Assembly (NCBI RefSeq): GCF_947488135.1
Contig: NZ_CANKYW010000002.1
Location: 372,001 to 436,000 of the forward strand
DNA: 64,000 nt
Direction: 5' to 3'
Source of the DNA: an uncultured Marivita sp.
Lineage (GTDB): Bacteria; Pseudomonadota; Alphaproteobacteria; Rhodobacterales; Rhodobacteraceae
The position numbers and the translations under genes were made by a program. The notes beneath the pieces are model-generated. The model was given only the letters and a program-made list of their open reading frames with translations, searched no databases and was not told where the DNA came from. Of this stretch, positions 1 to 64,000 are shown piece by piece (positions within the stretch are counted from its first letter, which is position 1; each line of letters opens with the position of its first letter).

Positions 1-576
1 GCGGCGACCTTGCAAGGCTGGCTGGATCAGGTGCTGAGCCGCGCGGTGGATGTGCTCATGGCGATCCCGTCGCTGATCTTTGCGTTGCTGCTGATGACCA
101 TTGCCAGCGCCTGGGCCGGGTCGGAGCGATGGCTGCTGACGGTCTACATGATCATCATCATCGCTGTGATCGACAGCACGCGCGTCTTCCGACTTGCCCG
201 CGCGGTTGGTCTCAACATCGTCGTGATGGACTATATCGAAGCGGCCAAGCTGCGGGGCGAGGGGCTGTCTTACCTGATCTTCAAGGAAATCCTGCCCAAT
301 GCAACGGCACCGCTGCTGGCCGAATTCGGACTGCGGTTCTGTTTCGTGTTTCTGACGATTGCGTCGCTGTCATTTCTGGGCGTCGGTATCCAGCCGCCCC
401 TCGCTGACTGGGGCACGATGGTGCGCGACTCGGCGCAGTTCATCAACTTCGCGGCCTTCTCGCCGCTCACCGCCGCGTTGCCGCTTCTGGCGGCGGGGGC
501 GATTGCCTTGCTGACGGTGGGGGTCAACTTCGTGGTCGACTGGATGCTGCACAGAAGTTCGGGGTTGAAGGAATGA
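1..576 (+). CDS. Peptide/nickel-type ABC transporter permease (DppC family), 5' truncated by window edge
   Basis: This is an inner-membrane subunit of an oligopeptide/nickel-type ABC importer. The frame is open from base 1, so the start lies outside the window; about 191 codons are visible. Several hydrophobic segments are present. The classic EAA coupling loop (EAAKLRGEG) is followed by ILPNATAPLL and the family signature SFLGVGIQPPLADWG, which identify a DppC-like permease. Its stop overlaps the start of the ATPase gene at 573 by 4 bases, so the two are translationally coupled. The substrate cannot be read from the permease. Confidence 0.93.
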   Translation, partial: AATLQGWLDQVLSRAVDVLMAIPSLIFALLLMTIASAWAGSERWLLTVYMIIIIAVIDSTRVFRLARAVGLNIVVMDYIEAAKLRGEGLSYLIFKEILPNATAPLLAEFGLRFCFVFLTIASLSFLGVGIQPPLADWGTMVRDSAQFINFAAFSPLTAALPLLAAGAIALLTVGVNFVVDWMLHRSSGLKE

Positions 577-2219
577 GCCGCCTTGTCGAGATTCGCGATC
601 TCTGGATCGAAGGGCGCAGCGATGAAACCTGGTCGCCGATCATCAACGGTGTGAGCCTGTCGCTCGACCAAGGTGAGGTGCTTGGCCTTATCGGGGAATC
701 GGGTGCTGGGAAATCGACCCTCGGTCTGGCCGCCATGGGGTTTACCCGCGATGGCGTGCGCATTTCCAAGGGGGCGGTAGAGTTTGACGGGATCGACCTG
801 ATCAGTGCGTCCGCTGCGAAAAAACGGGAGCTGCTGGGCAAACGGATCGCCTACGTCGCGCAGTCGGCGGCGGCGAGCTTCAACCCGGCGCACAAGCTTA
901 TTGACCAACATACCGAAGGTCCGGTTCAGCATGGGGTCATGTCCCGCGCAGAATCCGTGGAAGACGCCATCGAGCTTTATCGCCGGTTGCGCCTGCCGAA
1001 CCCCGAAGAGATCGGTTTCCGTTATCCGCATCAGGTCTCGGGCGGGCAGCTTCAGCGCGCGATGACGGCGATGGCGATGTCCTGCCGTCCCGACCTGATT
1101 ATCTTTGACGAGCCGACCACCGCGCTCGATGTGACCACGCAGATCGAAGTGCTGGCCTCGATCCGGGATATCGTCGATCAGTTCAACACCGCCGCGATCT
1201 ACATCACGCATGATCTTGCCGTCGTGGCGCAGATGGCGGACAAGATCAAAGTTCTCTTGAAGGGCGACGAGGTGGAAGAGGCCGACACGCGAACCATGCT
1301 GTCGCAGCCGAAAGAGGACTACACCAAAAGCCTTTGGGCGGTCCGCGCATTCGAGCGACCACAAAAACCCGCAGTCCACACGAGCGCAACGCCGGTGGTG
1401 TCAGTTCAGAACGTGTCGGCAGCCTATGGCAAGATCCCGGTCCTGCATGACGTGAGCTTCGACATCCACGAGGGCCGGACCGTGGCAGTCGTGGGTGAGT
1501 CGGGTTCCGGTAAATCGACGACCGCGCGGTGTATCACGGGGCTGTTGCCACCGACGCAGGGTGTGATCCAGTTCGACGGTCAATCCCTGCCCGCGAGTTA
1601 CAAGCAACGCAACAAGGACCAGTTGCGGCAGGCGCAGATGATCTACCAGATGGCAGATACGGCGCTGAACCCGCGCAAGACAATTGGCGAGATCATCGGT
1701 CGTCCGGTGCAGTTCTACATGGGATTGACCGGCAAGCAGAAACGCCGTCGCGTGGAAGAGCTTTTGGAAGAAATCGAACTGCCCGCTGCGGAATATCTCA
1801 ACCGCCTGCCCAGCGAGCTTTCGGGAGGTCAGAAGCAGCGCATCGGCATCGCCCGCGCGTTGGCGGCGGAACCGAAATTCATCATTTGCGACGAGGTGAC
1901 AAGCGCGCTGGATCAGCTTGTCGCGGAAGGTATCCTGAAACTGTTGGCACGGCTTCAGGATGATCTCAAACTCAGTTATATGTTCATCACCCACGATCTT
2001 GCGACGGTGAAAGCCATCGCCGACGAGGTGGTCGTGATGAAGGAAGGGGAAGTGGTGGAGCAGGGCCCCAAACGCGAGATGTTCATCCCGCCGCACCATC
2101 CCTACACCGACCTTTTGCTGAGCTCCGTGCCCGAAATGGACCCGGACTGGCTTACCAATCTGCTCGACGAACGCGGAGTTGATAACATCGGCGACGCCGC
2201 AGTTGATAAGATGTCATGA
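573..2219 (+). CDS. Dipeptide-type ABC transporter, fused double ATP-binding protein (DppD-DppF type)
   Basis: A 548-residue cytoplasmic ATPase that carries both nucleotide-binding domains of a peptide-type importer on one chain. Domain 1 (about 1-260) has Walker A GESGAGKS, signature VSGGQLQRA and Walker B IIFDEPTTALD. Domain 2 (about 270-540) has GESGSGKS, LSGGQKQR and IICDEVTSALD. Each is followed by the H-loop context ITHDLA. The start overlaps the permease stop by 4 bases, and the binding-protein gene follows 60 bases downstream, so the three form one operon. In the second Walker B, EVTSALD replaces the usual EPTSALD, a common variation. Confidence 0.96.
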   Translation: MSRLVEIRDLWIEGRSDETWSPIINGVSLSLDQGEVLGLIGESGAGKSTLGLAAMGFTRDGVRISKGAVEFDGIDLISASAAKKRELLGKRIAYVAQSAAASFNPAHKLIDQHTEGPVQHGVMSRAESVEDAIELYRRLRLPNPEEIGFRYPHQVSGGQLQRAMTAMAMSCRPDLIIFDEPTTALDVTTQIEVLASIRDIVDQFNTAAIYITHDLAVVAQMADKIKVLLKGDEVEEADTRTMLSQPKEDYTKSLWAVRAFERPQKPAVHTSATPVVSVQNVSAAYGKIPVLHDVSFDIHEGRTVAVVGESGSGKSTTARCITGLLPPTQGVIQFDGQSLPASYKQRNKDQLRQAQMIYQMADTALNPRKTIGEIIGRPVQFYMGLTGKQKRRRVEELLEEIELPAAEYLNRLPSELSGGQKQRIGIARALAAEPKFIICDEVTSALDQLVAEGILKLLARLQDDLKLSYMFITHDLATVKAIADEVVVMKEGEVVEQGPKREMFIPPHHPYTDLLLSSVPEMDPDWLTNLLDERGVDNIGDAAVDKMS

Positions 2220-2279
2220 GAATCGGTCCATGAAGGGCTGTCCGGCGGCAAAGGACCGCCTCAAAATCACAGGGAGACG

Positions 2280-3824
2280 ATGATGACTCGTATTTCAAGA
2301 CGTGGACTACTCAAGACCGGCGCTGCCGCCGGTGTGCTTGCGGCAAGTGGCCTGCCACTGCGCGCGCAACAACGGGGCGGCACGCTGCGCCTTGGTCTGG
2401 CCGGGGCGAACACCTCGGATAGCTGGGACAGCCGGACCCATTCCGACAGTTTCATGATCATGGCCGGTCACGGGGCGGTGTTCGACTGTCTGACCCAAGT
2501 TGCCGCAAGTGGCGAGTTGGTCGGCGAACTGGCGGAAAGCTGGGAAGCGTCGGCAGACGCCGTGACCTGGACATTCAAACTCCGCCCCGGCGTGACCTTC
2601 CACAACGGCAAGCCGTTCGGTGCGGACGATGTTCTGGAATCGCTGAACATGCATACGGCAGAAGGCGCGAAATCGGCGGCCAAGCCGATCGTCGAAAACA
2701 TCGCCGAGATGACCAAGGTCAGCGACAGCGAGGTGCAATTCACGCTGAAAGCCGGTAACGCGGACTTCCCGTTCCTGTTGTCCGACTATCACCTGTGCAT
2801 GTTCCCCGCAGGCCAGATCGAAGAGGCCATTGCGCAAGGCATCGGCACGGGCCTTTACAAGGTCGAAAGCTTCGACCCAGGCGTGCGTGTGCTGCTGAGC
2901 CGTGTCGACAGCCACTACAAGGACGGTGAAGCAGGCTGGTTCGACAGCGTTGAAATGATCGCGATCAACGACGCGTCGGCCCGGATGAACGCGCTGATGA
3001 CCGGTCAGGTTGACGCGGTGAACCGGGTCGATTTCAAGACCGAGCCGCTCATGCGCGCAAATCCAATGATCAACATCTTCGAAGTGACCGGAAACCAGCA
3101 CTTCACCTTCCCGATGCTGACCAATGTCGATCCCTTCACCGACCTCAAGGTGCGTCAGGCGCTCAAGCACGCGGTCAACCGTCAGGAACTGGTGGACAAG
3201 ATCCTGCTTGGCCACGGTGCGGTCGCCAACGACAACCCGATCGGGCCCGCGAACCAGTATTTCGCCGACGATCTGGAAATGAACGACTACGATCCCGACA
3301 AGGCGGCATCGCTTCTTCGCGAAGCAGGTCTCGACGGTCTGTCCATCGACCTGTCCGCAGCCAATGCGGCCTTCCCGGGCGCGGTCGATGCGGCGCAGCT
3401 TTATCAGGCGTCGGCCAAGGCGGCGGGCATCAATATCAACGTGGTTCAGGAACCCGATGACGGCTACTGGTCGAACGTTTGGCTGAAAAAGCCGTGGTGC
3501 GCCTGCTACTGGTCGGGCCGTGCAACCGAGGACTGGATGTTCTCGACCGCGTACGAAGCCGGTGTGCCGTGGAACGACACGGGCTGGGAAAATGCCCGGT
3601 TCCAAGAACTGTTGCTGACCGCGCGCGCCGAGCTCGACAGCGACAAGCGCCGCGAACAGTACCGCGAGATGCAGATGCTGGTTTCCAAGGAAGGTGGCAC
3701 TGTCATCCCGATGTACGCGAACTTCGTCGATGCGCATTCGACCAAGCTCACCAATTCGGGCACCATCGGTAACGTTTTCCAGATGGACAGCTCGCGCTTG
3801 ATCGAACGCTGGTGGTTCGCGTAA
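2280..3824 (+). CDS. ABC transporter substrate-binding protein, family 5 (peptide type), Tat-exported
   Basis: A 514-residue periplasmic solute receptor of the SBP_bac_5 family, partner of the upstream permease and double ATPase. The N-terminus carries a twin-arginine signal (SRRGLLKTG at about 6-14, then a hydrophobic stretch ending LPLRAQ). Family hallmarks are LAESWEASADAVTWTFKLR and the TFHNGKPFGADDV segment. Two adjacent ATGs (2280, 2283) follow a GGGAGA ribosome site, and either could be used. SBP_bac_5 members bind peptides, nickel, opines or some sugars; the nearby lyxose-isomerase-like gene does not settle the ligand. A strong terminator follows at 3846. Confidence 0.95.
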   Translation: MMTRISRRGLLKTGAAAGVLAASGLPLRAQQRGGTLRLGLAGANTSDSWDSRTHSDSFMIMAGHGAVFDCLTQVAASGELVGELAESWEASADAVTWTFKLRPGVTFHNGKPFGADDVLESLNMHTAEGAKSAAKPIVENIAEMTKVSDSEVQFTLKAGNADFPFLLSDYHLCMFPAGQIEEAIAQGIGTGLYKVESFDPGVRVLLSRVDSHYKDGEAGWFDSVEMIAINDASARMNALMTGQVDAVNRVDFKTEPLMRANPMINIFEVTGNQHFTFPMLTNVDPFTDLKVRQALKHAVNRQELVDKILLGHGAVANDNPIGPANQYFADDLEMNDYDPDKAASLLREAGLDGLSIDLSAANAAFPGAVDAAQLYQASAKAAGININVVQEPDDGYWSNVWLKKPWCACYWSGRATEDWMFSTAYEAGVPWNDTGWENARFQELLLTARAELDSDKRREQYREMQMLVSKEGGTVIPMYANFVDAHSTKLTNSGTIGNVFQMDSSRLIERWWFA

Positions 3825-3845
3825 TCGAGCGATCTCTTGAAACGG

Positions 3846-3873
3846 AACGCCCCGCCGCTTGGCGGGGCGTTTT
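3846..3873 (+). terminator. Rho-independent terminator after the ABC transporter operon
   Basis: An 11-bp perfect GC-rich stem (AACGCCCCGCC / GGCGGGGCGTT) with a GCTT loop runs into a short T run. It lies 22 bases after the binding-protein stop and just before the convergent cupin gene, so it may serve both directions. Confidence 0.85.
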
Positions 3874-3894
3874 GCGTTCAGGTGAGCGGAAATT

Positions 3895-4578
3895 TTACAG
3901 GTGCGTGTCGTAATCCGACACCAAGAGGTGCAGCGGCGCTTCGTCCTCTTCGACGTTCGAAAAGCGGCCGATCGGTTGTTCGAAGATATTGTCGGTCAGG
4001 TCGTCATTCACCGTCGAAACCTCTCCGATCAGAACATCCCCGCCTTCGCCCCAGAATGCGTGCCAGTTGTTCGGGAAAAGCGTCACTGACTCGCCGGGAT
4101 CAAGCTTGAGATGGCCTCCGGCGGGCAGGCGGCGCATCATCCCGTCGACCATGACAGATACATCGGCGCTGCGGTCGATCGCGCCGCCTGCGTCGGCCAT
4201 GAACAGTTCGAGCACGAGCGTTCCCCCGCCGCGATTGATGATGTCTTCGACCTTGAGGTCATGCCGGTGCATCGGGCTAAGCTGCCGGTCTCGGGAAATC
4301 ATGATCTTCTCGGCGTAGAGCATCGCGGATGTCTTTCCCAAATCGTGGCTCAATCCGTTGCGCGTCGTAAACAGAAACAAGCCCAGATCGTCAAAGTTTC
4401 CCTGGCCATAATCGGTGATGTCCCAACCCATGCGCCGCGCTTTAATCTCGGCGTGGTCACTGGTCTTCAGCTCGTCTGGTGACAGATAGGCGAAGGGCGG
4501 CAGGGCATAGCCGAATGACCGGATGAACGCCTCGCTTTCGTGCAGGATATCGTTGATGCGGGACCGTTTCATGTGCAC
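3895..4578 (-). CDS. D-lyxose ketol-isomerase-like cupin
   Basis: A 227-residue single-domain cupin resembling D-lyxose/D-mannose isomerases, metal enzymes that interconvert D-lyxose and D-xylulose in the cytoplasm. Visible features are the SPMHRHDLKVEDIINRGGG segment, supplying the metal-binding histidines and glutamate of the cupin core, and the second cupin motif NNWHAFWGEGG. The N-terminal helical region (RSRINDILHESEAFIRSFG) is typical of the family. It is transcribed convergently to the ABC transporter operon. The start could be 4578 or the second Met two codons in. Sugar specificity is inferred from family resemblance only. Confidence 0.8.
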   Translation of the reverse strand: MHMKRSRINDILHESEAFIRSFGYALPPFAYLSPDELKTSDHAEIKARRMGWDITDYGQGNFDDLGLFLFTTRNGLSHDLGKTSAMLYAEKIMISRDRQLSPMHRHDLKVEDIINRGGGTLVLELFMADAGGAIDRSADVSVMVDGMMRRLPAGGHLKLDPGESVTLFPNNWHAFWGEGGDVLIGEVSTVNDDLTDNIFEQPIGRFSNVEEDEAPLHLLVSDYDTHL

Positions 4579-4629
4579 CTCACGGGTATGTTGGCGCTAA
4601 CGTACCCAATACGTGCTGCCAGTGGAAGC

Positions 4630-4668
4630 GACGGGAGCCTCCGGCGGGAGTTTTTCTGGCAAGATGAA
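4630..4668. repeat. Possible Rhodobacterales-type intergenic repeat between hslU and the cupin gene
   Basis: The spacer contains GGGAGCCTCCGGCGGGAG followed by TTTTTCTGGCAAGATGAAG. A GC-rich inverted motif followed by a T-rich, then GGCAAGATGAAG-like tail is a pattern I recognise as recurrent in Rhodobacterales intergenic regions. The bhcC-bhcD spacer near 48905-48950 has a related layout. Family membership is a recollection, not a computed match. Confidence 0.3.
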
Positions 4669-4670
4669 GA

Positions 4671-5981
4671 TCAGAGCACGTACCGGCTCAGGTCGGCCGA
4701 GCGGGTCAGTTCGCCCAAGTGCTTTTCGACAAAGGCGGCATCCACGGTCACTTCTTCGCCGGGCTTGTCCGGTGCGTCGAAGCTGAGGTCTTCGAACACC
4801 CGTTCCATCACCGTGTAGAGGCGACGTGCGCCGATGTTTTCCACCGACTGGTTCACGTCCGCTGCGATTTTGGCCAAAGCGGCGATCCCCTCATCGGTGA
4901 AGGTGACGGTCACTTCTTCGGTCGCCATGAGCGCCGTGTATTGGAGCGTCAGCGCGTTGTCGGTTTCGGTCAGGATGCGCACGAAATCCTCTTCGGTCAG
5001 CGCGCGCAGGTTCACGCGGATCGGCAGACGCCCCTGAAGCTCGGGGAGCAGATCTGAGGGCTTCGCGATGTGAAACGCGCCGGAGGCGATGAAGAGGATG
5101 TGGTCGGTCTTGACCGGGCCGTGTTTGGTGCTGACGGTCGTGCCTTCGATCAACGGCAGCAGATCTCGCTGCACGCCTTCGCGGCTGACATCGCCGCCGC
5201 GTGTTTCCTGCCGGGCGGCGACCTTGTCTATCTCATCGAGAAAGACGATGCCGTTCTGCTCGACCGCTTCAAGGGCAAGTTCCTTGACCTGCTCATCGTC
5301 CAGCAGCTTGTCCGCTTCTTCCGCGATGAGGGTTTCGTAGCTTTCGGCCACGGTCATCCGCTTGCGCACTGTACGACCCGAGAAGGCTTTGCCGAAGAGA
5401 TCGCCCAGATTCATCATGCCGCCACCGCCCATGTTGGGCTGGCCGGGAATGTCCATTGTCGGGAAGGGGCTGGACGTGTCGAGCAGCTCAAGCTCGATCA
5501 CGGTGTCATCCAGCAATCCATCCTTGAGCTTCTTGCGAAACATCTCGCGCGTGCCCTCGCGGGCGCCTTCCCCGGCAATCGCTTCGATCACGCGCTCCTC
5601 GGCGGCTTCGTGCGCGCGGGCTTTCACATCTTCGCGCATCTGGTCACGGGTCATCGCGATGGCCGCATCCACCAGATCGCGGATGATCTGTTCCACATCC
5701 CGGCCGACATAGCCGACTTCGGTGAACTTGGTCGCTTCGACCTTGATGAACGGTGCCTTGGCCAGCTTCGCCAGACGGCGGCTGATTTCGGTCTTGCCGA
5801 CGCCGGTTGGCCCGATCATCAGGATATTCTTCGGATACACCTCTTCGCGCAGGTCGTCGGAAAGCTGCTTGCGCCGCCAGCGGTTGCGCAGGGCGACGGC
5901 CACGGCACGTTTGGCATCCTTCTGGCCGATGATGAACCGGTCCAGTTCGCTGACGATTTCGCGGGGGGTGAGGTCGGTCAT
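4671..5981 (-). CDS. hslU: ATP-dependent protease ATPase subunit HslU
   Basis: A 436-residue AAA+ unfoldase that feeds substrates to the HslV peptidase in the cytoplasm. The start [13 protein letters not shown] is chosen because homology begins there; upstream frame sequence is low-complexity shadow of hslV. It shows Walker [13 protein letters not shown], the pore-loop region with [21 protein letters not shown], Walker [12 protein letters not shown], sensor-type [24 protein letters not shown], and the C-terminal RYVL tail that inserts into HslV. It lies 38 bases downstream of hslV in the usual hslV-hslU order. Confidence 0.98.
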
Positions 5982-6019
5982 TCTTGTATTCCTTTCGGCG
6001 ACAGGAGACACATCCACGA

Positions 6020-6577
6020 TCAGGCGCTGATCGTCTCGACCGTGAGGTTGCCGTTTGTGTAGACGCAGATATCCGCTGCGATGGCCATTGCTTCGCGGGC
6101 AATCTGTTCGGCGTCCTTGTCGGTGTCCATAAGCGCGCGACCGGCGGCGAGGGCGTAGTTGCCGCCCGATCCGATGGCGGTGACATCGTGCTCGGGTTCG
6201 AGCACGTCGCCCGCGCCGGTGATGACGTACAGGTCCTTGCCGTCCGACACGATCAGCATCGCTTCGAGCTTTTGCAGGTACTTGTCGGTGCGCCAATCCT
6301 TCGCCAATTCGACGCTGGCCCGCTGCAATTGTCCGGGTGTGGCTTCTAGCTTGGTTTCCAGACGCTCCAGCAGCGTAAACGCGTCCGCCGTCGATCCGGC
6401 GAACCCCGCGACCACATCGTACCCGCCGGGTGAAATGCGACGCACCTTACGCGCGGTGCCCTTGATCACGGTTTGTCCGAGGCTGACCTGTCCGTCGCCT
6501 GCGATCACAACCTTGCCGCCCTTGCGGACGCCGATGATCGTCGTGCCATGCCAGCCGGGGAAGTCGTTGTCAGCCAT
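6020..6577 (-). CDS. hslV: ATP-dependent protease peptidase subunit HslV
   Basis: A 185-residue threonine peptidase of the HslUV (ClpQY) proteasome-like complex. The start at [11 protein letters not shown] is chosen by family alignment from memory. In this alphaproteobacterial form the catalytic N-terminal threonine (T12, in HGTTIIGVR) is preceded by an 11-residue propeptide that must be removed. Other hallmarks are the [20 protein letters not shown] segment and the [14 protein letters not shown] motif. It is co-directional with hslU, and a terminator of trxA lies upstream at 6645-6672, so hslVU probably has its own promoter in 6578-6644. Confidence 0.97.
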
Positions 6578-6644
6578 GAGAGGTCCTTTTCGCGTTTCTG
6601 TCGATATGGGCCGAACGACCAAGTCGCACAAGCCCTGCAACGCA

Positions 6645-6672
6645 AAACGCCCGGCACAGCTGGCCGGGCGTT
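6645..6672 (-). terminator. Terminator downstream of trxA
   Basis: A 10-bp perfect stem (AACGCCCGGC / GCCGGGCGTT) with a 7-base loop. Read on the minus strand it is followed by TTTTGCG, 20 bases after the trxA stop. It separates the addBA-trxA transcript from hslVU. Confidence 0.8.
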
Positions 6673-6691
6673 CGCCTGAAAAACAATGAAA

Positions 6692-7012
6692 TCAGATGCT
6701 TTCGTCGATCCAACCCTTGAGCGCGGCCTTTGGCGCAGCGCCGGTTTTGTTCGACACGACCTGACCATCCTTGAAGATGAAAAGTGACGGGATACCGCGC
6801 ACACCCATGGCAGCGGCGGTGTTCGGATTGCTGTCCACATCGACCTTGGCGATCTTGACGGCATCGCCATATTCAGCGGCCAGCTCTTCCAAGGCGGGGC
6901 CGATCTGTTTGCACGGGCCACACCATTCGGCCCAGAAGTCTACGACAACGGGAACGCTGGAATTCTTGACTTCGGCATCGAAGGTTTCATCGGTGACGGC
7001 GACGGTGGACAT
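6692..7012 (-). CDS. trxA: Thioredoxin
   Basis: A 106-residue classical cytoplasmic thioredoxin that reduces protein disulphides. The active site [13 protein letters not shown] is intact, with the downstream cis-proline region [13 protein letters not shown], and the length is normal for TrxA. It lies 48 bases after addA on the same strand, and a terminator follows at 6645-6672. Placement between addBA and hslVU is familiar from Rhodobacterales genomes. A ribosome site GGAGAGA precedes the start. Confidence 0.97.
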
Positions 7013-7060
7013 CAGGTCTCTCCTTGCGGCTCATGCGCGGGTTTCTGTCGGATCATGAGA

Positions 7061-10000
7061 CTATGTACCCTCAGCAGGGGCGTCAAGGTGGTGTGCTCTT
7101 GCGAGCGCGTGTGTCGTGATCGGCTCCGGCAATGGCATGTAAGTGGCCGTGCGGGTCCACAGAAGGCCGCATTCGATCGCTCTGTCGGGGTAAATCGCAG
7201 CGAGCATTGCGCGATACGCGCCCATCTGCCGCAACAGCCCCTCGGGCACTTGTTCCGCTGTCTCCGGGACGGTTCGGTTCGTCTTGAAATCAAAGGCGAT
7301 TATCCTGGTTTCGGTGACCAGAAGGCGGTCGATGATCCCGTGAAAGATCATGCCGGGGAACGCGTCGAGAGAGGCCGTTACGGGCACCTCGGCCAGCGCC
7401 GTTGGTGCGAAAAAAGGAGAAAGGTCGGGTGCGTCCAAAATGGCGATGGCTTCCTGAACGAGGTCCTCTGACATTGGATGGTCCGACAAAAGCCTGGACG
7501 CGATCGCGTGTCGTTCGGCCGGAGGCACGTCCGGCAGCACCTCGAGAAGCAGGTGGATCAGCGTGCCGCGCTCCTTGGCGATATCGCTGAGGTCCCCGTC
7601 TGCTCCGGCAAGCGCCTTGGCGCCTCCCAGATCGGAGGGGCTCAGCGTGGTCTTTTCCGGGATCGAGAGGTCCGCGGGTTTCGTGAAGAGGTCCGGCAAG
7701 ACGATCTCGGGCTCTTTCGTGATATCGACTTTGGCCGGGGCCGGCGCGGGCCAATCGAGGTGCTCGAGCCGTCGCCCATGATCCGGTCCGTCGTCGCCGA
7801 AGGCAAAGCGATGGGGATTGCCACCGCACGCATCTATAGTCGCCGCGACACGGTCATGCCAGCTTTGCGCAGTGTTGTCGGCTTTCCCTGCCGCCGCCAC
7901 GACGAGCCATCGTTCCGCCCGTGTCAGAGCCACATAAAGCAGGCGGTCCTGTTCCTCTTCATCGGCCTCCCGCGCCTGATTAACGGCGGCCGCCTGAAGG
8001 GCAGCACGGGTTTTGTCCGCTCCGCGCCAGTGGATCGTACCATCGGCGGTCACGAAAGTGTCCCGGCTTGTCTGCGACTGTTTCTTGTGGGTGTCGGGAA
8101 GGATGACGATCGGCGCTTCCAGACCCTTGGCGCCGTGGATCGTCATGACCCTGATCCGTGCGCCAGCGGAGTCGACCGTACGCTTGATCTCGATGTCGTC
8201 GGTCTCCATCCAGTGCAGAAAGCCGGTCAGGCTCGGGATGTCCGTCTGCTCGTAGGCCAGAGCCTGGTTCAGCAGCGCGTCGATCCCATCCTCCGCTTCT
8301 TCCCCGAGGCGCCCAATCAGCTTTTGCCGTCCCTGATGACGGATCAGGATCCGCTCCAGAAGGTCATAGGGCCGCAGGAAATCAAGGTTCGCGCGCAGAT
8401 CGTCCAGCACGGCGAGAACGGCTGGGAAATCGTCTTTCCGCCTTCGTAATTCTTCCCAAAGATGCGGTGATTTTCGGCGATGTGCCAGATCGAAAATGGC
8501 CTGTTCATCCAGCCCGAACAGGGGCGACCGCAGGGCGGAGGCCAAAGAGAGACTGTCCTCCGGCGTGGCCAGAAACGCGAGGAGCGCGCGCAGGTCCTGA
8601 ACCGCAAGTTCGGCCATGACCTTGAGCTTGTCGGCGCCTGCGATCGGCAATCCCAGCTTTTTGCAGGACTTCAGGATCTCGTGGAACAGAGCTCCGCGAC
8701 TGCGCACAAGGATCAGGAAATCGCCTGCATGTACGGGCCGCGTCTCAAGACTTCCATCCGACGCATGCCCGGTTGGCAAGGCCGTGCCGTCTTTCAGCGT
8801 CTGGTCGATGAATCGCGCGATTCGCTGGGCGAGGATGACATTGTGGTGAGTCGGGCTGACACGATCCACCGGAGTGTCCCAGGGCATGTCCTCTGCGCCG
8901 TCGTCGGCGGGCTCGATCAGCGGCCAGAGATCGACCCGGCCGGGGAGGCTTTCGTGAAAGGAAATGTGAGTCTGATCCGGCAGAAACCCGGCTTTGTCTC
9001 TGCCTTTGAACACCTCGTCCACCAATCGCAGGATCGGCACCGAGGACCGGAACGAATAGCTGAGCTGACCATCCTGAAGCGGTGCATCGGTTGATTGCAT
9101 CTGGTCCCGAAAGGACGCGCGCATCGTGTCGAATTCGCGCGGATCGGCGCCCTGGAAGGAATAGATCGACTGTTTCTTGTCGCCGACAACAAAGATCGTG
9201 CGCCGCACATCGCTTCTGGCACCTTCGCCAGAGGTGAACTCGCGTGCCAGCTGGTTGATCACGTCCCATTGCGCGGGGCTCGTGTCCTGCGCTTCGTCCA
9301 CAAGGATATGATCGATGCCGCCGTCGAGGCGATACAACACCCATTCCGCTTGCCGCTTGTTGGTCAGAAGCCCGCGCGTGCGGGTGATCAGGTCATCGAA
9401 ATCGAGCCAGCCGCGGGCCTGTTTTTTGTCCTCGTACCGGGTCAAAAAGGTGCCAGCGAAGCGGTGGAGGATGGTGTCTTTGTCAACCGCGTCCAGGGCC
9501 AGCCGTTTCTCGCGCGCTGCTTCGACCCTGTCGTAGAGGTCTTCGAGCCTGTTTACGCTGCCGGCCAGCGATCCGGAGCGAAGTTTCGCCGTGGGGGGGA
9601 GCGTTTTGCGACGGTCGCCCTTCTGGGTGAAGACGAGGTTCTCGAGGACAAGCAGCGCATCGAGGTCTTCCGACCGGGCCGCCTGAATGGCATCGGCGAG
9701 ATCGTTGTCGGTTTTTCCGCCTGTGCGCAGATCAGGCACTATTCCGGCCAAAAACGGTATGTCGCCCGTCGCAAAGACCGTCGCGAGTACCATCGACAAC
9801 GTGTCCTGCGGCGCGAGCCCGTAGCGCTTCGCCAATTCATCGCGCGTCAGGGGAGGCGTGAACCCGTCGCGTTGGTTGACCACGGCGCTGGCCAGTTCGT
9901 GCAACGGGTTGTTCGACGCGACACGCGCAATATCGGCAATCAGTTCCGCGTCCGGTCCGCCCGCCATTTCGTCCAGAACCTGCTCGCGCAGCAATTGCGC

Positions 10001-10456
10001 CGTTCGGTCATCGATCTCCTGGAATTGCGGACTGACTCCGGCTTCGAGAGGGAAGCGGCGCAGGATCGACGCGCAGAAGGCGTGGATGGTCTGAATCCGC
10101 AGGCCCCCGGGGGTTTCGATGGCACGCGCGAACAGGGTGCGCGCGCGGGCGAGGAAATCTGGGGTCAGCAGCGCCGGGTCCTCGCCCAATTCGGACAGCT
10201 GCGCCGTAAGATCGGAATCCGCCAGCATCGCCCATTCGCCAAGGCGCTTGAACAACCTGTTCTGCATCTCGCTTGCGGCCGCATTGGTGAAGGTCAGGCA
10301 CAGGATGTGTTCGGGTCGTGCATCCCCTAACAAAAGCCGCGCCACGCGGTCGGTCAGAACGCGGGTTTTCCCTGATCCGGCATTGGCCCCCAACCAGGTG
10401 GAGGCTGACGGATCAGCGGCTCGCACCTGCGCTTCGGTTGCGTCGTTTCGGATCAT
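7061..10456 (-). CDS. addA: Double-strand break repair helicase AddA
   Basis: A 1131-residue UvrD-type helicase-nuclease that, with AddB, resects DNA double-strand ends for RecA loading. The start at MIRNDATEAQ is chosen because its ATG overlaps the addB stop (ATGA at 10453-10456). Helicase motifs visible are Walker A ANAGSGKT (about 24-31), motif II ILVDEAQDTSPAQW, motif III-like GDKKQSIYSFQGADP and motif V-type VMTIHGAKGLEAPIVILPD. The C-terminal RecB-like nuclease is marked by IIAFDFKTNR. Together with AddB this gives the alphaproteobacterial AddAB system; no RecBCD is seen here. Confidence 0.97.
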   Translation of the reverse strand: MIRNDATEAQVRAADPSASTWLGANAGSGKTRVLTDRVARLLLGDARPEHILCLTFTNAAASEMQNRLFKRLGEWAMLADSDLTAQLSELGEDPALLTPDFLARARTLFARAIETPGGLRIQTIHAFCASILRRFPLEAGVSPQFQEIDDRTAQLLREQVLDEMAGGPDAELIADIARVASNNPLHELASAVVNQRDGFTPPLTRDELAKRYGLAPQDTLSMVLATVFATGDIPFLAGIVPDLRTGGKTDNDLADAIQAARSEDLDALLVLENLVFTQKGDRRKTLPPTAKLRSGSLAGSVNRLEDLYDRVEAAREKRLALDAVDKDTILHRFAGTFLTRYEDKKQARGWLDFDDLITRTRGLLTNKRQAEWVLYRLDGGIDHILVDEAQDTSPAQWDVINQLAREFTSGEGARSDVRRTIFVVGDKKQSIYSFQGADPREFDTMRASFRDQMQSTDAPLQDGQLSYSFRSSVPILRLVDEVFKGRDKAGFLPDQTHISFHESLPGRVDLWPLIEPADDGAEDMPWDTPVDRVSPTHHNVILAQRIARFIDQTLKDGTALPTGHASDGSLETRPVHAGDFLILVRSRGALFHEILKSCKKLGLPIAGADKLKVMAELAVQDLRALLAFLATPEDSLSLASALRSPLFGLDEQAIFDLAHRRKSPHLWEELRRRKDDFPAVLAVLDDLRANLDFLRPYDLLERILIRHQGRQKLIGRLGEEAEDGIDALLNQALAYEQTDIPSLTGFLHWMETDDIEIKRTVDSAGARIRVMTIHGAKGLEAPIVILPDTHKKQSQTSRDTFVTADGTIHWRGADKTRAALQAAAVNQAREADEEEQDRLLYVALTRAERWLVVAAAGKADNTAQSWHDRVAATIDACGGNPHRFAFGDDGPDHGRRLEHLDWPAPAPAKVDITKEPEIVLPDLFTKPADLSIPEKTTLSPSDLGGAKALAGADGDLSDIAKERGTLIHLLLEVLPDVPPAERHAIASRLLSDHPMSEDLVQEAIAILDAPDLSPFFAPTALAEVPVTASLDAFPGMIFHGIIDRLLVTETRIIAFDFKTNRTVPETAEQVPEGLLRQMGAYRAMLAAIYPDRAIECGLLWTRTATYMPLPEPITTHALARAHHLDAPAEGT

Positions 10457-13398
10457 GTCAGGTGTACCTTGACCGCCGGGTCCGACGCGTTCCATTCGCC
10501 ATAACGCGAAAGTTGGTCGAAATCCGATCCGAACGCGTCTTTGTGCATCCGGTTGCGCGCCGTGTATCCCGTGTTCGGGTCGCGATAGGCGTCTATCAGC
10601 TTGCGCAGCATTGCGAGCGTCTTTTCCGGTGGCGCCTCATCCAAGGGCGCGGGAACTTCGTTGCCGGTGCCGCCAAGGGAAATGTATCGCGCCTCTGCGA
10701 CGCTTCTTGGGGTCAGGTCCGCAAAGCCGCCCTCGGCAACGATGGCGGCCGTGACGAGCAACTGGACGTCGAACAAGAGTTGGCGATCCCGCGTCGGCGC
10801 GGTTCCGGTTTTGTAATCATAGATCAACGCCTCGCCCCGATCGTTCAGGTCGATCCGGTCGGCCTTAGCGGTGACACGGAACGGCGGATCACCGAGGGCA
10901 ATGGCGCCGGTTCGCTCGAACTGCACGGGCCAGGACTTGCTCCGTCGCGCCCGTTCGTTCTCTACAAACCAGCGCGCGATCTTCTCGATGCGGACACGCC
11001 ACTGGATGCGGTCGGTGGGCCATGGTACCTTTGCGTCCAACAGGTTCCGCGCAACCGACAGCAGGTAATCTTCGGTCACGAGATCTGTATCTTTGGGCGA
11101 GTCAGAGACGAATTTCTCGAAAATCTCGTGGATGACCGTCCCCCTGTGCATCGCGCTTGGCGCGTGCTGAATCGGGTTCAAGGGGCGCAGGCGCAGCACC
11201 TTCGATGCGTAGATCGCGAAAGGATCCCGAATGAGCCTTTCGATATTGGTCACGGACAGTTCCGTAGGCCGCGCAATCACCGGCGGCGCGGGAGAGGGCC
11301 GTGGAGAAAGTGGTGCGGGGAGTGGTGTGTCGAGGCGTTTCCCAAGATCGAGCCAGCGCTGACCGCGTGCCTCCATCGCCTTTATTGCGTCGGGGCCCCC
11401 GGTGTCGCGCAGACCCTGCAAAAGGTTCGTCAGCCGGTTGAGCCAGCGCGACGGCACGGTTTCCGCATCTTCAGAGCGCTCCGCCCGCGTCAGCCAGACC
11501 TCCTTGGCTCCGATGGCCTGCTGAAAATCATGCGCCGCCAGGCCAATGCGCCTTTCCGGCAGCAGAAGACCGGCCTGCTGTCGCATCCGGCGATTGAGCC
11601 ACGGATCCGGCGGTGGCGCATCCGGCCAGGAGTGTTCGTTCAGCCCGCCGAGGATCACCAGATCGGCCCCCATTACACGTGCTTCGATCGTCCCCCAAAT
11701 GAGGATATGCGGATGCGGCGCGTCCCGGTCACGGACTTCTTCGGCGCGAAGGATGCCGTCGACCAGATCAGCGTAGTCCCGCGCGGTCATGGGCCCGCTG
11801 TGCGCCGCGTTCTCGAGCAGGTCGTCGCACGCCTTGCGACAGGTCTCTCCGGCCTTCTTGGCCCAGAGTTCGGATGCATCGTCACTCGTCGATCCGGCGC
11901 AGACGGCTTCGGTTGTCGCCAGATGCGCTCGCACCAGTTCTGTCAGCGGCAGCGACGCCGTATGCGCCGGGCGCAGCAGCCAACGGTCGATCCAGGCCAG
12001 CCAATTTTCCGCCTCGCCCGCCTTTTTCCACGATTGGAGCTGTGTGAGATCGGGATAGGGCACGCCCTCGTTCCGCATGAACAGCTCCAACTCGGACGTC
12101 CACAGCCGGTGCTGCCCGCGATCCGCGCCGATGTGGCAGAGGGGATGCTTGAGGATGGTCAAGAGCGCGTCAGCCGTTGGACCTTGCACCGTCATCTGGG
12201 CGATATGGCGCAGCAATCGACCGGGTGCCGAAAGCTGTGCGGGGGTGCCCGCGCTGTCATCGGGAAGGATGTTCCAGCGATCCAGAAGGGCCGTGACCCG
12301 GCGGGTGAGCATCCGATCCGGGGTGATCAATGCGGCGGTGATGCCGTCTTCGGCCGCCTGCCGCAACCGCATGGCAATCGCACGCGCCTCATCCCGTGGA
12401 GAGGCCGCTTTGACCAATGTCAGAGACTGAATTGCCTCTTCCAGAGGTGGGAGGTTTGGCCCATCGGACAGCCATTGATCGGTCACAGGGGCTGGGCGCA
12501 TGGCCAGTGACACCAGCGCATTTCGGGCGGGGTTCTGCGGAGGCGTTGCCGTCCATGTCTTCACGTCGCCCCGGTCGCGCCGAACGTGGTCCAGCAGACG
12601 GGCGAACCGGAATTGCGGGTGGTCCTCGCCCTGCATCGCTTCGGTGTTGCGGACATCGTCCTGCAACATATCCCAGACCGCGCGCGGCATGTCGAAATCA
12701 AATCCCGGCAGGATCACAGCACCTTGCGGCAATTTCAGAACAGCCGTCATCAGCGCAAACGCAGACCCCCGCGACCCCGTCGATCCAGCGACGATGATCG
12801 GATGGTCGGGTGGTGCGTCACGCCATCGGTCCAGACGGTGTGCAAGAACCATCCGGTTGAGCGCCGCGGCGTCTGGAGCCTCTGATGTTGGGTCGAAATA
12901 CGGGGTCACGATATTCAGAAATCGTTGCGCGCGTTCCCAGTGACCGGACTGATCCGTCACGTCCAGCGCCGCGATGTCGTCCGGTGTGACACCCTCGGCC
13001 TGCATTTCGTCCAACAACGCGCCAAGGCTCTGAGCAAGGTCATAGACGGCCGAGCGCGGGGCGAGCTTTGGGTCGGTATCGATCAGACGGCGCACGAGTT
13101 CCGACAATTCCAGCTGCCTGCGCAGCGCGGGAACCGGCTTGGGAAGCCGCGCCTTGTCGATCGGGTCCGCCAGATCGGTGATCAATCGGATTCGGGGCAG
13201 GAAGCCCGCGCCAAGAGTGTCGAAGACCGCCTCTACCCTCCGCTGCATCCGGCGTGTGTTCAGGATCAAGTCTACGCGTGCCATCGCCTCGGGCGGCTCA
13301 TCCTTGAGACGGGCCTTCAGACCCAGCACAAGCTCGCGGGCGAAATCTGCGCCCGGAGGGAGAGCGAAGAGCCGTGATGTTTCGCTTGGATCAAACAT
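10453..13398 (-). CDS. addB: Double-strand break repair protein AddB
   Basis: A 981-residue partner of AddA in end resection. The start at MFDPSETSRLFALPPG (13398) is preferred over upstream in-frame codons that lie inside murU; it overlaps the murU stop by 8 bases. The protein is an inactivated-helicase scaffold with a C-terminal PD-(D/E)XK nuclease, seen as ALIYDYKTGTAP, plus the upstream GTVIHEIFEKF histidine motif. Alphaproteobacterial AddB proteins diverge strongly from the Bacillus form, and no canonical Walker A is obvious here. Overlaps on both sides imply one transcript murU-addB-addA. Confidence 0.95.
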   Translation of the reverse strand: MFDPSETSRLFALPPGADFARELVLGLKARLKDEPPEAMARVDLILNTRRMQRRVEAVFDTLGAGFLPRIRLITDLADPIDKARLPKPVPALRRQLELSELVRRLIDTDPKLAPRSAVYDLAQSLGALLDEMQAEGVTPDDIAALDVTDQSGHWERAQRFLNIVTPYFDPTSEAPDAAALNRMVLAHRLDRWRDAPPDHPIIVAGSTGSRGSAFALMTAVLKLPQGAVILPGFDFDMPRAVWDMLQDDVRNTEAMQGEDHPQFRFARLLDHVRRDRGDVKTWTATPPQNPARNALVSLAMRPAPVTDQWLSDGPNLPPLEEAIQSLTLVKAASPRDEARAIAMRLRQAAEDGITAALITPDRMLTRRVTALLDRWNILPDDSAGTPAQLSAPGRLLRHIAQMTVQGPTADALLTILKHPLCHIGADRGQHRLWTSELELFMRNEGVPYPDLTQLQSWKKAGEAENWLAWIDRWLLRPAHTASLPLTELVRAHLATTEAVCAGSTSDDASELWAKKAGETCRKACDDLLENAAHSGPMTARDYADLVDGILRAEEVRDRDAPHPHILIWGTIEARVMGADLVILGGLNEHSWPDAPPPDPWLNRRMRQQAGLLLPERRIGLAAHDFQQAIGAKEVWLTRAERSEDAETVPSRWLNRLTNLLQGLRDTGGPDAIKAMEARGQRWLDLGKRLDTPLPAPLSPRPSPAPPVIARPTELSVTNIERLIRDPFAIYASKVLRLRPLNPIQHAPSAMHRGTVIHEIFEKFVSDSPKDTDLVTEDYLLSVARNLLDAKVPWPTDRIQWRVRIEKIARWFVENERARRSKSWPVQFERTGAIALGDPPFRVTAKADRIDLNDRGEALIYDYKTGTAPTRDRQLLFDVQLLVTAAIVAEGGFADLTPRSVAEARYISLGGTGNEVPAPLDEAPPEKTLAMLRKLIDAYRDPNTGYTARNRMHKDAFGSDFDQLSRYGEWNASDPAVKVHLT

Positions 13399-14071
13399 CA
13401 GTGTACCCAAGCATGTCTTCGGCCAGAGTGATCCCGCCAGGGTGCCCGACATCGCACCATTCGCCCGGATAGCGGATCGCCCGAAGCGTGCCATCCGCTT
13501 CCAACTGATCCCACACAGACTTCAGGGAAAAGACGTTTTCGGCAACGTTAGAGACGATATCGGCCCGGATCATGTGAACGCCGGAATAGATTGTTTCCGT
13601 ACCCCATGTCGCGCGCCCATTGGTGTCGATATCAATGTCGCCTGTCCCGACATGCCCAATCGCCTGCGCTTTGGGAACGCAAAGAAGAAGCGCCGTCAGG
13701 TCGTCTGTCCACGTCTCTTTGAGCATCAAAAGCGGATTGGGCCCGTCCCACACCGCGTCCGTGTTCATGGTGAACACGACTTCCGTTCCCAACACCGGTA
13801 AAGCAGCTTTCAGCCCGCCACCCGTGTCGAGGATGTCGGGCATTTCGACCTGGACGTGGACCGGCGCGTCCGAGAAATACTCGACGATCTGTTCGGCCTT
13901 GTAATGCGCGTTCACCACGACTTGGTCGGGCTTCATCTCGTCCACGAAATCCATGGCGTGCGCGATCAGGGGTCTGCCAGCGACAGGGATCAACGGTTTG
14001 GGACGGTCCTTCGTCAGCGGCCCCATGCGTGTTCCGAAACCGGCGGCGAACAACATGACGGCATCCGGCAT
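13391..14071 (-). CDS. murU: N-acetylmuramate-1-phosphate uridylyltransferase-like nucleotidyltransferase (MurU)
   Basis: A 226-residue sugar-phosphate nucleotidyltransferase. The start MPDAVMLFAAGFGTRMGP matches the family N-terminus with the GXGTRM nucleotide-binding loop and the following KPLIPVAGRPLI. It forms UDP-MurNAc from MurNAc-1-phosphate in the peptidoglycan recycling route that bypasses MurA. The direct partner, the kinase AmgK, lies immediately upstream with a 4-base ATGA overlap, which strongly supports this assignment over a general NDP-sugar pyrophosphorylase. Confidence 0.9.
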   Translation of the reverse strand: MPDAVMLFAAGFGTRMGPLTKDRPKPLIPVAGRPLIAHAMDFVDEMKPDQVVVNAHYKAEQIVEYFSDAPVHVQVEMPDILDTGGGLKAALPVLGTEVVFTMNTDAVWDGPNPLLMLKETWTDDLTALLLCVPKAQAIGHVGTGDIDIDTNGRATWGTETIYSGVHMIRADIVSNVAENVFSLKSVWDQLEADGTLRAIRYPGEWCDVGHPGGITLAEDMLGYTDV

Positions 14072-15036
14072 CACGCCACCCCCGACGTTAAGCGATCTTC
14101 GGTCGGTTCTGGAAAGAGGTCGCTCACCAGTGTCTGCAACGGCTGTGCGACAGGGGCGGACAGGCTGGTTCTGATATGCGCCCAGACACGCGGAACCAAC
14201 GCCATGTAGCCCGGCTTGCCGCGGTCTTTTGCCAAGCGCGCGAAGATCCCAAGGATGCGCAGGTTGCGTTGCAGGCCAAGCAGGTGGAACGCCGTCACGA
14301 CCTCGGTTTCCGTGCGGCCCGAGGTTTCGATGTAGTAGCGGAGGGTTGAGTTCACGCATGCCTCGGACACGTCGCGGCGTGCGTCCTGGAGCATGGACAC
14401 CAGATCGTAAACCGGTGGGCCGGCGAGCGCATCCTGGAAATCGAGAAGACCGACACGGCGTACCCCATCGCGGTCCGGAAGCCAGATCATGTTTTCCGCA
14501 TGAAAATCCCGCAGAACGAGAACCGTTTCCTTCGGGAGATGCCGCTCCAAAAGTTCGGTCAACCGCAGCGTGATCTCTTCGGCGCGATCATCTGGCGCGA
14601 CGCCCAGCATCGAGAGATAATGCGTAAAGGCCGGTTCGATCATCTCGCCAAGAAGCTGAGGGGTCGCCGTGACCAATCCGGAAGGGACAGGTTGGGACTC
14701 AAGATGGTACAACAGGTCGGTCGCCGCTTCATAGAGCGGGATTTCCTTGTCAGGTGCGTCAGCGATCACGCGCGCGAATTGCGCATCGCCAAAATCCTCG
14801 AGCAGCATGAAATCGTCGGATTGTGCAAAGACCTCGGGGGCGGACAGACCGACTGACCTAAGATGCTCCGCAAGGGCGGCAAAACGTGGGATATCACCCC
14901 GCGGATCAATCATCAGAATGGCGCGTTTCAGGCCTGAACAGAGCCTGATATAGCGTCGCGCAGAGGCATCCCCCGCCAAAGGGAATTGCTCGGCCTCGTC
15001 CCAGCCGTTGATTTGCAGGAAATGGTCGATCTTCAT
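14071..15036 (-). CDS. amgK: Anomeric N-acetylmuramate/N-acetylglucosamine kinase (AmgK), aminoglycoside phosphotransferase fold
   Basis: A 321-residue cytoplasmic kinase that phosphorylates recycled MurNAc at C1. It shows the APH fold: N-terminal lobe with LAGDASARRYIRL, catalytic loop VLRDFHAENMIWL, and metal-binding GLLDFQDALAGPPVYDLVSML. AmgK and MurU act in sequence, and here their genes overlap by 4 bases. The start overlaps the tsaE stop by 4 bases, linking wall recycling to the tRNA t6A gene in one transcript, a common proteobacterial arrangement. Confidence 0.9.
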   Translation of the reverse strand: MKIDHFLQINGWDEAEQFPLAGDASARRYIRLCSGLKRAILMIDPRGDIPRFAALAEHLRSVGLSAPEVFAQSDDFMLLEDFGDAQFARVIADAPDKEIPLYEAATDLLYHLESQPVPSGLVTATPQLLGEMIEPAFTHYLSMLGVAPDDRAEEITLRLTELLERHLPKETVLVLRDFHAENMIWLPDRDGVRRVGLLDFQDALAGPPVYDLVSMLQDARRDVSEACVNSTLRYYIETSGRTETEVVTAFHLLGLQRNLRILGIFARLAKDRGKPGYMALVPRVWAHIRTSLSAPVAQPLQTLVSDLFPEPTEDRLTSGVA

Positions 15037-15506
15037 GAAAGCGCCTCTTGCAAGCGGTCATTCCACGAAGGATCGGTCCAAGTCAAAGTGATCTCGCGTG
15101 TATCATTGTGGTGCGGGTCGTCGAACCGAAGCGACAGTGCGGTGTCAGGCGTCAGATTGCCCAGCCGCTCGGGCCATTCGATCAGGCATATTGCGCTTTG
15201 GAACGCGTCCAGAAGGCCAAGTTCGATGATCTGATCCGGGTCGGGCAGCCGATAGAGGTCGGCATGCCATAACTCGCAATCCGGAAGGTCGTAGGTTTGG
15301 ACAAGCGTGAAGGTGGGCGACGGCACGTCTTCGGGTTCGGCCAGCCGCGACAGGATCAAGGCGCGGGCGAAATGGCTTTTCCCTGCCCCGATCTGTCCCT
15401 CGAGCAGCACGCAATCCCCGGGTTGCAACCCAGCACCCAATTTCGTGGCGAGCCTTGCGGTTTCATCCGGAGAACGAGAGGTGAAGGCCGCACTGCTTTG
15501 GGTCAT
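15033..15506 (-). CDS. tsaE: tRNA threonylcarbamoyladenosine biosynthesis ATPase TsaE
   Basis: A 157-residue ATPase that works with TsaB and TsaD to make the t6A modification of ANN-decoding tRNAs. It shows Walker A EGQIGAGKSHFAR, the SPTFTLVQTYD segment and the HADLYRL motif characteristic of TsaE. The length is normal. It is the first gene of the overlapping tsaE-amgK-murU-addB-addA chain. Its partner tsaD is also in the window (27320-28390), but in a separate locus. Confidence 0.96.
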   Translation of the reverse strand: MTQSSAAFTSRSPDETARLATKLGAGLQPGDCVLLEGQIGAGKSHFARALILSRLAEPEDVPSPTFTLVQTYDLPDCELWHADLYRLPDPDQIIELGLLDAFQSAICLIEWPERLGNLTPDTALSLRFDDPHHNDTREITLTWTDPSWNDRLQEALS

Positions 15507-15551
15507 GCGGGCATGTTTACCCGCCTGCTGGCGGGTCGCAAGATTGGAACG

Positions 15552-17072
15552 TCACGCTGGCAGGGAAACCATGTGCAACCTGTCCGTTTCGCTAGTTTCG
15601 TCCCGACGTTTCTCGGCATGGCAAAACCGCACGAGTGTCGATCCGAAACAGATCGGATCGACCCGGCAGATGACCTCGCGCCCGTCTTTCGAACGAAGCT
15701 CGCTGTCCCAACTGGCGCGTTCGGAGGTGCTGATGACGAAATCACGGAGTTCCGGCCAGACCGGGCTCGGGTGAAAGGCCGCTTTCCATTCCTGCGTTGC
15801 GTCGACGATTGTGGAGTCCGCGATGCAGGTATCGGGATCGACCTTCCACATTTGCTTGTACGCTTCGTTGCAGGCCGTGAGGACGCCTTGTTGATTGAAG
15901 ACGGCAACGGCGTCTTCAAGGACGTCGAGAAGCGATTGCATGGTTTCGAGTTCTGTCCGAAACCCTCGGGTCAGAGACACTTCGGCGGTGATATCGTTGA
16001 ACAGGAACGCGATCGCCCCGTCCGGATAGGGGCGGCCCGTGACGTCCAAGGTTTGCCCCCCGGCGAGGTTCCAGGTCTCCCGAAACCGGTCATCACTCGC
16101 CGCCGCCACCAGCTTCGCCATCCGTTCGCGCCAATCATCGTAGCATTTCGGCTCTGGCATGACCTGTTTCTCGCGGAGCTTGTCGAAGAATTCGAAAAGA
16201 GCGGGACGGCTGCTTAGAAACTCGACCGACACGGCGCTGAGATCGATAAGCGCGGGATTGAAAAGCGCAAGACGTCGGTCGCGGTCGAAAATGGCCAGAC
16301 CAGTCGTGAGATTGGCGAATGTCTTTGACAACGTCTGAACGAAATTGCGCTGGGCCTCTTCGGCGCGCACCACGGCGTCGATCCCGGTGGCAAAGTACAG
16401 GGTTCCGGTTTCAATTTCCTTTTTCGTCACTTCGAGCCAGCGTTTCTGCGTGTGACCGAGATCTGGGGCATCCAGCTTCAACCGTCGTGAGCGCAAGACA
16501 TCCGAACGCGACAACAGGTCGGAAATGTGATCGGCGAAAGCCCGTGGCCCGCCATGCGCATCAGCATACCGCGCAAAGGCGTCGTTGCCCCAAATGAAGT
16601 CGCCGTCAGAGCTCAGGCTCCAGATCGGTTCGGGAGCGTGGATCAGAGCAGGTCGCAGTCGGGTGAGAGTGATCTCGTTCTGGCGCGCTTGAAACCAATC
16701 GGTGTTTTGATCGCCCGAGGGCGAAAGCGTGACGCGGCATCGTCTGCCCGTTTGTTCAACGTTCAATTCGATGCCAGCGTCTGTGCGTATAGCGGCCAGA
16801 TCAGTTATGTTTTCGGGAAGAGCGGGAATGAACGGCAGCAATGCCAGCCTGACGTCGGACCATTCCGCAGACCCGGCGTGATCCGTTAAAAGCGGCCAGA
16901 TCGCATCGTCCGCGTCGATCAGGCGATCCTCCTCGAAAATCATGCAAAGGTCGGTATCCGTAGTTTTGACCGGCTCTGGATCGGTGCGCCGGACCAAAAG
17001 GACGATGGCGGCGATGGTGACGCCGGCACAACCCACCCCAATCAGAATTGATATCAGAAAAAGCGAATCCAT
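15552..17072 (-). CDS. Membrane-anchored PAS-domain protein, no output domain recognised
   Basis: About 506 residues from the Met at 17072; an in-frame Met ten codons upstream is possible. One N-terminal membrane helix (SLFLISILIGVGCAGVTIAAIVLL) is followed by three PAS-like segments: around SLSSDGDFIWGNDAFARYADA, around LAIFDRDRRLALFNPALIDLS, and around DAVAVFNQQGVLTACNEAYKQMW. No histidine-kinase, GGDEF or EAL motif follows; the chain ends soon after the last PAS. It is positioned 46 bases before tsaE and about 50 bases downstream of regB on the same strand. It could be a sensor input that signals through a partner. Confidence 0.75.
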   Translation of the reverse strand: MDSLFLISILIGVGCAGVTIAAIVLLVRRTDPEPVKTTDTDLCMIFEEDRLIDADDAIWPLLTDHAGSAEWSDVRLALLPFIPALPENITDLAAIRTDAGIELNVEQTGRRCRVTLSPSGDQNTDWFQARQNEITLTRLRPALIHAPEPIWSLSSDGDFIWGNDAFARYADAHGGPRAFADHISDLLSRSDVLRSRRLKLDAPDLGHTQKRWLEVTKKEIETGTLYFATGIDAVVRAEEAQRNFVQTLSKTFANLTTGLAIFDRDRRLALFNPALIDLSAVSVEFLSSRPALFEFFDKLREKQVMPEPKCYDDWRERMAKLVAAASDDRFRETWNLAGGQTLDVTGRPYPDGAIAFLFNDITAEVSLTRGFRTELETMQSLLDVLEDAVAVFNQQGVLTACNEAYKQMWKVDPDTCIADSTIVDATQEWKAAFHPSPVWPELRDFVISTSERASWDSELRSKDGREVICRVDPICFGSTLVRFCHAEKRRDETSETDRLHMVSLPA

Positions 17073-17151
17073 CGGACCATCCGGCAACCTCGACCCGTCC
17101 ATTGGACGCAGAGATGATTAACGGATGGTTAAGGTTACCGCGCCAGACCGC

Positions 17152-18546
17152 TCAGACCTCGAAGGAGGGGTTCTCCCCGATGCCTTCGCCCTTCGGCAGA
17201 CTCGGGGGAACGATGGCCTCTCGCGGCCACACGACTTCGACAACGGCTCCGCGTCGCTTCGACGACCCGTTCACCCGATCCGCGCCGTTGGCAAAGCTGA
17301 GCTCGGCGCCGGACCGTTGGAGAAGCGTTTTGGCGATGAAGAGACCAAGGCCCATGCCTTCGTACTCCGGACGGGTCGTGCGGTCCCGGTCCGAACGACG
17401 GTTTCTCACGAAGGGATCGCCGATGCGGCCCAGCATGTTGGTGGGGTAACCGGGTCCGTCATCCATGATCCGAATGGACACGGTGTTCTCGGTCCAGCGC
17501 GCCTCGACCCAGACGGTCGAGCGCGCGAAATCGACGGCATTTTGGATGAGGTTGCGCAGTCCGTGGATGATCTCGGGCCGACGAAAGGCGAGCGGCGGGT
17601 CGAAGCTTTCGTCGTTGTCGCTATCGCTCTGCGCGTCGATCAGCACATCTTTTCCCCGATTCAAATGCGGCTCGGCGGCTTCGCGGATCACTTCGACCAA
17701 GGGCGCGGATCGGATGTGCAGGTCTTCCTTCCCGGCACGTCCCATCGACTGGAGAATGTCGCGGCAACGATCCGCCTGTTCGCGGATCAGGCGGGCATCG
17801 TCCTGAAGGTCGGGTCGATCCTCGAGATCCTCCATCAGTTCGGCGCTTGTCAGCTTGATCGTGGCGAGCGGTGTTCCCAATTCATGCGCCGCAGCGGCCA
17901 CGACGCCCCCAAGGTTGTTGAGCATCTGCGTCCGGCTGAGTGCCATCTGCGTGGCCACGACGGCGTCGTTCATCGAATTCATCTCGTCCGTGATCTGTCG
18001 CGCGTAGAGTGACAAAAACACGATCGCAATGGTGATCGCCGTCCATTGTCCGAACACGAAGACATCGGCGATACGCATGATGAATCCCTGCTCGGTCCGC
18101 AATGGCAGATGGAAGAAGACCATCAAGGTCACAAGAACCAGCGCCGTCGCGCCGATGATGATCGTTGATCGCAGGCTCATGATCGTCGCGGATACGAAAA
18201 CCGGTCCGAGGATCAGAATGGTGAATGGATTGTGCAGCCCACCGGTGAGGTAGATCAGGAAACACAGTTGAAGCAGGTCGAACAGCACCATGAGGAAGTT
18301 CTCGGCTTCGTTCAGGCGCTTGTTTTCGGGGAAGACGAAGATGGCGATGAGGTTGCCGACGATCGACACACCGATCGCGAGGTAGCACAGCCCAAGCTCG
18401 AGCTGGAGATTGTACAGGCGTTGCGCCAGCGTGATCGCAGTCAGCTGCCCGACAATAGCGAACCACCGAAGCCAGATCATCGTGCGGAGACGGATGAAGC
18501 TTCCCCGTTGTCTTTCCTGAAACAGTCCGAACTCGGCTTGCGTCAT
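17152..18546 (-). CDS. regB: Redox sensor histidine kinase RegB/PrrB
   Basis: A 464-residue membrane sensor kinase that controls photosynthesis, respiration and carbon/nitrogen fixation genes in Rhodobacter and relatives. The start MTQAEFGLFQERQRG is chosen by family match; upstream frame is spurious. It has an N-terminal block of about six membrane helices with the fully conserved quinone-site motif GGLHNPF (102-108), phosphoacceptor H221 in AAAHELGTPLATIK, the redox-active cysteine C261 in DRCRDIL, and an HATPase domain with MDDGPGYP and GMGLGLFIAKTLL. It is divergent from senC, and regA lies beyond senC. All signature residues are present. Confidence 0.96.
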   Translation of the reverse strand: MTQAEFGLFQERQRGSFIRLRTMIWLRWFAIVGQLTAITLAQRLYNLQLELGLCYLAIGVSIVGNLIAIFVFPENKRLNEAENFLMVLFDLLQLCFLIYLTGGLHNPFTILILGPVFVSATIMSLRSTIIIGATALVLVTLMVFFHLPLRTEQGFIMRIADVFVFGQWTAITIAIVFLSLYARQITDEMNSMNDAVVATQMALSRTQMLNNLGGVVAAAAHELGTPLATIKLTSAELMEDLEDRPDLQDDARLIREQADRCRDILQSMGRAGKEDLHIRSAPLVEVIREAAEPHLNRGKDVLIDAQSDSDNDESFDPPLAFRRPEIIHGLRNLIQNAVDFARSTVWVEARWTENTVSIRIMDDGPGYPTNMLGRIGDPFVRNRRSDRDRTTRPEYEGMGLGLFIAKTLLQRSGAELSFANGADRVNGSSKRRGAVVEVVWPREAIVPPSLPKGEGIGENPSFEV

Positions 18547-18663
18547 CTGCGCCCTTTCGTCACTTGCGTCGGATTTCAAAATCCTTACCTCGGCTGTAGC
18601 GAAGCATAGGCGAGGCTCTTGCGATGAGAAGGGCTTTGTTGGATCACGGATCAAGAGGATGAC
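18547..18663. promoter_or_regulatory. Divergent regB / senC intergenic region
   Basis: A 117-base gap between the divergent regB and senC starts must hold promoters for both. In Rhodobacter the equivalent region is autoregulated by RegA; I see no unambiguous RegA box here, because that consensus is loose. A GAGG ribosome site precedes senC. Confidence 0.5.
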
Positions 18664-19290
18664 ATGGTACGTTTGGCAGCGATTTCGGCGGGCGTGGCTC
18701 TTGTCGCTCTGATTGGCGGCGTCTGGTACGTAAGCATGCCATCGGGCGGCGGGGACGACAAATACGCCTCGTGTCGAAGCACGGCGGTCGCAGGTGGGTC
18801 GGATACGATCGGCGGGCCGTTCACTTTGGTTAACTCCCAAGGCGAAACGGTCACGGACGAAGATGTGATCACAAAGCCGTCGTTGATCTATTTCGGCTAT
18901 ACCTTCTGCCCGGATGTCTGCCCTCTCGATACTGTGCGGAATGCTGAAGCGGTCGATCTGCTTGCGGAACAGGGATACGAGGTTACTCCGGTCTTCATCT
19001 CCATCGACCCGAACCGCGACACGCCCGAGGCGGTCGGAGATTTCGCAGCCAATCTGCACGAGAACATGATCGGCCTGACCGGTTCTGAAGAGCAGGTTCA
19101 GGCGGCAAGCCAGGCCTACCGTACGTACTACCGCCGTCAGCCGGGGGACAACGAATACTATCTCGTCGATCACTCCACCTTTAGCTATCTGGTCATGCCC
19201 GAGGACGGCTTCGTGGAGTTTTTCCGTCGCGACCTGACCCCCCAGCAGGTTGCGGAAAGGGCGGCCTGCTTTCTTGACGTTGCCGGGTAG
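18664..19290 (+). CDS. senC: SCO1/SenC/PrrC copper-binding thioredoxin-fold protein
   Basis: A 208-residue membrane-anchored periplasmic protein that helps deliver copper to the CuA site of cytochrome oxidase and modulates RegB signalling. An N-terminal hydrophobic anchor (AAISAGVALVALIGGVWYV) precedes a thioredoxin fold. The metal site is complete: YTFCPDVCPLDT supplies the CxxxC pair, and VDHSTFSYLV supplies the distal histidine. It sits between regB (divergent) and regA (same strand, 78 bases downstream), the standard order in this group. Confidence 0.95.
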   Translation: MVRLAAISAGVALVALIGGVWYVSMPSGGGDDKYASCRSTAVAGGSDTIGGPFTLVNSQGETVTDEDVITKPSLIYFGYTFCPDVCPLDTVRNAEAVDLLAEQGYEVTPVFISIDPNRDTPEAVGDFAANLHENMIGLTGSEEQVQAASQAYRTYYRRQPGDNEYYLVDHSTFSYLVMPEDGFVEFFRRDLTPQQVAERAACFLDVAG

Positions 19291-19368
19291 CACGCCATTT
19301 GTTCGTTGAAGTTGGAAATTTCGCCGGTAATACTGACGGATAACGCAACTCGACGGGAGTGAACGACG

Positions 19369-19923
19369 GTGAGCGAGCGGACCTTGGACGATCTCGGAGA
19401 CGACAAAAGCCTCTTGCTTGTCGATGACGACGAACCGTTTCTGCGGCGTCTCGCGAAGGCGATGGAGAAGCGGGGCTTCGAGGTTGAGACCGCTCCGTCA
19501 GTCACTGCCGGGTCCGCCATCGCAACCGCGCGCCCTCCGGCCTATGCCGTCATAGACCTTCGGCTCGAGGACGGAAACGGCCTGGATGTGGTCGAGGTGA
19601 TCCGTGACAAGCGCCCCGACAGCCGCATCGTTGTTCTGACGGGCTATGGCGCGATCGCGACGGCGGTTGCGGCGGTCAAGATCGGTGTGACGGATTACCT
19701 GTCCAAACCGGCCGACGCCACCGACATCACCAATGCGTTGCTGGCCAAGGGGGATGATCTTCCGCCGCCGCCGGAAAACCCGATGAGTGCGGATCGTGTG
19801 CGTTGGGAGCATATCCAGAGGGTCTACGAACTTTGTGATCGCAATGTCTCGGAAACCGCGCGCCGCCTGAACATGCACCGCAGGACCTTGCAGCGCATTC
19901 TGGCGAAACGCTCGCCGCGCTAG
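19369..19923 (+). CDS. regA: Response regulator RegA/PrrA, GTG start
   Basis: A 184-residue two-domain regulator, cognate to RegB. The receiver domain (about 14-130) has the acidic pocket VDDDE, phosphoacceptor D63 in YAVIDLRLEDG, the T/S switch in VVLTGYG and the lysine in YLSKPAD. A proline hinge (LPPPPENP) leads to a Fis-type helix-turn-helix (NVSETARRLNMHRRTLQRILAKR) that binds DNA. The start is GTG at 19369, preceded by a weak ribosome site. Length and hinge are exactly those of the RegA family. Confidence 0.97.
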   Translation: MSERTLDDLGDDKSLLLVDDDEPFLRRLAKAMEKRGFEVETAPSVTAGSAIATARPPAYAVIDLRLEDGNGLDVVEVIRDKRPDSRIVVLTGYGAIATAVAAVKIGVTDYLSKPADATDITNALLAKGDDLPPPPENPMSADRVRWEHIQRVYELCDRNVSETARRLNMHRRTLQRILAKRSPR

Positions 19924-19929
19924 GCCAAC

Positions 19930-20418
19930 TCAGCCCAAATCGTATCGCTTGCTGACCTTCGCCACCGGCGTGCCATCAGCGAGTGTTTCATCGGGATGAT
20001 GCGCGTAGGTCTCGAAACCCCGGCTTTGATAATAGGCCAGCCCTCCCGAATTATCGGTGCGGATCGTCGCGTTGATCCACGAATAGCCAAGCTCTTTCGC
20101 CGCACGCCAGGACGCCTCGAACAGGTTTGACCCGACACCCAATCCGGTTTGTCCCACACGGACAAAGCTCGCGATGTCACAGGCCTCGGGCGGCAAATCC
20201 GGGTGCGGTTCGACGAATTGAAACCCAAGGATCCGACCGTCTTGGTCTTCCGCCACGTGCCATGCCGACCGATCCGGATCCTGCGCCATCCATGCCAGGA
20301 TGGTCGTCCGGGTCACCTCACCAGTATGGGCGGTGGTCCCACCCGTGCGGATAATGGCTGACAAAAGCTCCGCCATCTCCCTGGCGTCCAACGCGCCCGC
20401 GCGGCGGATCGTGATCAC
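19930..20418 (-). CDS. GNAT-family N-acetyltransferase
   Basis: A 162-residue acetyl-CoA-dependent transferase. The acetyl-CoA loop appears as GQTGLGVGSNLFEASWRAAKE, followed by INATIRTDNSGGLAYYQSRGFE, the usual motif B. The substrate is unknown; the family includes antibiotic-, peptide- and amino-acid-modifying enzymes. Its start overlaps the stop of the HD-hydrolase gene by 4 bases, so they are co-transcribed. Convergent to regA, leaving only 6 bases between stops. Confidence 0.88.
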   Translation of the reverse strand: MITIRRAGALDAREMAELLSAIIRTGGTTAHTGEVTRTTILAWMAQDPDRSAWHVAEDQDGRILGFQFVEPHPDLPPEACDIASFVRVGQTGLGVGSNLFEASWRAAKELGYSWINATIRTDNSGGLAYYQSRGFETYAHHPDETLADGTPVAKVSKRYDLG

Positions 20419-21011
20419 GCCATCTGCCCAAGTAATTTCGCGTGGCGCGATGTGAATTCGTTGCGGACCTCTACCGGCGGTCGCAAGACGATGGACAGGT
20501 CGGCGATCAGGTCCAGATCGGGCGCGCCGAAGAACTTGTCTGCCTCCGCCCGCGTGAACCCGGCAATCTGGGTCGCCTCCATCCAGGCGCTGATGCGGTC
20601 GGCTTTCTTGATCTGTTTCTTGAGCTTCGCGGGGGTGACGGCCGGCAGGCCGAAGCGAATGTGGATCGCTGCGGTCAGCCGATCATCCAACGCGCCGTAA
20701 CCCGACCCGACCGCGGCTTTCACAGGAGAAATCATGTCGCCGATCACGTATTCCGGGGCATCATGCAAAAGCGCGGTCAGCCGGTCGCTCGGCACCGCGT
20801 TGGGACAAAGCCGCGAGAAAAGCGTTTCGACCAACAGCGAATGTTCGGCGACCGAATAGGGGTAATCGCCAAAGGTCTGACCGTTCCAGCGCGCGACGAA
20901 AGCCAAGCCATGCGCGATGTCCTCGATCTCGATATCGACCGGTGTCGGGTCCAGAAGGTCGAGCCTGCGACCGGACAGCATCCGTTGCCATGCACGTGAA
21001 GATTTCGCCAT
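20415..21011 (-). CDS. HD-domain hydrolase (YfbR-like)
   Basis: A 198-residue HD-superfamily phosphohydrolase. The start MAKSSRAWQRMLSG is chosen because the family N-terminus begins there. Metal-binding residues are visible as YSVAEHSLLVE (first His), LLHDAPEYVIGDM (HD dyad) and the later Asp in KKADRISAWMEATQ. YfbR-like members are 5'-deoxynucleotidases, which is the likely but unproven activity. It is co-transcribed with the GNAT gene and divergent from ahcY. Confidence 0.85.
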   Translation of the reverse strand: MAKSSRAWQRMLSGRRLDLLDPTPVDIEIEDIAHGLAFVARWNGQTFGDYPYSVAEHSLLVETLFSRLCPNAVPSDRLTALLHDAPEYVIGDMISPVKAAVGSGYGALDDRLTAAIHIRFGLPAVTPAKLKKQIKKADRISAWMEATQIAGFTRAEADKFFGAPDLDLIADLSIVLRPPVEVRNEFTSRHAKLLGQMA

Positions 21012-21134
21012 ATTAGCCTCGTTTTCGACGTGGGTAGAGCGGCGGCGGGCGCTTGTAAACACGCACGCATTGCCGGGGCGGTGACCCCGTGCTAACTCGC
21101 CCACCAACAAATGATCACATGTGGAGCGCCGACA

Positions 21135-22523
21135 ATGGCCAAGGATTATATCGTCAAGGACATCGCTTTGGCCGGGTTCGGCCGCAAGGAACTGGACATC
21201 GCGGAAACAGAGATGCCGGGTCTGATGGCGCTGCGCGAAGAATATGGGTCCGAAAAGCCGTTGTCCGGCGCGCGCATTGTCGGGTCGCTTCACATGACGA
21301 TCCAGACGGCTGTTCTGATCGAAACGCTCGTCGCGCTGGGCGCCGATGTGCGCTGGGCGTCGTGCAACATCTTCTCCACGCAAGACCACGCGGCAGCAGC
21401 GATCGCCGAGGCGGGTGTGCCGGTCTTCGCGATCAAGGGTCAGACGCTGGAAGAGCATTGGGATTACCTCGACAAATCCTTCATGTTCCCGGAAGGCGCG
21501 AACATGATCCTCGACGATGGAGGCGATGCGACGCTCTATGTCCTGCTAGGCGCGCGGGCTGAAGCCGGGGAAGAGATCATCCCGGTCCCGCAATCCGAGG
21601 AAGAAGAGGTGATCAAGAAGCAGATCGCCAAGCGCATGGAGCAATCACCCGGCTGGTTCACCAAGACCCGCGACGCCATCAAGGGCGTGTCCGAGGAAAC
21701 GACGACCGGCGTCAACCGCCTCTATCAACTGATGCGCGAAGGCCAGCTTCCCTTCCCGGCAATCAATGTGAACGACAGCGTCACCAAGTCGAAATTCGAC
21801 AACAAGTATGGCTGTAAGGAATCTCTCGTCGACGGGATCCGTCGCGCCACCGATACCATGATGGCCGGCAAGGTCGCCGTGGTCTGTGGCTATGGCGACG
21901 TGGGCAAAGGTTCTGCCGCGTCTTTGGCCGGTGCCGGTGCCCGTGTGAAAGTCACCGAAGCCGACCCAATCTGCGCACTGCAAGCTGCCATGGACGGGTT
22001 CGAAGTGGTCCTTTTGGAAGACGTGGTGGGCACCGCCGATATCTTCATCACCACAACCGGCAACAAAGACGTGATCCGCATCGAGCATATGCGCGAGATG
22101 AAGGACATGGCCATTGTCGGCAACATCGGCCACTTCGACAACGAGATCCAGGTGGCGAGCTTGCGCAACCATAAATGGACCAACATCAAGGAACAGGTGG
22201 ACATGATCGAAATGCCGTCGGGCAACCGGATCATCCTTCTGTCCGAAGGCCGCCTTTTGAACCTCGGCAACGCCACCGGCCACCCGTCCTTCGTGATGTC
22301 CGCCAGCTTTACCAACCAGGTGCTCGCGCAGATCGAGCTATGGAAGAACGGCGGCCAGTACGAGAACAAGGTCTACATCCTGCCCAAGCATCTGGACGAA
22401 AAAGTCGCCCGCCTGCACCTAGGCCGGATCGGCGTAAAGCTGACCCAACTGTCGCCGGAACAGGCTGCCTATATCGGTGTCACACCCGACGGTCCGTTCA
22501 AGCCCGAGCATTATCGGTATTGA
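21135..22523 (+). CDS. ahcY: S-adenosylhomocysteinase
   Basis: A 462-residue NAD-dependent cytoplasmic enzyme that hydrolyses S-adenosylhomocysteine to adenosine and homocysteine, completing the methyl cycle. The start [17 protein letters not shown] is chosen over an upstream ATG at 21111. Hallmarks are [17 protein letters not shown], the substrate-site [17 protein letters not shown], the Rossmann loop [12 protein letters not shown] and the C-terminal KPEHYRY that completes the neighbouring subunit's NAD site. The 123-base upstream gap shows no riboswitch fold I can defend. Confidence 0.98.
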
Positions 22524-22545
22524 ACCAGTCTAATCAAGAAAAGCG

Positions 22546-22577
22546 GCGATTGCCCCGCGAAAGTGCGCCAATCGCCA
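22546..22577 (+). terminator. Probable terminator after ahcY
   Basis: An 8-bp perfect inverted repeat GGCGATTG / CAATCGCC with a 16-base loop begins 22 bases after the ahcY stop. There is only a weak T run (CGTTTCGG), so termination may be partial or Rho-assisted. Confidence 0.5.
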
Positions 22578-22637
22578 CGTTTCGGCCCCAAAAGCGGTCA
22601 ACCTTAACGCGAAACACGTGCGTTCAAGGAAGACGTC

Positions 22638-24488
22638 ATGCCAACCGTATATGGTAAGGGCTGGGCCGAGGAATTGTTCCCGGTCAGCGAAAGAGACACC
22701 CTGTTTCTAGGGAACATGGGCAACGACACAATCCACCCCGGCGTGGGCGAGGATACGATCAACGGCGAGATCGGAAATGATTGGGTCAGCTACAATACGC
22801 TGCGCGACGGCGAGCCGTTCATCGACCGTGGCGTCGAGGCAAACCTGCTGACCGGATCGGTTTTCATCCATGTCAACGAAACGCCTGTCCGGCATGTGCT
22901 TGAGAACATAGAGAACCTTGCGGGAAGCCGGTTCGACGATACCCTGATCGGCGACAATGCCGCCAACGTGTTCCAGGGATTTGACGGGAATGACATGATC
23001 CGTGGTCTTGCCGGGAATGACACCATCTTTCCGGGTGACGGAAATGATACGATCTATGGAAACGAAGGGGATGACGATCTTTATGCGGGTCGGGGCGATT
23101 CTCTACTGCACGGAGGAGATGGCACCGATTGGGCGATGTTCAGCACGACGACGAACAACGTTCCGATCTTCACCGGCGGTGTTAATGTCAATTTGAACCA
23201 TGAAATTGCACGGGTGCAAACAGCCACAGCAACCTCCACGCAAACGCTCCGGCAGATCGAAAACGTGCAGGGAACCGACAGCGCCGATGTCCTGACTGGC
23301 GATGCAACGGATAATTGGTTGTCCGGGCTGCATGGCGACGATGTTCTGATTGGTGCGGCGGGCGATGACATCCTGTTTCCCGATCTGGGCAATGACACTG
23401 CCGATGGCGGCGCGGGCGACGACATAATCGCTTACGACTTCGGGTCATTCGACAGCGGCCTGACCATCGACGCGGCTTTCGGCACAACGACGGGCCGAGC
23501 GAATGGTCAGTCTTTCACAGATGTATTCCAGAACTTTGAAGGTTACAGCGGTACGCGTTTCGCCGACAGGATGCAGGGCAGTGGACGGGCGGAAACAATT
23601 GGCGGCAACGAGGGCGATGACACTCTGATCGGCAGCGGCGGGAACGACACGCTTTACGGAGGTGATGGCGTGGACATCGCCATCTTCAACGGCGATGCCA
23701 ACCGCTTTACCATCGAGATCAGTCTTGACGGCCAGCCCACCCGCATCGTCGATCGGTCCGGGGCCGCGGCCATCGACATTGTCGAAGAGATCGAGCTGAT
23801 CGGGTTCGATGACCGGCTTTTCACGTTGATCGACGAAGGTCGGAATTCGATCATTCACTCGCGCAACGCGGGAGACTTGCTGAGTTTCCTGACCGAGGTC
23901 TATATCGTTTATTTCAACCGGGCCCCCGATGCCGAGGGGCTGCATTTCTGGATGGACGCGTTTCTCAACACCCATTGGGCCATTGACGACCTGACGCAGG
24001 CATTCTTCGATCAACCCGAGACGCGGGCACTCTACGACGGCGTTCCGACTGCCTCCGAATTTGTGGAGCGTGTCTATCAGAACGTTCTTGATCGCCGTCC
24101 TGATGCCGAAGGTCATGCCTTTTGGGTCGATGTGCTTGAACGCGGTGCGGTGAGCGAGGGGCGGTTCATTTACGAGTTTCTCGACGGGGTAAAATCCTTC
24201 GATCCGCCCGATTCCAGCGTAGCGTATGTTCTTCAGAAATCTGAAGACAGGGAATACCTCAACGATAAAACTGCCCTCGGACTTCGCTATGGCGCGACAT
24301 ATGGGTTGAACGACGTCGAGATGGCCCGGCAAGTCATGCAGATCTTCGACGGCAGCGACGCCACCCTGCGACATGCGCTGAATCAGATTGACGAGGCCTA
24401 TGCGCAAGCACTCGCAATTGACGGAACCGGGGAATTCCTAGTGCAATTGATCGGAGTGACGCAACAGCCGATCTTCGATGATGGATGA
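22638..24488 (+). CDS. RTX calcium-binding repeat protein with C-terminal DUF4214 domains
   Basis: A 616-residue acidic protein, probably secreted by a type I system because it has no Sec signal. Nonapeptide RTX repeats of the GGxGxDxxx kind occur in blocks: GNMGNDTIHPG near the N-terminus, then RGLAGNDTIFPGDGNDTIYGNEGDD, GLHGDDVLIGAAGDDILFPDLGND and GGNEGDDTLIGSGGNDTLYGGDG. These form calcium-bound parallel beta-rolls. The last 200 residues hold two copies of a DUF4214-like motif (YFNRAPDAEGLHFWMD and LDRRPDAEGHAFWVD), found in large surface or S-layer-like proteins. No transporter genes are adjacent. Its exact role is unknown. Confidence 0.88.
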   Translation: MPTVYGKGWAEELFPVSERDTLFLGNMGNDTIHPGVGEDTINGEIGNDWVSYNTLRDGEPFIDRGVEANLLTGSVFIHVNETPVRHVLENIENLAGSRFDDTLIGDNAANVFQGFDGNDMIRGLAGNDTIFPGDGNDTIYGNEGDDDLYAGRGDSLLHGGDGTDWAMFSTTTNNVPIFTGGVNVNLNHEIARVQTATATSTQTLRQIENVQGTDSADVLTGDATDNWLSGLHGDDVLIGAAGDDILFPDLGNDTADGGAGDDIIAYDFGSFDSGLTIDAAFGTTTGRANGQSFTDVFQNFEGYSGTRFADRMQGSGRAETIGGNEGDDTLIGSGGNDTLYGGDGVDIAIFNGDANRFTIEISLDGQPTRIVDRSGAAAIDIVEEIELIGFDDRLFTLIDEGRNSIIHSRNAGDLLSFLTEVYIVYFNRAPDAEGLHFWMDAFLNTHWAIDDLTQAFFDQPETRALYDGVPTASEFVERVYQNVLDRRPDAEGHAFWVDVLERGAVSEGRFIYEFLDGVKSFDPPDSSVAYVLQKSEDREYLNDKTALGLRYGATYGLNDVEMARQVMQIFDGSDATLRHALNQIDEAYAQALAIDGTGEFLVQLIGVTQQPIFDDG

Positions 24489-24671
24489 GCTGATCGTGCT
24501 CTTCGGTCGAAATTCGGCGAAAGGCTGGCTCGCCAGCCGATGAAGGGGGAAATTACGCCATTAAACACCAAAAGCGTCATTAACCATTGCCCAGTGAAAA
24601 GGTTTTTGCCACCTTCCCGTGCATTGGGGGCCGGTCCTCCGGGAACCGACAATATTCACAGGGAGACAGTG

Positions 24672-25013
24672 ATGGGTAAGAGAGACGATTTGATCGCACA
24701 ATATGCGGATGATTTGAAAAACAAATGCGGGATGACGCCGGACATGGATCTGCTGACCAAGGTCACGATCGGATGTGGGCCTGCAATTTACAACGCGGAT
24801 GCATCTACCGTCGCGGGATCGCAGCCGTCTGAGTTGGAAACGGTCAAGGACAACTTCTTGATCAAAAAGCTGGGTCTGAAAGACGGGCCGGAGCTTATGG
24901 ACGCGATCAACTCGGTGATCGAAACCTATGGCAAGTCCGAGCGGAACAAGTACCGCGCCGTCATCTACTACATGCTGACCAAGCGTTTCGGTAAAGAGTC
25001 GGTATATAGCTGA
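24672..25013 (+). CDS. DUF2853 family protein
   Basis: A 113-residue soluble protein of unknown function. The start MGKRDDLIAQYADDLKN (24672) is preferred because of the GGGAGACAGTG ribosome site directly upstream and because the longer frame has a poor N-terminus. The family is recognised by the N-terminal YADDLKNKCG and the C-terminal RAVIYYMLTKRFGKESVY. It appears monocistronic, with a 183-base upstream gap and a weak GC hairpin with T run downstream near 25035-25063. Confidence 0.85.
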   Translation: MGKRDDLIAQYADDLKNKCGMTPDMDLLTKVTIGCGPAIYNADASTVAGSQPSELETVKDNFLIKKLGLKDGPELMDAINSVIETYGKSERNKYRAVIYYMLTKRFGKESVYS

Positions 25014-25034
25014 GCGACAGCACAGGTTACGACA

Positions 25035-25066
25035 GGGGCGCGCCGTATCGGGGCGCCTTTTTCGTC
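25035..25066 (+). terminator. Weak terminator after the DUF2853 gene
   Basis: GGGGCGCGCC, a short spacer, then GGGGCGCC followed by TTTTTCG lies 22 bases after the stop. The stem is short (5-6 bp), but the T run is good. Confidence 0.55.
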
Positions 25067-25193
25067 TAACTTGACTCGATTTTTCAGGACTCGGCGTTTG
25101 GTAAACGGCGGGACTTCGTGTAGATCATTCATGACGGTCAGGACGACCGAAACCATATTCAGTTGACGCGCGTGGTGACTTGGGAGCGCGGGG

Positions 25194-25227
25194 ACGGAGG
25201 GTTTCGGCACTGCCCGGAACCCTCCGT
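25194..25227 (-). terminator. Terminator after the DUF1761 gene
   Basis: A 14-bp stem (ACGGAGGGTTTCGG / CCGGAACCCTCCGT with one G-T wobble) and a 6-base loop lie 7 bases beyond the minus-strand stop of the DUF1761 gene. The T run is weak. Confidence 0.6.
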
Positions 25228-25233
25228 TGAGTT

Positions 25234-25629
25234 TCAGAACATCGGGATCACGGCACCGATTACGGCAGAGCCGAAGGTCGCGTATCCGGCATCGATCAGG
25301 ATCAGGCGCATCGGGCGTCCGGCAAAGCCGTAATTGGTGGCAAGCCAAGGCGCGGCGAAGCATGCCCCGATCCCCAGACCGGAGGTGAAGCCTTTGGCCA
25401 CGGTCGTGATTTCCAGCATCGCAAACGCATAGTACATTGTCGCCGCAACGATGAGGGCGGACACGATGCTGATCACATAAGGTGCAGGAGATGTCCGGTT
25501 CGCCGGTTTCCCGTCGGCGTCGGTTCGGACGCCGGAGGCTGCAATCCACGGTTTGGCAAAGATGCTGTACCAGATTGCGCCGAACGCCCAACCGGCAATC
25601 CCGGCGACGACGACTGGAAGAATTGGCAT
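25234..25629 (-). CDS. DUF1761 integral membrane protein
   Basis: A 131-residue predicted inner-membrane protein with four hydrophobic segments: MPILPVVVAGIAGWAFGAIWYSIF at the start, YVISIVSALIVAATMYYAF, an Ala/Gly-rich one around GIGACFAAPWLATNYGF, and the C-terminal ATFGSAVIGAVIPMF. The WYS(I/P)xFxKPW motif after the first helix is typical of DUF1761. No function is known. It looks monocistronic, convergent to the DUF2853 gene. Confidence 0.85.
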   Translation of the reverse strand: MPILPVVVAGIAGWAFGAIWYSIFAKPWIAASGVRTDADGKPANRTSPAPYVISIVSALIVAATMYYAFAMLEITTVAKGFTSGLGIGACFAAPWLATNYGFAGRPMRLILIDAGYATFGSAVIGAVIPMF

Positions 25630-25674
25630 GGTGAAACTCCTAAGCAGGACACCCCTTAGTCTTGGGTAGTCTGC

Positions 25675-26094
25675 CTAGGCAGTCAAACCCGCAAGGTCAC
25701 AGACGATGCGCCACTCTTCTTCGGTCACCGGCTGCACGGAAAGACGCGAATTGTTCACCAGAACCATCTCGAACAGGCGCTCATCAGCCTTGATCTGATC
25801 CAGAGTCACCGGCGTTTTCGCAGCCTGAACCGCCTTGATGTCCACGCACTCCCACCGGTCGTCGTCGGTCGTCCTGTCTGGATGCGCTTCCGCGATCACT
25901 TCGACGGTTCCGACGACCGCCTTTTCCTTTTGCGAGTGATAGAAGAACCCGAGGTCACCCACCGACATCTCGCGCATGAAGTTGCGGGCCTGGTAGTTGC
26001 GGACGCCGTCCCATTCTTCCCCGACATCGCCTTTCGCGACCTGATCGTCCCACGACCATGTCGATGGTTCGGATTTGAAAAGCCAGTACTTCAT
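25675..26094 (-). CDS. EVE-domain protein
   Basis: A 138-residue PUA-like EVE-domain protein, a fold that recognises modified bases in nucleic acids. The start MKYWLFKSEPSTWSWDD is chosen because it is the canonical EVE N-terminus and because it overlaps the yciI-like stop by 4 bases. Core motifs GVRNYQARNFMREM and GDLGFFYHSQKEKAVVG are present. In this group the gene commonly sits with yciI-like and gpsA genes. The natural ligand is not known. Confidence 0.92.
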   Translation of the reverse strand: MKYWLFKSEPSTWSWDDQVAKGDVGEEWDGVRNYQARNFMREMSVGDLGFFYHSQKEKAVVGTVEVIAEAHPDRTTDDDRWECVDIKAVQAAKTPVTLDQIKADERLFEMVLVNNSRLSVQPVTEEEWRIVCDLAGLTA

Positions 26095-26366
26095 GGGCCG
26101 ACGACACGTTTCCACGGGATCAGGTCGACCGTTTCGAACAACCCGGCCTTGGCATAAGGGTCATTGTCGGCCCAGTCCTGTGCGACGCCCATATCCTTGA
26201 CGTTCAACACGAGCAGCGATCCGATCATCTGTTCTTCGTCGTCCAACAGAGGCCCGGCCTGTTCAACGACCCCTGTGGATTCGATGTAAGCCAGATGGGC
26301 GTCCCGGTTGGCCTTTCGGACATCGAGAGCGCCAGCCTTGTCGCGGGCAATGAGGGCAATCAGCAT
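26091..26366 (-). CDS. YciI-like protein
   Basis: A 91-residue dimeric alpha/beta-barrel protein of the YCII family. It begins MLIALIARDKAGALDVRKANRDAHLAYI and keeps the central His-Asp type residues (RDAHLAYIE, and WADNDPYAKAGLF). The biochemical role is undefined. It lies between gpsA (ends 1 base upstream) and the EVE gene (4-base overlap), forming the chain tsaD-gpsA-yciI-EVE. Confidence 0.88.
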   Translation of the reverse strand: MLIALIARDKAGALDVRKANRDAHLAYIESTGVVEQAGPLLDDEEQMIGSLLVLNVKDMGVAQDWADNDPYAKAGLFETVDLIPWKRVVGP

Positions 26367-27323
26367 TTACTCTTCCTTCAATGGGCGGGTCATCAGTGTT
26401 TCTATGGCATCGGCGACCGTCGTGGAACCATCAAGCAACCGCGTCACGATCTGCGTGATCGGCACATCGATATGCCGCTGGCGGGCAATGTCCATCATCG
26501 CGCGGGCCGTCGCAGCCCCTTCGACCGTGATCGTAGGGTCGAAAGGCTTGCCTCGCCCAAGGGACAGGCCAAGCCGGTAGTTGCGGGACAGGTCGGACGT
26601 GCAGGTGAGCGCAAGGTCGCCCAGACCGGATAGTCCTGCAAGAGTGTCGGTATCTGCGCCAAAAATAGCGCCGATCCTTTGCATTTCTGCAAAGCCACGC
26701 GTCATGGTTGCCGCCCGCGCGCTGTCACCCAGACCCGCCCCGATCACGGCACCGCAGGCGATCGCGATGACGTTTTTCAAAGCACCGCCAAGTTCGGCCC
26801 CGATCGTGTCGGTCGTGCGATATAGCCGCAAGGTGGGTGTGGTCAGACGATGTTGAAGCGCCGCGCCGACGTCGCTATCCGTACAGGCAAGCGTCAGGGC
26901 GGTGGGTCGGCCAATCGCGATATCGGCGGCGAAACTCGGCCCTGTCAACAGCGCGTTTACCCCATCGGGTCGAATGTCGGACAGGATGCCGGTCGCGCCG
27001 AGGCCGGTCGAGAGTTCGAGCCCCTTGCAGCACGCGACGAGCGGCATGGACAATTTCTTCATATCCGCCAACGCCGTCCGCAGCTGTTGCAGCGGTACGG
27101 CGACGAGAAGCGGGTCGCAGGTGACGAGCACGCCCGCATCGCTGGTCACGTCAAGGCTTTCGGGAAGTGGTGCGCCGGGTAGATAGGCTGTGTTGACGCG
27201 CAGATCGGCCATTTCCTTTGCCTGCTGCGCACTGCGGCACCACAAGGTGACAGGGTTTCCGGTCTTCGCCAAGGCGATGGCAAGCGCCGTACCGAAGGCA
27301 CCGGCCCCCATCACGCCGATCAT
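26367..27323 (-). CDS. gpsA: NAD(P)-dependent glycerol-3-phosphate dehydrogenase
   Basis: A 318-residue cytoplasmic enzyme that reduces dihydroxyacetone phosphate to sn-glycerol-3-phosphate for phospholipid synthesis. It shows the Rossmann loop [13 protein letters not shown], the [16 protein letters not shown] segment and the catalytic-lysine region [27 protein letters not shown]. Its start overlaps the tsaD stop by 4 bases. Length is typical. Confidence 0.97.
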
Positions 27324-28390
27324 GCTTTCGCGCCCTTCTTACCGCTTCCCAACGCGGCGGGAGAGGCTTGGTCCAAAGGCCATCGCGGGCGCGCGGTAAG
27401 GGTCAGATCGTCCGCGCCGTCGCATGCCAATTTTTCCGCCCCGGCAAAGGCAATCATCGCGGCATTGTCTGTGCACAAGGACAGAGGCGGCGCGACAAAG
27501 GGCAGATCATATTCTCCGCATAGCGTCTCTAATGCGGCCCTGAGAGACGCATTTGACGCCACACCTCCGGCAACCGAGAACCCGGTGATCCCCGAACACA
27601 AAGCTATCGCGCGTCGGGATTTCTCCGCAAGGACATCCCGGATCGCAGCCTGAAAACCAGCGGCAAGGTCGTTCACATCCTGCGCATGCAAGCCGCCTTG
27701 TTCCGCAACCAGCTGGTCTCGCTGCCGCAGCAGGGCGGTTTTGAGACCGGAGAAAGAGAGGTCGCACCCGGAACGATCCAATAGCGGGCGCGGGAAAGCA
27801 AAGCGGGCCTCATCCCCGTCGCGCGCGCGTTGTTCGACAGACGGTCCCCCCGGCTGTGCCAGGCCAAGCAGACGCGCCGTCTTGTCGAAGGCTTCGCCGG
27901 GCGCATCGTCGATGGTGCTGCCAAGGCGGTGGAAGGACACGGGACCGTCCACGCGCAGGAATTGGCAATGCCCGCCCGAAACCAGAAGGATCAGATAGGG
28001 GAACTCCATACCGTCCGAAAGGCGCGGTGTGAGCGCATGTCCGGCGAGGTGGTTGACGCCAACCAAGGGTTTGCCGGTCGCGGCACTTAGCCCCTTGGCC
28101 AGCATCACACCGGAAAGGACGCCGCCGATCAATCCGGGCCCGGCGGTCACGGCAATCGCGTCGATCTCGGACAGGTGCAGACCGGCATCCGTAAGCGCCT
28201 GCTCGACACAAAGATCAAGCTTTTCCGCATGGGCGCGCGCCGCGATCTCGGGAACGACGCCGCCATATGCTTCGTGCAGGGCAGTCTGGTCGGCGACGAC
28301 GGATGACAGGATCGTCCGCCCGCGCAAAACGGCGGCGGCGGTATCGTCACAGCTGCTTTCCAACCCAAGAACAGTGAAGTCGCGGTCCAT
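27320..28390 (-). CDS. tsaD: tRNA N6-adenosine threonylcarbamoyltransferase TsaD
   Basis: A 356-residue ASKHA-fold transferase that places the threonylcarbamoyl group on A37 of tRNAs. It begins [22 protein letters not shown] and shows the metal-binding [30 protein letters not shown] and the [13 protein letters not shown] phosphate loop. It is the first gene of the tsaD-gpsA-yciI-EVE chain and divergent from hemD (74-base gap). Its ATPase partner TsaE is at 15033-15506. Confidence 0.97.
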
Positions 28391-28463
28391 CAGACTTTCC
28401 GTTGCGCCGTCAGGGTCAAGCAGTTACCACCCTTGGTTGCTGCTCACAACAACGCGGGATGTC

Positions 28464-29198
28464 ATGGCGAACGCGCGTCCTCTTTTGCTTTTGACACGAC
28501 CCCAACGCTCGTCCGAAGCTTTTCGGGACGCGTTGCCAGCAGAGGTTTGCGAGGCTGTTGATATTTTAATCAACCCCTTGATGTCGATCCACGTCACAGG
28601 GCCCTTGCCGGACCTTGAGGGGGCAGGCGGGTTGATATTCACCTCCGCGAACGCTTTAGATGCATACAAGGCATTGGGCGGACGGGTTCTCGATCTCCCG
28701 ATCATCGCTGTCGGAGTGTCGACCGGGAAGGCGGCCAAATCGTTCGGGTTCGAACCCCATATCGCCGGGGGAACGGCAGAGCAGTTGGTGGCGTTTGTTT
28801 TGGAACACGGCTTTTCGGGCCCGCTGGTCCATCTGAGGGGGGAAACCGCAATCGGGGATATCGCGAGACGACTGACGGAAGCCGGAGTGGCGACTTCAGA
28901 GTCCGTTCTATATGATCAGGTACTTGAAGTGTTTGCGCCGGACACGCGAGAGGCTTTGTCGCAAGACAGACCTGTGATCGCCCCGGTATTCTCGCCCAGA
29001 ACGGCAGCTCAGCTTTGCCGCGAATCGGAAGGATTGGACAACATTGCATTTGCGGCGATCAGTCAGGCCGTTGCGGAGGCCCTGCCGACGGATGCAAAAG
29101 ACAGAATTCGGATTGCAGCACAGCCAAGCCGGGATGGAATGACAGAACTGGTGACGGAAATGATTACGGATGCCGTAAGCCTTGAGCGACGGCAGTGA
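28464..29198 (+). CDS. hemD: Uroporphyrinogen-III synthase
   Basis: A 244-residue enzyme that cyclises hydroxymethylbilane to uroporphyrinogen III in tetrapyrrole synthesis. The start MANARPLLLLTRPQRSSEAF is chosen because HemD proteins begin with the (L/V)LLTRP motif. Other conserved pieces are LIFTSANALDAY, AVGVSTGKAAKSFGF, GPLVHLRGETAIGDIARRL and APVFSPRTAAQL. It is the first gene of a block with the Mic60-like and HemY-like genes, the order seen in many Alphaproteobacteria. Confidence 0.92.
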   Translation: MANARPLLLLTRPQRSSEAFRDALPAEVCEAVDILINPLMSIHVTGPLPDLEGAGGLIFTSANALDAYKALGGRVLDLPIIAVGVSTGKAAKSFGFEPHIAGGTAEQLVAFVLEHGFSGPLVHLRGETAIGDIARRLTEAGVATSESVLYDQVLEVFAPDTREALSQDRPVIAPVFSPRTAAQLCRESEGLDNIAFAAISQAVAEALPTDAKDRIRIAAQPSRDGMTELVTEMITDAVSLERRQ

Positions 29199-29260
29199 GG
29201 ATTGTAAGGTTGAGTTTACAGTCCTGTCACGATGACTTGACAGATTTGAGGGAATAGCCG

Positions 29261-30724
29261 GTGGCGAAACGCAAAAGCACGGACAAAACGTCAAATGAAG
29301 AGACCAAAAACATGGTAAGCTCCGAGGGTGTATCTGATCCCAAGACATCACCGGACACCGGCCCCTCTGACATGGATACCGCAAAGGATGCGGTCGAAGC
29401 CGTCGATGCTTACGCCCCGGCGGACGAGGCTGCAAAACGCGACGACGATACACATTCGGATGGTCTGACCGATGACGTTGTCGAGCAGGAAGAACCGAAA
29501 TCCGACGATGCGGCGTCGAATGCCGTGGAGGCGGAGTCCGAGACTAATGAGGCAACAGCGTCTGAAGACGTGAACGCGCCCGCAAAAGATGATGAACATA
29601 TTTCGGAAGAAGAAGCCGAAGAACTGATCGAGGATGCAGAAACGCTCGAAGGTCATCCGAGTAAAGCGGACCCTGTTGAGACCCCCGACGCGGAACGCGA
29701 CACGCTGCCGGTTGCCCCCCAGATCGTTCGCGAGACGACCGTTGAACGCAAAGGCGGGTTCGTTCCGATGCTTTTGGGCGGCGCGGCTGCGGCGGTTCTC
29801 GGCTATGGCGTGGCGGCCTACGTCTCTCAGGACGTCTGGCCCTTCGCTGCGGCCGACGATAGCAGCTTCGAGGATGAAATCCGCGCGGCCCTGACCAACC
29901 AAGACGGATCGCTGTCCGATCTCGGTACGCGCATCGCAACCCTGGAATCAGCCGAAGCGCCGACCGTCGACCTGACACCGATCGAGGAACAGATCGCGGC
30001 GGTTCAGTCCACGACGGCGGACCTTTCAAGCCGTCTCGATGAAATCGTCACGCGGATCGACACACTTGAACGTCAACCGATGGAGCAGGCCGTGTCGCCC
30101 GAGGCGATCGCCGCCTACGAACGCGCCTTGGCCGACCTTCAGGCAGAGGTCGAAGCCCAACGTGCCGAGGTCGCCCAGATGGCTGAAGAGGCCGTCGCCG
30201 CCGAGGAAAACGCCGAGGAGAAAGCCGCCCTTGCCGCATCCCGAGCCGCGTTGGCCGAAATCACGGCAGCGCTTGAAAACGGCTCGGGTTTCTCCGGAGC
30301 GGTGGAGGTCCTGACATCCAACGGTGTCGACGTGCCAGCGCCCCTGAGCGACACTGCGGAGACCGGCGTGCCCACGCAATCCAACCTGATGACAACGTTC
30401 CCCGATGCGGCCCGATCTGCCTTGTCTGCGGCACGCACGGTGGAAACCGAATCGTCCGAAGGCACTGGCCGCATCGCGACCTTCTTCGCCAACCAACTGG
30501 GTGCCCGATCCGTCGCGCCGCGCGAAGGCGATGACCCCGATGCAATCCTGTCGCGGGCCGAAGCCGCCGTGCGCAGTGGTGATCTCGAAACCGCGTTGTC
30601 GGAACTTTCGGCCTTGCCCGAAGTGGCACAAGCCGCGCTCTCGGATTGGCAATCGCGCGCACAAACACGCCTTGAGGCGCAAACGGCCGCGGACAGTCTC
30701 GTCCAGCAGCTTCTTCAGGAATAA
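29261..30724 (+). CDS. Mitofilin/Mic60-like inner-membrane protein (COG4223 type), GTG start
   Basis: A 487-residue protein. The N-terminal 160 residues are acidic, disordered and rich in Glu/Asp/Ala. One membrane helix follows (FVPMLLGGAAAAVLGYGVAAYV, about 167-188), then a long coiled coil (about 215-330, heptad-rich AEVEAQRAEVAQMAEE) and a C-terminal helical domain containing ARSALSAARTVETE and SRAEAAVRSGDLETALSEL. This architecture and position between hemD and hemY match the alphaproteobacterial Mic60 homologue, a membrane-shaping protein related to mitochondrial cristae-junction Mic60. It starts at GTG 29261. Function here is inferred. Confidence 0.85.
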   Translation: MAKRKSTDKTSNEETKNMVSSEGVSDPKTSPDTGPSDMDTAKDAVEAVDAYAPADEAAKRDDDTHSDGLTDDVVEQEEPKSDDAASNAVEAESETNEATASEDVNAPAKDDEHISEEEAEELIEDAETLEGHPSKADPVETPDAERDTLPVAPQIVRETTVERKGGFVPMLLGGAAAAVLGYGVAAYVSQDVWPFAAADDSSFEDEIRAALTNQDGSLSDLGTRIATLESAEAPTVDLTPIEEQIAAVQSTTADLSSRLDEIVTRIDTLERQPMEQAVSPEAIAAYERALADLQAEVEAQRAEVAQMAEEAVAAEENAEEKAALAASRAALAEITAALENGSGFSGAVEVLTSNGVDVPAPLSDTAETGVPTQSNLMTTFPDAARSALSAARTVETESSEGTGRIATFFANQLGARSVAPREGDDPDAILSRAEAAVRSGDLETALSELSALPEVAQAALSDWQSRAQTRLEAQTAADSLVQQLLQE

Positions 30725-30736
30725 GGGGGGCGTCCG

Positions 30737-32263
30737 ATGCTTTGGTCTCTTTTCAAGATCGTACTTTTCGTTGTCATCGTCGCCGCTCTGACGCTTGGCG
30801 CAGGCTTCCTCATGGAGAGCAACGGCGGCATTCAGATCACCGCCGGCGGCACCGAATTCAACCTCGGACCGCTGCAATCGGTCATTGCGGCCTTGATCGC
30901 GATCCTTGCCGTCTGGGTCTTCCTCAAGCTCTTCGCGCTGCTGATCGCGACGCTGAAATTCATCAACGGCGATGAAACCGCAATTTCGCGGTATTTCGAC
31001 CGCAACCGTGAACGCAAGGGATTCCAGGCGCTGAGCGAAGGCTTGATGGCGCTCGCCTCGGGCGAGGGACGTCTTGCAATGGCCAAGGCGACCAAAGCCG
31101 AAAAGTACCTGCACAAGCCAGAACTGACCGACCTGATCACGGCGCAGGCCGCCGAAATGACCGGCGACACGAAAAAGGCCGAAGAGGTCTATAAGCGGCT
31201 GGTCCAGAACGACACGACCCGTTTTGTCGGTGTGCGCGGCCTGATGAAGCAAAAGCTGAACGCGGGCGACACCGATACGGCGCTGAAGCTTGCAGAACGC
31301 GCGTTCGCCATCAAACCGAAGCACGAAGAAGTGCAGGACACGCTGCTGCGCCTTCAGGCGCAAAACGCCGATTGGAGCGGGGCGCGAAAGACGCTGAATG
31401 CCAAGCTCAAGCATGGTGCGCTGCCGCGTGATGTACACAAGCGGCGTGATGCCGTGTTGGCCCTTTCTGAGGCCAAGGGTGTCCTCGACGAAGGCAAGAC
31501 CATCGAAGCGCAGGAAGCGGCCATCGCCGCCAACAAATCCTCGCCCGACCTGATCCCGGCAGCGGCAATGGCGGCGCGCAGTCATATCGCCCAGGGTCGC
31601 AGCAAATACGCGGTACGCATCCTGAAAAAGGCATGGCAGGCGCAACCGCATCCCGATCTGGCCGCCGCCTTTGCCGAGATCGAACCCGACGAGACGCCGG
31701 AGGCGCGTCTCAAGCGGTTCAGACAGCTCACCTCCCTGCGCCCGGAGCATCGCGAAACCAAGCTGTTGCTCGCGGAGCTCAATCTTGCTGCCGAGGATTT
31801 CCCCGAAGCGCGCCGCTCGCTCGGCGACCTGATCGAAACGGAACCGGACACCCGCGTTCTGGCCATCACCGCCGCGATCGAACGCGGCGAGGGCGCGTCC
31901 GACGCCGTGGTCCGTGGCTGGCTTGCCCGTGCGCTGACCGCACCACGTGGCCCGCAATGGGTCTGCGAGAACTGCAAGACCATCCACAGCGAATGGACCC
32001 CAGTCTGCAACAACTGCGAAAGCTTCGATACGCTCAGCTGGACCACCCCGCCGCAAAGCGAAACCGTCCTGCCCGCAGGAGCCGAGATGCTGCCACTGAT
32101 CGTCGGATCCCTCGAAGACAAATCCGCACCCGATGAAGAGTCCGAGATCATAGAGCCGGACCCTGTCCCACCCGTCGATCCTGCGCCCGAAGCACAGGAC
32201 ACCGACACGCCGGAGGCTGACGAAACGCAGCCTGAACAGTCTGAGCCCGAGAAGGTGAAATAA
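30737..32263 (+). CDS. hemY: HemY-like membrane TPR protein with C-terminal zinc ribbon
   Basis: A 508-residue inner-membrane protein of the HemY_N family, annotated by its position next to hemD rather than by a known enzymatic step. It has two membrane helices (about 5-25 and 45-75), then the HemY signature DRNRERKGFQALSEGLMALASGEG, and TPR-like helical repeats up to about residue 390. A CxxC...CxxC zinc-ribbon-like motif (C410, C413, C424, C427) follows, then an acidic, proline-rich tail. It lies 12 bases after the Mic60-like gene. It is distinct from protoporphyrinogen oxidase, which shares the gene name. Confidence 0.88.
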   Translation: MLWSLFKIVLFVVIVAALTLGAGFLMESNGGIQITAGGTEFNLGPLQSVIAALIAILAVWVFLKLFALLIATLKFINGDETAISRYFDRNRERKGFQALSEGLMALASGEGRLAMAKATKAEKYLHKPELTDLITAQAAEMTGDTKKAEEVYKRLVQNDTTRFVGVRGLMKQKLNAGDTDTALKLAERAFAIKPKHEEVQDTLLRLQAQNADWSGARKTLNAKLKHGALPRDVHKRRDAVLALSEAKGVLDEGKTIEAQEAAIAANKSSPDLIPAAAMAARSHIAQGRSKYAVRILKKAWQAQPHPDLAAAFAEIEPDETPEARLKRFRQLTSLRPEHRETKLLLAELNLAAEDFPEARRSLGDLIETEPDTRVLAITAAIERGEGASDAVVRGWLARALTAPRGPQWVCENCKTIHSEWTPVCNNCESFDTLSWTTPPQSETVLPAGAEMLPLIVGSLEDKSAPDEESEIIEPDPVPPVDPAPEAQDTDTPEADETQPEQSEPEKVK

Positions 32264-32330
32264 CTCTTTTCTCGGTCCAAAACCGATGCTAACAGGCGCG
32301 CCAATCCCAGGGTCATCCACCCGCGGATTG

Positions 32331-32406
32331 GCCGCTGTAGCTCAGCTGGTAGAGCACGTCATTCGTAATGATGGGGTCGGGGGTTCGAGTCCCTTCAGCG
32401 GCACCA
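32331..32406 (+). tRNA. tRNA-Thr (anticodon CGT)
   Basis: A 76-base cloverleaf folds by eye. The acceptor stem is GCCGCTG/CAGCGGC, the D-arm GCTC-AGCTGGTA-GAGC, the anticodon arm CGTCA-TTCGTAA-TGATG with anticodon CGT, and the T-arm GGGGG-TTCGAGT-CCCTT with G-T pairs. The 3' CCA is encoded. It is immediately followed (2 bases) by the 3' end of a convergent glycosyltransferase-type gene. Confidence 0.95.
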
Positions 32407-32408
32407 GT

Positions 32409-34616
32409 TTATCCCAAAGCCTTCAATCCCACACGCACCGCGCGGTTCGGGTTTTGCTTGAGGATATATTCCCCCAATGCACGCGCGAGCGCGGTGTGGC
32501 CCTTTTCGACGGCGCGGTTGAAAAGTTCCCTCTGATACCTCGGAAAGCTGCGTCGCGAGCGGAGCAATTGGTAATATTCATCGTTCGACAATGTACCGTT
32601 CAGAGCGCCGAGGATGATGGGGCTGAGAACCCCCATCTGATTGAGCGAACTGCCAAGCCGATGGCCAAGCAACGGTGCGCGCAGGTGCTGGACGTTCTTA
32701 CCGGTGAAGCGGGCCGCGTGTTGGGCGTCCAGCAGCTCATAGGGATCATAGAGGATCGACACCCGGTTGGCGGCTTTGCTCACAATGGACGCATCGCCGT
32801 ATGTGCCGGTGAAGTCGCGATCCCAGACGACCTTGTAGCGGGTTTCCCAAGGAACCACCGATTTATCCACCGTCGACTGCGGAGAGATGGCGACCACGTC
32901 ACATCCGGGTGCTGCGGGTGAAAAGGCGCAGGCCGCATAGCCCCCCATCGACGCGCCATAGAAGACGACGCGTTTGAATTGCTTGAAAAAGCCGCTCTTC
33001 TTGAGATCGTCGAATTGGTCGTAGACCCACGGTTCGCGATACCACGTCCAGCCGCCAGCCAGGACGCCCAGCATCGACCAGCCCTGATCTTCGATGAAGC
33101 TGTAGCCCCACGGACGGCGATCCTCGCGCTTCGTCATGGCGATATCCAGATTGTCAAAGGTGACAACCAGTGTGTCCGGGTCCCGTGGCACATAGAGAAA
33201 ACTGTGACCATTGGTGCCGGGCCGATACCAGCCATCCTGACCCGCCAGCTGGGTCGCGATTGCGTCCCATGTGTCGTCGTCCAGAGGTGCTGGTGCGTTT
33301 GGGATAACGCGGATGCGCGTCACGGGTTTGCCGTCATCCTCACGGGTTGACAGTGCGGTGTTGGAGCCATGATCCTTGAGAAAGGGAAACGCGCCGGATC
33401 CGCGCCGAACATCCATGAAAACGCGCGTGTCGGAGTGAACGCAGCGTTGCAGGAAAGGCTCGAGGAACTGCGTTTTCCACTGATCGCCAAAGCCCTGGAG
33501 GTTGCAGAGCACATCCACCGGGCGGAGATCTTTTTCCGAACGGATCACCTTGATCCTCTCGGGGTCGACGTCGTTTTCTGTGAGAAAAGCGATATACCCC
33601 GCCAGCCAGGGCACGTCCTCGTCCTTGAACTTGGCCCGCCGGTTGGTGTTCACGAGGTGGATGTCGCAATCGAACTTGTGGTGCAGCGCCAGAACAAAGC
33701 TGCGCGCCGTACCGATCAGATCGGCGACACTGTCGACCTCTTTCAGATCGAGATCGTCGATTAGCGCGCCGTCGAACGTCGTAGTCCCACGCCCCTTGAT
33801 CGGCGCAAGCGCCGGGGTGATGTCATGCGCCTGAACCAGTTTTTCGAGGTATGATCCCTTCGGCGGCAGCCCGTCGTGCAGATTGCCCAACTGGCGTTTG
33901 TTCGAAGCCCAGAGATGCAGAGCGGTGGTCTGGCCGGTGATCAGCCCCTCCGCCAATTCGGCGCGGCGCATGAATTTGGTCCGATCGCGGAAGGTGATCG
34001 GGTAGAACGCGTTAAGCGGCTGCACGTGCTCTTCCAGCCCAAGCGCGTGTACATAATGGGTCACCATCATTGGTCCCCAGACGCCCCAGGGCTGTTCGGT
34101 GATGTGAACGGGCTTACCCTTTTCGGCCTTCTTGCGCATTTCCTCCTTGCGCTTTTTCGGAAGGAATGGCGCGATCGAGAACCGGTCGCTCGTGAAGTCG
34201 AGCATTTGCCGCAAAGCCTCGCTGTCGGCTGGCAGTCCGAGAACGGCATTGTTGACGCGATGCTCCCCGGGCAGTTCGTAGCCGAACACGTAGTCGCTGT
34301 CGTAATCCATCGGGCGATGGCAATAGACATCCGTATCCACCCAGATCATGCCCGGGTTCTGATGGATCATGTGCAGGCGGAACCAGTCGGCAAAAAGGGC
34401 ATAGCTGTTCTTCTGCTCGTACTTGATAAAGTCGTCGGTATCGATGATCTCGCGCCCGTCGCGTCGGATCACGCCATCCGGGACGTTGGGAATGTCCTCG
34501 TAACTGAACAGGGTGATCTTCTGCCCCTTGTCGACAAAGGATTTCAGGCACAGCTGTTCAAGCCAACTGAGCGGCCCTCCGATCCAGAGCGTTCCAACCT
34601 CGCGTGTGCGTGGCAT
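32409..34616 (-). CDS. Chimeric protein: N-terminal GT32-like glycosyltransferase, C-terminal serine-hydrolase-like domain
   Basis: A 735-residue cytoplasmic protein. Residues 1-260 resemble sugar-binding-DXD glycosyltransferases (GT32-like): VGTLWIGGPLSWLEQL, an FADWFRLHMI helix, and the metal/nucleotide motif WVDTDVYCHRP (DTD at 94-96). Residues about 300-440 are unassigned. Residues 450-700 look like an alpha/beta hydrolase with a nucleophile elbow VVFYGASMGGYAACAF (Ser556) and a possible late catalytic His around LLGHRLGS. It may transfer and then trim or acylate a glycan. It ends 2 bases from the tRNA-Thr gene and is divergent from the next glycosyltransferase. Confidence 0.7.
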   Translation of the reverse strand: MPRTREVGTLWIGGPLSWLEQLCLKSFVDKGQKITLFSYEDIPNVPDGVIRRDGREIIDTDDFIKYEQKNSYALFADWFRLHMIHQNPGMIWVDTDVYCHRPMDYDSDYVFGYELPGEHRVNNAVLGLPADSEALRQMLDFTSDRFSIAPFLPKKRKEEMRKKAEKGKPVHITEQPWGVWGPMMVTHYVHALGLEEHVQPLNAFYPITFRDRTKFMRRAELAEGLITGQTTALHLWASNKRQLGNLHDGLPPKGSYLEKLVQAHDITPALAPIKGRGTTTFDGALIDDLDLKEVDSVADLIGTARSFVLALHHKFDCDIHLVNTNRRAKFKDEDVPWLAGYIAFLTENDVDPERIKVIRSEKDLRPVDVLCNLQGFGDQWKTQFLEPFLQRCVHSDTRVFMDVRRGSGAFPFLKDHGSNTALSTREDDGKPVTRIRVIPNAPAPLDDDTWDAIATQLAGQDGWYRPGTNGHSFLYVPRDPDTLVVTFDNLDIAMTKREDRRPWGYSFIEDQGWSMLGVLAGGWTWYREPWVYDQFDDLKKSGFFKQFKRVVFYGASMGGYAACAFSPAAPGCDVVAISPQSTVDKSVVPWETRYKVVWDRDFTGTYGDASIVSKAANRVSILYDPYELLDAQHAARFTGKNVQHLRAPLLGHRLGSSLNQMGVLSPIILGALNGTLSNDEYYQLLRSRRSFPRYQRELFNRAVEKGHTALARALGEYILKQNPNRAVRVGLKALG

Positions 34617-34837
34617 CTGCTTTACCTCATCCGCGCGCCTCTTGTCAGGGTCGGGCAGCGTCGTTGACGAAATGTTAAGCGCAAAGGACCAGCTTGTGTA
34701 GCCTGCGTGAATTCTGACCCAGTTTTTGCGTCATTCGTGCCTTTGCTGCCATCCGTCTTGCGGGTTGTAGGACCGACACGCTATTTTGACCAAAGCGGAA
34801 AGAGCGGTCGATGAATGAACCGCCGGGCGAGGTAGCG

Positions 34838-35806
34838 ATGAGCAGCGAGACCTACACAGTCGTCTCAACCATGAAGAACGAAGGCCCCTATATCATTGAT
34901 TGGGTGGCCCACTACAAAACGCTTGGCTTCGATCACATCGTGGTTTGCACCAACGATTGTACCGACACCACGGTTGATATCCTGTTGCGTCTGCAAGAGC
35001 TGGGGCTTGTCATCCAGCACAACACCATCGTGCGCAAGGCCGGTATCCACCGCTCTGCGCTGCGACAGGCGAGCCGCAGATATGACGTCGTGATGGACGC
35101 CAAATGGGTCTTCGTGTGCGATGTGGATGAATACCTGAACGTACACATGGGCGACGGATCCGTGCAGGCCCTGGTCGAGGGGTCCGGTGCCGATGCCGAC
35201 GTCATCTCGGTCCCGTGGCGCATCTTCGGCCCGGACGGGATCGAGACCTTCGCGGACAAACCCGTGACGCAGCAGTTCCGGATGGGCGAGTATGAATGGG
35301 ACGCGGACAAGCGTCCCGAGACCGGAAAGTTCGTGAAGTCTCTTTACACGAACCAGCACAAATTCCAGAGAATGGGACTGCACGCTCCGGTCTCGCTGGA
35401 AGAGCACATACCCGACACGCGCCGCGTTCTTCCCGGCGGTGCCGAGTACATTATCAACGGTGAGCGGACCGACACCCCGCCGCTGTTCACCCATGCGCAG
35501 GTCAATCACTACGCCTTACGCTCGATGGACAGCTTCCTCGTCAAACGCGCGCGCGGTAGGGCGAACCATTCGCATCATGTGCTCGGGATGGAGTACTGGG
35601 AGCGGTTCAATCTGAACGACGAAAAGGACACCTCCATCGACCGGTACAAGACGAAGGCGGGCAAACTGGCGAAAGAGCTGAAGGCGGATCCCGTTCTGAA
35701 AGACCTACACGCCCGTGCCGTCGACTGGCACAAACGCAAGGCGGCGTCCCTGCGGATGGATCCCGATATGGATGAGTTGGTGAACGGGCTCAAAGCCAAG
35801 CTCTGA
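34838..35806 (+). CDS. Glycosyltransferase, GT2/GT92-like
   Basis: About 322 residues from the ATG at 34838, which has a GAGGTAGCG ribosome site; an in-frame ATG at 34811 is also possible. It has the signature TMKNEGPYIIDWVAHYKTLGFDHIVV, then TNDCTDTT for nucleotide-sugar binding, the DXD-like FVCDVDEYLNVHMGDG, and NHYALRSMDSFLVKRARGR near the C-terminus. It is paralogous to the C-terminal half of the 747-residue protein at 37728-39968. Acceptor and donor are unknown; no signal peptide or membrane helix, so it acts in the cytoplasm. Confidence 0.85.
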   Translation: MSSETYTVVSTMKNEGPYIIDWVAHYKTLGFDHIVVCTNDCTDTTVDILLRLQELGLVIQHNTIVRKAGIHRSALRQASRRYDVVMDAKWVFVCDVDEYLNVHMGDGSVQALVEGSGADADVISVPWRIFGPDGIETFADKPVTQQFRMGEYEWDADKRPETGKFVKSLYTNQHKFQRMGLHAPVSLEEHIPDTRRVLPGGAEYIINGERTDTPPLFTHAQVNHYALRSMDSFLVKRARGRANHSHHVLGMEYWERFNLNDEKDTSIDRYKTKAGKLAKELKADPVLKDLHARAVDWHKRKAASLRMDPDMDELVNGLKAKL

Positions 35807-35817
35807 GCCCGATTGGG

Positions 35818-37470
35818 TCACTCGGCCGCAACGGCAAGTCCCGGCTCAAGCTGTGCTACGGTATCAAGGATAACCTCGGCACGCGCGTCAAAGGAATGCA
35901 TCGCCGACAGTTTCCTGGCCAGGGCGTCGCGTGCCTTGCGCTTGGTCGCCGTTTCGGACCGAGCCTTTTTCAGCGCCGCTTCAAAGCTTTTCTGATCGTG
36001 GAACGTATACACGAATTCGGCAATATCGTCGGGCAGCCAGCCCACGTCTTCGGACACAGGAATGGCACCACAGGCCAAGGCATCGAACACCCGGTTCGAC
36101 AGCAGGCCGCGCGTCGTCATCACCGATGTGTGGTCATTGAGCACGATTTCGGCCGATTGATAGATCGCGGGAACATCGGCATTGGCCGCGCCATCCGCCA
36201 CGACGAAGCGATCATACGGTCCATCGCGCCAGCCCGGCCCCCAGATCTTGACGTCTTCGCCCGCGGCAGCGGCGTATTGGACCGCCTTGCGATCCTGCCC
36301 GGCGCGCGACCGACCGACAAACACGATGTCCTTGCGGGTCTTTGATGTGCCCGGTGTCATCACGGTCGCATCGAAGGCTTGCGGCAGAAGCGTGGAAATG
36401 CCCTTGCCGCGCCCCTTGATCTCTTCCTGCATCAGCACGGGCGACGCCCAGAATACATGATCGGCCTGATCGTAGTTCATGTCGCGCATACTTTTGGAGA
36501 TGGACCAGAACAGGCAATAGCGGCCCGGAATGCGCGACACCTGTGCGCGTCCCCGCAGCACGAGGTCGATGCCACCCGGTGTCGTGATCTGGTTCCAGTT
36601 CTCTTGCGAAGCGATGGACACGCAATGACCCATCCTGCTGAAGGCGCGGGCAAGACCGCGTGCGAAATGGTAGTCGCCCCAGCTCATCATCTTGGCTTGC
36701 GACGGGGCCGCGATCTTGATGCAGATATCGGGATTTTTGTCCCACCCTTTGCCAAGCTCCAGCGGGAATTCCGACATCCAGCGGCACGATTGCGCCGACA
36801 GGATCTCGAACGAGGAAAAATACCGTTCGACGCCATAGTCGCCAAGGTTGATGTCCAGGAATTCCTCGAGGATCGCATCGTAGTTCTTTTCCAGAACGCG
36901 GCTGGCCGGGTTCAGGCCGGTCACGATGACCAGACCGGTCGGGGCGGCATCGACGATTTCCAGCGTCAGATCGGGGCGGTATTTTTGAAGGATGGGGACG
37001 AGTTTCCAGACATCACCCGTCCACGACGATGTTTCGGCCTGGCCGCGTTGGCGGGCCGTCATGGCAACATTCCAAGGAAGGCAGTCGTGAAGCAGGATCA
37101 GCCCGTCTTTCGAGGCATGTTTTTCCGTACCGATGAAATCGCGCAGCAGGTATTCGAACAGATGCATCCCATCGAGGAAGGCAAGGTCGATCTTGGCGCC
37201 AAGCTGCTTCAGCCTGCCTGCTTCGAAGAACGCATCGCTGGTTTCCTGAAAGGAATACAGCGCGGGCTTTTGGCCGACCACGTCCTGACGCAGGCGGAAG
37301 ACCGGATCAACCGCAATGCTCTTGGCCGTACTGAAAGCAAGGCTGGCGCCGGTCTGCGTGCCGATCTCAAGATACCAGTCCGGTTTGACTGTCTGATGAA
37401 GCCTGTCGAAAAAGGCCAGGTAGTTCAGTCCATTTGCGCAAACGCATCCGTCTTGGGCCATTCGTTTCAT
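35818..37470 (-). CDS. Fusion of class I SAM methyltransferase and CgeB-like GT-B glycosyltransferase
   Basis: A 550-residue protein from the ATG at 37470, which follows GAGGTGCAGAGT; the longer frame upstream has no homology-like N-terminus. Residues 1-200 are a Methyltransf_24-type domain with motif I YLEIGTQTGASL (33-44), LAFLDGMHLFEY and LILLHDCLPW. Residues about 245-540 are a GT-B domain like CgeB proteins: CIKIAAPS, DIVFVGRSRAG, an IYQSAEIVLNDHTS segment and the nucleotide-site VFDALACGAIPVSEDV. It would join glycan transfer and O-methylation in one chain. It overlaps nothing and is convergent to the GT92-like gene at 34838. Confidence 0.75.
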   Translation of the reverse strand: MKRMAQDGCVCANGLNYLAFFDRLHQTVKPDWYLEIGTQTGASLAFSTAKSIAVDPVFRLRQDVVGQKPALYSFQETSDAFFEAGRLKQLGAKIDLAFLDGMHLFEYLLRDFIGTEKHASKDGLILLHDCLPWNVAMTARQRGQAETSSWTGDVWKLVPILQKYRPDLTLEIVDAAPTGLVIVTGLNPASRVLEKNYDAILEEFLDINLGDYGVERYFSSFEILSAQSCRWMSEFPLELGKGWDKNPDICIKIAAPSQAKMMSWGDYHFARGLARAFSRMGHCVSIASQENWNQITTPGGIDLVLRGRAQVSRIPGRYCLFWSISKSMRDMNYDQADHVFWASPVLMQEEIKGRGKGISTLLPQAFDATVMTPGTSKTRKDIVFVGRSRAGQDRKAVQYAAAAGEDVKIWGPGWRDGPYDRFVVADGAANADVPAIYQSAEIVLNDHTSVMTTRGLLSNRVFDALACGAIPVSEDVGWLPDDIAEFVYTFHDQKSFEAALKKARSETATKRKARDALARKLSAMHSFDARAEVILDTVAQLEPGLAVAAE

Positions 37471-37727
37471 ACTCTGCACCTCAATATTTGGCGTCTTTTC
37501 GCGCCTGATTTCTCTTGAGCTTAAACGATAAAGTATCACTTGGGCAGGAAAATTCGCGTCGATTTGTAACAACGCTTCATCCCCCTGTGGCGCATTTGCC
37601 AATTCTGCCGAAACTGGATTTTGATGCCCAAACCCTGTAAACACCCCGAAAAACCGCATCGTGAACGACAAGAGCAATCGACAACGCGGATGATCCGCAA
37701 CGGTGCAGAAAATGGGCAGACCGGTTG

Positions 37728-39968
37728 ATGGTACGGGTGATTGAACGACGGATGGCCGGTCAAATCTTGGGGCCTGTCACGGTTCTGGATGCGGTCCGTT
37801 TTGAGAGCGATGGCGTGGGGCACGTCAAGGTCTTCCTGGCTGCGGGGTCCTCTCCCGGCTGCATTTCCCACGGTCCCGGTATGGCGCTTGTCGACACGCT
37901 AAGCGTGGGGGGGGCGCCATGCCTGGCATACACGCTTGAGGCAGGGACAGCGCCTTCGTTCCAGGTCAACGGTACGGACCTGCCGCTGGATGTGGCGGAG
38001 TCCGAACAGGCCCTGTTCGAGGGCCGCAATGTCATCGCCGCCGTGCGGAACGGCGAAAGCCCGCAGATCGTTGCGCAATGGCTGGATCACCATGTCCGGA
38101 CGCAGGGGCTTGAGGCTGCACTCATTGTCGACCGCGCGCGGCCGGGGGCCGACCCGGACGTCGCGGACGCATTGCGAGACCTGATCGCCGAACTCGACTG
38201 CACCGTCCTGATCCTGAGCAGCGCGGTCCCGCTGGGGCGACATGATGCGCCCGCCGAAGCGCATCCGTTCTGTGTCCCCGAGGCCCCTGGCAAGGATCGC
38301 ATGAAAATCCCCAAACCCACGCCGTGGAGTTCTCCGCTTGGCGCGATGTCCCTCTACGAGATCCTGCGGTTGCGGTTCCTCGGTCAGGCGCGCGCGGTCG
38401 CCAATATCGAGGTGCATGACCTCATACCGCCTGAGGCGCCCAATATCTTCGATGCCGCAGTCGAAGCAGATGGTGGCGTTATTGCGCTGTTCGGACGGCA
38501 TTGTTACCCGTGGAGGGTCCGCAAAGGACACCCGGCGCAATTTGCCGATCATATCTGCGTTCAGTTCGACTCGAAGAGCGGCCGCCAACGCTGGTGCATC
38601 GCCCCGGCCAAGGCGCCCGAAGCGGCGGTTTGGCGGATGATCCGGATCGGCAACGCGGTGCCCGACAGGTCCCGCACACAGCTTTTCTACCGCCACATGG
38701 CGCTGCGTCATCCTACGCCGTCGATCTCGAAGATCGTGCCCAAGACGTCGCTGATCGAACACCCGCCCCTGCTTGAGATCGCGGAGGCCTATTGGGGGTA
38801 TAAACCGGTCCGCATGCCGGAGCTGGACCCCGACCCGGTGCCCAAGGGCAAGGGGCGGCGCGCGATCGTCACGACGATGAAGAACGAAGGGCCGTTCATT
38901 CTCGAATGGCTGGCCTATCATCGCGCCATCGGGTTTGACGACATCATCGTCTACACCAACGATTGCACCGACGGCACCGATACGATGCTGCAAATGCTCG
39001 AGCGCAAGGGCTACGTGCAGCATCGCGAAAACCCGTTCCGGGAAAGCGGTCTGAAGCCGCAACACGCGGCCCTTCAGGCGTCGGAGGACGAACCGGTCAT
39101 CAAGAATGCCAAATGGGTGACCTGCATCGACGTGGATGAATTCGTGAACATCAAGGTTGGCGACGGCACTCTGGATGCGCTGTTCGATGCGGTGCCCGAC
39201 GCCAACATGATCGCGATGACCTGGCGGTTGTTCGGCAACGGGGATGTACACGAATACGTGGATCGCCCGATTACAGAGCAATTCCTGCGATGCGCGCCGG
39301 AATTTGCCCGAAAGCCGCACCAGGCGTGGGGCTTCAAAACGCTGTTCCAGAATATCGGCCTGTTCAAGAAGCTTGGGGTCCACCGGCCGAAGGGCCTCAA
39401 TCCGCAGCTTTGGGAGGAGATCAACTGGGTCAACGGATCGGGCCAGCCTCTACCGCGCGAGATGTTTCGCAACGGCTGGCGGTCGACCACCGAAACCTAC
39501 GGCTATGATCTGGTGCAGCTAAACCATTACGCCGTGCGCTCGGCCGAGAGCTTTCTGGTCAAGCGCGACCGGGGACGGGTGAACCATGTCGATCGGGATC
39601 AGGGTCTCGCCTACTGGTTCAGGATGAACAACAATTTCGAAGAGGATCTGTCGATCCAGAAACGCCTTCCCATGATGAAGGATGAATTGGCACGCCTGCT
39701 TGCCGATCCCGAGATAAAGACGGCGCATGACAATGCGGTCAAGGCGCATCGCGACAAGATCGACGCGCTGCGGGCCACAGAAAACTATGCGAATTTCTAC
39801 GGCGATCTCACCGGGCCGCGATTGGAAAAGCTGTCACGCCTGCACGGGCATTTCGGCTCAAATGTCTTCTTGTCCGGACCGGAAGTGGTCCCTGACGAGA
39901 TCCTGTCCAAAGACCCTGATGACGACTGGTTCTTCACGGTCGAATTGACCGGCGAAACGGCTCACTGA
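37728..39968 (+). CDS. Large GT2/GT92-like glycosyltransferase with an N-terminal degenerate-looking GT-like module
   Basis: About 746 residues from the ATG at 37728; an ATG at 37752 is an alternative. The C-terminal module (about 380-690) is intact: TTMKNEGPFILEWLAYHRAIGF, YTNDCTDGTD, the DXD-like TCIDVDEFVNIKVGDG, and LNHYAVRSAESFLVKRDRGRVNH. The N-terminal 370 residues contain a weakly similar segment (VRNGESPQIVAQWLDHHVRTQG) but no DXD, suggesting a decayed duplicate used for binding. It is a close paralogue of the protein at 34838-35806. No membrane helix is visible. The glycan made is unknown. Confidence 0.78.
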   Translation: MVRVIERRMAGQILGPVTVLDAVRFESDGVGHVKVFLAAGSSPGCISHGPGMALVDTLSVGGAPCLAYTLEAGTAPSFQVNGTDLPLDVAESEQALFEGRNVIAAVRNGESPQIVAQWLDHHVRTQGLEAALIVDRARPGADPDVADALRDLIAELDCTVLILSSAVPLGRHDAPAEAHPFCVPEAPGKDRMKIPKPTPWSSPLGAMSLYEILRLRFLGQARAVANIEVHDLIPPEAPNIFDAAVEADGGVIALFGRHCYPWRVRKGHPAQFADHICVQFDSKSGRQRWCIAPAKAPEAAVWRMIRIGNAVPDRSRTQLFYRHMALRHPTPSISKIVPKTSLIEHPPLLEIAEAYWGYKPVRMPELDPDPVPKGKGRRAIVTTMKNEGPFILEWLAYHRAIGFDDIIVYTNDCTDGTDTMLQMLERKGYVQHRENPFRESGLKPQHAALQASEDEPVIKNAKWVTCIDVDEFVNIKVGDGTLDALFDAVPDANMIAMTWRLFGNGDVHEYVDRPITEQFLRCAPEFARKPHQAWGFKTLFQNIGLFKKLGVHRPKGLNPQLWEEINWVNGSGQPLPREMFRNGWRSTTETYGYDLVQLNHYAVRSAESFLVKRDRGRVNHVDRDQGLAYWFRMNNNFEEDLSIQKRLPMMKDELARLLADPEIKTAHDNAVKAHRDKIDALRATENYANFYGDLTGPRLEKLSRLHGHFGSNVFLSGPEVVPDEILSKDPDDDWFFTVELTGETAH

Positions 39969-39984
39969 GCCCTCTGGAACGTGA

Positions 39985-40007
39985 AGGCCGCCCGGTTGGG
40001 GCGGCCT
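39985..40007 (+). terminator. Hairpin after the large glycosyltransferase
   Basis: A 9-bp stem AGGCCGCCC / GGGCGGCCT with a 5-base loop starts 17 bases after the stop. No T run follows, so intrinsic termination is uncertain. Confidence 0.45.
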
Positions 40008-40085
40008 GATCATCGTCCGCGACGCACCTTGGTCAGATCGCGCGTCGCGGGATGGGGTGTGCGGCCGTCAGGGGCCGGAGGGCGA

Positions 40086-40292
40086 TCACTTCACCAAGGC
40101 TTGGATCGTGGCGCGCTTTTCGCCTTCGCTGTCACCGGAGTGGATGATCGACAGGATGGTGTTCACCTCGGCGTCCGACAGGGTCGAGATGTCGGCGTTC
40201 GGCGCGTATTGCTGGATGGCGGAGGCGTCGACCATCGCGGATGCGGAGAAGGCGGTGAGGGTCAGAGCAGCTGCTGTGAGAAGCGTTTTCAT
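40086..40292 (-). CDS. Tiny exported protein, downstream copy of a tandem pair
   Basis: A 68-residue protein with a clear Sec signal (MKTLLTAAALTLTAFSASA, cleavage after about residue 19), leaving a mature peptide of about 49 residues that contains QQYAPNADISTLSDAEVNTI and HSGDSEGEKRATIQALVK. It differs from the neighbouring copy at only 5 of 68 positions. The mature peptide is acidic and helical-looking with no cysteine. I do not recognise a named family. It is 44 bases downstream of the other copy, likely on the same transcript or from its own promoter. Confidence 0.85.
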   Translation of the reverse strand: MKTLLTAAALTLTAFSASAMVDASAIQQYAPNADISTLSDAEVNTILSIIHSGDSEGEKRATIQALVK

Positions 40293-40336
40293 TGTCTTAA
40301 TCCTTTCGTGGTTGGGTTGGGGTCGAAGGGTCTGGC

Positions 40337-40543
40337 TTAGTTGACCAGGGCTTGGATCGTGGCGCGCTTTTCGCCTTCGCTGTCACCGGAGTGGATGATC
40401 GACAGGATGGTGTTCACTTCGGCGTCCGACAGGGTCGAGACGTCGGCGTTCGGCGCGTATTGCTGAATGGCGGAGGTATCGACCATCGCGGATGCGGAGA
40501 AGGCGGTGAGGGCAAGTGCGGCTGCTGTAATGAGAGTTTTCAT
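40337..40543 (-). CDS. Tiny exported protein, upstream copy of a tandem pair
   Basis: A 68-residue protein with signal peptide MKTLITAAALALTAFSASA. The start at 40543 is fixed by alignment with the sister gene; the longer open frame upstream has no signal. The two genes match along their whole length at the DNA level, with differences at residues 5, 11, 23, 35 and 68, most of them conservative. This indicates recent duplication or gene conversion. Mature region: MVDTSAIQQYAPNADVST, then an SGDSEGEKR turn. The function is unknown; periplasmic or secreted. Confidence 0.85.
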   Translation of the reverse strand: MKTLITAAALALTAFSASAMVDTSAIQQYAPNADVSTLSDAEVNTILSIIHSGDSEGEKRATIQALVN

Positions 40544-40991
40544 GGGTCTGGTCCTTTTCTTTCTGTGTGTCCGCACCCTGTGGCGCGGTTCGGTTGATGT
40601 CTGTCGTCGGGTTGTCTGTCCGACACCCATGAAGTTAGGGTCGGTCGGGCGGTCGGAGAATTCACAGCTGGTGCACAGCGGCTCTCGCAAAAGTGGACTT
40701 GACGCGAGGGCCGCGCGATCACCCCCTGCGCGATGCTGCACAGGGTTGGTGCGGGTCAGGTTTTGCTGGGCATTTCGTGGCCCGGTCGGCGCCCCAATTG
40801 ACACCGGCGCGTGACGGCGATCACGGGTGGAGCCATGTCATAGGACATATCAATAAAATGTGACGGTCTGGAAAAGCGGCTTTGTTTCACCCCGAACACC
40901 GCGCCGCGAGGGTCGCGAAGCTGGGCGTGAGGGATGTGTCAGGTAATCGGCGCGATCGAACGCCGCTTTCGGTTGACGGAGCTGCCCGCCA
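40544..40991. other. Long non-coding gap upstream of the tiny exported gene pair
   Basis: About 450 bases between the tandem small genes and the icd terminator. The first 200 bases presumably hold the promoter for the small genes. No ORF with a credible start, no tRNA and no strong inverted repeat is seen. One frame is open through 40804 in line with the small gene, but lacks coding character. Confidence 0.5.
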
Positions 40992-41023
40992 AAGAAAAAA
41001 AGGCCGGGCAAATCTGCCCGGCC
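40992..41023 (-). terminator. Terminator of icd
   Basis: A 9-bp perfect stem GGCCGGGCA / TGCCCGGCC with an AATC loop. Read on the minus strand it runs into TTTTTTTC. It lies 23 bases after the icd stop. Confidence 0.9.
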
Positions 41024-41045
41024 CCCTTCGCAAATCGCGATCGCC

Positions 41046-43253
41046 TTAGCCGATGATTGCGTTCAGCGTCGCTGAGGGTCGCATCACCGTTGCGGTTTTC
41101 TTGGGGTCGGTGTGGTAATACCCACCCAGATCCACCGACTTTCCTTGCGCCTCAACGAGTTCGGACAGGATCGCCTCTTCCTTGTCGGCCAGCTCCTGTG
41201 CAATCGGCGCGAAATGCGCGGCAAGGTCGCAGTCTTCGCTTTGCGCGGCAAGCGCCTCGGCCCAGTAGCGCGCGAACCAGTAGTGGCTGTCGCGGTTATC
41301 CGGCTCGCCCACCTTGCGCGAGGGCGACCGATTGTTGTCGAGGATGCCTTGCGTCGCGGTATCCACCGCCTTGCCCAAAACACGCGCCTTTTCGTTGCCG
41401 CGCGCATCCGCAAGGAACTGAAGGCTCTCACCCAGCGCGCAGAATTCGCCAAGGCTGTCCCAGCGCAGGTGGTTCTGTTCCATCAACTGCTGGACGTGCT
41501 TCGGCGCCGAACCGCCCGCACCGGTCTCGAACAGACCGCCGCCATTCATCAGTTTGACGATGGACAGCATCTTGGCCGATGTCGCCAATTCGAGGATCGG
41601 GAACAGGTCGGTCAGGTAATCGCGCAACACGTTGCCCGTCACCGCGATGGACGTCTTGCCGTCGCGGATCGTCTCAAAGCTGGCGCGGGTCGCCTCGCGG
41701 GGGGCCATGATCTTGAACTTGTCGGCCACACCTTTGGTGTCGAGGATTGGCTTCACGTATTTGATCAGCTCCGCGTCATGCGCCCGCGTTTCATCAAGCC
41801 AGAAGATCGCTTCGCAGCCCTCGGCCTTCTGGCGGTCGATGGCCAGTTGCACCCAGTCCTGGATCGGCGCCTTGCGGGTCGAGGCAGAGCGCCAGATGTC
41901 ACCGGCTTCGACGCTGTGCTCATGCAGAACCGTACCATCCGATAGGACCATTCGTACGGTTCCGTTGTGCGGGATCTCGAATGTGGTCGGGTGGGATCCG
42001 TATTCCTCGGCCTTCTGCGCCATCAGGCCGATATTCTGCACCGTGCCCGCCGTTGCCGGATCAAGCTTTCCGGTCTCTTTGAAATACTTGATCGTCTCGT
42101 CATAGACCGGCGCGTAGGAATTGTCCGGGATCACGCAATTCGCGTCGTGTTCCTTGCCATCCGGGCCCCAGCCCTTGCCGCCCGCGCGGATCAAGGCCGG
42201 CATGGAGGCGTCGATGATCACGTCCGAGGGGACGTGCAGGTTGGTCAGGCCCTTGTCTGAATCCACCATGTACAAGGGCGCGCGGTCGGCGATCACCTTC
42301 TCGATGTCGGCTTTCACTTCGGGCATGTCTTCGACCCGTGCCATCAGATCGCCAAGGCCCGAGTTGGGGTTGACGCCAGCCGCTTTCAACTGCTCGCCGT
42401 GTTTGTCGAAAACCGGTTTGAGGAAGGCCTTGACCGCGTGGCCGAAGATGATCGGGTCCGAAACCTTCATCATCGTCGCCTTGAGGTGGAGCGAGAACAG
42501 CGTCCCCTCTTCCTTGGTCTTGGCAATCTCATCGGTCAGAAAGGCATCAAGCGCCTTGGCCGACATGAAGGTCGCATCGACCACCGTGCCCGCCGGGTAG
42601 CTCAGCCCGTCTTTCAAAACGGTTTCCGACCCGTCTTCGCCGATCAGAACGATCTTGGCCGTGGCCTCATCCGCGAGCGTTTTGGATTTCTCGTTCGACC
42701 TGAAATCACCGCCCGACATCGAGGACACGCGCGTCTTGCTGTCGGCAGACCAGTCGCCCATCCGGTGCGGGTTGTTCTGGGCGTAAGCTTTCACGGCCTT
42801 GGCCGCGCGGCGGTCCGAGTTGCCTTCGCGCAGAACCGGGTTCACGGCTGACCCCTTGATCGTGTCGTACTTCGCACGGATAGCCTTGTCCGCATCGGTC
42901 TCCGGCGCTTCCGGGTAATCGGGAAGCGCGTAGCCCTGGCCCTGCAATTCCTTGATCGCCGCAACGAGCTGCGGAACCGACGCCGAGATGTTGGGCAGTT
43001 TGATGACGTTTGCTTCGGGCTTTTTCACCAGTTCGCCCAAGGCGGCGAGGTCATCGGACTGGCGCTGGTCTTCGGTCAAGACCTCGGGGAAGGTCGCGAT
43101 GATGCGTCCGGCAAGGGAGATGTCCCGTGTGCCGACGCTAACGCCAGCGGCTTTCGCGAATTTCTGGATGATCGGCAAAAAGGATGCCGATGCCAGCTCG
43201 GGCGCTTCGTCAACCTTGGTGTAGATGATGTCGGGAGTGGTAGTGTCTGCCAT
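41046..43253 (-). CDS. icd: Isocitrate dehydrogenase, NADP-dependent, monomeric type
   Basis: A 735-residue TCA-cycle enzyme that oxidatively decarboxylates isocitrate to 2-oxoglutarate with NADP. The length (about 740) and N-terminus ([24 protein letters not shown]) mark the monomeric class II family rather than the usual dimeric 400-residue form. Conserved blocks include [50 protein letters not shown] and [11 protein letters not shown]. It has its own terminator at 40992-41023. Confidence 0.97.
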
Positions 43254-43346
43254 GGGTTTCGCCTTTCAAAGATTTGCCTTTGCCATAGGGCAAAGAAGGC
43301 GAGTCGTAAACAGCATACAGCGGTATACATTGCCGCAAGCGGCGTA

Positions 43347-44081
43347 TCAGGTCGAAATGAATTCCACCCCATCCCGCGTCAGAACCGCGGCGGTCAGTTG
43401 TCCGGTGGCATAGGCGCCGGTGTCGATGGAAATTCGGCCATCGCGCAGTTTCGGACCGTCGACAACCGTGTGCCCATGCACGATCCAGAACCCGTCGCTG
43501 CGCGGGGTTTTACGGAAATCGGGATGGCCCCAGATGAACGTCTCGGGATCGTGCTGTTCCAGAGGCGTGTTCGGGTCCGCACCGGCGTGGACGACGGCGA
43601 CGTTGCCCGACCATGCGATACAATCGAGACCGACCAGCCAGTTCACCATCTCCTCGCCCATCGCTCCGTAAAGCGCGTCGCGCGCGTGGGTCAGGGTCTC
43701 TGCGTCAGAGGTTTCCGTCACACCAGAAACCCCGAAGCTTGCGAGGGTCTGCACCCCTCCGTTTCGCAGCCACCGTGGACCGTCCGTTTCGGGGGATCCC
43801 ACGAAATCGAGCATGAGTTGCTCGTGATTGCCCATCAACGCCGTGATACGTTCGTGCGCCATCACGTAGCCAAGAACCTCTTTGCTCTGCGCGCCCCGGT
43901 CGATCAGGTCGCCGGCGCAGATGATGCTGACCCGTTGTGGAAGCGCGTCCACCAATGTGCTGAGCAGATCGAACCGCCCATGCACGTCGCCGATGACACA
44001 GAACGGAGCTTCCGGTCGGACCGGATCGAACGCCACCTTGGGTTTGGCCATCTTGAATCTGTTGAGAAGCGTGGAAAACAT
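43347..44081 (-). CDS. Calcineurin-like metallophosphatase (serine/threonine phosphatase family)
   Basis: A 244-residue di-metal phosphoesterase. All core motifs are in order: IGDVHGRFDLL (D and H ligands), CAGDLIDRGAQS, ALMGNHEQLML and VAVVHAGADP, then HGHTVVDGP. This is the bacterial PrpA/Ser-Thr phosphatase type, which may also cleave diadenosine polyphosphates; the substrate is unproven. It is monocistronic. The gap of 94 bases to icd holds the icd promoter. Confidence 0.9.
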   Translation of the reverse strand: MFSTLLNRFKMAKPKVAFDPVRPEAPFCVIGDVHGRFDLLSTLVDALPQRVSIICAGDLIDRGAQSKEVLGYVMAHERITALMGNHEQLMLDFVGSPETDGPRWLRNGGVQTLASFGVSGVTETSDAETLTHARDALYGAMGEEMVNWLVGLDCIAWSGNVAVVHAGADPNTPLEQHDPETFIWGHPDFRKTPRSDGFWIVHGHTVVDGPKLRDGRISIDTGAYATGQLTAAVLTRDGVEFIST

Positions 44082-44255
44082 TATTTGCTCTTTCTGCGCG
44101 CAGAGCGCCTGCTGTTTCTTGAGCGAACCTTTACAGGAATATGGGGCCTCTATTGCCGATGGTAAGGCCGTCTGCGGTTTCTCGCAGTGGTCGCCGCAGC
44201 GCGATCGTGCACCGCGCTGGTTTCAGGGTTTCGACGGCGCAGGCGGGATGATGTG

Positions 44256-44363
44256 ATGAAACGAGTTCTTGTCACCGGAACAGCCGGGTTCATCGGCAAT
44301 TATCTTGCACGGCTCCTGCCCGATGCGTTCGTCGCGTGGTATCGGGAGTATTACCGCGTCTGA
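44256..44363 (+). pseudogene. Internally deleted relic of an NAD-dependent sugar epimerase/dehydratase
   Basis: A 35-codon open frame starting at ATG 44256. The first about 21 residues match the N-terminus of extended SDR sugar epimerases, with the NAD loop VTGTAGFIG followed by NYLARLL. The last residues, AFVAWYREYYRV, look exactly like the C-terminal end of the same family (WYRDYY-type tail). The roughly 300 residues between are missing in frame, as if one internal deletion fused the two gene ends. A 4-base ATGTGATGA context and upstream GGCGGGATG could still drive translation of a micro-peptide. Confidence 0.7.
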
Positions 44364-44494
44364 GGATTGATCGTCATTTCTTGGAAATGGCGGGGGATTT
44401 TCAAGGAAATCGGAAAAGTCCTGATTGACGAAAGGCATGGTCGCTTGACCCGCGCGGAGCAATACTTCTCCCGTACTCAGAAAGGCTATCGCGC

Positions 44495-45322
44495 ATGACA
44501 ACGTCCTATTTTGCCCCCGAGGGTGGCCACCCCGGCCAAGATCAGCTTCTGACGGATCGGGCGATGTTCACCGAGGCCTATGCGGTGATCCCGAAAGGCA
44601 CGATGCGGGATATCACGACAAGCTTTCTGCCCTTTTGGGACGAGACCCGCCTCTGGGTGATCGCGCGGCCGCTCAGCGGCTTTGCCGAGACTTTTTCTCA
44701 CTACATCATGGAGGTCGGTGCTGGCGGGGGATCCGGTCGCGCTGAAACGGACCCGGAGGCCGAAGGCGTGCTGTTCGTGGTCGAAGGCACGATGTGCCTG
44801 ACCGTCGGCGGCGAGACACACGAAATGCGCGCAGGCGGCTATGCGTATCTGCCGCCGCGATCCGGCTGGACCCTGCGCAACACCGGGTCCGAACCGGTGC
44901 GCTTTCACTGGCTGCGCAAGGCGTACCAGGCGGTAGACGGTCTGGATCATCCCGATGTGATCGTGACCAACGAAGCCGACGTCGCCCCGACGCCGATGCC
45001 GGGCACCGACGGAAAATGGGCGACGACGCGCTTTGTCGATCCCTCCGATCTGCGCCACGACATGCACGTAACCATCGTGACCTTCGAGCCGGGCGCGGTG
45101 ATCCCATTCCTGGAAACGCACGTGATGGAACACGGTCTCTACGTGCTTGAAGGGAAGGCGGTCTATCGGCTTAACCAGGATTGGGTCGAGGTCGAGGCCG
45201 GAGACTACATGTGGCTGCGCGCGTTCTGCCCACAGGCGTGTTATGCGGGTGGACCGGGCAAGTTTCGCTACCTTCTCTACAAGGATGTGAACCGCCACAT
45301 GCCATTGAAACTCGGTCGATGA
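44495..45322 (+). CDS. allE: (S)-ureidoglycine aminohydrolase
   Basis: A 275-residue bicupin enzyme that converts (S)-ureidoglycine to (S)-ureidoglycolate with release of ammonia, a step of purine/allantoin degradation. It begins MTTSYFAPEGGHPGQDQLLTD. The first cupin has GVLFVVEGTMCLTVGG; the second has the Mn-binding ETHVMEHGLYVLEGKAVYRL, and AGDYMWLRAFCPQACYAGG follows. Length is typical. It is the gene directly upstream of the bhcABCD cassette on the same strand, 188 bases away, and its downstream partner AllA is at 52678. Confidence 0.93.
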   Translation: MTTSYFAPEGGHPGQDQLLTDRAMFTEAYAVIPKGTMRDITTSFLPFWDETRLWVIARPLSGFAETFSHYIMEVGAGGGSGRAETDPEAEGVLFVVEGTMCLTVGGETHEMRAGGYAYLPPRSGWTLRNTGSEPVRFHWLRKAYQAVDGLDHPDVIVTNEADVAPTPMPGTDGKWATTRFVDPSDLRHDMHVTIVTFEPGAVIPFLETHVMEHGLYVLEGKAVYRLNQDWVEVEAGDYMWLRAFCPQACYAGGPGKFRYLLYKDVNRHMPLKLGR

Positions 45323-45350
45323 GAATCGCGGTTTTGGGTTCGATTCAGGT

Positions 45351-45452
45351 CTTGTGAAACACTTTCAAAAAACGCTTTCATCTTGTGAAAAATACAAGTC
45401 ACTGAAATTAAATGGATTAGTGGTATTCTCGTTTTTGAAAAATAATTTCGAA
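45351..45452 (+). promoter_or_regulatory. Candidate operator region upstream of bhcA
   Basis: This AT-rich stretch stands out from the high-GC surroundings. It holds TGAAA-CAC-TTTCA (45355-45367, a perfect 5-bp hyphenated palindrome), a repeat of CTTGTGAAA at 45351 and 45382 (31 bases apart, about three helical turns), and a longer imperfect palindrome TTGAAAAATAATTTCGAA (45435-45452). IclR-type regulators often bind GAAA/TTTC half-sites, and the known bhc regulator BhcR is an IclR member. Binding here is inference. Confidence 0.4.
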
Positions 45453-45510
45453 AAAATTGCGGAGACGGGAGGTCGTGGCGTAGATTGCCTGCAATTGGAG
45501 GAGAGACGCC

Positions 45511-46704
45511 ATGAGTTTCCAAAACCCCGTTTTCATCCCCGGGCCAACCAACATCCCGGAATCGCTGCGCAAAGCCTGTGATATGCCGACAATCGACCAC
45601 AGGTCGCCGTTGTTCGGTCAGATCCTGCACCCGGCCCGCAAGGCAGTTCAGCAGATTTTGAAAAGCACCAGTGCCGAAGTGTTCATCTTCCCGGCCTCCG
45701 GGACGGGTGGTTGGGAAACCGCGCTCACCAACACGTTGAGCCCCGGCGACACGGTGCTCGTCGCGCGCAACGGGATGTTCTCCCATCGCTGGATCGACAT
45801 GTGCGAACGCTTTGGCCTCGATGTAATCATCGTGGATGTGGCCTGGGGCAAGGGTATCCCAGCCGACCGGTTCGAAGAGATCCTGACCAAGGACAGCGCG
45901 CACCGGATCAAGGCGGTTCTGGCGACACATAACGAAACAGCCACCGGCGTTAAGTCCGATATCGGAGCCGTGCGCCGCGCGATGGACGCGGCACAGCACC
46001 CGGCGCTTTTGTTCGTGGACGGCGTGTCGTCGATCGCGTCGATGGATTTCCGGTTCGATGACTGGGGCGTGGATGTTGCCGTGACCGGCTCGCAGAAGGG
46101 CTTCATGCTGCCCGCCGGTCTGGCCATCGTCGGCTTCAGCCAGAAGGCGATGACGGCGACTGAAACCGCTGGATTGCACCGCACGTTCTTTGACGTGCAC
46201 GACATGATGAAGGGCTACGCGAAAAACGCCTATCCCTACACGCCCGCGGTCGGCCTGATGAACGGTCTGAACGAGGCATGCCGCATGTTGCAGGCCGAAG
46301 GGCTTGAGAATGTCTTTGCGCGTCACACCCGGATAGCCGGTGGCGTGCGCGCTGCGGTGGATGCCTGGGGGCTTGATCTCTGCGCCGAAACGCCGGACCT
46401 CTATTCCGACACGGTCAGCGCCATCCGGACGCCCGAGGGATTCAATGCGACGGATATCGTGACCCATGCCGCCAGCACCTATGGCGTCGCATTCGGTGTC
46501 GGTCTGGGCGATGTGGCCGGTAAGGTGTTCCGCATCGGGCATCTTGGCAGTCTGACGGATGTCATGGCCCTGTCCGGGATCGCGACCGCCGAGATGTGCA
46601 TGGTCGACCTTGGGCTCGATATCAAACTGGGTTCGGGTGTCGCAGCGGCGCAAGAGCACTATCGTCATGGATCGAAGATGGCAGTGAAGGTGGCAGCGGA
46701 ATGA
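45511..46704 (+). CDS. bhcA: Aspartate-glyoxylate aminotransferase of the beta-hydroxyaspartate cycle (BhcA)
   Basis: A 397-residue class V PLP aminotransferase. It begins NPVFIPGPTNIPESLR and carries the PLP lysine K196 in VTGSQKGFMLPAG, the aspartate partner in LLFVDGVSSIASMDF, and the FPASGTGGWE cofactor loop. In the BHA cycle it aminates glyoxylate to glycine using aspartate. On sequence alone it could be a serine-glyoxylate aminotransferase; the gene order bhcA-bhcB-bhcC-bhcD decides in favour of BhcA. The ribosome site GGAGGAGAG precedes the ATG, and its stop overlaps the bhcB start by 4 bases. Confidence 0.93.
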   Translation: MSFQNPVFIPGPTNIPESLRKACDMPTIDHRSPLFGQILHPARKAVQQILKSTSAEVFIFPASGTGGWETALTNTLSPGDTVLVARNGMFSHRWIDMCERFGLDVIIVDVAWGKGIPADRFEEILTKDSAHRIKAVLATHNETATGVKSDIGAVRRAMDAAQHPALLFVDGVSSIASMDFRFDDWGVDVAVTGSQKGFMLPAGLAIVGFSQKAMTATETAGLHRTFFDVHDMMKGYAKNAYPYTPAVGLMNGLNEACRMLQAEGLENVFARHTRIAGGVRAAVDAWGLDLCAETPDLYSDTVSAIRTPEGFNATDIVTHAASTYGVAFGVGLGDVAGKVFRIGHLGSLTDVMALSGIATAEMCMVDLGLDIKLGSGVAAAQEHYRHGSKMAVKVAAE

Positions 46705-47672
46705 AAGACATGGGCATGATCATCCCGACATATGAAGACATGCTGGCGGCGCATGAGCGGATCAAACCGCACATCAACCGCACGCCGGTCCTCCAGTCGG
46801 CGTATCTGAACGACCTGACCGGGGCAGAGCTGTTCTTCAAATGCGAGAACTTCCAGGAGCCGGGTGCCTTCAAGGTACGCGGCGGGTCGAACGCGGTCTT
46901 CGGACTCAGCGACGCGGATGCCGAGCGCGGTGTCTGCACTCACTCGTCGGGCAATCACGCTTTGTGTCTGTCCTACGCCGCAGGCCGCCGTGGTATCCCG
47001 TGCAACGTGGTCATGCCGCGCACCGCGCCGCAGGCCAAGAAAGACGCGGTCCGTCGTTACGGTGGCACGATCACCGAGTGCGAACCATCGACCTCATCGC
47101 GCGAGGCGGTGTTTGCCGAAGTGCAGGCCAAGACAGGTGGCGAATTCGTGCATCCCTATAACGATCCGCGCGTAATTGCGGGGCAAGGCACCTGTTCCAA
47201 GGAGTTCATGGAGCAGACCGACGGGCTCGACATGATGGTGGCCCCTATCGGCGGTGGCGGCATGATCTCGGGCACCTGCCTCACGCTGTCGACGCTGGCA
47301 CCAGAGGTCAAGATCATCGCGGCGGAACCTGAACAGGCCGACGACGCCTATCGCAGCTTCAAGGCGGGACATATCATTGCCGACGACGCGCCCGAAACGA
47401 TTGCCGATGGTCTCAAGGTGCCGCTCAAGGATCTGACGTGGCATTTCGTGTCGAACCACGTGTCCGACATCATGACCGCGTCCGAGCAGGAGATCATCGA
47501 CGCAATGAAGATCACCTGGAAGTACCTGCGCATTGTGATGGAGCCGTCCTGCGCGGTGCCGCTCGCGGTGATCCTCAAGAACAAGGAACGGTTCGCGGGC
47601 AAGCGAGTCGGCGTGATCGTGACGGGTGGCAATGTGGATTTGGATAAACTGCCGTGGATGATTGGTGCGTGA
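46701..47672 (+). CDS. bhcB: beta-Hydroxyaspartate dehydratase (BhcB)
   Basis: A 323-residue fold-type II PLP enzyme of the serine/threonine dehydratase family. It dehydrates beta-hydroxyaspartate to iminosuccinate. It starts MKDMGMIIPTYEDMLAAHER at 46701, overlapping the bhcA stop. PLP lysine K58 lies in FQEPGAFKVRGGSNA; the phosphate loop is APIGGGGMISG, and the SSGNHALCLSYAA motif is present. The position between bhcA and bhcC makes it the cycle dehydratase rather than catabolic threonine dehydratase or serine racemase. Confidence 0.93.
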   Translation: MKDMGMIIPTYEDMLAAHERIKPHINRTPVLQSAYLNDLTGAELFFKCENFQEPGAFKVRGGSNAVFGLSDADAERGVCTHSSGNHALCLSYAAGRRGIPCNVVMPRTAPQAKKDAVRRYGGTITECEPSTSSREAVFAEVQAKTGGEFVHPYNDPRVIAGQGTCSKEFMEQTDGLDMMVAPIGGGGMISGTCLTLSTLAPEVKIIAAEPEQADDAYRSFKAGHIIADDAPETIADGLKVPLKDLTWHFVSNHVSDIMTASEQEIIDAMKITWKYLRIVMEPSCAVPLAVILKNKERFAGKRVGVIVTGGNVDLDKLPWMIGA

Positions 47673-47706
47673 GATCACGCACCCTACGGGCTAAGGGAGA
47701 ACGACA

Positions 47707-48870
47707 ATGAAAGATATGACCGTATTCGACGATTACGAAGTGGGCTTCGACATTCCCGCCAAGCCGGGCATGTCCGAGGCGGAGGTGCAGACACCCTGCC
47801 TCGTGCTCGACCTCGACGCGCTGGAGCGGAACATCAAGAAGATGGGCGACTACGCCAAGGCGCACGGGATGCGCCACCGCGTGCACGGCAAGATGCACAA
47901 GTCGGTGGATGTGGCGCTATTGCAGGTCGAGCTGGGCGGCGCCTGCGGCGTTTGCTGTCAGAAGGTGTCCGAGGCCGAGGTCTTTGCCCGTGGCGGTATC
48001 AAGGATGTTCTGGTGTCCAACCAGGTGCGTGACCCTGCAAAGATCGACCGACTTGCGCGGATGCCCAAGCTGGGCGCGCGGACCATCTGTTGTGTCGACG
48101 ATCTGGCCAACGTGGCAGACCTGTCTGCGGCGGCGGTCAAGCATGGCACGCAGATCGAATGCCTCGTCGAGATCGACTGCGGCGCGGGGCGCTGTGGTGT
48201 GACGACGACGCCTGCCGTTGTCGAGATCGCCAAGGCGATCGACGCGGCAGAGGGTCTCAAGTTCGCTGGTATTCAAGCGTACCAGGGCGCGATGCAGCAC
48301 ATGGACAGCTATGACGAGCGCAAGGCAAAGATCGACATCGCTGTCGCCCAAGTGAAGGACGCCGTGGACACGCTCAAGACCGAAGGCATCGAGTGTGACA
48401 TCGTCGGCGGTGGCGGCACCGGGTCCTATTATTTCGAGTCGAACTCGGGCGTGTATAACGAGCTTCAGTGCGGATCCTACGCCTTCATGGATGCCGACTA
48501 CGGCCGTATCCTCGACAAGGATGGCAAGCGGATTGACCAGGGCGAATGGGAGAACGCGCTGTTCATCCTGACCAGCGTCATGAGCCACGCGAAGGCGGAC
48601 AAGGCGATCGTGGATGCGGGTCTGAAGGCGCAGTCGGTGGACAGCGGTCTGCCGGTGATCTTTGGCCGCGACGACGTGGAATACGTCAAATGCTCGGACG
48701 AGCATGGCGTCGTCATGGACCCGAAGGGCGTGTTGAAAGTCAACGACAAGCTGAAGCTGGTGCCGGGTCATTGCGATCCGACCTGTAACGTTCACGATTG
48801 GTATGTTGGTGTTCGGAATGGTGTCGTGGAAACCGTTTGGCCGGTATCGGCGCGCGGACGCGCCTATTGA
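47707..48870 (+). CDS. bhcC: beta-Hydroxyaspartate aldolase (BhcC)
   Basis: A 387-residue fold-type III PLP enzyme of the D-threonine aldolase/DSD1 family. It condenses glycine with glyoxylate to beta-hydroxyaspartate. The PLP lysine is K62 in the VHGKMHKSVDVALLQ segment; further motifs are TPCLVLDLDALERNI, DCGAGRCGV, the GGGGTGSYYFES phosphate-binding region and a C-terminal metal site VPGHCDPTCNVHDW. It lies 34 bases after bhcB. Confidence 0.94.
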   Translation: MKDMTVFDDYEVGFDIPAKPGMSEAEVQTPCLVLDLDALERNIKKMGDYAKAHGMRHRVHGKMHKSVDVALLQVELGGACGVCCQKVSEAEVFARGGIKDVLVSNQVRDPAKIDRLARMPKLGARTICCVDDLANVADLSAAAVKHGTQIECLVEIDCGAGRCGVTTTPAVVEIAKAIDAAEGLKFAGIQAYQGAMQHMDSYDERKAKIDIAVAQVKDAVDTLKTEGIECDIVGGGGTGSYYFESNSGVYNELQCGSYAFMDADYGRILDKDGKRIDQGEWENALFILTSVMSHAKADKAIVDAGLKAQSVDSGLPVIFGRDDVEYVKCSDEHGVVMDPKGVLKVNDKLKLVPGHCDPTCNVHDWYVGVRNGVVETVWPVSARGRAY

Positions 48871-48878
48871 TCTGGTTT

Positions 48879-48924
48879 CGGATCGGGAAAGCCCGATCCG
48901 ACTCTTTGGGGGCCAGCCCCCAAA
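48879..48924 (+). repeat. Two back-to-back hairpins between bhcC and bhcD
   Basis: Two strong inverted repeats follow the bhcC stop: CGGATCGGG / CCCGATCCG with AAAG loop (48879-48900), then TTTGGGGG / CCCCCAAA with CCAG loop (48905-48924). They are followed by CCCCGACATATTTGGAAAAAGAAG, a tail familiar from Rhodobacterales intergenic repeats. Neither is followed by a T run. They may act as an mRNA stabiliser or partial terminator that sets bhcD expression below bhcABC. Confidence 0.6.
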
Positions 48925-49004
48925 CCCCCGACATATTTGGAAAAAGAAGAAGACAGGACGGTGCGCAGTGAGGACTGTCGCACCGTTTCTGCGAGGGAGA
49001 GACC

Positions 49005-49970
49005 ATGTATATCGTTCCAGAAGCCATGATTGCCGACCTGGTGTCACGCGAGGCCTCGTTCGAGGCGGTGGAGCAGGTGTTCGCCGCGATGGCGGCGAAG
49101 GATGCCTACAATTTTCCGGTGGTGCGCGAAGCCATCGGGCATGAGGATGCGCTCTACGGCTTTAAGGGCGGGTTTGACCGGGTTGGGGGATCGCTTGGGC
49201 TCAAGGCGGGCGGGTACTGGCCGCACAACATGGAAAAGCGCGAGCTGATCAATCACCAATCGACGGTGTTCCTGTTTGATCCCGATACAGGGCGCGTGCG
49301 GGCCATGGTCGGGGGCAACCTGCTGACAGCGTTGCGCACCGCGGCGGCGTCTTCTGTGTCGATCAAGCACCTCGCGCGGGACGATGCCAAGGTCATGGGC
49401 ATGGTGGGGGCCGGACATCAGGCCACTTTCCAGTTGCGCGCCGCGTTGGAACAACGGTCGTTCGATAAGGTGATCGGGTGGAACTACCACCCCGAGATGT
49501 TGCCGAATATCGAGAAGGTCGCGGAAGAGGCCGGCGTGCCATTCGAGGCAGTGGACCTGCCGGGGATGCAAGAGGCGGATATGATCATCTCGATCACATC
49601 GGCGTTTTCGCCGTCCTTGATGGCGGATCACGTGAGCCCCGGCACACATCTGGCCTGCATGGGGACCGACACCAAGGGCAAGCAAGAGGTCGAAGCGGCG
49701 CTGTTGGCACGCGCCACGGTGTTCACCGACGAGGTGGCGCAGTCGGTCAGTATCGGCGAGGCGCAGCACGCGGTCGGGTCCGGCCTGATCGCCGAGGATG
49801 ACGTGCACGAGATCGGTGCCGTGATCAATGGCACCCATCCCGGGCGCACTTCGGACGACGAGATCACGCTGTTCGATGGGACAGGCGTGGGACTTCAGGA
49901 CCTGGCGGTGGCGTCAAAGGTCGTGGAGCTGGCGATTGAACGCGGTGTCGCGATCGAAGTGGAGTTCTGA
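49005..49970 (+). CDS. bhcD: Iminosuccinate reductase (BhcD)
   Basis: A 321-residue member of the ornithine cyclodeaminase/mu-crystallin family. It reduces iminosuccinate to L-aspartate with NAD(P)H, closing the beta-hydroxyaspartate cycle. It begins MYIVPEAMIADLVSREASF. It shows KAGGYWPHNMEKRELINHQ for substrate binding, the Rossmann loop GMVGAGHQATFQLRAAL, and the late THLACMGTDTKGKQEV block. It is 134 bases after bhcC, separated by the hairpin repeats; ornithine cyclodeaminase activity is unlikely in this context. Confidence 0.93.
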   Translation: MYIVPEAMIADLVSREASFEAVEQVFAAMAAKDAYNFPVVREAIGHEDALYGFKGGFDRVGGSLGLKAGGYWPHNMEKRELINHQSTVFLFDPDTGRVRAMVGGNLLTALRTAAASSVSIKHLARDDAKVMGMVGAGHQATFQLRAALEQRSFDKVIGWNYHPEMLPNIEKVAEEAGVPFEAVDLPGMQEADMIISITSAFSPSLMADHVSPGTHLACMGTDTKGKQEVEAALLARATVFTDEVAQSVSIGEAQHAVGSGLIAEDDVHEIGAVINGTHPGRTSDDEITLFDGTGVGLQDLAVASKVVELAIERGVAIEVEF

Positions 49971-49978
49971 CGGTCGCG

Positions 49979-51031
49979 CTAGCTTGGGAACCAGTGCCGC
50001 GTGCGATTGGCGAACGCCACGAGAGACAACATCACGGGAACTTCGACCAGAACACCCACCACAGTGGCCAGTGCCGCGCCCGAGTTGAGGCCGAAAAGGC
50101 TGATAGCAACCGCTACGGCGAGTTCGAAGAAATTCGATGTGCCGATGAGGGCGCAGGGCGCTGCGACATTGAAGGGTATGCGCCACAGGCGTGCCGCGAT
50201 GTAGGCGACGAAAAAGATGCCATAGGACTGGATCAACAGCGGAACCGCGATCAGCGCGATGACCAGCGGACGGTCGAGGATCACCTCGCCCTGAAACCCG
50301 AAAAGCAGGACCACTGTCGTCAGAAGACCGAAGATCGAATAGGGCTGCACGCGGGTTTTGAACCTGTCCACGGCGGGTTCACCGCCCTTTGCGACGAGGT
50401 TCCGGCGCGTGACGTATCCGGCCAGTAGGGGCAGAACGACATAAAGACCGACGGACAGGATCAGAGTGTCCCACGGGACTGCGATGTCAGTCACGCCCAA
50501 AAGAAACGCGACGATGGGCGCGAAAGCGAAAATCATCACGACATCGTTCACACTGACCTGCACCAGCGTGTAGTTCGGATCTCCGCGGGTCAGGTGCGAC
50601 CAGACGAACACCATCGCGGTGCAGGGCGCGGCGCCAAGGAGGATGACACCGGCAAGGTAGGCTTGCGCATCGTCAGGCGGGATCAGGTCGGCAAAGACCA
50701 CCTCGAAGAAGAGAACGCCGAGAGCCGCCATGGTGAATGGCTTGATCAGCCAGTTGACGACGAGCGTCACGACGAGGCCCTTGGGTTTTTCCCCCACGTT
50801 TTTCAGTGACCCGAAATCGACGCCAACCATCATCGGGTAGACCATGGCCCAGATGAGGATCGCCACCGGCAGGTTGACCTTGGCAATCTCCAGCGCGGCA
50901 AGGAAGGCGAAGAGACCGGGAAAGATATTCCCCAGCACAAGCCCTGCGCCGATGGCCAGCGCGACCCAGAGCGAGAGCCAGCGTTCGAACGTGCCAAGCC
51001 CGGCCTTGGCGGTATCGACGGTATCGGTCAT
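49979..51031 (-). CDS. ACR3-family carrier (arsenite-efflux type)
   Basis: A 350-residue inner-membrane transporter with ten predicted helices of the BASS/ACR3 fold. Diagnostic motifs are [21 protein letters not shown], the [15 protein letters not shown] segment, the essential-cysteine motif [20 protein letters not shown], and [19 protein letters not shown]. These match arsenite exporters. No arsR, arsC or arsH is nearby, and it sits convergent to bhcD within a purine locus. Either it is a stray arsenic gene or an ACR3-like carrier recruited for another anion. Confidence 0.85.
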
Positions 51032-51124
51032 GTCAGATGTCCTGTTGCGTTGCGCATCGAGTTTCGGCGTATAGCCCCGTATAGCCGGTATCGAAACAGG
51101 ATGTTTTGCGATTGCTCAATTGAG

Positions 51125-51152
51125 AAACCCCCCGGCGCCATGACCGGGGGGT
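51125..51152 (-). terminator. Terminator of the uracil/xanthine permease gene
   Basis: A 10-bp perfect stem AACCCCCCGG / CCGGGGGGTT with an 8-base loop lies 25 bases after the permease stop on the minus strand, followed by TCTCAATTG. It isolates the ACR3-type gene, whose promoter lies in 51032-51124. Confidence 0.75.
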
Positions 51153-51176
51153 TCATTCTTGCGGATGATTGCCGGA

Positions 51177-52613
51177 TCAGACGTTCGCGCCGCTGGCCTC
51201 TTCCTTGCCCTTGAGCCCGGTTCCGTGGCCGGACATACCGCCCGAGACTTCCTCGGTGCTTTCGCCTGACAGCTCCTGTGGAAGCACCAAGTTCAGAACA
51301 ATGGCAATGAGTGCGGCGGGCAGGATGCCGCTTGTCGCCAAGACCTTGAGTGTTTGCGGAAGGTATTGCAGCGCGTTGGGCTCGAGTTGCAGACCAAAGC
51401 CAAGCGACAGGGCGATCGCGAAGATCACCATGTTGCGACGGTTCCAGTTCACGTCGGACAGCATCGAGATGCCCGCCGCGACGACCATGCCGAACATGAC
51501 GATCACGCCGCCGCCCAGCACTTCGATCGGGACCGACGAGATCACCGCGCCGACTTTGGGGATCAGGCCGCAGAGGATCAGGAACAGCGCCCCGATGGTC
51601 ACCACGCCGCGGCTCATCACGCCGGTCATGGCAATAAGGCCGACATTCTGGCTGAACGACGTGTTGGGCAATGCGCCGAACAATCCCGAGATCGCGGTGC
51701 CGAGACCGTCGGCATAGGTTGCGCCCTGGATTTCGGTGTCGGTGGCTTCGCGTCCTGCGCCGCCTTTGGTGATCCCGCTCACGTCGCCCACGGTTTCAAC
51801 CGCGGACACGAAGGACATGAGGCAGAAGCCGACGATGGCGGCGACCGAGAATTCCAGCCCGAAATGCAGCGGGTTGGGCAGGGCGAAAGGTGCCGCGCGA
51901 CCCACGTTGCCGAGGTTCACCTCTCCCAACAGAAAGGCGACCGCGTAACCGACCAGCAGACCGACGAGAACCGCAGAGACCGACAGCATCCCACGGGCAA
52001 AGAATTTGAGGCCCAACGTGACAAGGATCACCGTGCCCGCCATCGTCCAGTTCAGAAGCGAGCCGTATTCCGGCTGATCCATCGCAGGCACGCCGCCCGC
52101 AGCGTATTGGATGCCCACCTTGACCAGCGCGAGGCCGATCATCGTCACCACAAGGCCCGTGACCAGCGGCGGCAGGGCAAAGCGCAGCTTGCCGATGAAG
52201 AGGCCAAGGAACGCGTGGAACAAACCGCCGACAAGGATGCCGCCCATCAGGACCGCGATGGCATCGACGCCTTTGCCTGCAACAAGCGGAATCATGATCG
52301 GGATGAAGGCAAAGGATGTGCCCTGCACGATTGGCAGGCGCGCGCCTACCGGGCCGACGCCGATGGTCTGGAACAGCGTCGCGATGCCCGCAAAGAACAT
52401 CGACATCTGGATCATGTAGATCATCTGCGGAAAGTCGGGGCTGTTCGAGCCAAAGCCGAAGCCGGCCGCGCCGCAGACGATGATGGCGGGTGTGACGTTG
52501 GATACGAACATCGCCAGAACGTGCTGGATGCCCAGTGGGATCGCCGTGGCGATGGGGGGTGTGTAGTTCGGATCGCGGAGTTGCTCCGGCGTGCCGATGG
52601 ATGTGGCTGACAT
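51177..52613 (-). CDS. Uracil-xanthine (NCS2) permease
   Basis: A 478-residue inner-membrane nucleobase symporter with about 12-14 helices. NCS2 signature elements are GIQHVLAMFVSNVTPAI in the first helix, the long conserved helix region with FGALPNTSFSQNVGLIAMTGV, and the SRGVVTIGALFLILCGLIPK stretch. It likely imports xanthine or urate as feed for the neighbouring catabolic genes. It lies 64 bases downstream of nothing else; allA follows upstream in the same direction (52678), so one transcript puuE-uraD, allA, permease is plausible. Confidence 0.93.
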   Translation of the reverse strand: MSATSIGTPEQLRDPNYTPPIATAIPLGIQHVLAMFVSNVTPAIIVCGAAGFGFGSNSPDFPQMIYMIQMSMFFAGIATLFQTIGVGPVGARLPIVQGTSFAFIPIMIPLVAGKGVDAIAVLMGGILVGGLFHAFLGLFIGKLRFALPPLVTGLVVTMIGLALVKVGIQYAAGGVPAMDQPEYGSLLNWTMAGTVILVTLGLKFFARGMLSVSAVLVGLLVGYAVAFLLGEVNLGNVGRAAPFALPNPLHFGLEFSVAAIVGFCLMSFVSAVETVGDVSGITKGGAGREATDTEIQGATYADGLGTAISGLFGALPNTSFSQNVGLIAMTGVMSRGVVTIGALFLILCGLIPKVGAVISSVPIEVLGGGVIVMFGMVVAAGISMLSDVNWNRRNMVIFAIALSLGFGLQLEPNALQYLPQTLKVLATSGILPAALIAIVLNLVLPQELSGESTEEVSGGMSGHGTGLKGKEEASGANV

Positions 52614-52677
52614 GGTTCTCTCTCCCTCGTAACCATTTGTTTTGCCCGGTGCCCCTCCTCCTGGACTGCCGGGATGT

Positions 52678-53166
52678 TCAGGTCTCGATCACCTCGTAAG
52701 GATGGTCGAACCAGTGCTCTTGCAGGTTGTCACCTGCGCCGATGCGGTCGATGACCGCGAAAAGTCCGGTGCCGGACAGCGGGGTCAGGACCCCGTGCCA
52801 CGTGTTGCGGTGAAAGTTGATCGCCTGTCCCGGAGCGGTGCGGAACGCGAGCGGCGTGCCGGGGGCATTGCCCGTGTCCGGGGCGACGATCACCAGAAAT
52901 CCATCATCGCTCATCGGGACGAAGCACTGGCTGCCCTCGGGGTGGCGTTCCATCATGTCGAGTGTCAGGGGCATGGTGCGCAGCTCTGCCTTGAACAGAC
53001 TGATCCCGGCGCGGCCATCGCTGAAGTCGAGCGTTGCGCGGTCGTGGTAGCGGCCGCATTTGCCCTGGTTGATGATCTTGTCGGGATCGCCCGCGCAGTC
53101 GAGCAGATCGCCGAAGGGCGCGAAGGCATCCCTGCTGATCGGCTGGATTGGGACGCGGCGGGTCAT
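52678..53166 (-). CDS. allA: Ureidoglycolate lyase
   Basis: A 162-residue cupin-like enzyme that splits (S)-ureidoglycolate into glyoxylate and urea, the last step of the ureide pathway. It begins MTRRVPIQPISRDAFAPFGDLLD, the normal AllA N-terminus, with MMERHPEGSQCFVPM and the metal-site FHRNTWHGVLTPL. Its start overlaps the puuE-uraD stop by 4 bases. The glyoxylate it makes is the direct input of the bhcABCD products encoded 3-7 kb away. Confidence 0.94.
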   Translation of the reverse strand: MTRRVPIQPISRDAFAPFGDLLDCAGDPDKIINQGKCGRYHDRATLDFSDGRAGISLFKAELRTMPLTLDMMERHPEGSQCFVPMSDDGFLVIVAPDTGNAPGTPLAFRTAPGQAINFHRNTWHGVLTPLSGTGLFAVIDRIGAGDNLQEHWFDHPYEVIET

Positions 53167-54575
53167 TGGCCCAGCTTCTCGATCAGGCGCAGTTCGGCAA
53201 TGCGTTCGACCTGACGGCAGGCCTCGGCGAACTCGGTGTCGCGGTCATTGCCGATGCGGCGGTGGAAGGCATCAAGGATGCTGGCCTTTGAGTTGTCCTT
53301 CACCGCGATGATAAAGGGAAAGCCGTGGCGCGCGACGTAATCGGCATTCAGCTTCTGGAAGGTCTCACGTTCGGCGTCGGTGAGCATGTCGAGCCCTGCA
53401 CCGGCTTGTTCCGCCGTGGACTCGGCAGTCAGGCGGCCGGCAGCGGCGAGTTTTCCGGCGAGGTCTGGGTGAGCGTTGAGCACGCCAAGACGCTCCTCGT
53501 CCGACGCCGTGCGGAAGGCGCGGCAGAGCAGGTTATGCACGCCGTGCGCGGTGTCGTGCGTTGGCCCGGCCTCGTATTCGTAGGCGCGTTCGGCGATCCA
53601 GGGGGAGTGTTCGAAGATGCCGCCGAAGGCTGCGACGAAGTCCTCGCGCGACATCTCGGTGGGACGTTGCGCGCTGGGTGCGGGGTGCTCGCGCGCCCAG
53701 TGCTGTGCGATCTGCTGGCGCGTGGCGAACCAGACGCGCTCGTGACTCGCCATATAATCCAGCACACGCTTCAACGCGGCGGCACGGCCCGGGCGGCCGA
53801 TGATGCGGCAGTGCAAGCCGATGGAGAGCATCTTGGGAGTACCGTCGACGCCTTCGGCATAGAGCGTGTCGAAGCTGTCCTTCAGATAGCTCTCGAATTG
53901 GTCGCCGGTGGTGAATCCCGCCTGAATACCGAACCGCATATCGTTGCAGTCCATCGTGTAGGGCATGATGAGTTGCTGTGTATCACCGAACGTCATCCAA
54001 TAGGGCAAGTCGTCGGCATAGCTGTCGGCGACGTAGTCGAACCCGCCGTGTTCCGCGACCAACCTTACGGTGTTGTTGGAACAGCGCCCAGTGTACCAGC
54101 CTTTCGGCGGTTCCCCGACAACCTCGGTATGAAGCCGGATCGCTTCGGCGATCTGGGCGCGTTCCTCATCCTCGGGCATGTCCTTGTGCTCGACCCACTT
54201 TAGCCCGTGGGAGGCGATCTCCCATCCCGCATCCTTCATCGCCGCGACCTGTTCCGGCGCGCGGGCCAGCGCGGTGGCGACACCGTAGATGGTGATGGGA
54301 ATGTCCTTCATCATCCGGTGCAGGCGCCAGAATCCGGCCCGCGCCCCATATTCGTAGATCGATTCCATGTTCCAGTGCCGCTGTCCCGGCCAGGGCTGTG
54401 CGCCGGTGATCTCGGACAGGAACGCCTCCGAGGCGGCATCGCCGTGCAGGATGTTGTTCTCGCCGCCCTCTTCGTAGTTGAGCACGATCTGCACGGCGAT
54501 CTTGGCGCCACCCGGCCAATTGGCTTTGGGCGGGGTCGGGCCGTATCCGGTCATGTCACGGGGATAGCGTTGCAC
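53163..54575 (-). CDS. puuE: Fusion: PuuE-type allantoinase and OHCU decarboxylase (UraD)
   Basis: A 470-residue bifunctional protein. Residues 1-310 are a polysaccharide-deacetylase-fold allantoinase (PuuE): KIAVQIVLNYEEGGENN, EIASHGLKWVEH, PKGWYTGRCSNNT and GLHCRIIGRPGR. Residues about 315-470 are the UraD domain, with GVHNLLCRAF, LNAHPDLAGKLA and FPFIIAVKDNSKASILDAFHRR. UraD decarboxylates 2-oxo-4-hydroxy-4-carboxy-5-ureidoimidazoline to S-allantoin, which PuuE hydrolyses to allantoate, so successive steps are fused, and in reverse order along the chain. It is divergent from uraH. Confidence 0.95.
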   Translation of the reverse strand: MQRYPRDMTGYGPTPPKANWPGGAKIAVQIVLNYEEGGENNILHGDAASEAFLSEITGAQPWPGQRHWNMESIYEYGARAGFWRLHRMMKDIPITIYGVATALARAPEQVAAMKDAGWEIASHGLKWVEHKDMPEDEERAQIAEAIRLHTEVVGEPPKGWYTGRCSNNTVRLVAEHGGFDYVADSYADDLPYWMTFGDTQQLIMPYTMDCNDMRFGIQAGFTTGDQFESYLKDSFDTLYAEGVDGTPKMLSIGLHCRIIGRPGRAAALKRVLDYMASHERVWFATRQQIAQHWAREHPAPSAQRPTEMSREDFVAAFGGIFEHSPWIAERAYEYEAGPTHDTAHGVHNLLCRAFRTASDEERLGVLNAHPDLAGKLAAAGRLTAESTAEQAGAGLDMLTDAERETFQKLNADYVARHGFPFIIAVKDNSKASILDAFHRRIGNDRDTEFAEACRQVERIAELRLIEKLGQ

Positions 54576-54724
54576 GTGCGGGTCCTCCTGAGTGGTTGTC
54601 TTTGTAATCCGAATAATCGAAATCGTTTTTCAAGAAATCCCGAAAGGTGTCTCAAACGGGTTCCATTTGCGGTTTTACACCCGATCGCATCATAAAGGTG
54701 CACAGCGACATGAAGGAGAGCACG
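54576..54724. promoter_or_regulatory. Divergent puuE-uraD / uraH intergenic region
   Basis: A 149-base gap between divergent starts holds both promoters. It is AT-richer than its surroundings (TCCGAATAATCGAAATCG around 54607-54624). A GAAGGAGAG ribosome site precedes uraH. No certain operator is seen; the LysR-type regulator at 56177 is the obvious candidate to bind here. Confidence 0.4.
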
Positions 54725-55081
54725 ATGTCAGGCTATTTGACGACCCATGTTCTGGACACGGCACGGGGCTGCCCGGCTTCCGGTTTGAAGATCGCGCTGT
54801 ACCGAGTGTCCGGGAATTCCCACAGCAAGATCGCCGAGACCGTCACGAATGACGACGGTCGCACCGACAGCCCGATCCTGCCGGCGGCAGATTTCAAAAC
54901 CGGCACCTATGAGCTGGTGTTTTTCGCGGGAGACTACCTGCGCGCGTCTGGGCAGGCGGGGGACGATCCGCTGTTTCTTGACGAAGTGCCGATCCGGTTC
55001 GGCATGTCCGACGCCGTGGCGCATTACCATGTGCCGTTGTTGCTGTCGCCTTACGGGTATTCGACCTATCGAGGGAGCTGA
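54725..55081 (+). CDS. uraH: 5-Hydroxyisourate hydrolase
   Basis: A 118-residue transthyretin-like enzyme that opens the ring of 5-hydroxyisourate, the product of urate oxidation, to OHCU. It starts [18 protein letters not shown], with the conserved His in the HVLD motif, the central GRTDSPIL and the C-terminal diagnostic tetrapeptide YRGS, preceded by [16 protein letters not shown]. The start at 54725 has an AAGGAGAG ribosome site. Its product feeds UraD, encoded divergently. Confidence 0.97.
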
Positions 55082-55189
55082 CACGTTTGGCATAGACCCA
55101 CACGAAACGGTCGCAGCAGGACTTTTTCGTTGAGTTTCGGGAAACCTTCGCCTTTCCTGACCAGACCCCCATTGCAGGAGATGTCGAAT

Positions 55190-56080
55190 ATGACCGAACG
55201 CAAGCTCTATCTTGGGCCTCTGACCGACAACCGGCGCTGGGATCTGGTGAACATCCGCCCCGATGATGTGTTTGTGGTCACACCTCCGAAATGCGGGACC
55301 ACCTGGATGCAGACCATTGTGGCGCTGCTGTTCTCGGGTGATCCTGACGTCGAAACGGAACTGTCGGTCAAGATGCCCTGGGTCGACGTTCGCATCCGTG
55401 AGATGTCCGAAGTGGCTGCCCGGCTCGACGCGATGACCCACCGGCGCAGCATGAAAAGCCACACACCGATGGATGGCCTCCCTCTGCATCATCAGGCGCA
55501 ATATATCTGCGTGTTCCGCCATCCGCTTGATGCGCATTTCTCCTATCGCAAACATGTGCGGAACATTCCGATGTCATGGTTCGACTTGTGGTATCCTCAA
55601 GACGATACCGACGGCACCACATTTCGCCGGTTTCTCGACGGCGGAGCCGAGGGTTTCGACACGGACGCCATGCCGCTCGCGCATATCCTGCGACACTACA
55701 AAGCGGCCATGGCACGTGCTGACATGTCCAATGTGACCTTGTTTCATTATGCGGACATGAAACGCGATCTGGCAGGTACCTTCGCGAAGGTGGCCGCCCT
55801 CTTGGATATTTCGCATTCGGACGACGTAATGAAGCACCTCGTTCAGGCCGCCACCTTTGACAACATGAAAGCCAATGCCGAGCGCTATGCCCCCTCTGGC
55901 GGCAAGGGGTTCATGAAATCGGACTCCGACTTTTTCCACAGCGGCACCAACAAGAAATGGCGCGGCAAGCTGACGGATGCGGAACTGGCGGCGTATGACG
56001 CGGTGATGGACACAGAGTTGACGCCGGAGGAGCGGGATTGGTTGGAGAATGGGTCAGGCGGAAAGCATGCGGTCAGATGA
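55190..56080 (+). CDS. PAPS-dependent sulfotransferase
   Basis: A 296-residue Sulfotransfer_1-type enzyme, cytoplasmic, that moves sulfate from PAPS to a hydroxyl or amine. The start at 55190 (MTERKLYLGPLTDN) is chosen because AGGAG lies 8 bases upstream; the ATG at 55181 is too close to it. The 5'-phosphosulfate loop is VTPPKCGTTWMQTI; the 3'-phosphate site is YICVFRHPLDAHFSYRKH; near the C-terminus is the KGFMKSDSDFFHSGTNKKWRGKL region. It follows uraH by 108 bases. Its link to purines is unexplained. Confidence 0.9.
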   Translation: MTERKLYLGPLTDNRRWDLVNIRPDDVFVVTPPKCGTTWMQTIVALLFSGDPDVETELSVKMPWVDVRIREMSEVAARLDAMTHRRSMKSHTPMDGLPLHHQAQYICVFRHPLDAHFSYRKHVRNIPMSWFDLWYPQDDTDGTTFRRFLDGGAEGFDTDAMPLAHILRHYKAAMARADMSNVTLFHYADMKRDLAGTFAKVAALLDISHSDDVMKHLVQAATFDNMKANAERYAPSGGKGFMKSDSDFFHSGTNKKWRGKLTDAELAAYDAVMDTELTPEERDWLENGSGGKHAVR

Positions 56081-56176
56081 TAGTCTACGCTCGAACGCCG
56101 AGTCTCCTTCGTTCAGCTACTCGTCATGCCCGCAGCTATTCTGTTGTACCCGGCATAAAAAAGGTGTTGCTGACCG

Positions 56177-57085
56177 TCAGGCGTTCTTGATCACTGTCCC
56201 GATCCGTCCGATCACGAAATCCATGAAGAGCCGCGATTTTGGATCCTGCCTGCGCCGGTGGGTGAAGAGGCAGGCCATCTGGATTGGCACCGGGGGCGTC
56301 TGCTTCGCGACCTCGATCAGGCGCCCCGTGCGCAGGTGGTCGGCGACTTCGAAGACCGGTTTCATCGCGATGCCATGCCCGCCGAGGGCCCAGTCGGTCA
56401 GGACATCCCCATCGTCGGATTCATAGCGGCCCGTGACCTTGAACCGCTTGGGGCCATCCGGCGTTTGCAGCCGCCATTGGAATTCGGTGGCGCCGGGGAA
56501 GCGCAGGTTGAGGCATTCGTGGTTCTGTGAGATCAGCTCGTCGCCCGAATTCGGCATGCCATGCGTTCTGATATATTCGGGTGCGGCGCACAGCACGCGG
56601 TCGACATCGGCGATCTTGCGGATGCGCAGGGTGCTGTCTTCCGGCTCTCCCAGAAAGAAGGCCAGATCAAGACCCTCGGTGGTGAGGTCAACCTTACGAT
56701 CCGTCAGGCGCAATCGTACGGAGACCTCGGGGTAGTGCTTCAGAAACGCGGGCACCTGCGGCGCGATGAGGCGACGACCGACACCCAAAGGCGCGGCGAC
56801 GTAAAGCGCACCGCGGGGGTTCTCGGTGATGTTGACCACCTGCGCTTCGGCGACTTCGACGGCTTCCAGCACCTCGACCGCACCGGCGTAGAACAACCGC
56901 CCCTGTTCGGTGGGCGTCAGGTTGCGGGTGGTGCGCTGGAAGAGGCGGACCGACAGATGCTCTTCAAGCTGCGCGATCCGGGTCGAGGTGACGGCGGGCG
57001 AAATCCGCAGATCGCGACCGGCGGCGGACATGCTGCCCAATTCGTAGACACGCACGAAGGTTCTGATGTTGTCGAGATAGGACAT
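56177..57085 (-). CDS. LysR-family transcriptional regulator
   Basis: A 302-residue regulator with an N-terminal winged helix-turn-helix (VYELGSMSAAGRDLRISPAVTSTRIAQLEEHL) and a C-terminal effector-binding domain (about 90-300). It is divergent from puuD with a 101-base gap, so it is the likely regulator of urate oxidation and perhaps of the wider purine locus. The inducer is not readable; a purine or ureide is plausible. Confidence 0.92.
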   Translation of the reverse strand: MSYLDNIRTFVRVYELGSMSAAGRDLRISPAVTSTRIAQLEEHLSVRLFQRTTRNLTPTEQGRLFYAGAVEVLEAVEVAEAQVVNITENPRGALYVAAPLGVGRRLIAPQVPAFLKHYPEVSVRLRLTDRKVDLTTEGLDLAFFLGEPEDSTLRIRKIADVDRVLCAAPEYIRTHGMPNSGDELISQNHECLNLRFPGATEFQWRLQTPDGPKRFKVTGRYESDDGDVLTDWALGGHGIAMKPVFEVADHLRTGRLIEVAKQTPPVPIQMACLFTHRRRQDPKSRLFMDFVIGRIGTVIKNA

Positions 57086-57186
57086 TCTTCGGAGATTCTT
57101 GATACAGCTTGGAGTTTGATTGGAATAGCAGAATAATCGCTCTGTCGATAGTCTGGTCCAAAGCCGTCAAACCGGAGCCTTTCGCC
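57086..57186. promoter_or_regulatory. Divergent lysR / puuD intergenic region
   Basis: A 101-base gap between divergent starts. A dyad GATT (57118-57121) and AATC (57135-57138) with 13 bases between, containing TGGAATAGCAGAA, resembles a loose LysR-type site. Evidence is weak. Confidence 0.35.
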
Positions 57187-58413
57187 ATGTATGATTTCGC
57201 CGTTCTCTGGGACTGGATCGCCTTCGCGGTCCGCTGGTTGCATGTGATCACCGCGATGGCGTGGATCGGGGCGTCGTTCTATTTCATCGCGCTCGATCTG
57301 ATGCTGAAGCCTGCGCCCGACATGCCCAAGGGCGCCTCGGGAGAGGAGTGGGAAGTGCATGGCGGCGGGTTTTATCACACGACGAAGTATCTTGTGGCCC
57401 CGGACCGGTTGCCCGAACATCTGACCTGGCACAAATGGCAGAGCTATACGACTTGGCTCTCTGGGGCGGCGCTGCTCATGATCGTCTATTGGGTGGGGGG
57501 AGAGCTGTTCCTGCTCGACCCGACCAAGGCGGAACTCGCGCTCTGGCAGGGGATCGTGATCTCGGCACTGTCGCTGACGATCGGTTGGCTGCTTTACGAT
57601 TTCCTCTGCAAGTCACCGCTGGGCGAACAGCCGACGGTCTTGATGCTTTTGCTCTTCGTGATCCTTGTGGTGATGGCCTGGGGCTATGATCAGGTCTTCA
57701 CCGGGCGCGCGGCGTTGCTGCATCTGGGAGCGTTTACGGCGACGATCATGACGGCCAACGTGTTCTTCATCATCATGCCGAACCAGCGTATCGTGGTGGA
57801 TGACCTCAAGAACGGGCGCACGCCGGACCCGAAATACGGCAAGATCGCCAAGCTCCGCTCGACCCACAACAACTACCTGACGCTGCCGGTGATCTTCCTG
57901 ATGCTGTCGAACCATTACCCTCTGGCCTTCGGGACGGAGTTTGCCTGGATCATCGCGTCGCTGGTGTTCCTGATGGGGGTGACGATCCGGCACTACTTCA
58001 ACTCGATGCATGCAGGCAAAGGTCAGCCCAACTGGACCTGGGCCGTGACGGTGGTGATCTTCATCGCGATCGCGTGGTTGTCGACACTGGGCGGGGCCGA
58101 GACCTATGACGAGGCGGCGGAACGGCCCTTGACCGATTTCGAGATGCAGTTTGCTTCGGCAGACGGCTTTGAGGACGCCTACAACGTGGTGCAGGGCAAT
58201 TGTTCCATGTGCCACGCGCGCGCGCCGCTGTGGGACGGGATCCGCTGGGCGCCGAAGGGCGTGTATCTGGAGACCGAGGGCGACGTCGCACGCCACGCGG
58301 AACAGATTTACCTGCAAGCCGGTCGTAGCCACGCGATGCCGCCGCCCAATGCGATCCAGATGGATGATGATGCACGGGCGCAGATCGTGGCGTGGTATCG
58401 CGCGGTGGAGTGA
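57187..58413 (+). CDS. puuD: Membrane-bound urate hydroxylase PuuD with cytochrome c domain
   Basis: A 408-residue integral membrane protein that oxidises urate to 5-hydroxyisourate and passes electrons to the respiratory chain. The start MYDFAVLWDWIAFAVRWLHV is chosen as the conserved PuuD N-terminus. About eight membrane helices carry WLHVITAMAWIGASFYFI, with further histidines; the C-terminal domain has a single haem-c motif GNCSMCHARAPLWDG. No soluble uricase is in the window, so PuuD is the entry enzyme here. It is divergent from the LysR gene. Confidence 0.94.
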   Translation: MYDFAVLWDWIAFAVRWLHVITAMAWIGASFYFIALDLMLKPAPDMPKGASGEEWEVHGGGFYHTTKYLVAPDRLPEHLTWHKWQSYTTWLSGAALLMIVYWVGGELFLLDPTKAELALWQGIVISALSLTIGWLLYDFLCKSPLGEQPTVLMLLLFVILVVMAWGYDQVFTGRAALLHLGAFTATIMTANVFFIIMPNQRIVVDDLKNGRTPDPKYGKIAKLRSTHNNYLTLPVIFLMLSNHYPLAFGTEFAWIIASLVFLMGVTIRHYFNSMHAGKGQPNWTWAVTVVIFIAIAWLSTLGGAETYDEAAERPLTDFEMQFASADGFEDAYNVVQGNCSMCHARAPLWDGIRWAPKGVYLETEGDVARHAEQIYLQAGRSHAMPPPNAIQMDDDARAQIVAWYRAVE

Positions 58414-58634
58414 CGGGCGGGAGACTTTTCGAAAGGGGGCTATATTCTCAACTAGCCATCTGGACCGTGCCGCAGAATCTCAAAATTAACCCAATCTTAG
58501 CAGAAACTTGATTGCCTATTAAGGGCCGCGACGCAGAGACGCCTTGCAGGTTGCAAGAAAAAGTCCACATCTGGTGATAACAGTGATAAAATCGACCTTA
58601 GGCGCTCCCGCGCTAAGCAGATGTGAGGTTCAAC

Positions 58635-58685
58635 ATGTCAAAGCGAACTCATGATCTCAGGCTGGCAGCAAAGATGCGTTCTTGA
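58635..58685 (+). CDS. 16-residue leader-like ORF in the islet
   Basis: ATG at 58635 opens MSKRTHDLRLAAKMRS and stops at 58685, one base before the next ATG at 58687. A GAGGTTCAAC ribosome-site-like sequence precedes it. The tight spacing suggests translational coupling to the next ORF, but so short a frame may be chance. Confidence 0.3.
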   Translation: MSKRTHDLRLAAKMRS

Positions 58686-58686
58686 G

Positions 58687-58947
58687 ATGAAAAAGCCTAA
58701 ACTCAAAAGACCTACAAAACGAAACACAGCCAAGACCATTGTGGCTCGTGTTCGAACGATGGAGGCACCTGAGCCTATTAGGCCATGCAGGGGTCGCCTT
58801 ATCGACTATATAATCGACATGTACGACGCGCCTGATCAGGTTGAGCTTCGACGTGTCTACAGCGGGCCGGAAGGGTACAGGCAGGACGCCGTAAATATGC
58901 GAAGCTATTTTAACGCCGCCAGAAGTAAAATGCTATCTGGTGGCTAG
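58687..58947 (+). CDS. Small lysine/arginine-rich hypothetical protein in the islet
   Basis: An 86-residue basic protein. The start MKKPKLKRPTKRNTAKT at 58687 is chosen over the ATG at 58651 because of its TTGAG site and its short coupled upstream ORF. The N-terminal 30 residues are strongly basic, suggesting nucleic-acid contact; the rest includes LIDYIIDMYDAPDQVELRRVYSG. No family is recognised. Its stop overlaps the GTG start of the DUF2335-like gene by 8 bases, so the two are a coupled pair. Codon use is AT-rich and unlike its neighbours. Confidence 0.6.
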   Translation: MKKPKLKRPTKRNTAKTIVARVRTMEAPEPIRPCRGRLIDYIIDMYDAPDQVELRRVYSGPEGYRQDAVNMRSYFNAARSKMLSGG

Positions 58948-59380
58948 GGTGGGTAAGAAGCCAGACAATAAGCTGCCTCAGAAGGCCCCCGAGGCAGACA
59001 GCGATCCTCATCTCGATGATATTCTCTCCAAGCTACCAGAAGGAACGCCTCCAGAAGTCGTTGAGATGATAGCTTATCAAGCTTACTTTTCTGGGCCTCT
59101 CCCTCCACCTGGAATGTTCCAGAAATATGACGATGTTCTACCTGGTGCGGCTGATCGAATTCTTTCGATGGCCGAGCAAGAGCAATCAATTAGAAAGCGC
59201 GACAATGGATGGATTCTGATCAACGATAGCGCTCGTGTTTGGGGGAGCATCTTGGTCTCATTGGCCCTAGTCGTGGCTGGAGTCTACTGTGGCGTAATCG
59301 GTCAACCTTGGCTTGGCGCCGCGTTGGGCGGATCAGGTGTGATCGGGGTGGTAGTGAGGGCATTTAACCACAGGAAGTAA
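58940..59380 (+). CDS. DUF2335-like membrane protein in the islet
   Basis: A 146-residue protein from GTG 58940, or GTG 58949 three codons later. The middle motif FSGPLPPPGMFQKYDDVLPGAADRILSMAEQEQ is the recognisable core of DUF2335 predicted membrane proteins. It is followed by two closely spaced hydrophobic segments (VWGSILVSLALVVAGVYCGVIG and LGAALGGSGVIGVVVRAF), with a short cytoplasmic end. DUF2335 proteins are scattered, often in mobile regions, with no settled function. It is coupled to the basic ORF upstream. Confidence 0.75.
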   Translation: MARVGKKPDNKLPQKAPEADSDPHLDDILSKLPEGTPPEVVEMIAYQAYFSGPLPPPGMFQKYDDVLPGAADRILSMAEQEQSIRKRDNGWILINDSARVWGSILVSLALVVAGVYCGVIGQPWLGAALGGSGVIGVVVRAFNHRK

Positions 59381-59389
59381 CTTGATATA

Positions 59390-59497
59390 TTACTCAATAA
59401 TTCTGTTCATTTCATCAAAGAGGTAGGGAGCGATGGATACCGTCTTCCGCTTCCTCGCAGCAGCTTTAAAGTGTTCAATGTCGCTGCACATCCCCAT
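59390..59497 (-). CDS. Possible 35-residue ORF at the right end of the islet
   Basis: Minus-strand ATG at 59497 (or 59491) opens MGMCSDIEHFKAAARKRKTV, continuing to EMNRIIE and stop at 59390. The composition looks like the C-terminal tail of a real protein rather than random sequence. The start lies 6 bases inside the right junction of the insertion. A truncated gene cut by the insertion boundary is one reading; chance is another. Confidence 0.35.
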   Translation of the reverse strand: MGMCSDIEHFKAAARKRKTVSIAPYLFDEMNRIIE

Positions 59498-59516
59498 CAA
59501 ACCTTTCGAAAAGTCT

Positions 59517-59542
59517 CGCGCAAATCTCCGAAGATTTGCGCG
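59517..59542 (-). terminator. Hairpin downstream of the Fe-alcohol dehydrogenase gene
   Basis: An 11-bp perfect stem CGCGCAAATCT / AGATTTGCGCG with a 4-base loop lies 3 bases beyond the minus-strand stop at 59546. It directly abuts the split palindrome of the islet junction, so the original intergenic spot held two adjacent hairpins. Confidence 0.65.
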
Positions 59543-59545
59543 CCC

Positions 59546-60691
59546 TTACAACACTGCCTCGAAAAGCGCCCGCGTGTTGGCTTCGGTCATCTTGACCGGG
59601 TTGCCGCCCGTTGACGGGTCGTTGAGCGCATCGCGGACCAGAACGTCGAGGTTCGCGTCCTTGACGCCAAGATCGGTGAGCGTCTTCGGGATCGCGAAGC
59701 TGTCGTTGAACTGATCGACGAAAGCGCAGAACCCGTCAAATCCGCCATCGACCCCCAGATACCCGGCTGCGCGGTCGAACCGATCGCGGATGGCGTCGGC
59801 GTTGAACTTGAGCACGGCGGGCATGCAAATGGCGTTGGTCGTGCCGTGATGCGTGTGGTGATGCGCGCCAATCGGATGAGACAGCGCATGGATCGCGCCG
59901 AGGCCTTTCTGGAAGGCGGTTGCGCCCATGGCGGCGGCGCTCATCATGTTGGCTCGGGCGTCGATGTCTGACCCGTCCTTGTAAGCGCGGGGGAGGTTGT
60001 CGATCACCAGTTTCATGCCCTCGAGCGCGATGCCCTGGCTCATCGGGTGGTAATGCGGGCTGGAATAGGCTTCGACGCAATGGGCGAAGGCATCGAGCCC
60101 GGTGCCGGCAGTGATGAATTTCGGCATACCCACGGTCAGCTCTGGATCGCAGATCACCACGGCGGGGAGCATCTTAGGGTGGAAGATGATCTTCTTTTCG
60201 TGGGTTTCCGAATTGGTGATGACGCTGGCGCGGCCCACTTCGGAACCGGTGCCTGCGGTCGTGGGCACGGCGACGATGGGATGGATGCCAGCGGGGTCCG
60301 CACGGGTCCACCAATCGCCGATATCCTCGAAATCCCAGAGCGGGCGCGCCTGCCCGGCCATAAAGGCGAGCGTCTTTGCAAGGTCGAGACCGGAGCCGCC
60401 GCCAAAGGCCACGACGCCGTCGAACCCGCCCTCGCGGTAGACGCGGAGACCCTCTTCGACATTCTTTTCGTTCGGGTTCGGATCGACCTCCGAAAACATC
60501 GCGCGACCGAGGCCCGCCTGCTCGATCAGATTCAGGGTCTTGGTGGTGATCTCCATATCCGCAAGACCGCGATCCGTGACCAGAAGCGGCTTGGTGATGT
60601 TCGCGGCGATGCACGCCTCGGCGATTTCCGAGATGCGGCCTGCGCCGAAGCGGATCGAGGTGGGGTAGGACCAGTTTCCGGTGAGGGACAT
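59546..60691 (-). CDS. Iron-containing alcohol dehydrogenase
   Basis: A 381-residue group III NAD(P)-dependent alcohol dehydrogenase. The cofactor loop is VVAFGGGSGLDLAKTLAF; PTTAGTGSEVGRASVI follows; the metal site is made by DAFAHCVEAYSSP and by AIHALSHPIGAHHHTHHG, with the late HHTHHG histidine cluster. It lies 4 bases after the aldehyde dehydrogenase stop on the same strand and is the last gene of the ligase-ALDH-ADH operon. Substrate unknown, probably a gamma-glutamylated or free amino alcohol. Confidence 0.93.
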   Translation of the reverse strand: MSLTGNWSYPTSIRFGAGRISEIAEACIAANITKPLLVTDRGLADMEITTKTLNLIEQAGLGRAMFSEVDPNPNEKNVEEGLRVYREGGFDGVVAFGGGSGLDLAKTLAFMAGQARPLWDFEDIGDWWTRADPAGIHPIVAVPTTAGTGSEVGRASVITNSETHEKKIIFHPKMLPAVVICDPELTVGMPKFITAGTGLDAFAHCVEAYSSPHYHPMSQGIALEGMKLVIDNLPRAYKDGSDIDARANMMSAAAMGATAFQKGLGAIHALSHPIGAHHHTHHGTTNAICMPAVLKFNADAIRDRFDRAAGYLGVDGGFDGFCAFVDQFNDSFAIPKTLTDLGVKDANLDVLVRDALNDPSTGGNPVKMTEANTRALFEAVL

Positions 60692-60695
60692 CTGA

Positions 60696-62072
60696 TTATG
60701 CTTTCTTGAGGTGGTAGGATTTGGGGCGTGTCAGAGCCTGATACGCCAGTTTCGATAGGCCTTGGCCGCGGCCCGTGTCCTTGCAGCCGGTCCAGCAGAG
60801 CGCGGGGTCGAGGTAGTCGCAGCGGTTCATGAACACGGTGCCGGTTTCGATCCGGTCAGCGATGGCTTCGACCGCTTCGGCGTCTTTCGACCAGATGGAG
60901 GCGGTGAGGCCGAATTGGCTGTCGTTCATCAACGCGATGGCTTCGTCGTCGTCCTTGACGGGCATGATGCCGACAACGGGGCCGAAGCTTTCGTCGCGCA
61001 TGACGCGCATCTCGTGGGTGACGTTGGTCAGGATTTGCGGCGTGAGATACGCGCCGCCGTCATCGGCGGGCATCGTGTCTATATGGGCCTTGGCGCCGTC
61101 GGCCAGCGCCTCTTCGATCTGGGTGCGGACTTCCTTGGCGAACCGCACATTCGCCATCGGACCCATCGTGGTATCGGGATCGAGCGGGTTGCCGAGTTTC
61201 TGCGCCTTGACCCAAGCGACGGCCTTCTCGACGAACTGGTCGTAAAGGCTCTCATGCACATAAATCCGTTCGATCCCGCAGCAGCATTGCCCCGCGTTGA
61301 ACATTGCGCCGTCCATCAGGCCGTCCACCGCCGCGTCGACATCGGCATCGGCGCGGACATAGCCGGGGTCTTTGCCGCCGAGTTCGGTGGACACTGGCGT
61401 GAAGGTGCCCGCCGCCGCGTGCTCCATCGCTCGCCCGCCGCCGACCGAGCCGGTGAAATTGACGAAATCGACGCCACGTTCGGCGATCAGGGCGGAGGTC
61501 GTGTCATGGTCGAGGACGAGGTTCTGGAACACGTCCTCGGGAACGCCAGCGGCTTGGAACGCTTCCGCCAAATGTTCGCCCACGGCCAGCGTTTGGGCGG
61601 CGTGTTTCAGGATCACACTGTTGCCCGCGATGAGCGCTGGGGCGACGGTATTGATCGCGGTCATGTAGGGATAGTTCCACGGGGCAACGACCAGCACGAC
61701 ACCCCAGGGCACGCGCTTGATGACGCGGCGCGCGGTGGCGCTGTCTTCGATCTGCATCGGGGCGAGGCTCTTTTCGGCGACATCGGCCATGTAGGTCAGC
61801 CGTTCGTTGAAGCCGCCATATTCACCGCCATAGCGGATCGGGCGGCCCATCTGGTGCGCCAGTTCGGTTGCCATGCGGTCGGTCTGCTGGCCGATGATTT
61901 CACCCGCCTTGCGCACCAGCGCGATGCGGTCCGACACCGGGCGCGCGGCCCAGTCGGCCTGGGCGGCCTTTGCGCGCTGGGCGGCGGAAAAGGCGGCGTC
62001 GCGGCTCAGCACGTCGCGCGTGAGATACACCGATCCGTCGATCGGAGAGATCAGGTCTACTGTCTTGGTCAT
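60696..62072 (-). CDS. Aldehyde dehydrogenase (NAD-dependent)
   Basis: A 458-residue class 3-like ALDH. It has the N-terminal SPIDGSVYLTR, cofactor-site PWNYPYMTAINTVAPAL, the catalytic glutamate region VSTELGGKDPGYV and catalytic cysteine in FNAGQCCCGIERIYV. It would oxidise the aldehyde made by the adjacent alcohol dehydrogenase. Two bases separate its start from the ligase stop, so the two are tightly coupled. Confidence 0.94.
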   Translation of the reverse strand: MTKTVDLISPIDGSVYLTRDVLSRDAAFSAAQRAKAAQADWAARPVSDRIALVRKAGEIIGQQTDRMATELAHQMGRPIRYGGEYGGFNERLTYMADVAEKSLAPMQIEDSATARRVIKRVPWGVVLVVAPWNYPYMTAINTVAPALIAGNSVILKHAAQTLAVGEHLAEAFQAAGVPEDVFQNLVLDHDTTSALIAERGVDFVNFTGSVGGGRAMEHAAAGTFTPVSTELGGKDPGYVRADADVDAAVDGLMDGAMFNAGQCCCGIERIYVHESLYDQFVEKAVAWVKAQKLGNPLDPDTTMGPMANVRFAKEVRTQIEEALADGAKAHIDTMPADDGGAYLTPQILTNVTHEMRVMRDESFGPVVGIMPVKDDDEAIALMNDSQFGLTASIWSKDAEAVEAIADRIETGTVFMNRCDYLDPALCWTGCKDTGRGQGLSKLAYQALTRPKSYHLKKA

Positions 62073-62074
62073 GG

Positions 62075-63427
62075 TCAGGCTCTTTCAAATCCGCGCTTGA
62101 TTTCCCAGTCGGTCACGGCCGCGTCGAACATCTCCTGCTCGACCTCGGCGCAGCGGGTGTAGTGGTCGATCACGTCGTCGCCCATGGCCTTGCGCAGCAT
62201 GTCCGAATTGCGCAGCGCGTCCGTGGCCTTGAGCAGGGTGTGCGGGATCTCGGGGATGTCGGTCATGTGGTAGACGTCGCCCGAGACCGGATCACCGAGC
62301 GACAGCCCTTCCTCCATCCCGGCGATGCCGGCGGCAAGCTGCGCGGCGCAGGCGAGGTAGGGGTTAATGTCGCTGCCGGGGATGCGGCATTCGATCCGCA
62401 CGCCCTTTGTGCCGTCGCCGACAAGGCGATAGCCTGCGGTGCGGTTGTCCACCGACCATGCGATCTTGGTGGGGGCAAAGGTGCCGGGCAGGAAGCGTTT
62501 GTAGCTGTTGACATAAGGAGCAAGGAACACCGTCATGTCGGGCGCGTATTTGATGAGGCCCGCGACGTAGGATTTCATTGTGCCGGACATGCTCAGGCGA
62601 TCATCGGCATCGTAGAACACGTTGGTGTCGCCCTTGAATAGCGACTGGTGCACATGCGCGGCGCTGCCCACCTTGTCCGCGCGCCACTTGGGCATGAAGG
62701 TCGCGGCATGGCCCTGCATATGGGCGATTTCCTTGACCGCGTGCTTGGCGATGGTGTGGTTGTCACAGCAGCCCAGTGCATCGGCGTAACGGATATTGAG
62801 CTCTTCCTGCCCGGTCTCGGCCTCGCCCTTGGAGTTCTCGACCGGCACACCGGCGGCAACGAGGTGGTTGCGGATCGGGCGCATCACGTGCTCTTCGCGG
62901 GTGGTCTGGAGGATGTTGTAATCCTCGTTATAGCCGCTGATCGGGGTCAGCTTGCGATAGCCGCCCTTGCGCAGCGCGTCGTAGCTTTTCTCGAACAGGA
63001 AAAACTCCAGCTCGGTCGCCATCATGGGCGTCAGGCCCATCTCGGTCAGGCGGGCGATCTGCTTCTTGAGGATCTGCCGTGGCGAATGCGGGATCGGGTC
63101 ATGGGTGTGGTGATCCAGCACATCGCACAGCACCATCGCCGTGCCGTCGAGCCACGGCACCGGGCGGAGCGTGTCCATGTCGGGCTTGATGACGTAATCG
63201 CCATAGCCTGCCGCCCAGCTTGTCGATTTGTAGCCGTCAGGCGTGTTCATCTCGAGATCGGTGGCCAGCAGGTAGTTGCAGCAATGGGTCTCTTTCCACG
63301 CGGACTCAATGAAGTTCGAGACGGTGAACCGCTTGCCCATCAGGCGGCCCTGCATGTCGACCATGCAGACCAGAACGGTGTCGATGTCGCCGGTTTCGGC
63401 TTTGGCTTGCAGATCGTCTAAATTCAT
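62075..63427 (-). CDS. Glutamine synthetase-family gamma-glutamyl ligase (PuuA/GlnT-like)
   Basis: A 450-residue GS-fold ligase. It begins MNLDDLQAKAETGDIDTVLVCMVDMQGRLMGKRF. ATP/metal motifs include ATELEFFLFEKSYD, KGEAETGQEELNIRYADAL, and the phosphate-binding FMPKWRADKVGSAAHVHQSLF; the late VDNRTAGYRLVGDGTKGVRIECRIPGSDIN block follows. Lacking nitrogen-regulation genes and coupled to ALDH and ADH, it is probably a gamma-glutamyl-amine ligase rather than central glutamine synthetase. Confidence 0.88.
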   Translation of the reverse strand: MNLDDLQAKAETGDIDTVLVCMVDMQGRLMGKRFTVSNFIESAWKETHCCNYLLATDLEMNTPDGYKSTSWAAGYGDYVIKPDMDTLRPVPWLDGTAMVLCDVLDHHTHDPIPHSPRQILKKQIARLTEMGLTPMMATELEFFLFEKSYDALRKGGYRKLTPISGYNEDYNILQTTREEHVMRPIRNHLVAAGVPVENSKGEAETGQEELNIRYADALGCCDNHTIAKHAVKEIAHMQGHAATFMPKWRADKVGSAAHVHQSLFKGDTNVFYDADDRLSMSGTMKSYVAGLIKYAPDMTVFLAPYVNSYKRFLPGTFAPTKIAWSVDNRTAGYRLVGDGTKGVRIECRIPGSDINPYLACAAQLAAGIAGMEEGLSLGDPVSGDVYHMTDIPEIPHTLLKATDALRNSDMLRKAMGDDVIDHYTRCAEVEQEMFDAAVTDWEIKRGFERA

Positions 63428-63448
63428 CTCGGCCTCTTAGGTCTGGGC

Positions 63449-63475
63449 GGCCAACTCCTTTCAAAGGAGTTGGCC
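63449..63475. repeat. Perfect 13-bp inverted repeat upstream of the ligase gene
   Basis: GGCCAACTCCTTT and AAAGGAGTTGGCC meet around a single C, followed on the plus strand by GTTTT. It contains AAAGGAG, so on the minus strand it could hide or present a ribosome-site-like sequence in the leader of the ligase gene. It may also be an operator. Confidence 0.5.
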
Positions 63476-63489
63476 GTTTTCTTCGTAGA

Positions 63490-63518
63490 AAACGCCCCCG
63501 CAGAACCGGGGGGCGTTT
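63490..63518 (-). terminator. Terminator of the TRAP binding-protein gene
   Basis: A 10-bp perfect stem AAACGCCCCC / GGGGGCGTTT with a 9-base loop, 3 bases after the minus-strand stop at 63522, with TTCTACG after the stem. Confidence 0.8.
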
Positions 63519-63521
63519 CGC

Positions 63522-64000
63522 TTATTCGAAATTGTACGGCACGCCCGCCTGGTTGATGACGGCGTTGTATTCGCGGAAGATGTCGATGACCTTCTGGTGC
63601 ACTTCGCCTTCCTGCGCAACTTCGTTCCAGAACTCCTTGGCCGCGTTCTCGACCTCGGCCCATTCGGAGGCGGGCACCTGACGCAGGGCGAGCTTTTCGC
63701 CGTTCGCGCGCAAGGCCGCTTCGCCGCCCCAGTACCACTGGTTGCGATAGGTGTGGCCCGCTTCGGTCGCCGCCATGACGACCGATTTCAGGTGATCGGG
63801 GAGTTCCGCCCAGCGTTCCTGGTTGACGAACCACGAGCCGATCCATGCGCCGGAGATGTTGTTGGTCAGGAAGTAATCGGTCACATCCGCCCAGCCGACG
63901 GTGTAATCCTCGGTGATGCCGGACCACGCCATGCCGTCCAATTCGCCCGTCTGCACCGCGACTTCGGCGTCTTCGTAGGGGATGCTGACCGGCACGACGC
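63522..64000 (-). CDS. TRAP transporter substrate-binding protein (DctP type), N-terminus outside window
   Basis: The C-terminal 159 codons of a periplasmic TRAP receptor; the frame stays open to base 64000. Visible features are the conserved VQTGELDGMAWSGITEDYTVGWADVTDYF segment and WFVNQERWAELPDHLKSVVMAA, both typical of DctP-like receptors for organic acids or other small anions. The permease genes are expected to lie beyond the window or elsewhere. Its neighbours suggest it may import the substrate of the ligase-ALDH-ADH set. Confidence 0.88.
   Translation of the reverse strand, partial: VVPVSIPYEDAEVAVQTGELDGMAWSGITEDYTVGWADVTDYFLTNNISGAWIGSWFVNQERWAELPDHLKSVVMAATEAGHTYRNQWYWGGEAALRANGEKLALRQVPASEWAEVENAAKEFWNEVAQEGEVHQKVIDIFREYNAVINQAGVPYNFE

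Follow-up and report, generated by a model that had tools for sequence, protein, structure and literature searches.

The beta-hydroxyaspartate cycle has so far been presented as a route for algal glycolate. In the allantoin route of Escherichia coli, AllC, AllE and AllA are used and are followed by Gcl. In the case of Paracoccus denitrificans, the work on bhcRABCD concerns glycolate use, and the accessible part of the paper names purines and allantoin merely as a general source of glyoxylate (PMC11323563). Sinorhizobium americanum has bhcRABCD adjoining glycolate oxidase genes instead of ureide genes. For SAR11, the accessible part of another paper already infers use of purine and allantoin carbon and lists an allantoicase (PMC11698098); ‘Hydroxyaspartate’ has 0 occurrences in its main text.

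The locus described here lies in a window of 64,000 nt, which is the whole stretch of DNA that was analysed; its host appears to be closely related to Marivita. Like bhcRABCD of P. denitrificans, it encodes four enzymes that pass NCBIfam equivalog models, its bhcA and bhcB overlap as in an operon and predicted operators precede bhcA. Unlike there, bhcR is on another contig, not beside bhcA, and the neighbours are ureide genes. With the PuuD-type catabolism of marine Alphaproteobacteria (SAR11, SAR116) it shares PuuD, UraH, UraD, PuuE, a permease and a ureidoglycolate lyase, the carbon product in both cases being glyoxylate, but AllE is found in place of the allantoicase of SAR11. AllE, AllA and the end product glyoxylate are common to the E. 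coli route, whereas here neither AllC nor Gcl was found over cut-off and the bhc cycle would handle the glyoxylate. We assign a probability of about 70% to the reading that Rhodobacterales here have a purine-to-oxaloacetate locus, the same bhc operon also serving other sources of glyoxylate. A literature search met no report of a bhc/ureide neighbourhood, though one may already have been published.

Composition of the locus

Gene identities were assigned by comparing bit scores with curated NCBIfam cut-offs, and by Pfam for puuD and the LysR regulator (Table 1). The purine, ureide and bhc genes named in an earlier note on this DNA were all recovered where it had placed them, including allE, which immediately precedes bhcA in the same orientation with 188 bp between them. 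BhcA, BhcB, BhcC and BhcD are all curated equivalogs encoded by neighbouring genes on one strand, as one operon, and the bhcA stop overlaps the bhcB start by 4 bp. BhcC has a solved relative, 6qkb (702 bits). PuuD, UraH, UraD, PuuE and AllA of the PuuD-type pathway from urate to glyoxylate are all encoded at the locus. In the case of PuuD no NCBIfam match was obtained at E 0.001, and the C-terminal part of its translation holds a CxxCH motif.

Table 1. Features of the purine/ureide and bhc locus (positions within the window; scores and cut-offs in bits).
Feature	Position	Strand	Evidence
allE, cupin (S)-ureidoglycine aminohydrolase	44495..45322	+	NCBIfam NF008376 530.2, cut-off 338
Inferred BhcR operator 1, IclR-type palindrome TTTCATCTTGTGAAA	45376..45390		strict form
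Inferred BhcR operator 2, near-palindrome TGAAAAATAATTTCG	45436..45450		one half-site base off
bhcA, L-aspartate:glyoxylate aminotransferase	45511..46704	+	NF045640 745.9, cut-off 650
bhcB, beta-hydroxyaspartate dehydratase	46701..47672	+	NF045641 587.7, cut-off 550
bhcC, 3-hydroxy-D-aspartate aldolase	47707..48870	+	NF045642 764.0, cut-off 690
bhcD, iminosuccinate reductase	49005..49970	+	NF045643 593.2, cut-off 500
ACR3/SBF-type transporter	49979..51031	-	TIGR00832 411.8, cut-off 282.8
NCS2 purine (xanthine/urate) permease	51177..52613	-	TIGR03173 426, cut-off 414.15
allA, ureidoglycolate lyase (to glyoxylate + urea)	52678..53166	-	NF002952 268.1, cut-off 260
puuE-uraD fusion, allantoinase + OHCU decarboxylase	53163..54575	-	TIGR03212 512, cut-off 424.6; TIGR03164 207.8, cut-off 96.25
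uraH, 5-hydroxyisourate hydrolase	54728..55081	+	TIGR02962 132.6, cut-off 87.45
LysR regulator adjoining puuD	56177..57085	-	Pfam LysR_substrate + HTH_1
puuD, membrane urate oxidase	57187..58413	+	Pfam Urate_ox_N 445.1, cut-off 26.9, residues 6-298

Some genes had gone unmentioned in the earlier note. The ACR3/SBF-type transporter gene sits between bhcD and the permease gene and has the same place in some Marivita loci as well. The LysR regulator beside puuD keeps its position in many linked loci. A gene with a sulfotransferase domain is also present in the window.

In the proposed route, urate would be imported by the permease or would be formed from xanthine by xanthine dehydrogenase. The gene for this enzyme, correctly described before as absent from the window, is encoded elsewhere in the genome (G000:C1:536080-538470; XdhB 1218.2 bits, cut-off 849.5). 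PuuD, UraH and UraD would then produce allantoin and PuuE allantoate. AllE, probably acting on both allantoate and ureidoglycine, would yield ureidoglycolate, which AllA would split into urea and glyoxylate. Finally, BhcABCD would convert two glyoxylate into oxaloacetate with no carbon lost, and purine carbon could in this way reach biomass. Glyoxylate carboligase was found over cut-off in 0 of 29 genomes, this one included.

Regulation of the two halves

In this genome BhcR is encoded on G000:C3, a contig other than that of bhcA (NF045644 405.9 bits, cut-off 350); that the locus has no bhcR of its own is a point which the earlier note omitted. The gap between allE and bhcA holds a strict palindrome and a second copy that deviates in a single half-site base, and from these motifs BhcR is predicted to bind at both. 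Of 87 loci, 70 have a strict BhcR-type operator 5' of bhcA (shuffled mean 0.1). The same search of upstream regions gave 0/41 for allE, 0/45 for puuE, 0/45 for uraH, 0/31 for puuD, 0/28 for the permease and 0/22 for lysR. Since the strict operator is kept before bhcA and has 0 occurrences before the ureide and permease sets, these counts do not establish direct co-regulation of ureide and bhc genes. It is more likely that the two halves are coupled via glyoxylate itself, which would be sensed by BhcR made from the other contig and acting at the operators before bhcA.

Direct co-control in this strain is hinted at only by a looser match to the BhcR-type site, located at 54618 ahead of puuE, the exact form of which is not kept in the relatives L009, L014, L015 and L016. 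An inverted repeat, ATCAAG-N14-CTTGAT, stands 5' of 6 of 41 allE genes; a site common to allE and the other ureide genes was discarded as a candidate, as the remaining ureide sets showed no recurring motif.

Recurrence of the neighbourhood

In line with the earlier proposal of a comparison in Rhodobacterales, the neighbourhood was compared within the family, sampled by a single genome for each genus, and allE within 25 kb of bhcC was taken as linked. The count took in the 66 genera in which BhcC passed its cut-off and a place for allE was listed; a further 39 of the 105 genera with BhcC lacked such a place and stayed uncounted. Linkage recurs, being present in 31 of the 66 genera (29 of 64 with two reduced clusters removed), whereas random placing would give about 1.4%. 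In the other 35 of the 66 the two genes lie apart, and many bhc clusters are not flanked by ureide genes. The commonest order in linked genera is allE, bhcR, bhcABCD, and allE is found at about -4 kb, which is the order allE, bhcR, bhcA, in 23 of 29 of them. Among the closest named BhcC loci, 33 of 80 have allE, allA or puuE. The whole route together with xdhAB forms one block on plasmids of Ruegeria sp. THAF33 and Leisingera methylohalidivorans, and xdhB is close to the cluster in G228 and G089.

This recurring neighbourhood suggests that purines may feed growth as carbon besides nitrogen. If many genera pair the cycle with purine breakdown, purines would be a carbon source of which none is lost at the glyoxylate step, with urea being freed.

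Alternatively, the bhc cycle could serve glycolate only, lying next to the ureide genes through an inherited neighbourhood or as a passenger of mobile blocks, with purines being used for nitrogen alone. We regard this as unlikely. It would agree with the role in glycolate use given in the accessible part of PMC11323563, with the plasmid location of some clusters and with the lack of the strict operator before the ureide genes tested. It would also agree with the frequency of GlcD-like genes, present in 64 of 69 genomes, and because of this count glycolate may be the main source of glyoxylate. This genome is one of them (C2:504697, 450.7 bits against a cut-off of 567.9). However, the recurrent neighbour is the purine/ureide genes and not glycolate oxidase: of 60 genomes, 1 has GlcD within 25 kb of bhcC, and 27 of the 55 among them for which an allE place is listed have allE at such a distance, in a sample enriched for linked genomes. 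Moreover, the loci show several gene orders, including some with the block turned round or placed on the opposite flank, which favours repeated assembly or kept selection.

As a whole, of the junction of purine breakdown and the cycle put forward in the earlier note, a ureide route to glyoxylate beside a complete cycle stood and was found to be recurrent. The idea of a cycle dedicated to purine carbon found no support, given one BhcC match in the genome, a GlcD-like gene, bhcR on another contig and strict operators found before bhcA but not before the ureide genes tested. In the reading of a purine-to-oxaloacetate locus, the single bhc operon would take glyoxylate of other origin too, for example from glycolate.

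The allantoate step

The allantoate-hydrolysing step had been described as missing. This is probably not so, since AllE passes NF040771, a model for bifunctional allantoicase/(S)-ureidoglycine aminohydrolase (502.7 bits, cut-off 350). The model is also passed by 9 of 9 AllE proteins tested from other loci; a literature search for its experimental basis found none. From this match, AllE is probably also the allantoate-cleaving enzyme. Its nearest solved structure is 1sq4, ‘Glyoxylate-induced Protein’. No canonical allantoicase is present in this genome.

In the search for an allantoate amidohydrolase elsewhere in the genome, AllC exceeded its cut-off in none of 31 genomes, this one included, but an M20 amidohydrolase (G000:C1:139604-140755) matches allantoate amidohydrolase-like models below cut-off (NF009529 504.3, cut-off 508; NF006771 338.7, cut-off 399). 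It is conceivable, though doubtful, that this enzyme performs the step instead of AllE. In G148, a gene 71% identical to it and allE are about 10 kb apart. On the other hand, G228, G049 and G244 carry the ureide/bhc cluster without allantoicase, and their sole AllC-type match is 77-78% identical to the pyrimidine-cluster enzyme of this genome beside dihydropyrimidinase. Not only the AllC count but also the distribution of allantoicase, which occurs in 3 of 221 genomes that have AllE and in 7 of 27 that lack it, argues against the M20 enzyme. A second M20 protein, G000:C2:76136, scores 692 (cut-off 452) with an ‘allantoate amidohydrolase’ subfamily model; it adjoins dihydropyrimidinase and PreA, was read as beta-ureidopropionase and was rejected as AllC. 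For a family that, as sampled, mostly lacks allantoicase and AllC, AllE is a named candidate for cleaving allantoate that can be put to the test.

Reduced clusters with a BhcC-type aldolase

In seven genera, a BhcC-type gene occurs with allE and with no bhcA, bhcB or bhcD nearby, and BhcB over cut-off was found nowhere in these genomes. This poses the question of the role of BhcC in genomes without BhcB. The stand-alone BhcC genes share no common partner among their neighbours.

The aldolase alone in these clusters would fit a protective role, in which bhcABCD removes glyoxylate freed during the use of purine nitrogen and net carbon gain is secondary; so would the response of BhcR to glyoxylate in P. 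denitrificans, as given in the accessible part of PMC11323563. However, the complete cycle includes a reductase of its own and leads to net assimilation, and a sink could do with fewer than all four genes. We therefore consider protection as the main role improbable, and keep to the assimilation of purine carbon as the preferred reading of the complete locus.

More tentatively, BhcC may be part of ureide breakdown in its own right in Rhodobacterales. The pair of AllE and aldolase might then be an older and simpler glyoxylate sink, in which glyoxylate and glycine would give 3-hydroxyaspartate for other enzymes to finish, and could be the source of the full purine-side cycle. In six of the seven genera the BhcC-type gene lies directly behind allE on the same strand, and in an outgroup-rooted tree six of seven BhcC proteins from reduced clusters fall outside the clade of complete-cycle BhcC.

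The locus and its gene content

A route bringing purine carbon into the beta-hydroxyaspartate cycle, which turns two glyoxylate into oxaloacetate, is the likely reading of this locus. The gene content described in the earlier note was borne out at its place, and it recurs across the family beyond what a single sequence could show. Within 14 kb lie allE, bhcABCD, an ACR3/SBF-type transporter, an NCS2 permease, allA, a puuE-uraD fusion, uraH, a sulfotransferase-domain gene, a LysR regulator and puuD. Each of bhcA, bhcB, bhcC and bhcD exceeded its NCBIfam equivalog cut-off, and BhcC has a solved relative, 6qkb, with 384 residues covered. Because the nearest BhcC relatives (98% identical) stand in Marivita-named records, the host is taken to be close to Marivita.

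Instead of arsenite, the ACR3-type transporter may carry an organic anion. The gene is also present in the compared loci L012, L014 and L015 and absent from L009, L011, L013 and L016. Regarding the three genes after puuD, the same set (61-67% identical) lies directly upstream of bhcRABCD on the Aminobacter plasmid pAA03, and a glutamine-synthetase relative (64-72%) was seen near bhc in L020, L026, L034, L035 and L047. This set is perhaps another amine or alcohol route feeding the cycle via gamma-glutamyl intermediates.

Positions of features in the window, in its genome (G000, contigs C1 to C3) and in two compared loci
Feature	Position	Strand	Remark
Window	G000:C2:372001-436000		
Two glycosyltransferase family 2/92 proteins	window 34811-35806, 37725-39968		no relation to the purine/bhc finding
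Strict palindrome	window 45376		allE-bhcA gap
One-base-off palindrome	window 45436		allE-bhcA gap
ACR3-type transporter	window 49979-51031	-	between bhcD and permease
Loose palindrome match	window 54618		puuE-uraH gap
Glutamine-synthetase family, aldehyde dehydrogenase, iron alcohol dehydrogenase genes	window 59546-63427	-	after puuD
M20 amidohydrolase	G000:C1:139604-140755		near formate dehydrogenase gene
XdhB	G000:C1:536080-538470		
BhcR	G000:C3:221219-222019		
GAPDH-like gene	within L089 11215-14547		adjoins BhcC-type gene; malic enzyme after it
GAPDH-like gene	L139 6923-7927		adjoins BhcC-type gene

Recurrence in the family

In a family sample of 248 genomes, one per genus, BhcC exceeded its cut-off in 105 and AllE in 221, and PuuE was found in 224. 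Gene places were given for best matches only, and linkage counts rest on genera with a listed place. Among the 66 BhcC genera with such a place for allE, it lay within 25 kb of bhcC in 31. The corresponding counts were 18/60 for puuE and 37/89 for either gene, and setting aside two reduced clusters (allE with a BhcC-type gene, bhcA, bhcB and bhcD not being nearby) left allE-bhcC linkage in 29/64. In 23 of these 29, allE precedes bhcC by about 4 kb, which is the order allE, bhcR (opposite strand), bhcA, bhcB, bhcC. Among the named loci examined, i.e. the best 80 of 593 BhcC relatives, 33 carried allE, allA or puuE, singly or in combination, and 36 were positive once uraH or puuD was also counted; this set is skewed to near relatives (eight are Marivita or Marivita-like), and several loci end at contig ends.

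To separate linked or reduced from unlinked loci, 16 changes were needed on a quick BhcC tree with many open forks and two duplicate pairs among its 101 rows (47 linked, 36 unlinked, 7 reduced, 11 not scored). This shows that the neighbourhood was gained or lost several times. Identical gene order was found in distant branches. The portions of the literature searched, with the founding 2019 cycle paper outside them, yielded no description of this neighbourhood.

For comparison, 64 of the 69 genomes chosen encode GlcD-like proteins of glycolate oxidase, which scored 427-461 bits, every one under the model cut-off of 567.9. Sixty genomes had both BhcC over cut-off and a known place for GlcD, and in one of them GlcD lay within 25 kb of bhcC; in the window's genome the distance is 85 kb. 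Of these 60, 55 have a listed allE place, and allE was that close to bhcC in 27 of the 55, which is no prevalence figure, as linked genomes are over-represented by choice.

The allantoate step and other ends of the route

AllE of the window exceeded the cut-off of NF040771, bifunctional allantoicase/(S)-ureidoglycine aminohydrolase (502.7/350 bits), as did 9/9 AllE from other loci. The name is borne in three plasmid records (THAF33, L. methylohalidivorans, P. pseudonitzschiae); no experimental basis for it was found in the literature searched. Canonical allantoicase occurred in 10/248 genomes, namely 7 of 27 without AllE over cut-off versus 3 of 221 with it (Fisher p 8e-6, treating genomes as unrelated; G125, one of the three, is fragmentary).

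The earlier note proposed looking for an allantoate amidohydrolase elsewhere in the genome. AllC (TIGR03176) was over cut-off in 0/31 genomes, versus 1/14 control genomes. As TIGR03176 is narrow, lesser AllC matches had to be examined. In G228, G049 and G244 the only such match is 77-78% identical to a pyrimidine-side enzyme of the window's genome, whose gene adjoins dihydropyrimidinase, PreA and a RutR-like regulator. Because these three genomes have no allantoicase and their only AllC-type match is of the dihydropyrimidinase-neighbour type, AllE is the best candidate for the allantoate step there. In the window's own genome, a second M20 protein is a possible allantoate enzyme instead. In G148, a gene 71% identical to it and a second fragment lie some 10 kb away from allE.

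XdhB was over cut-off in 12/12 genomes tested, the window's own included; in G228 and G089 it lies close to the cluster. Glyoxylate carboligase was over cut-off in 0/29 genomes, the best match in the window's genome reaching 338.5 bits against 711.2.

Control of the bhc operon

The regulator gene bhcR is absent at the locus in the window and the eight closest loci; two of these, L012 and L013, start within the bhc genes or shortly ahead of them, so that it could not be visible there. BhcR is encoded on another contig, over its cut-off and 60% identical to that of L066. Upstream of bhcA, the palindrome TGAAA-N5-TTTCA or TTTCA-N5-TGAAA, which resembles the IclR box, was found in 70/87 loci (shuffled mean 0.1), and equally commonly in linked (34/44) and unlinked (30/35) ones. 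With a loose pattern set, the 64-kb window held one further match beyond the allE-bhcA gap (0.28 expected in total), which is not kept in four relatives.

The strict palindrome was absent upstream of allE (0/41), puuE (0/45), uraH (0/45), puuD (0/31), the permease (0/28) and lysR (0/22). A dedicated, co-regulated purine version of the cycle is not supported. In Paracoccus, BhcR is an activator of bhc that responds to glyoxylate, according to PMC11323563. The coupling is therefore read as driven by substrate, with glyoxylate from any source switching the cycle on.

Reduced clusters

A BhcC-type gene with allE was found in seven genera (G210, G146, G025, G097, G211, G205, G072; loci L089-L094 and L099), with no bhcA, bhcB or bhcD in the stretch examined. 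In six, allE and the BhcC-type gene share a strand and allE comes directly first; G205 has allA between the two, and its allE is on the opposite strand. Six sit in a ureide cluster, and G210 has allE and bhcC only. Genome-wide, BhcB was over cut-off in 0/7 (G146 being 83% complete) and in 3/3 controls with a complete cluster. The best matches in the seven reached 218-245 bits against a cut-off of 550, no higher in level than the runner-up match of the window's genome, at 239.

The BhcC cut-off was passed by two of the seven proteins, the other five falling under it; all seven keep the GHCDPT motif and the pyridoxal-phosphate lysine. In a quick tree rooted on four distant paralogs, with a long-branch warning, 33 complete-cycle BhcC fell in one clade of 35 (SH-aLRT 97), together with one reduced and one other, and six of the seven reduced-cluster proteins lay outside it, among stand-alone genes. 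The seventh, that of G211, branches next to its sister, a complete cluster of the same gene order, and its reduced state looks like later loss. In two genomes a GAPDH-like gene adjoins a BhcC-type gene, and in L106 frames of similar length follow the bhc cluster.

Named plasmids

Eight of 118 plasmid records with BhcC were inspected, a non-random choice from listings. Contrary to the pattern, glcF stands at the bhc genes of the Sinorhizobium americanum plasmid, along with two genes for FAD-linked oxidases, and the plasmid of Aminobacter aminovorans has neither purine nor glycolate oxidase genes there. Permease and 8-oxoguanine deaminase genes adjoin bhc on the plasmids of Paracoccus sp. SMMA_5_TC (with uraH and puuD) and, outside the order, Methylobacterium radiotolerans (with a molybdopterin enzyme). 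The strain SC52 plasmid has allE, uraH, puuD, permease, allA and puuE around the bhc genes; on that of Pseudosulfitobacter pseudonitzschiae, the genes adjoining bhcRABCD are xdhBC, permease, guaD and allE. In the case of Ruegeria sp. THAF33 and Leisingera methylohalidivorans, one block holds allE, bhcRABCD, permease, allA, puuE, uraH, LysR, puuD, a second LysR, xdhA and xdhB.
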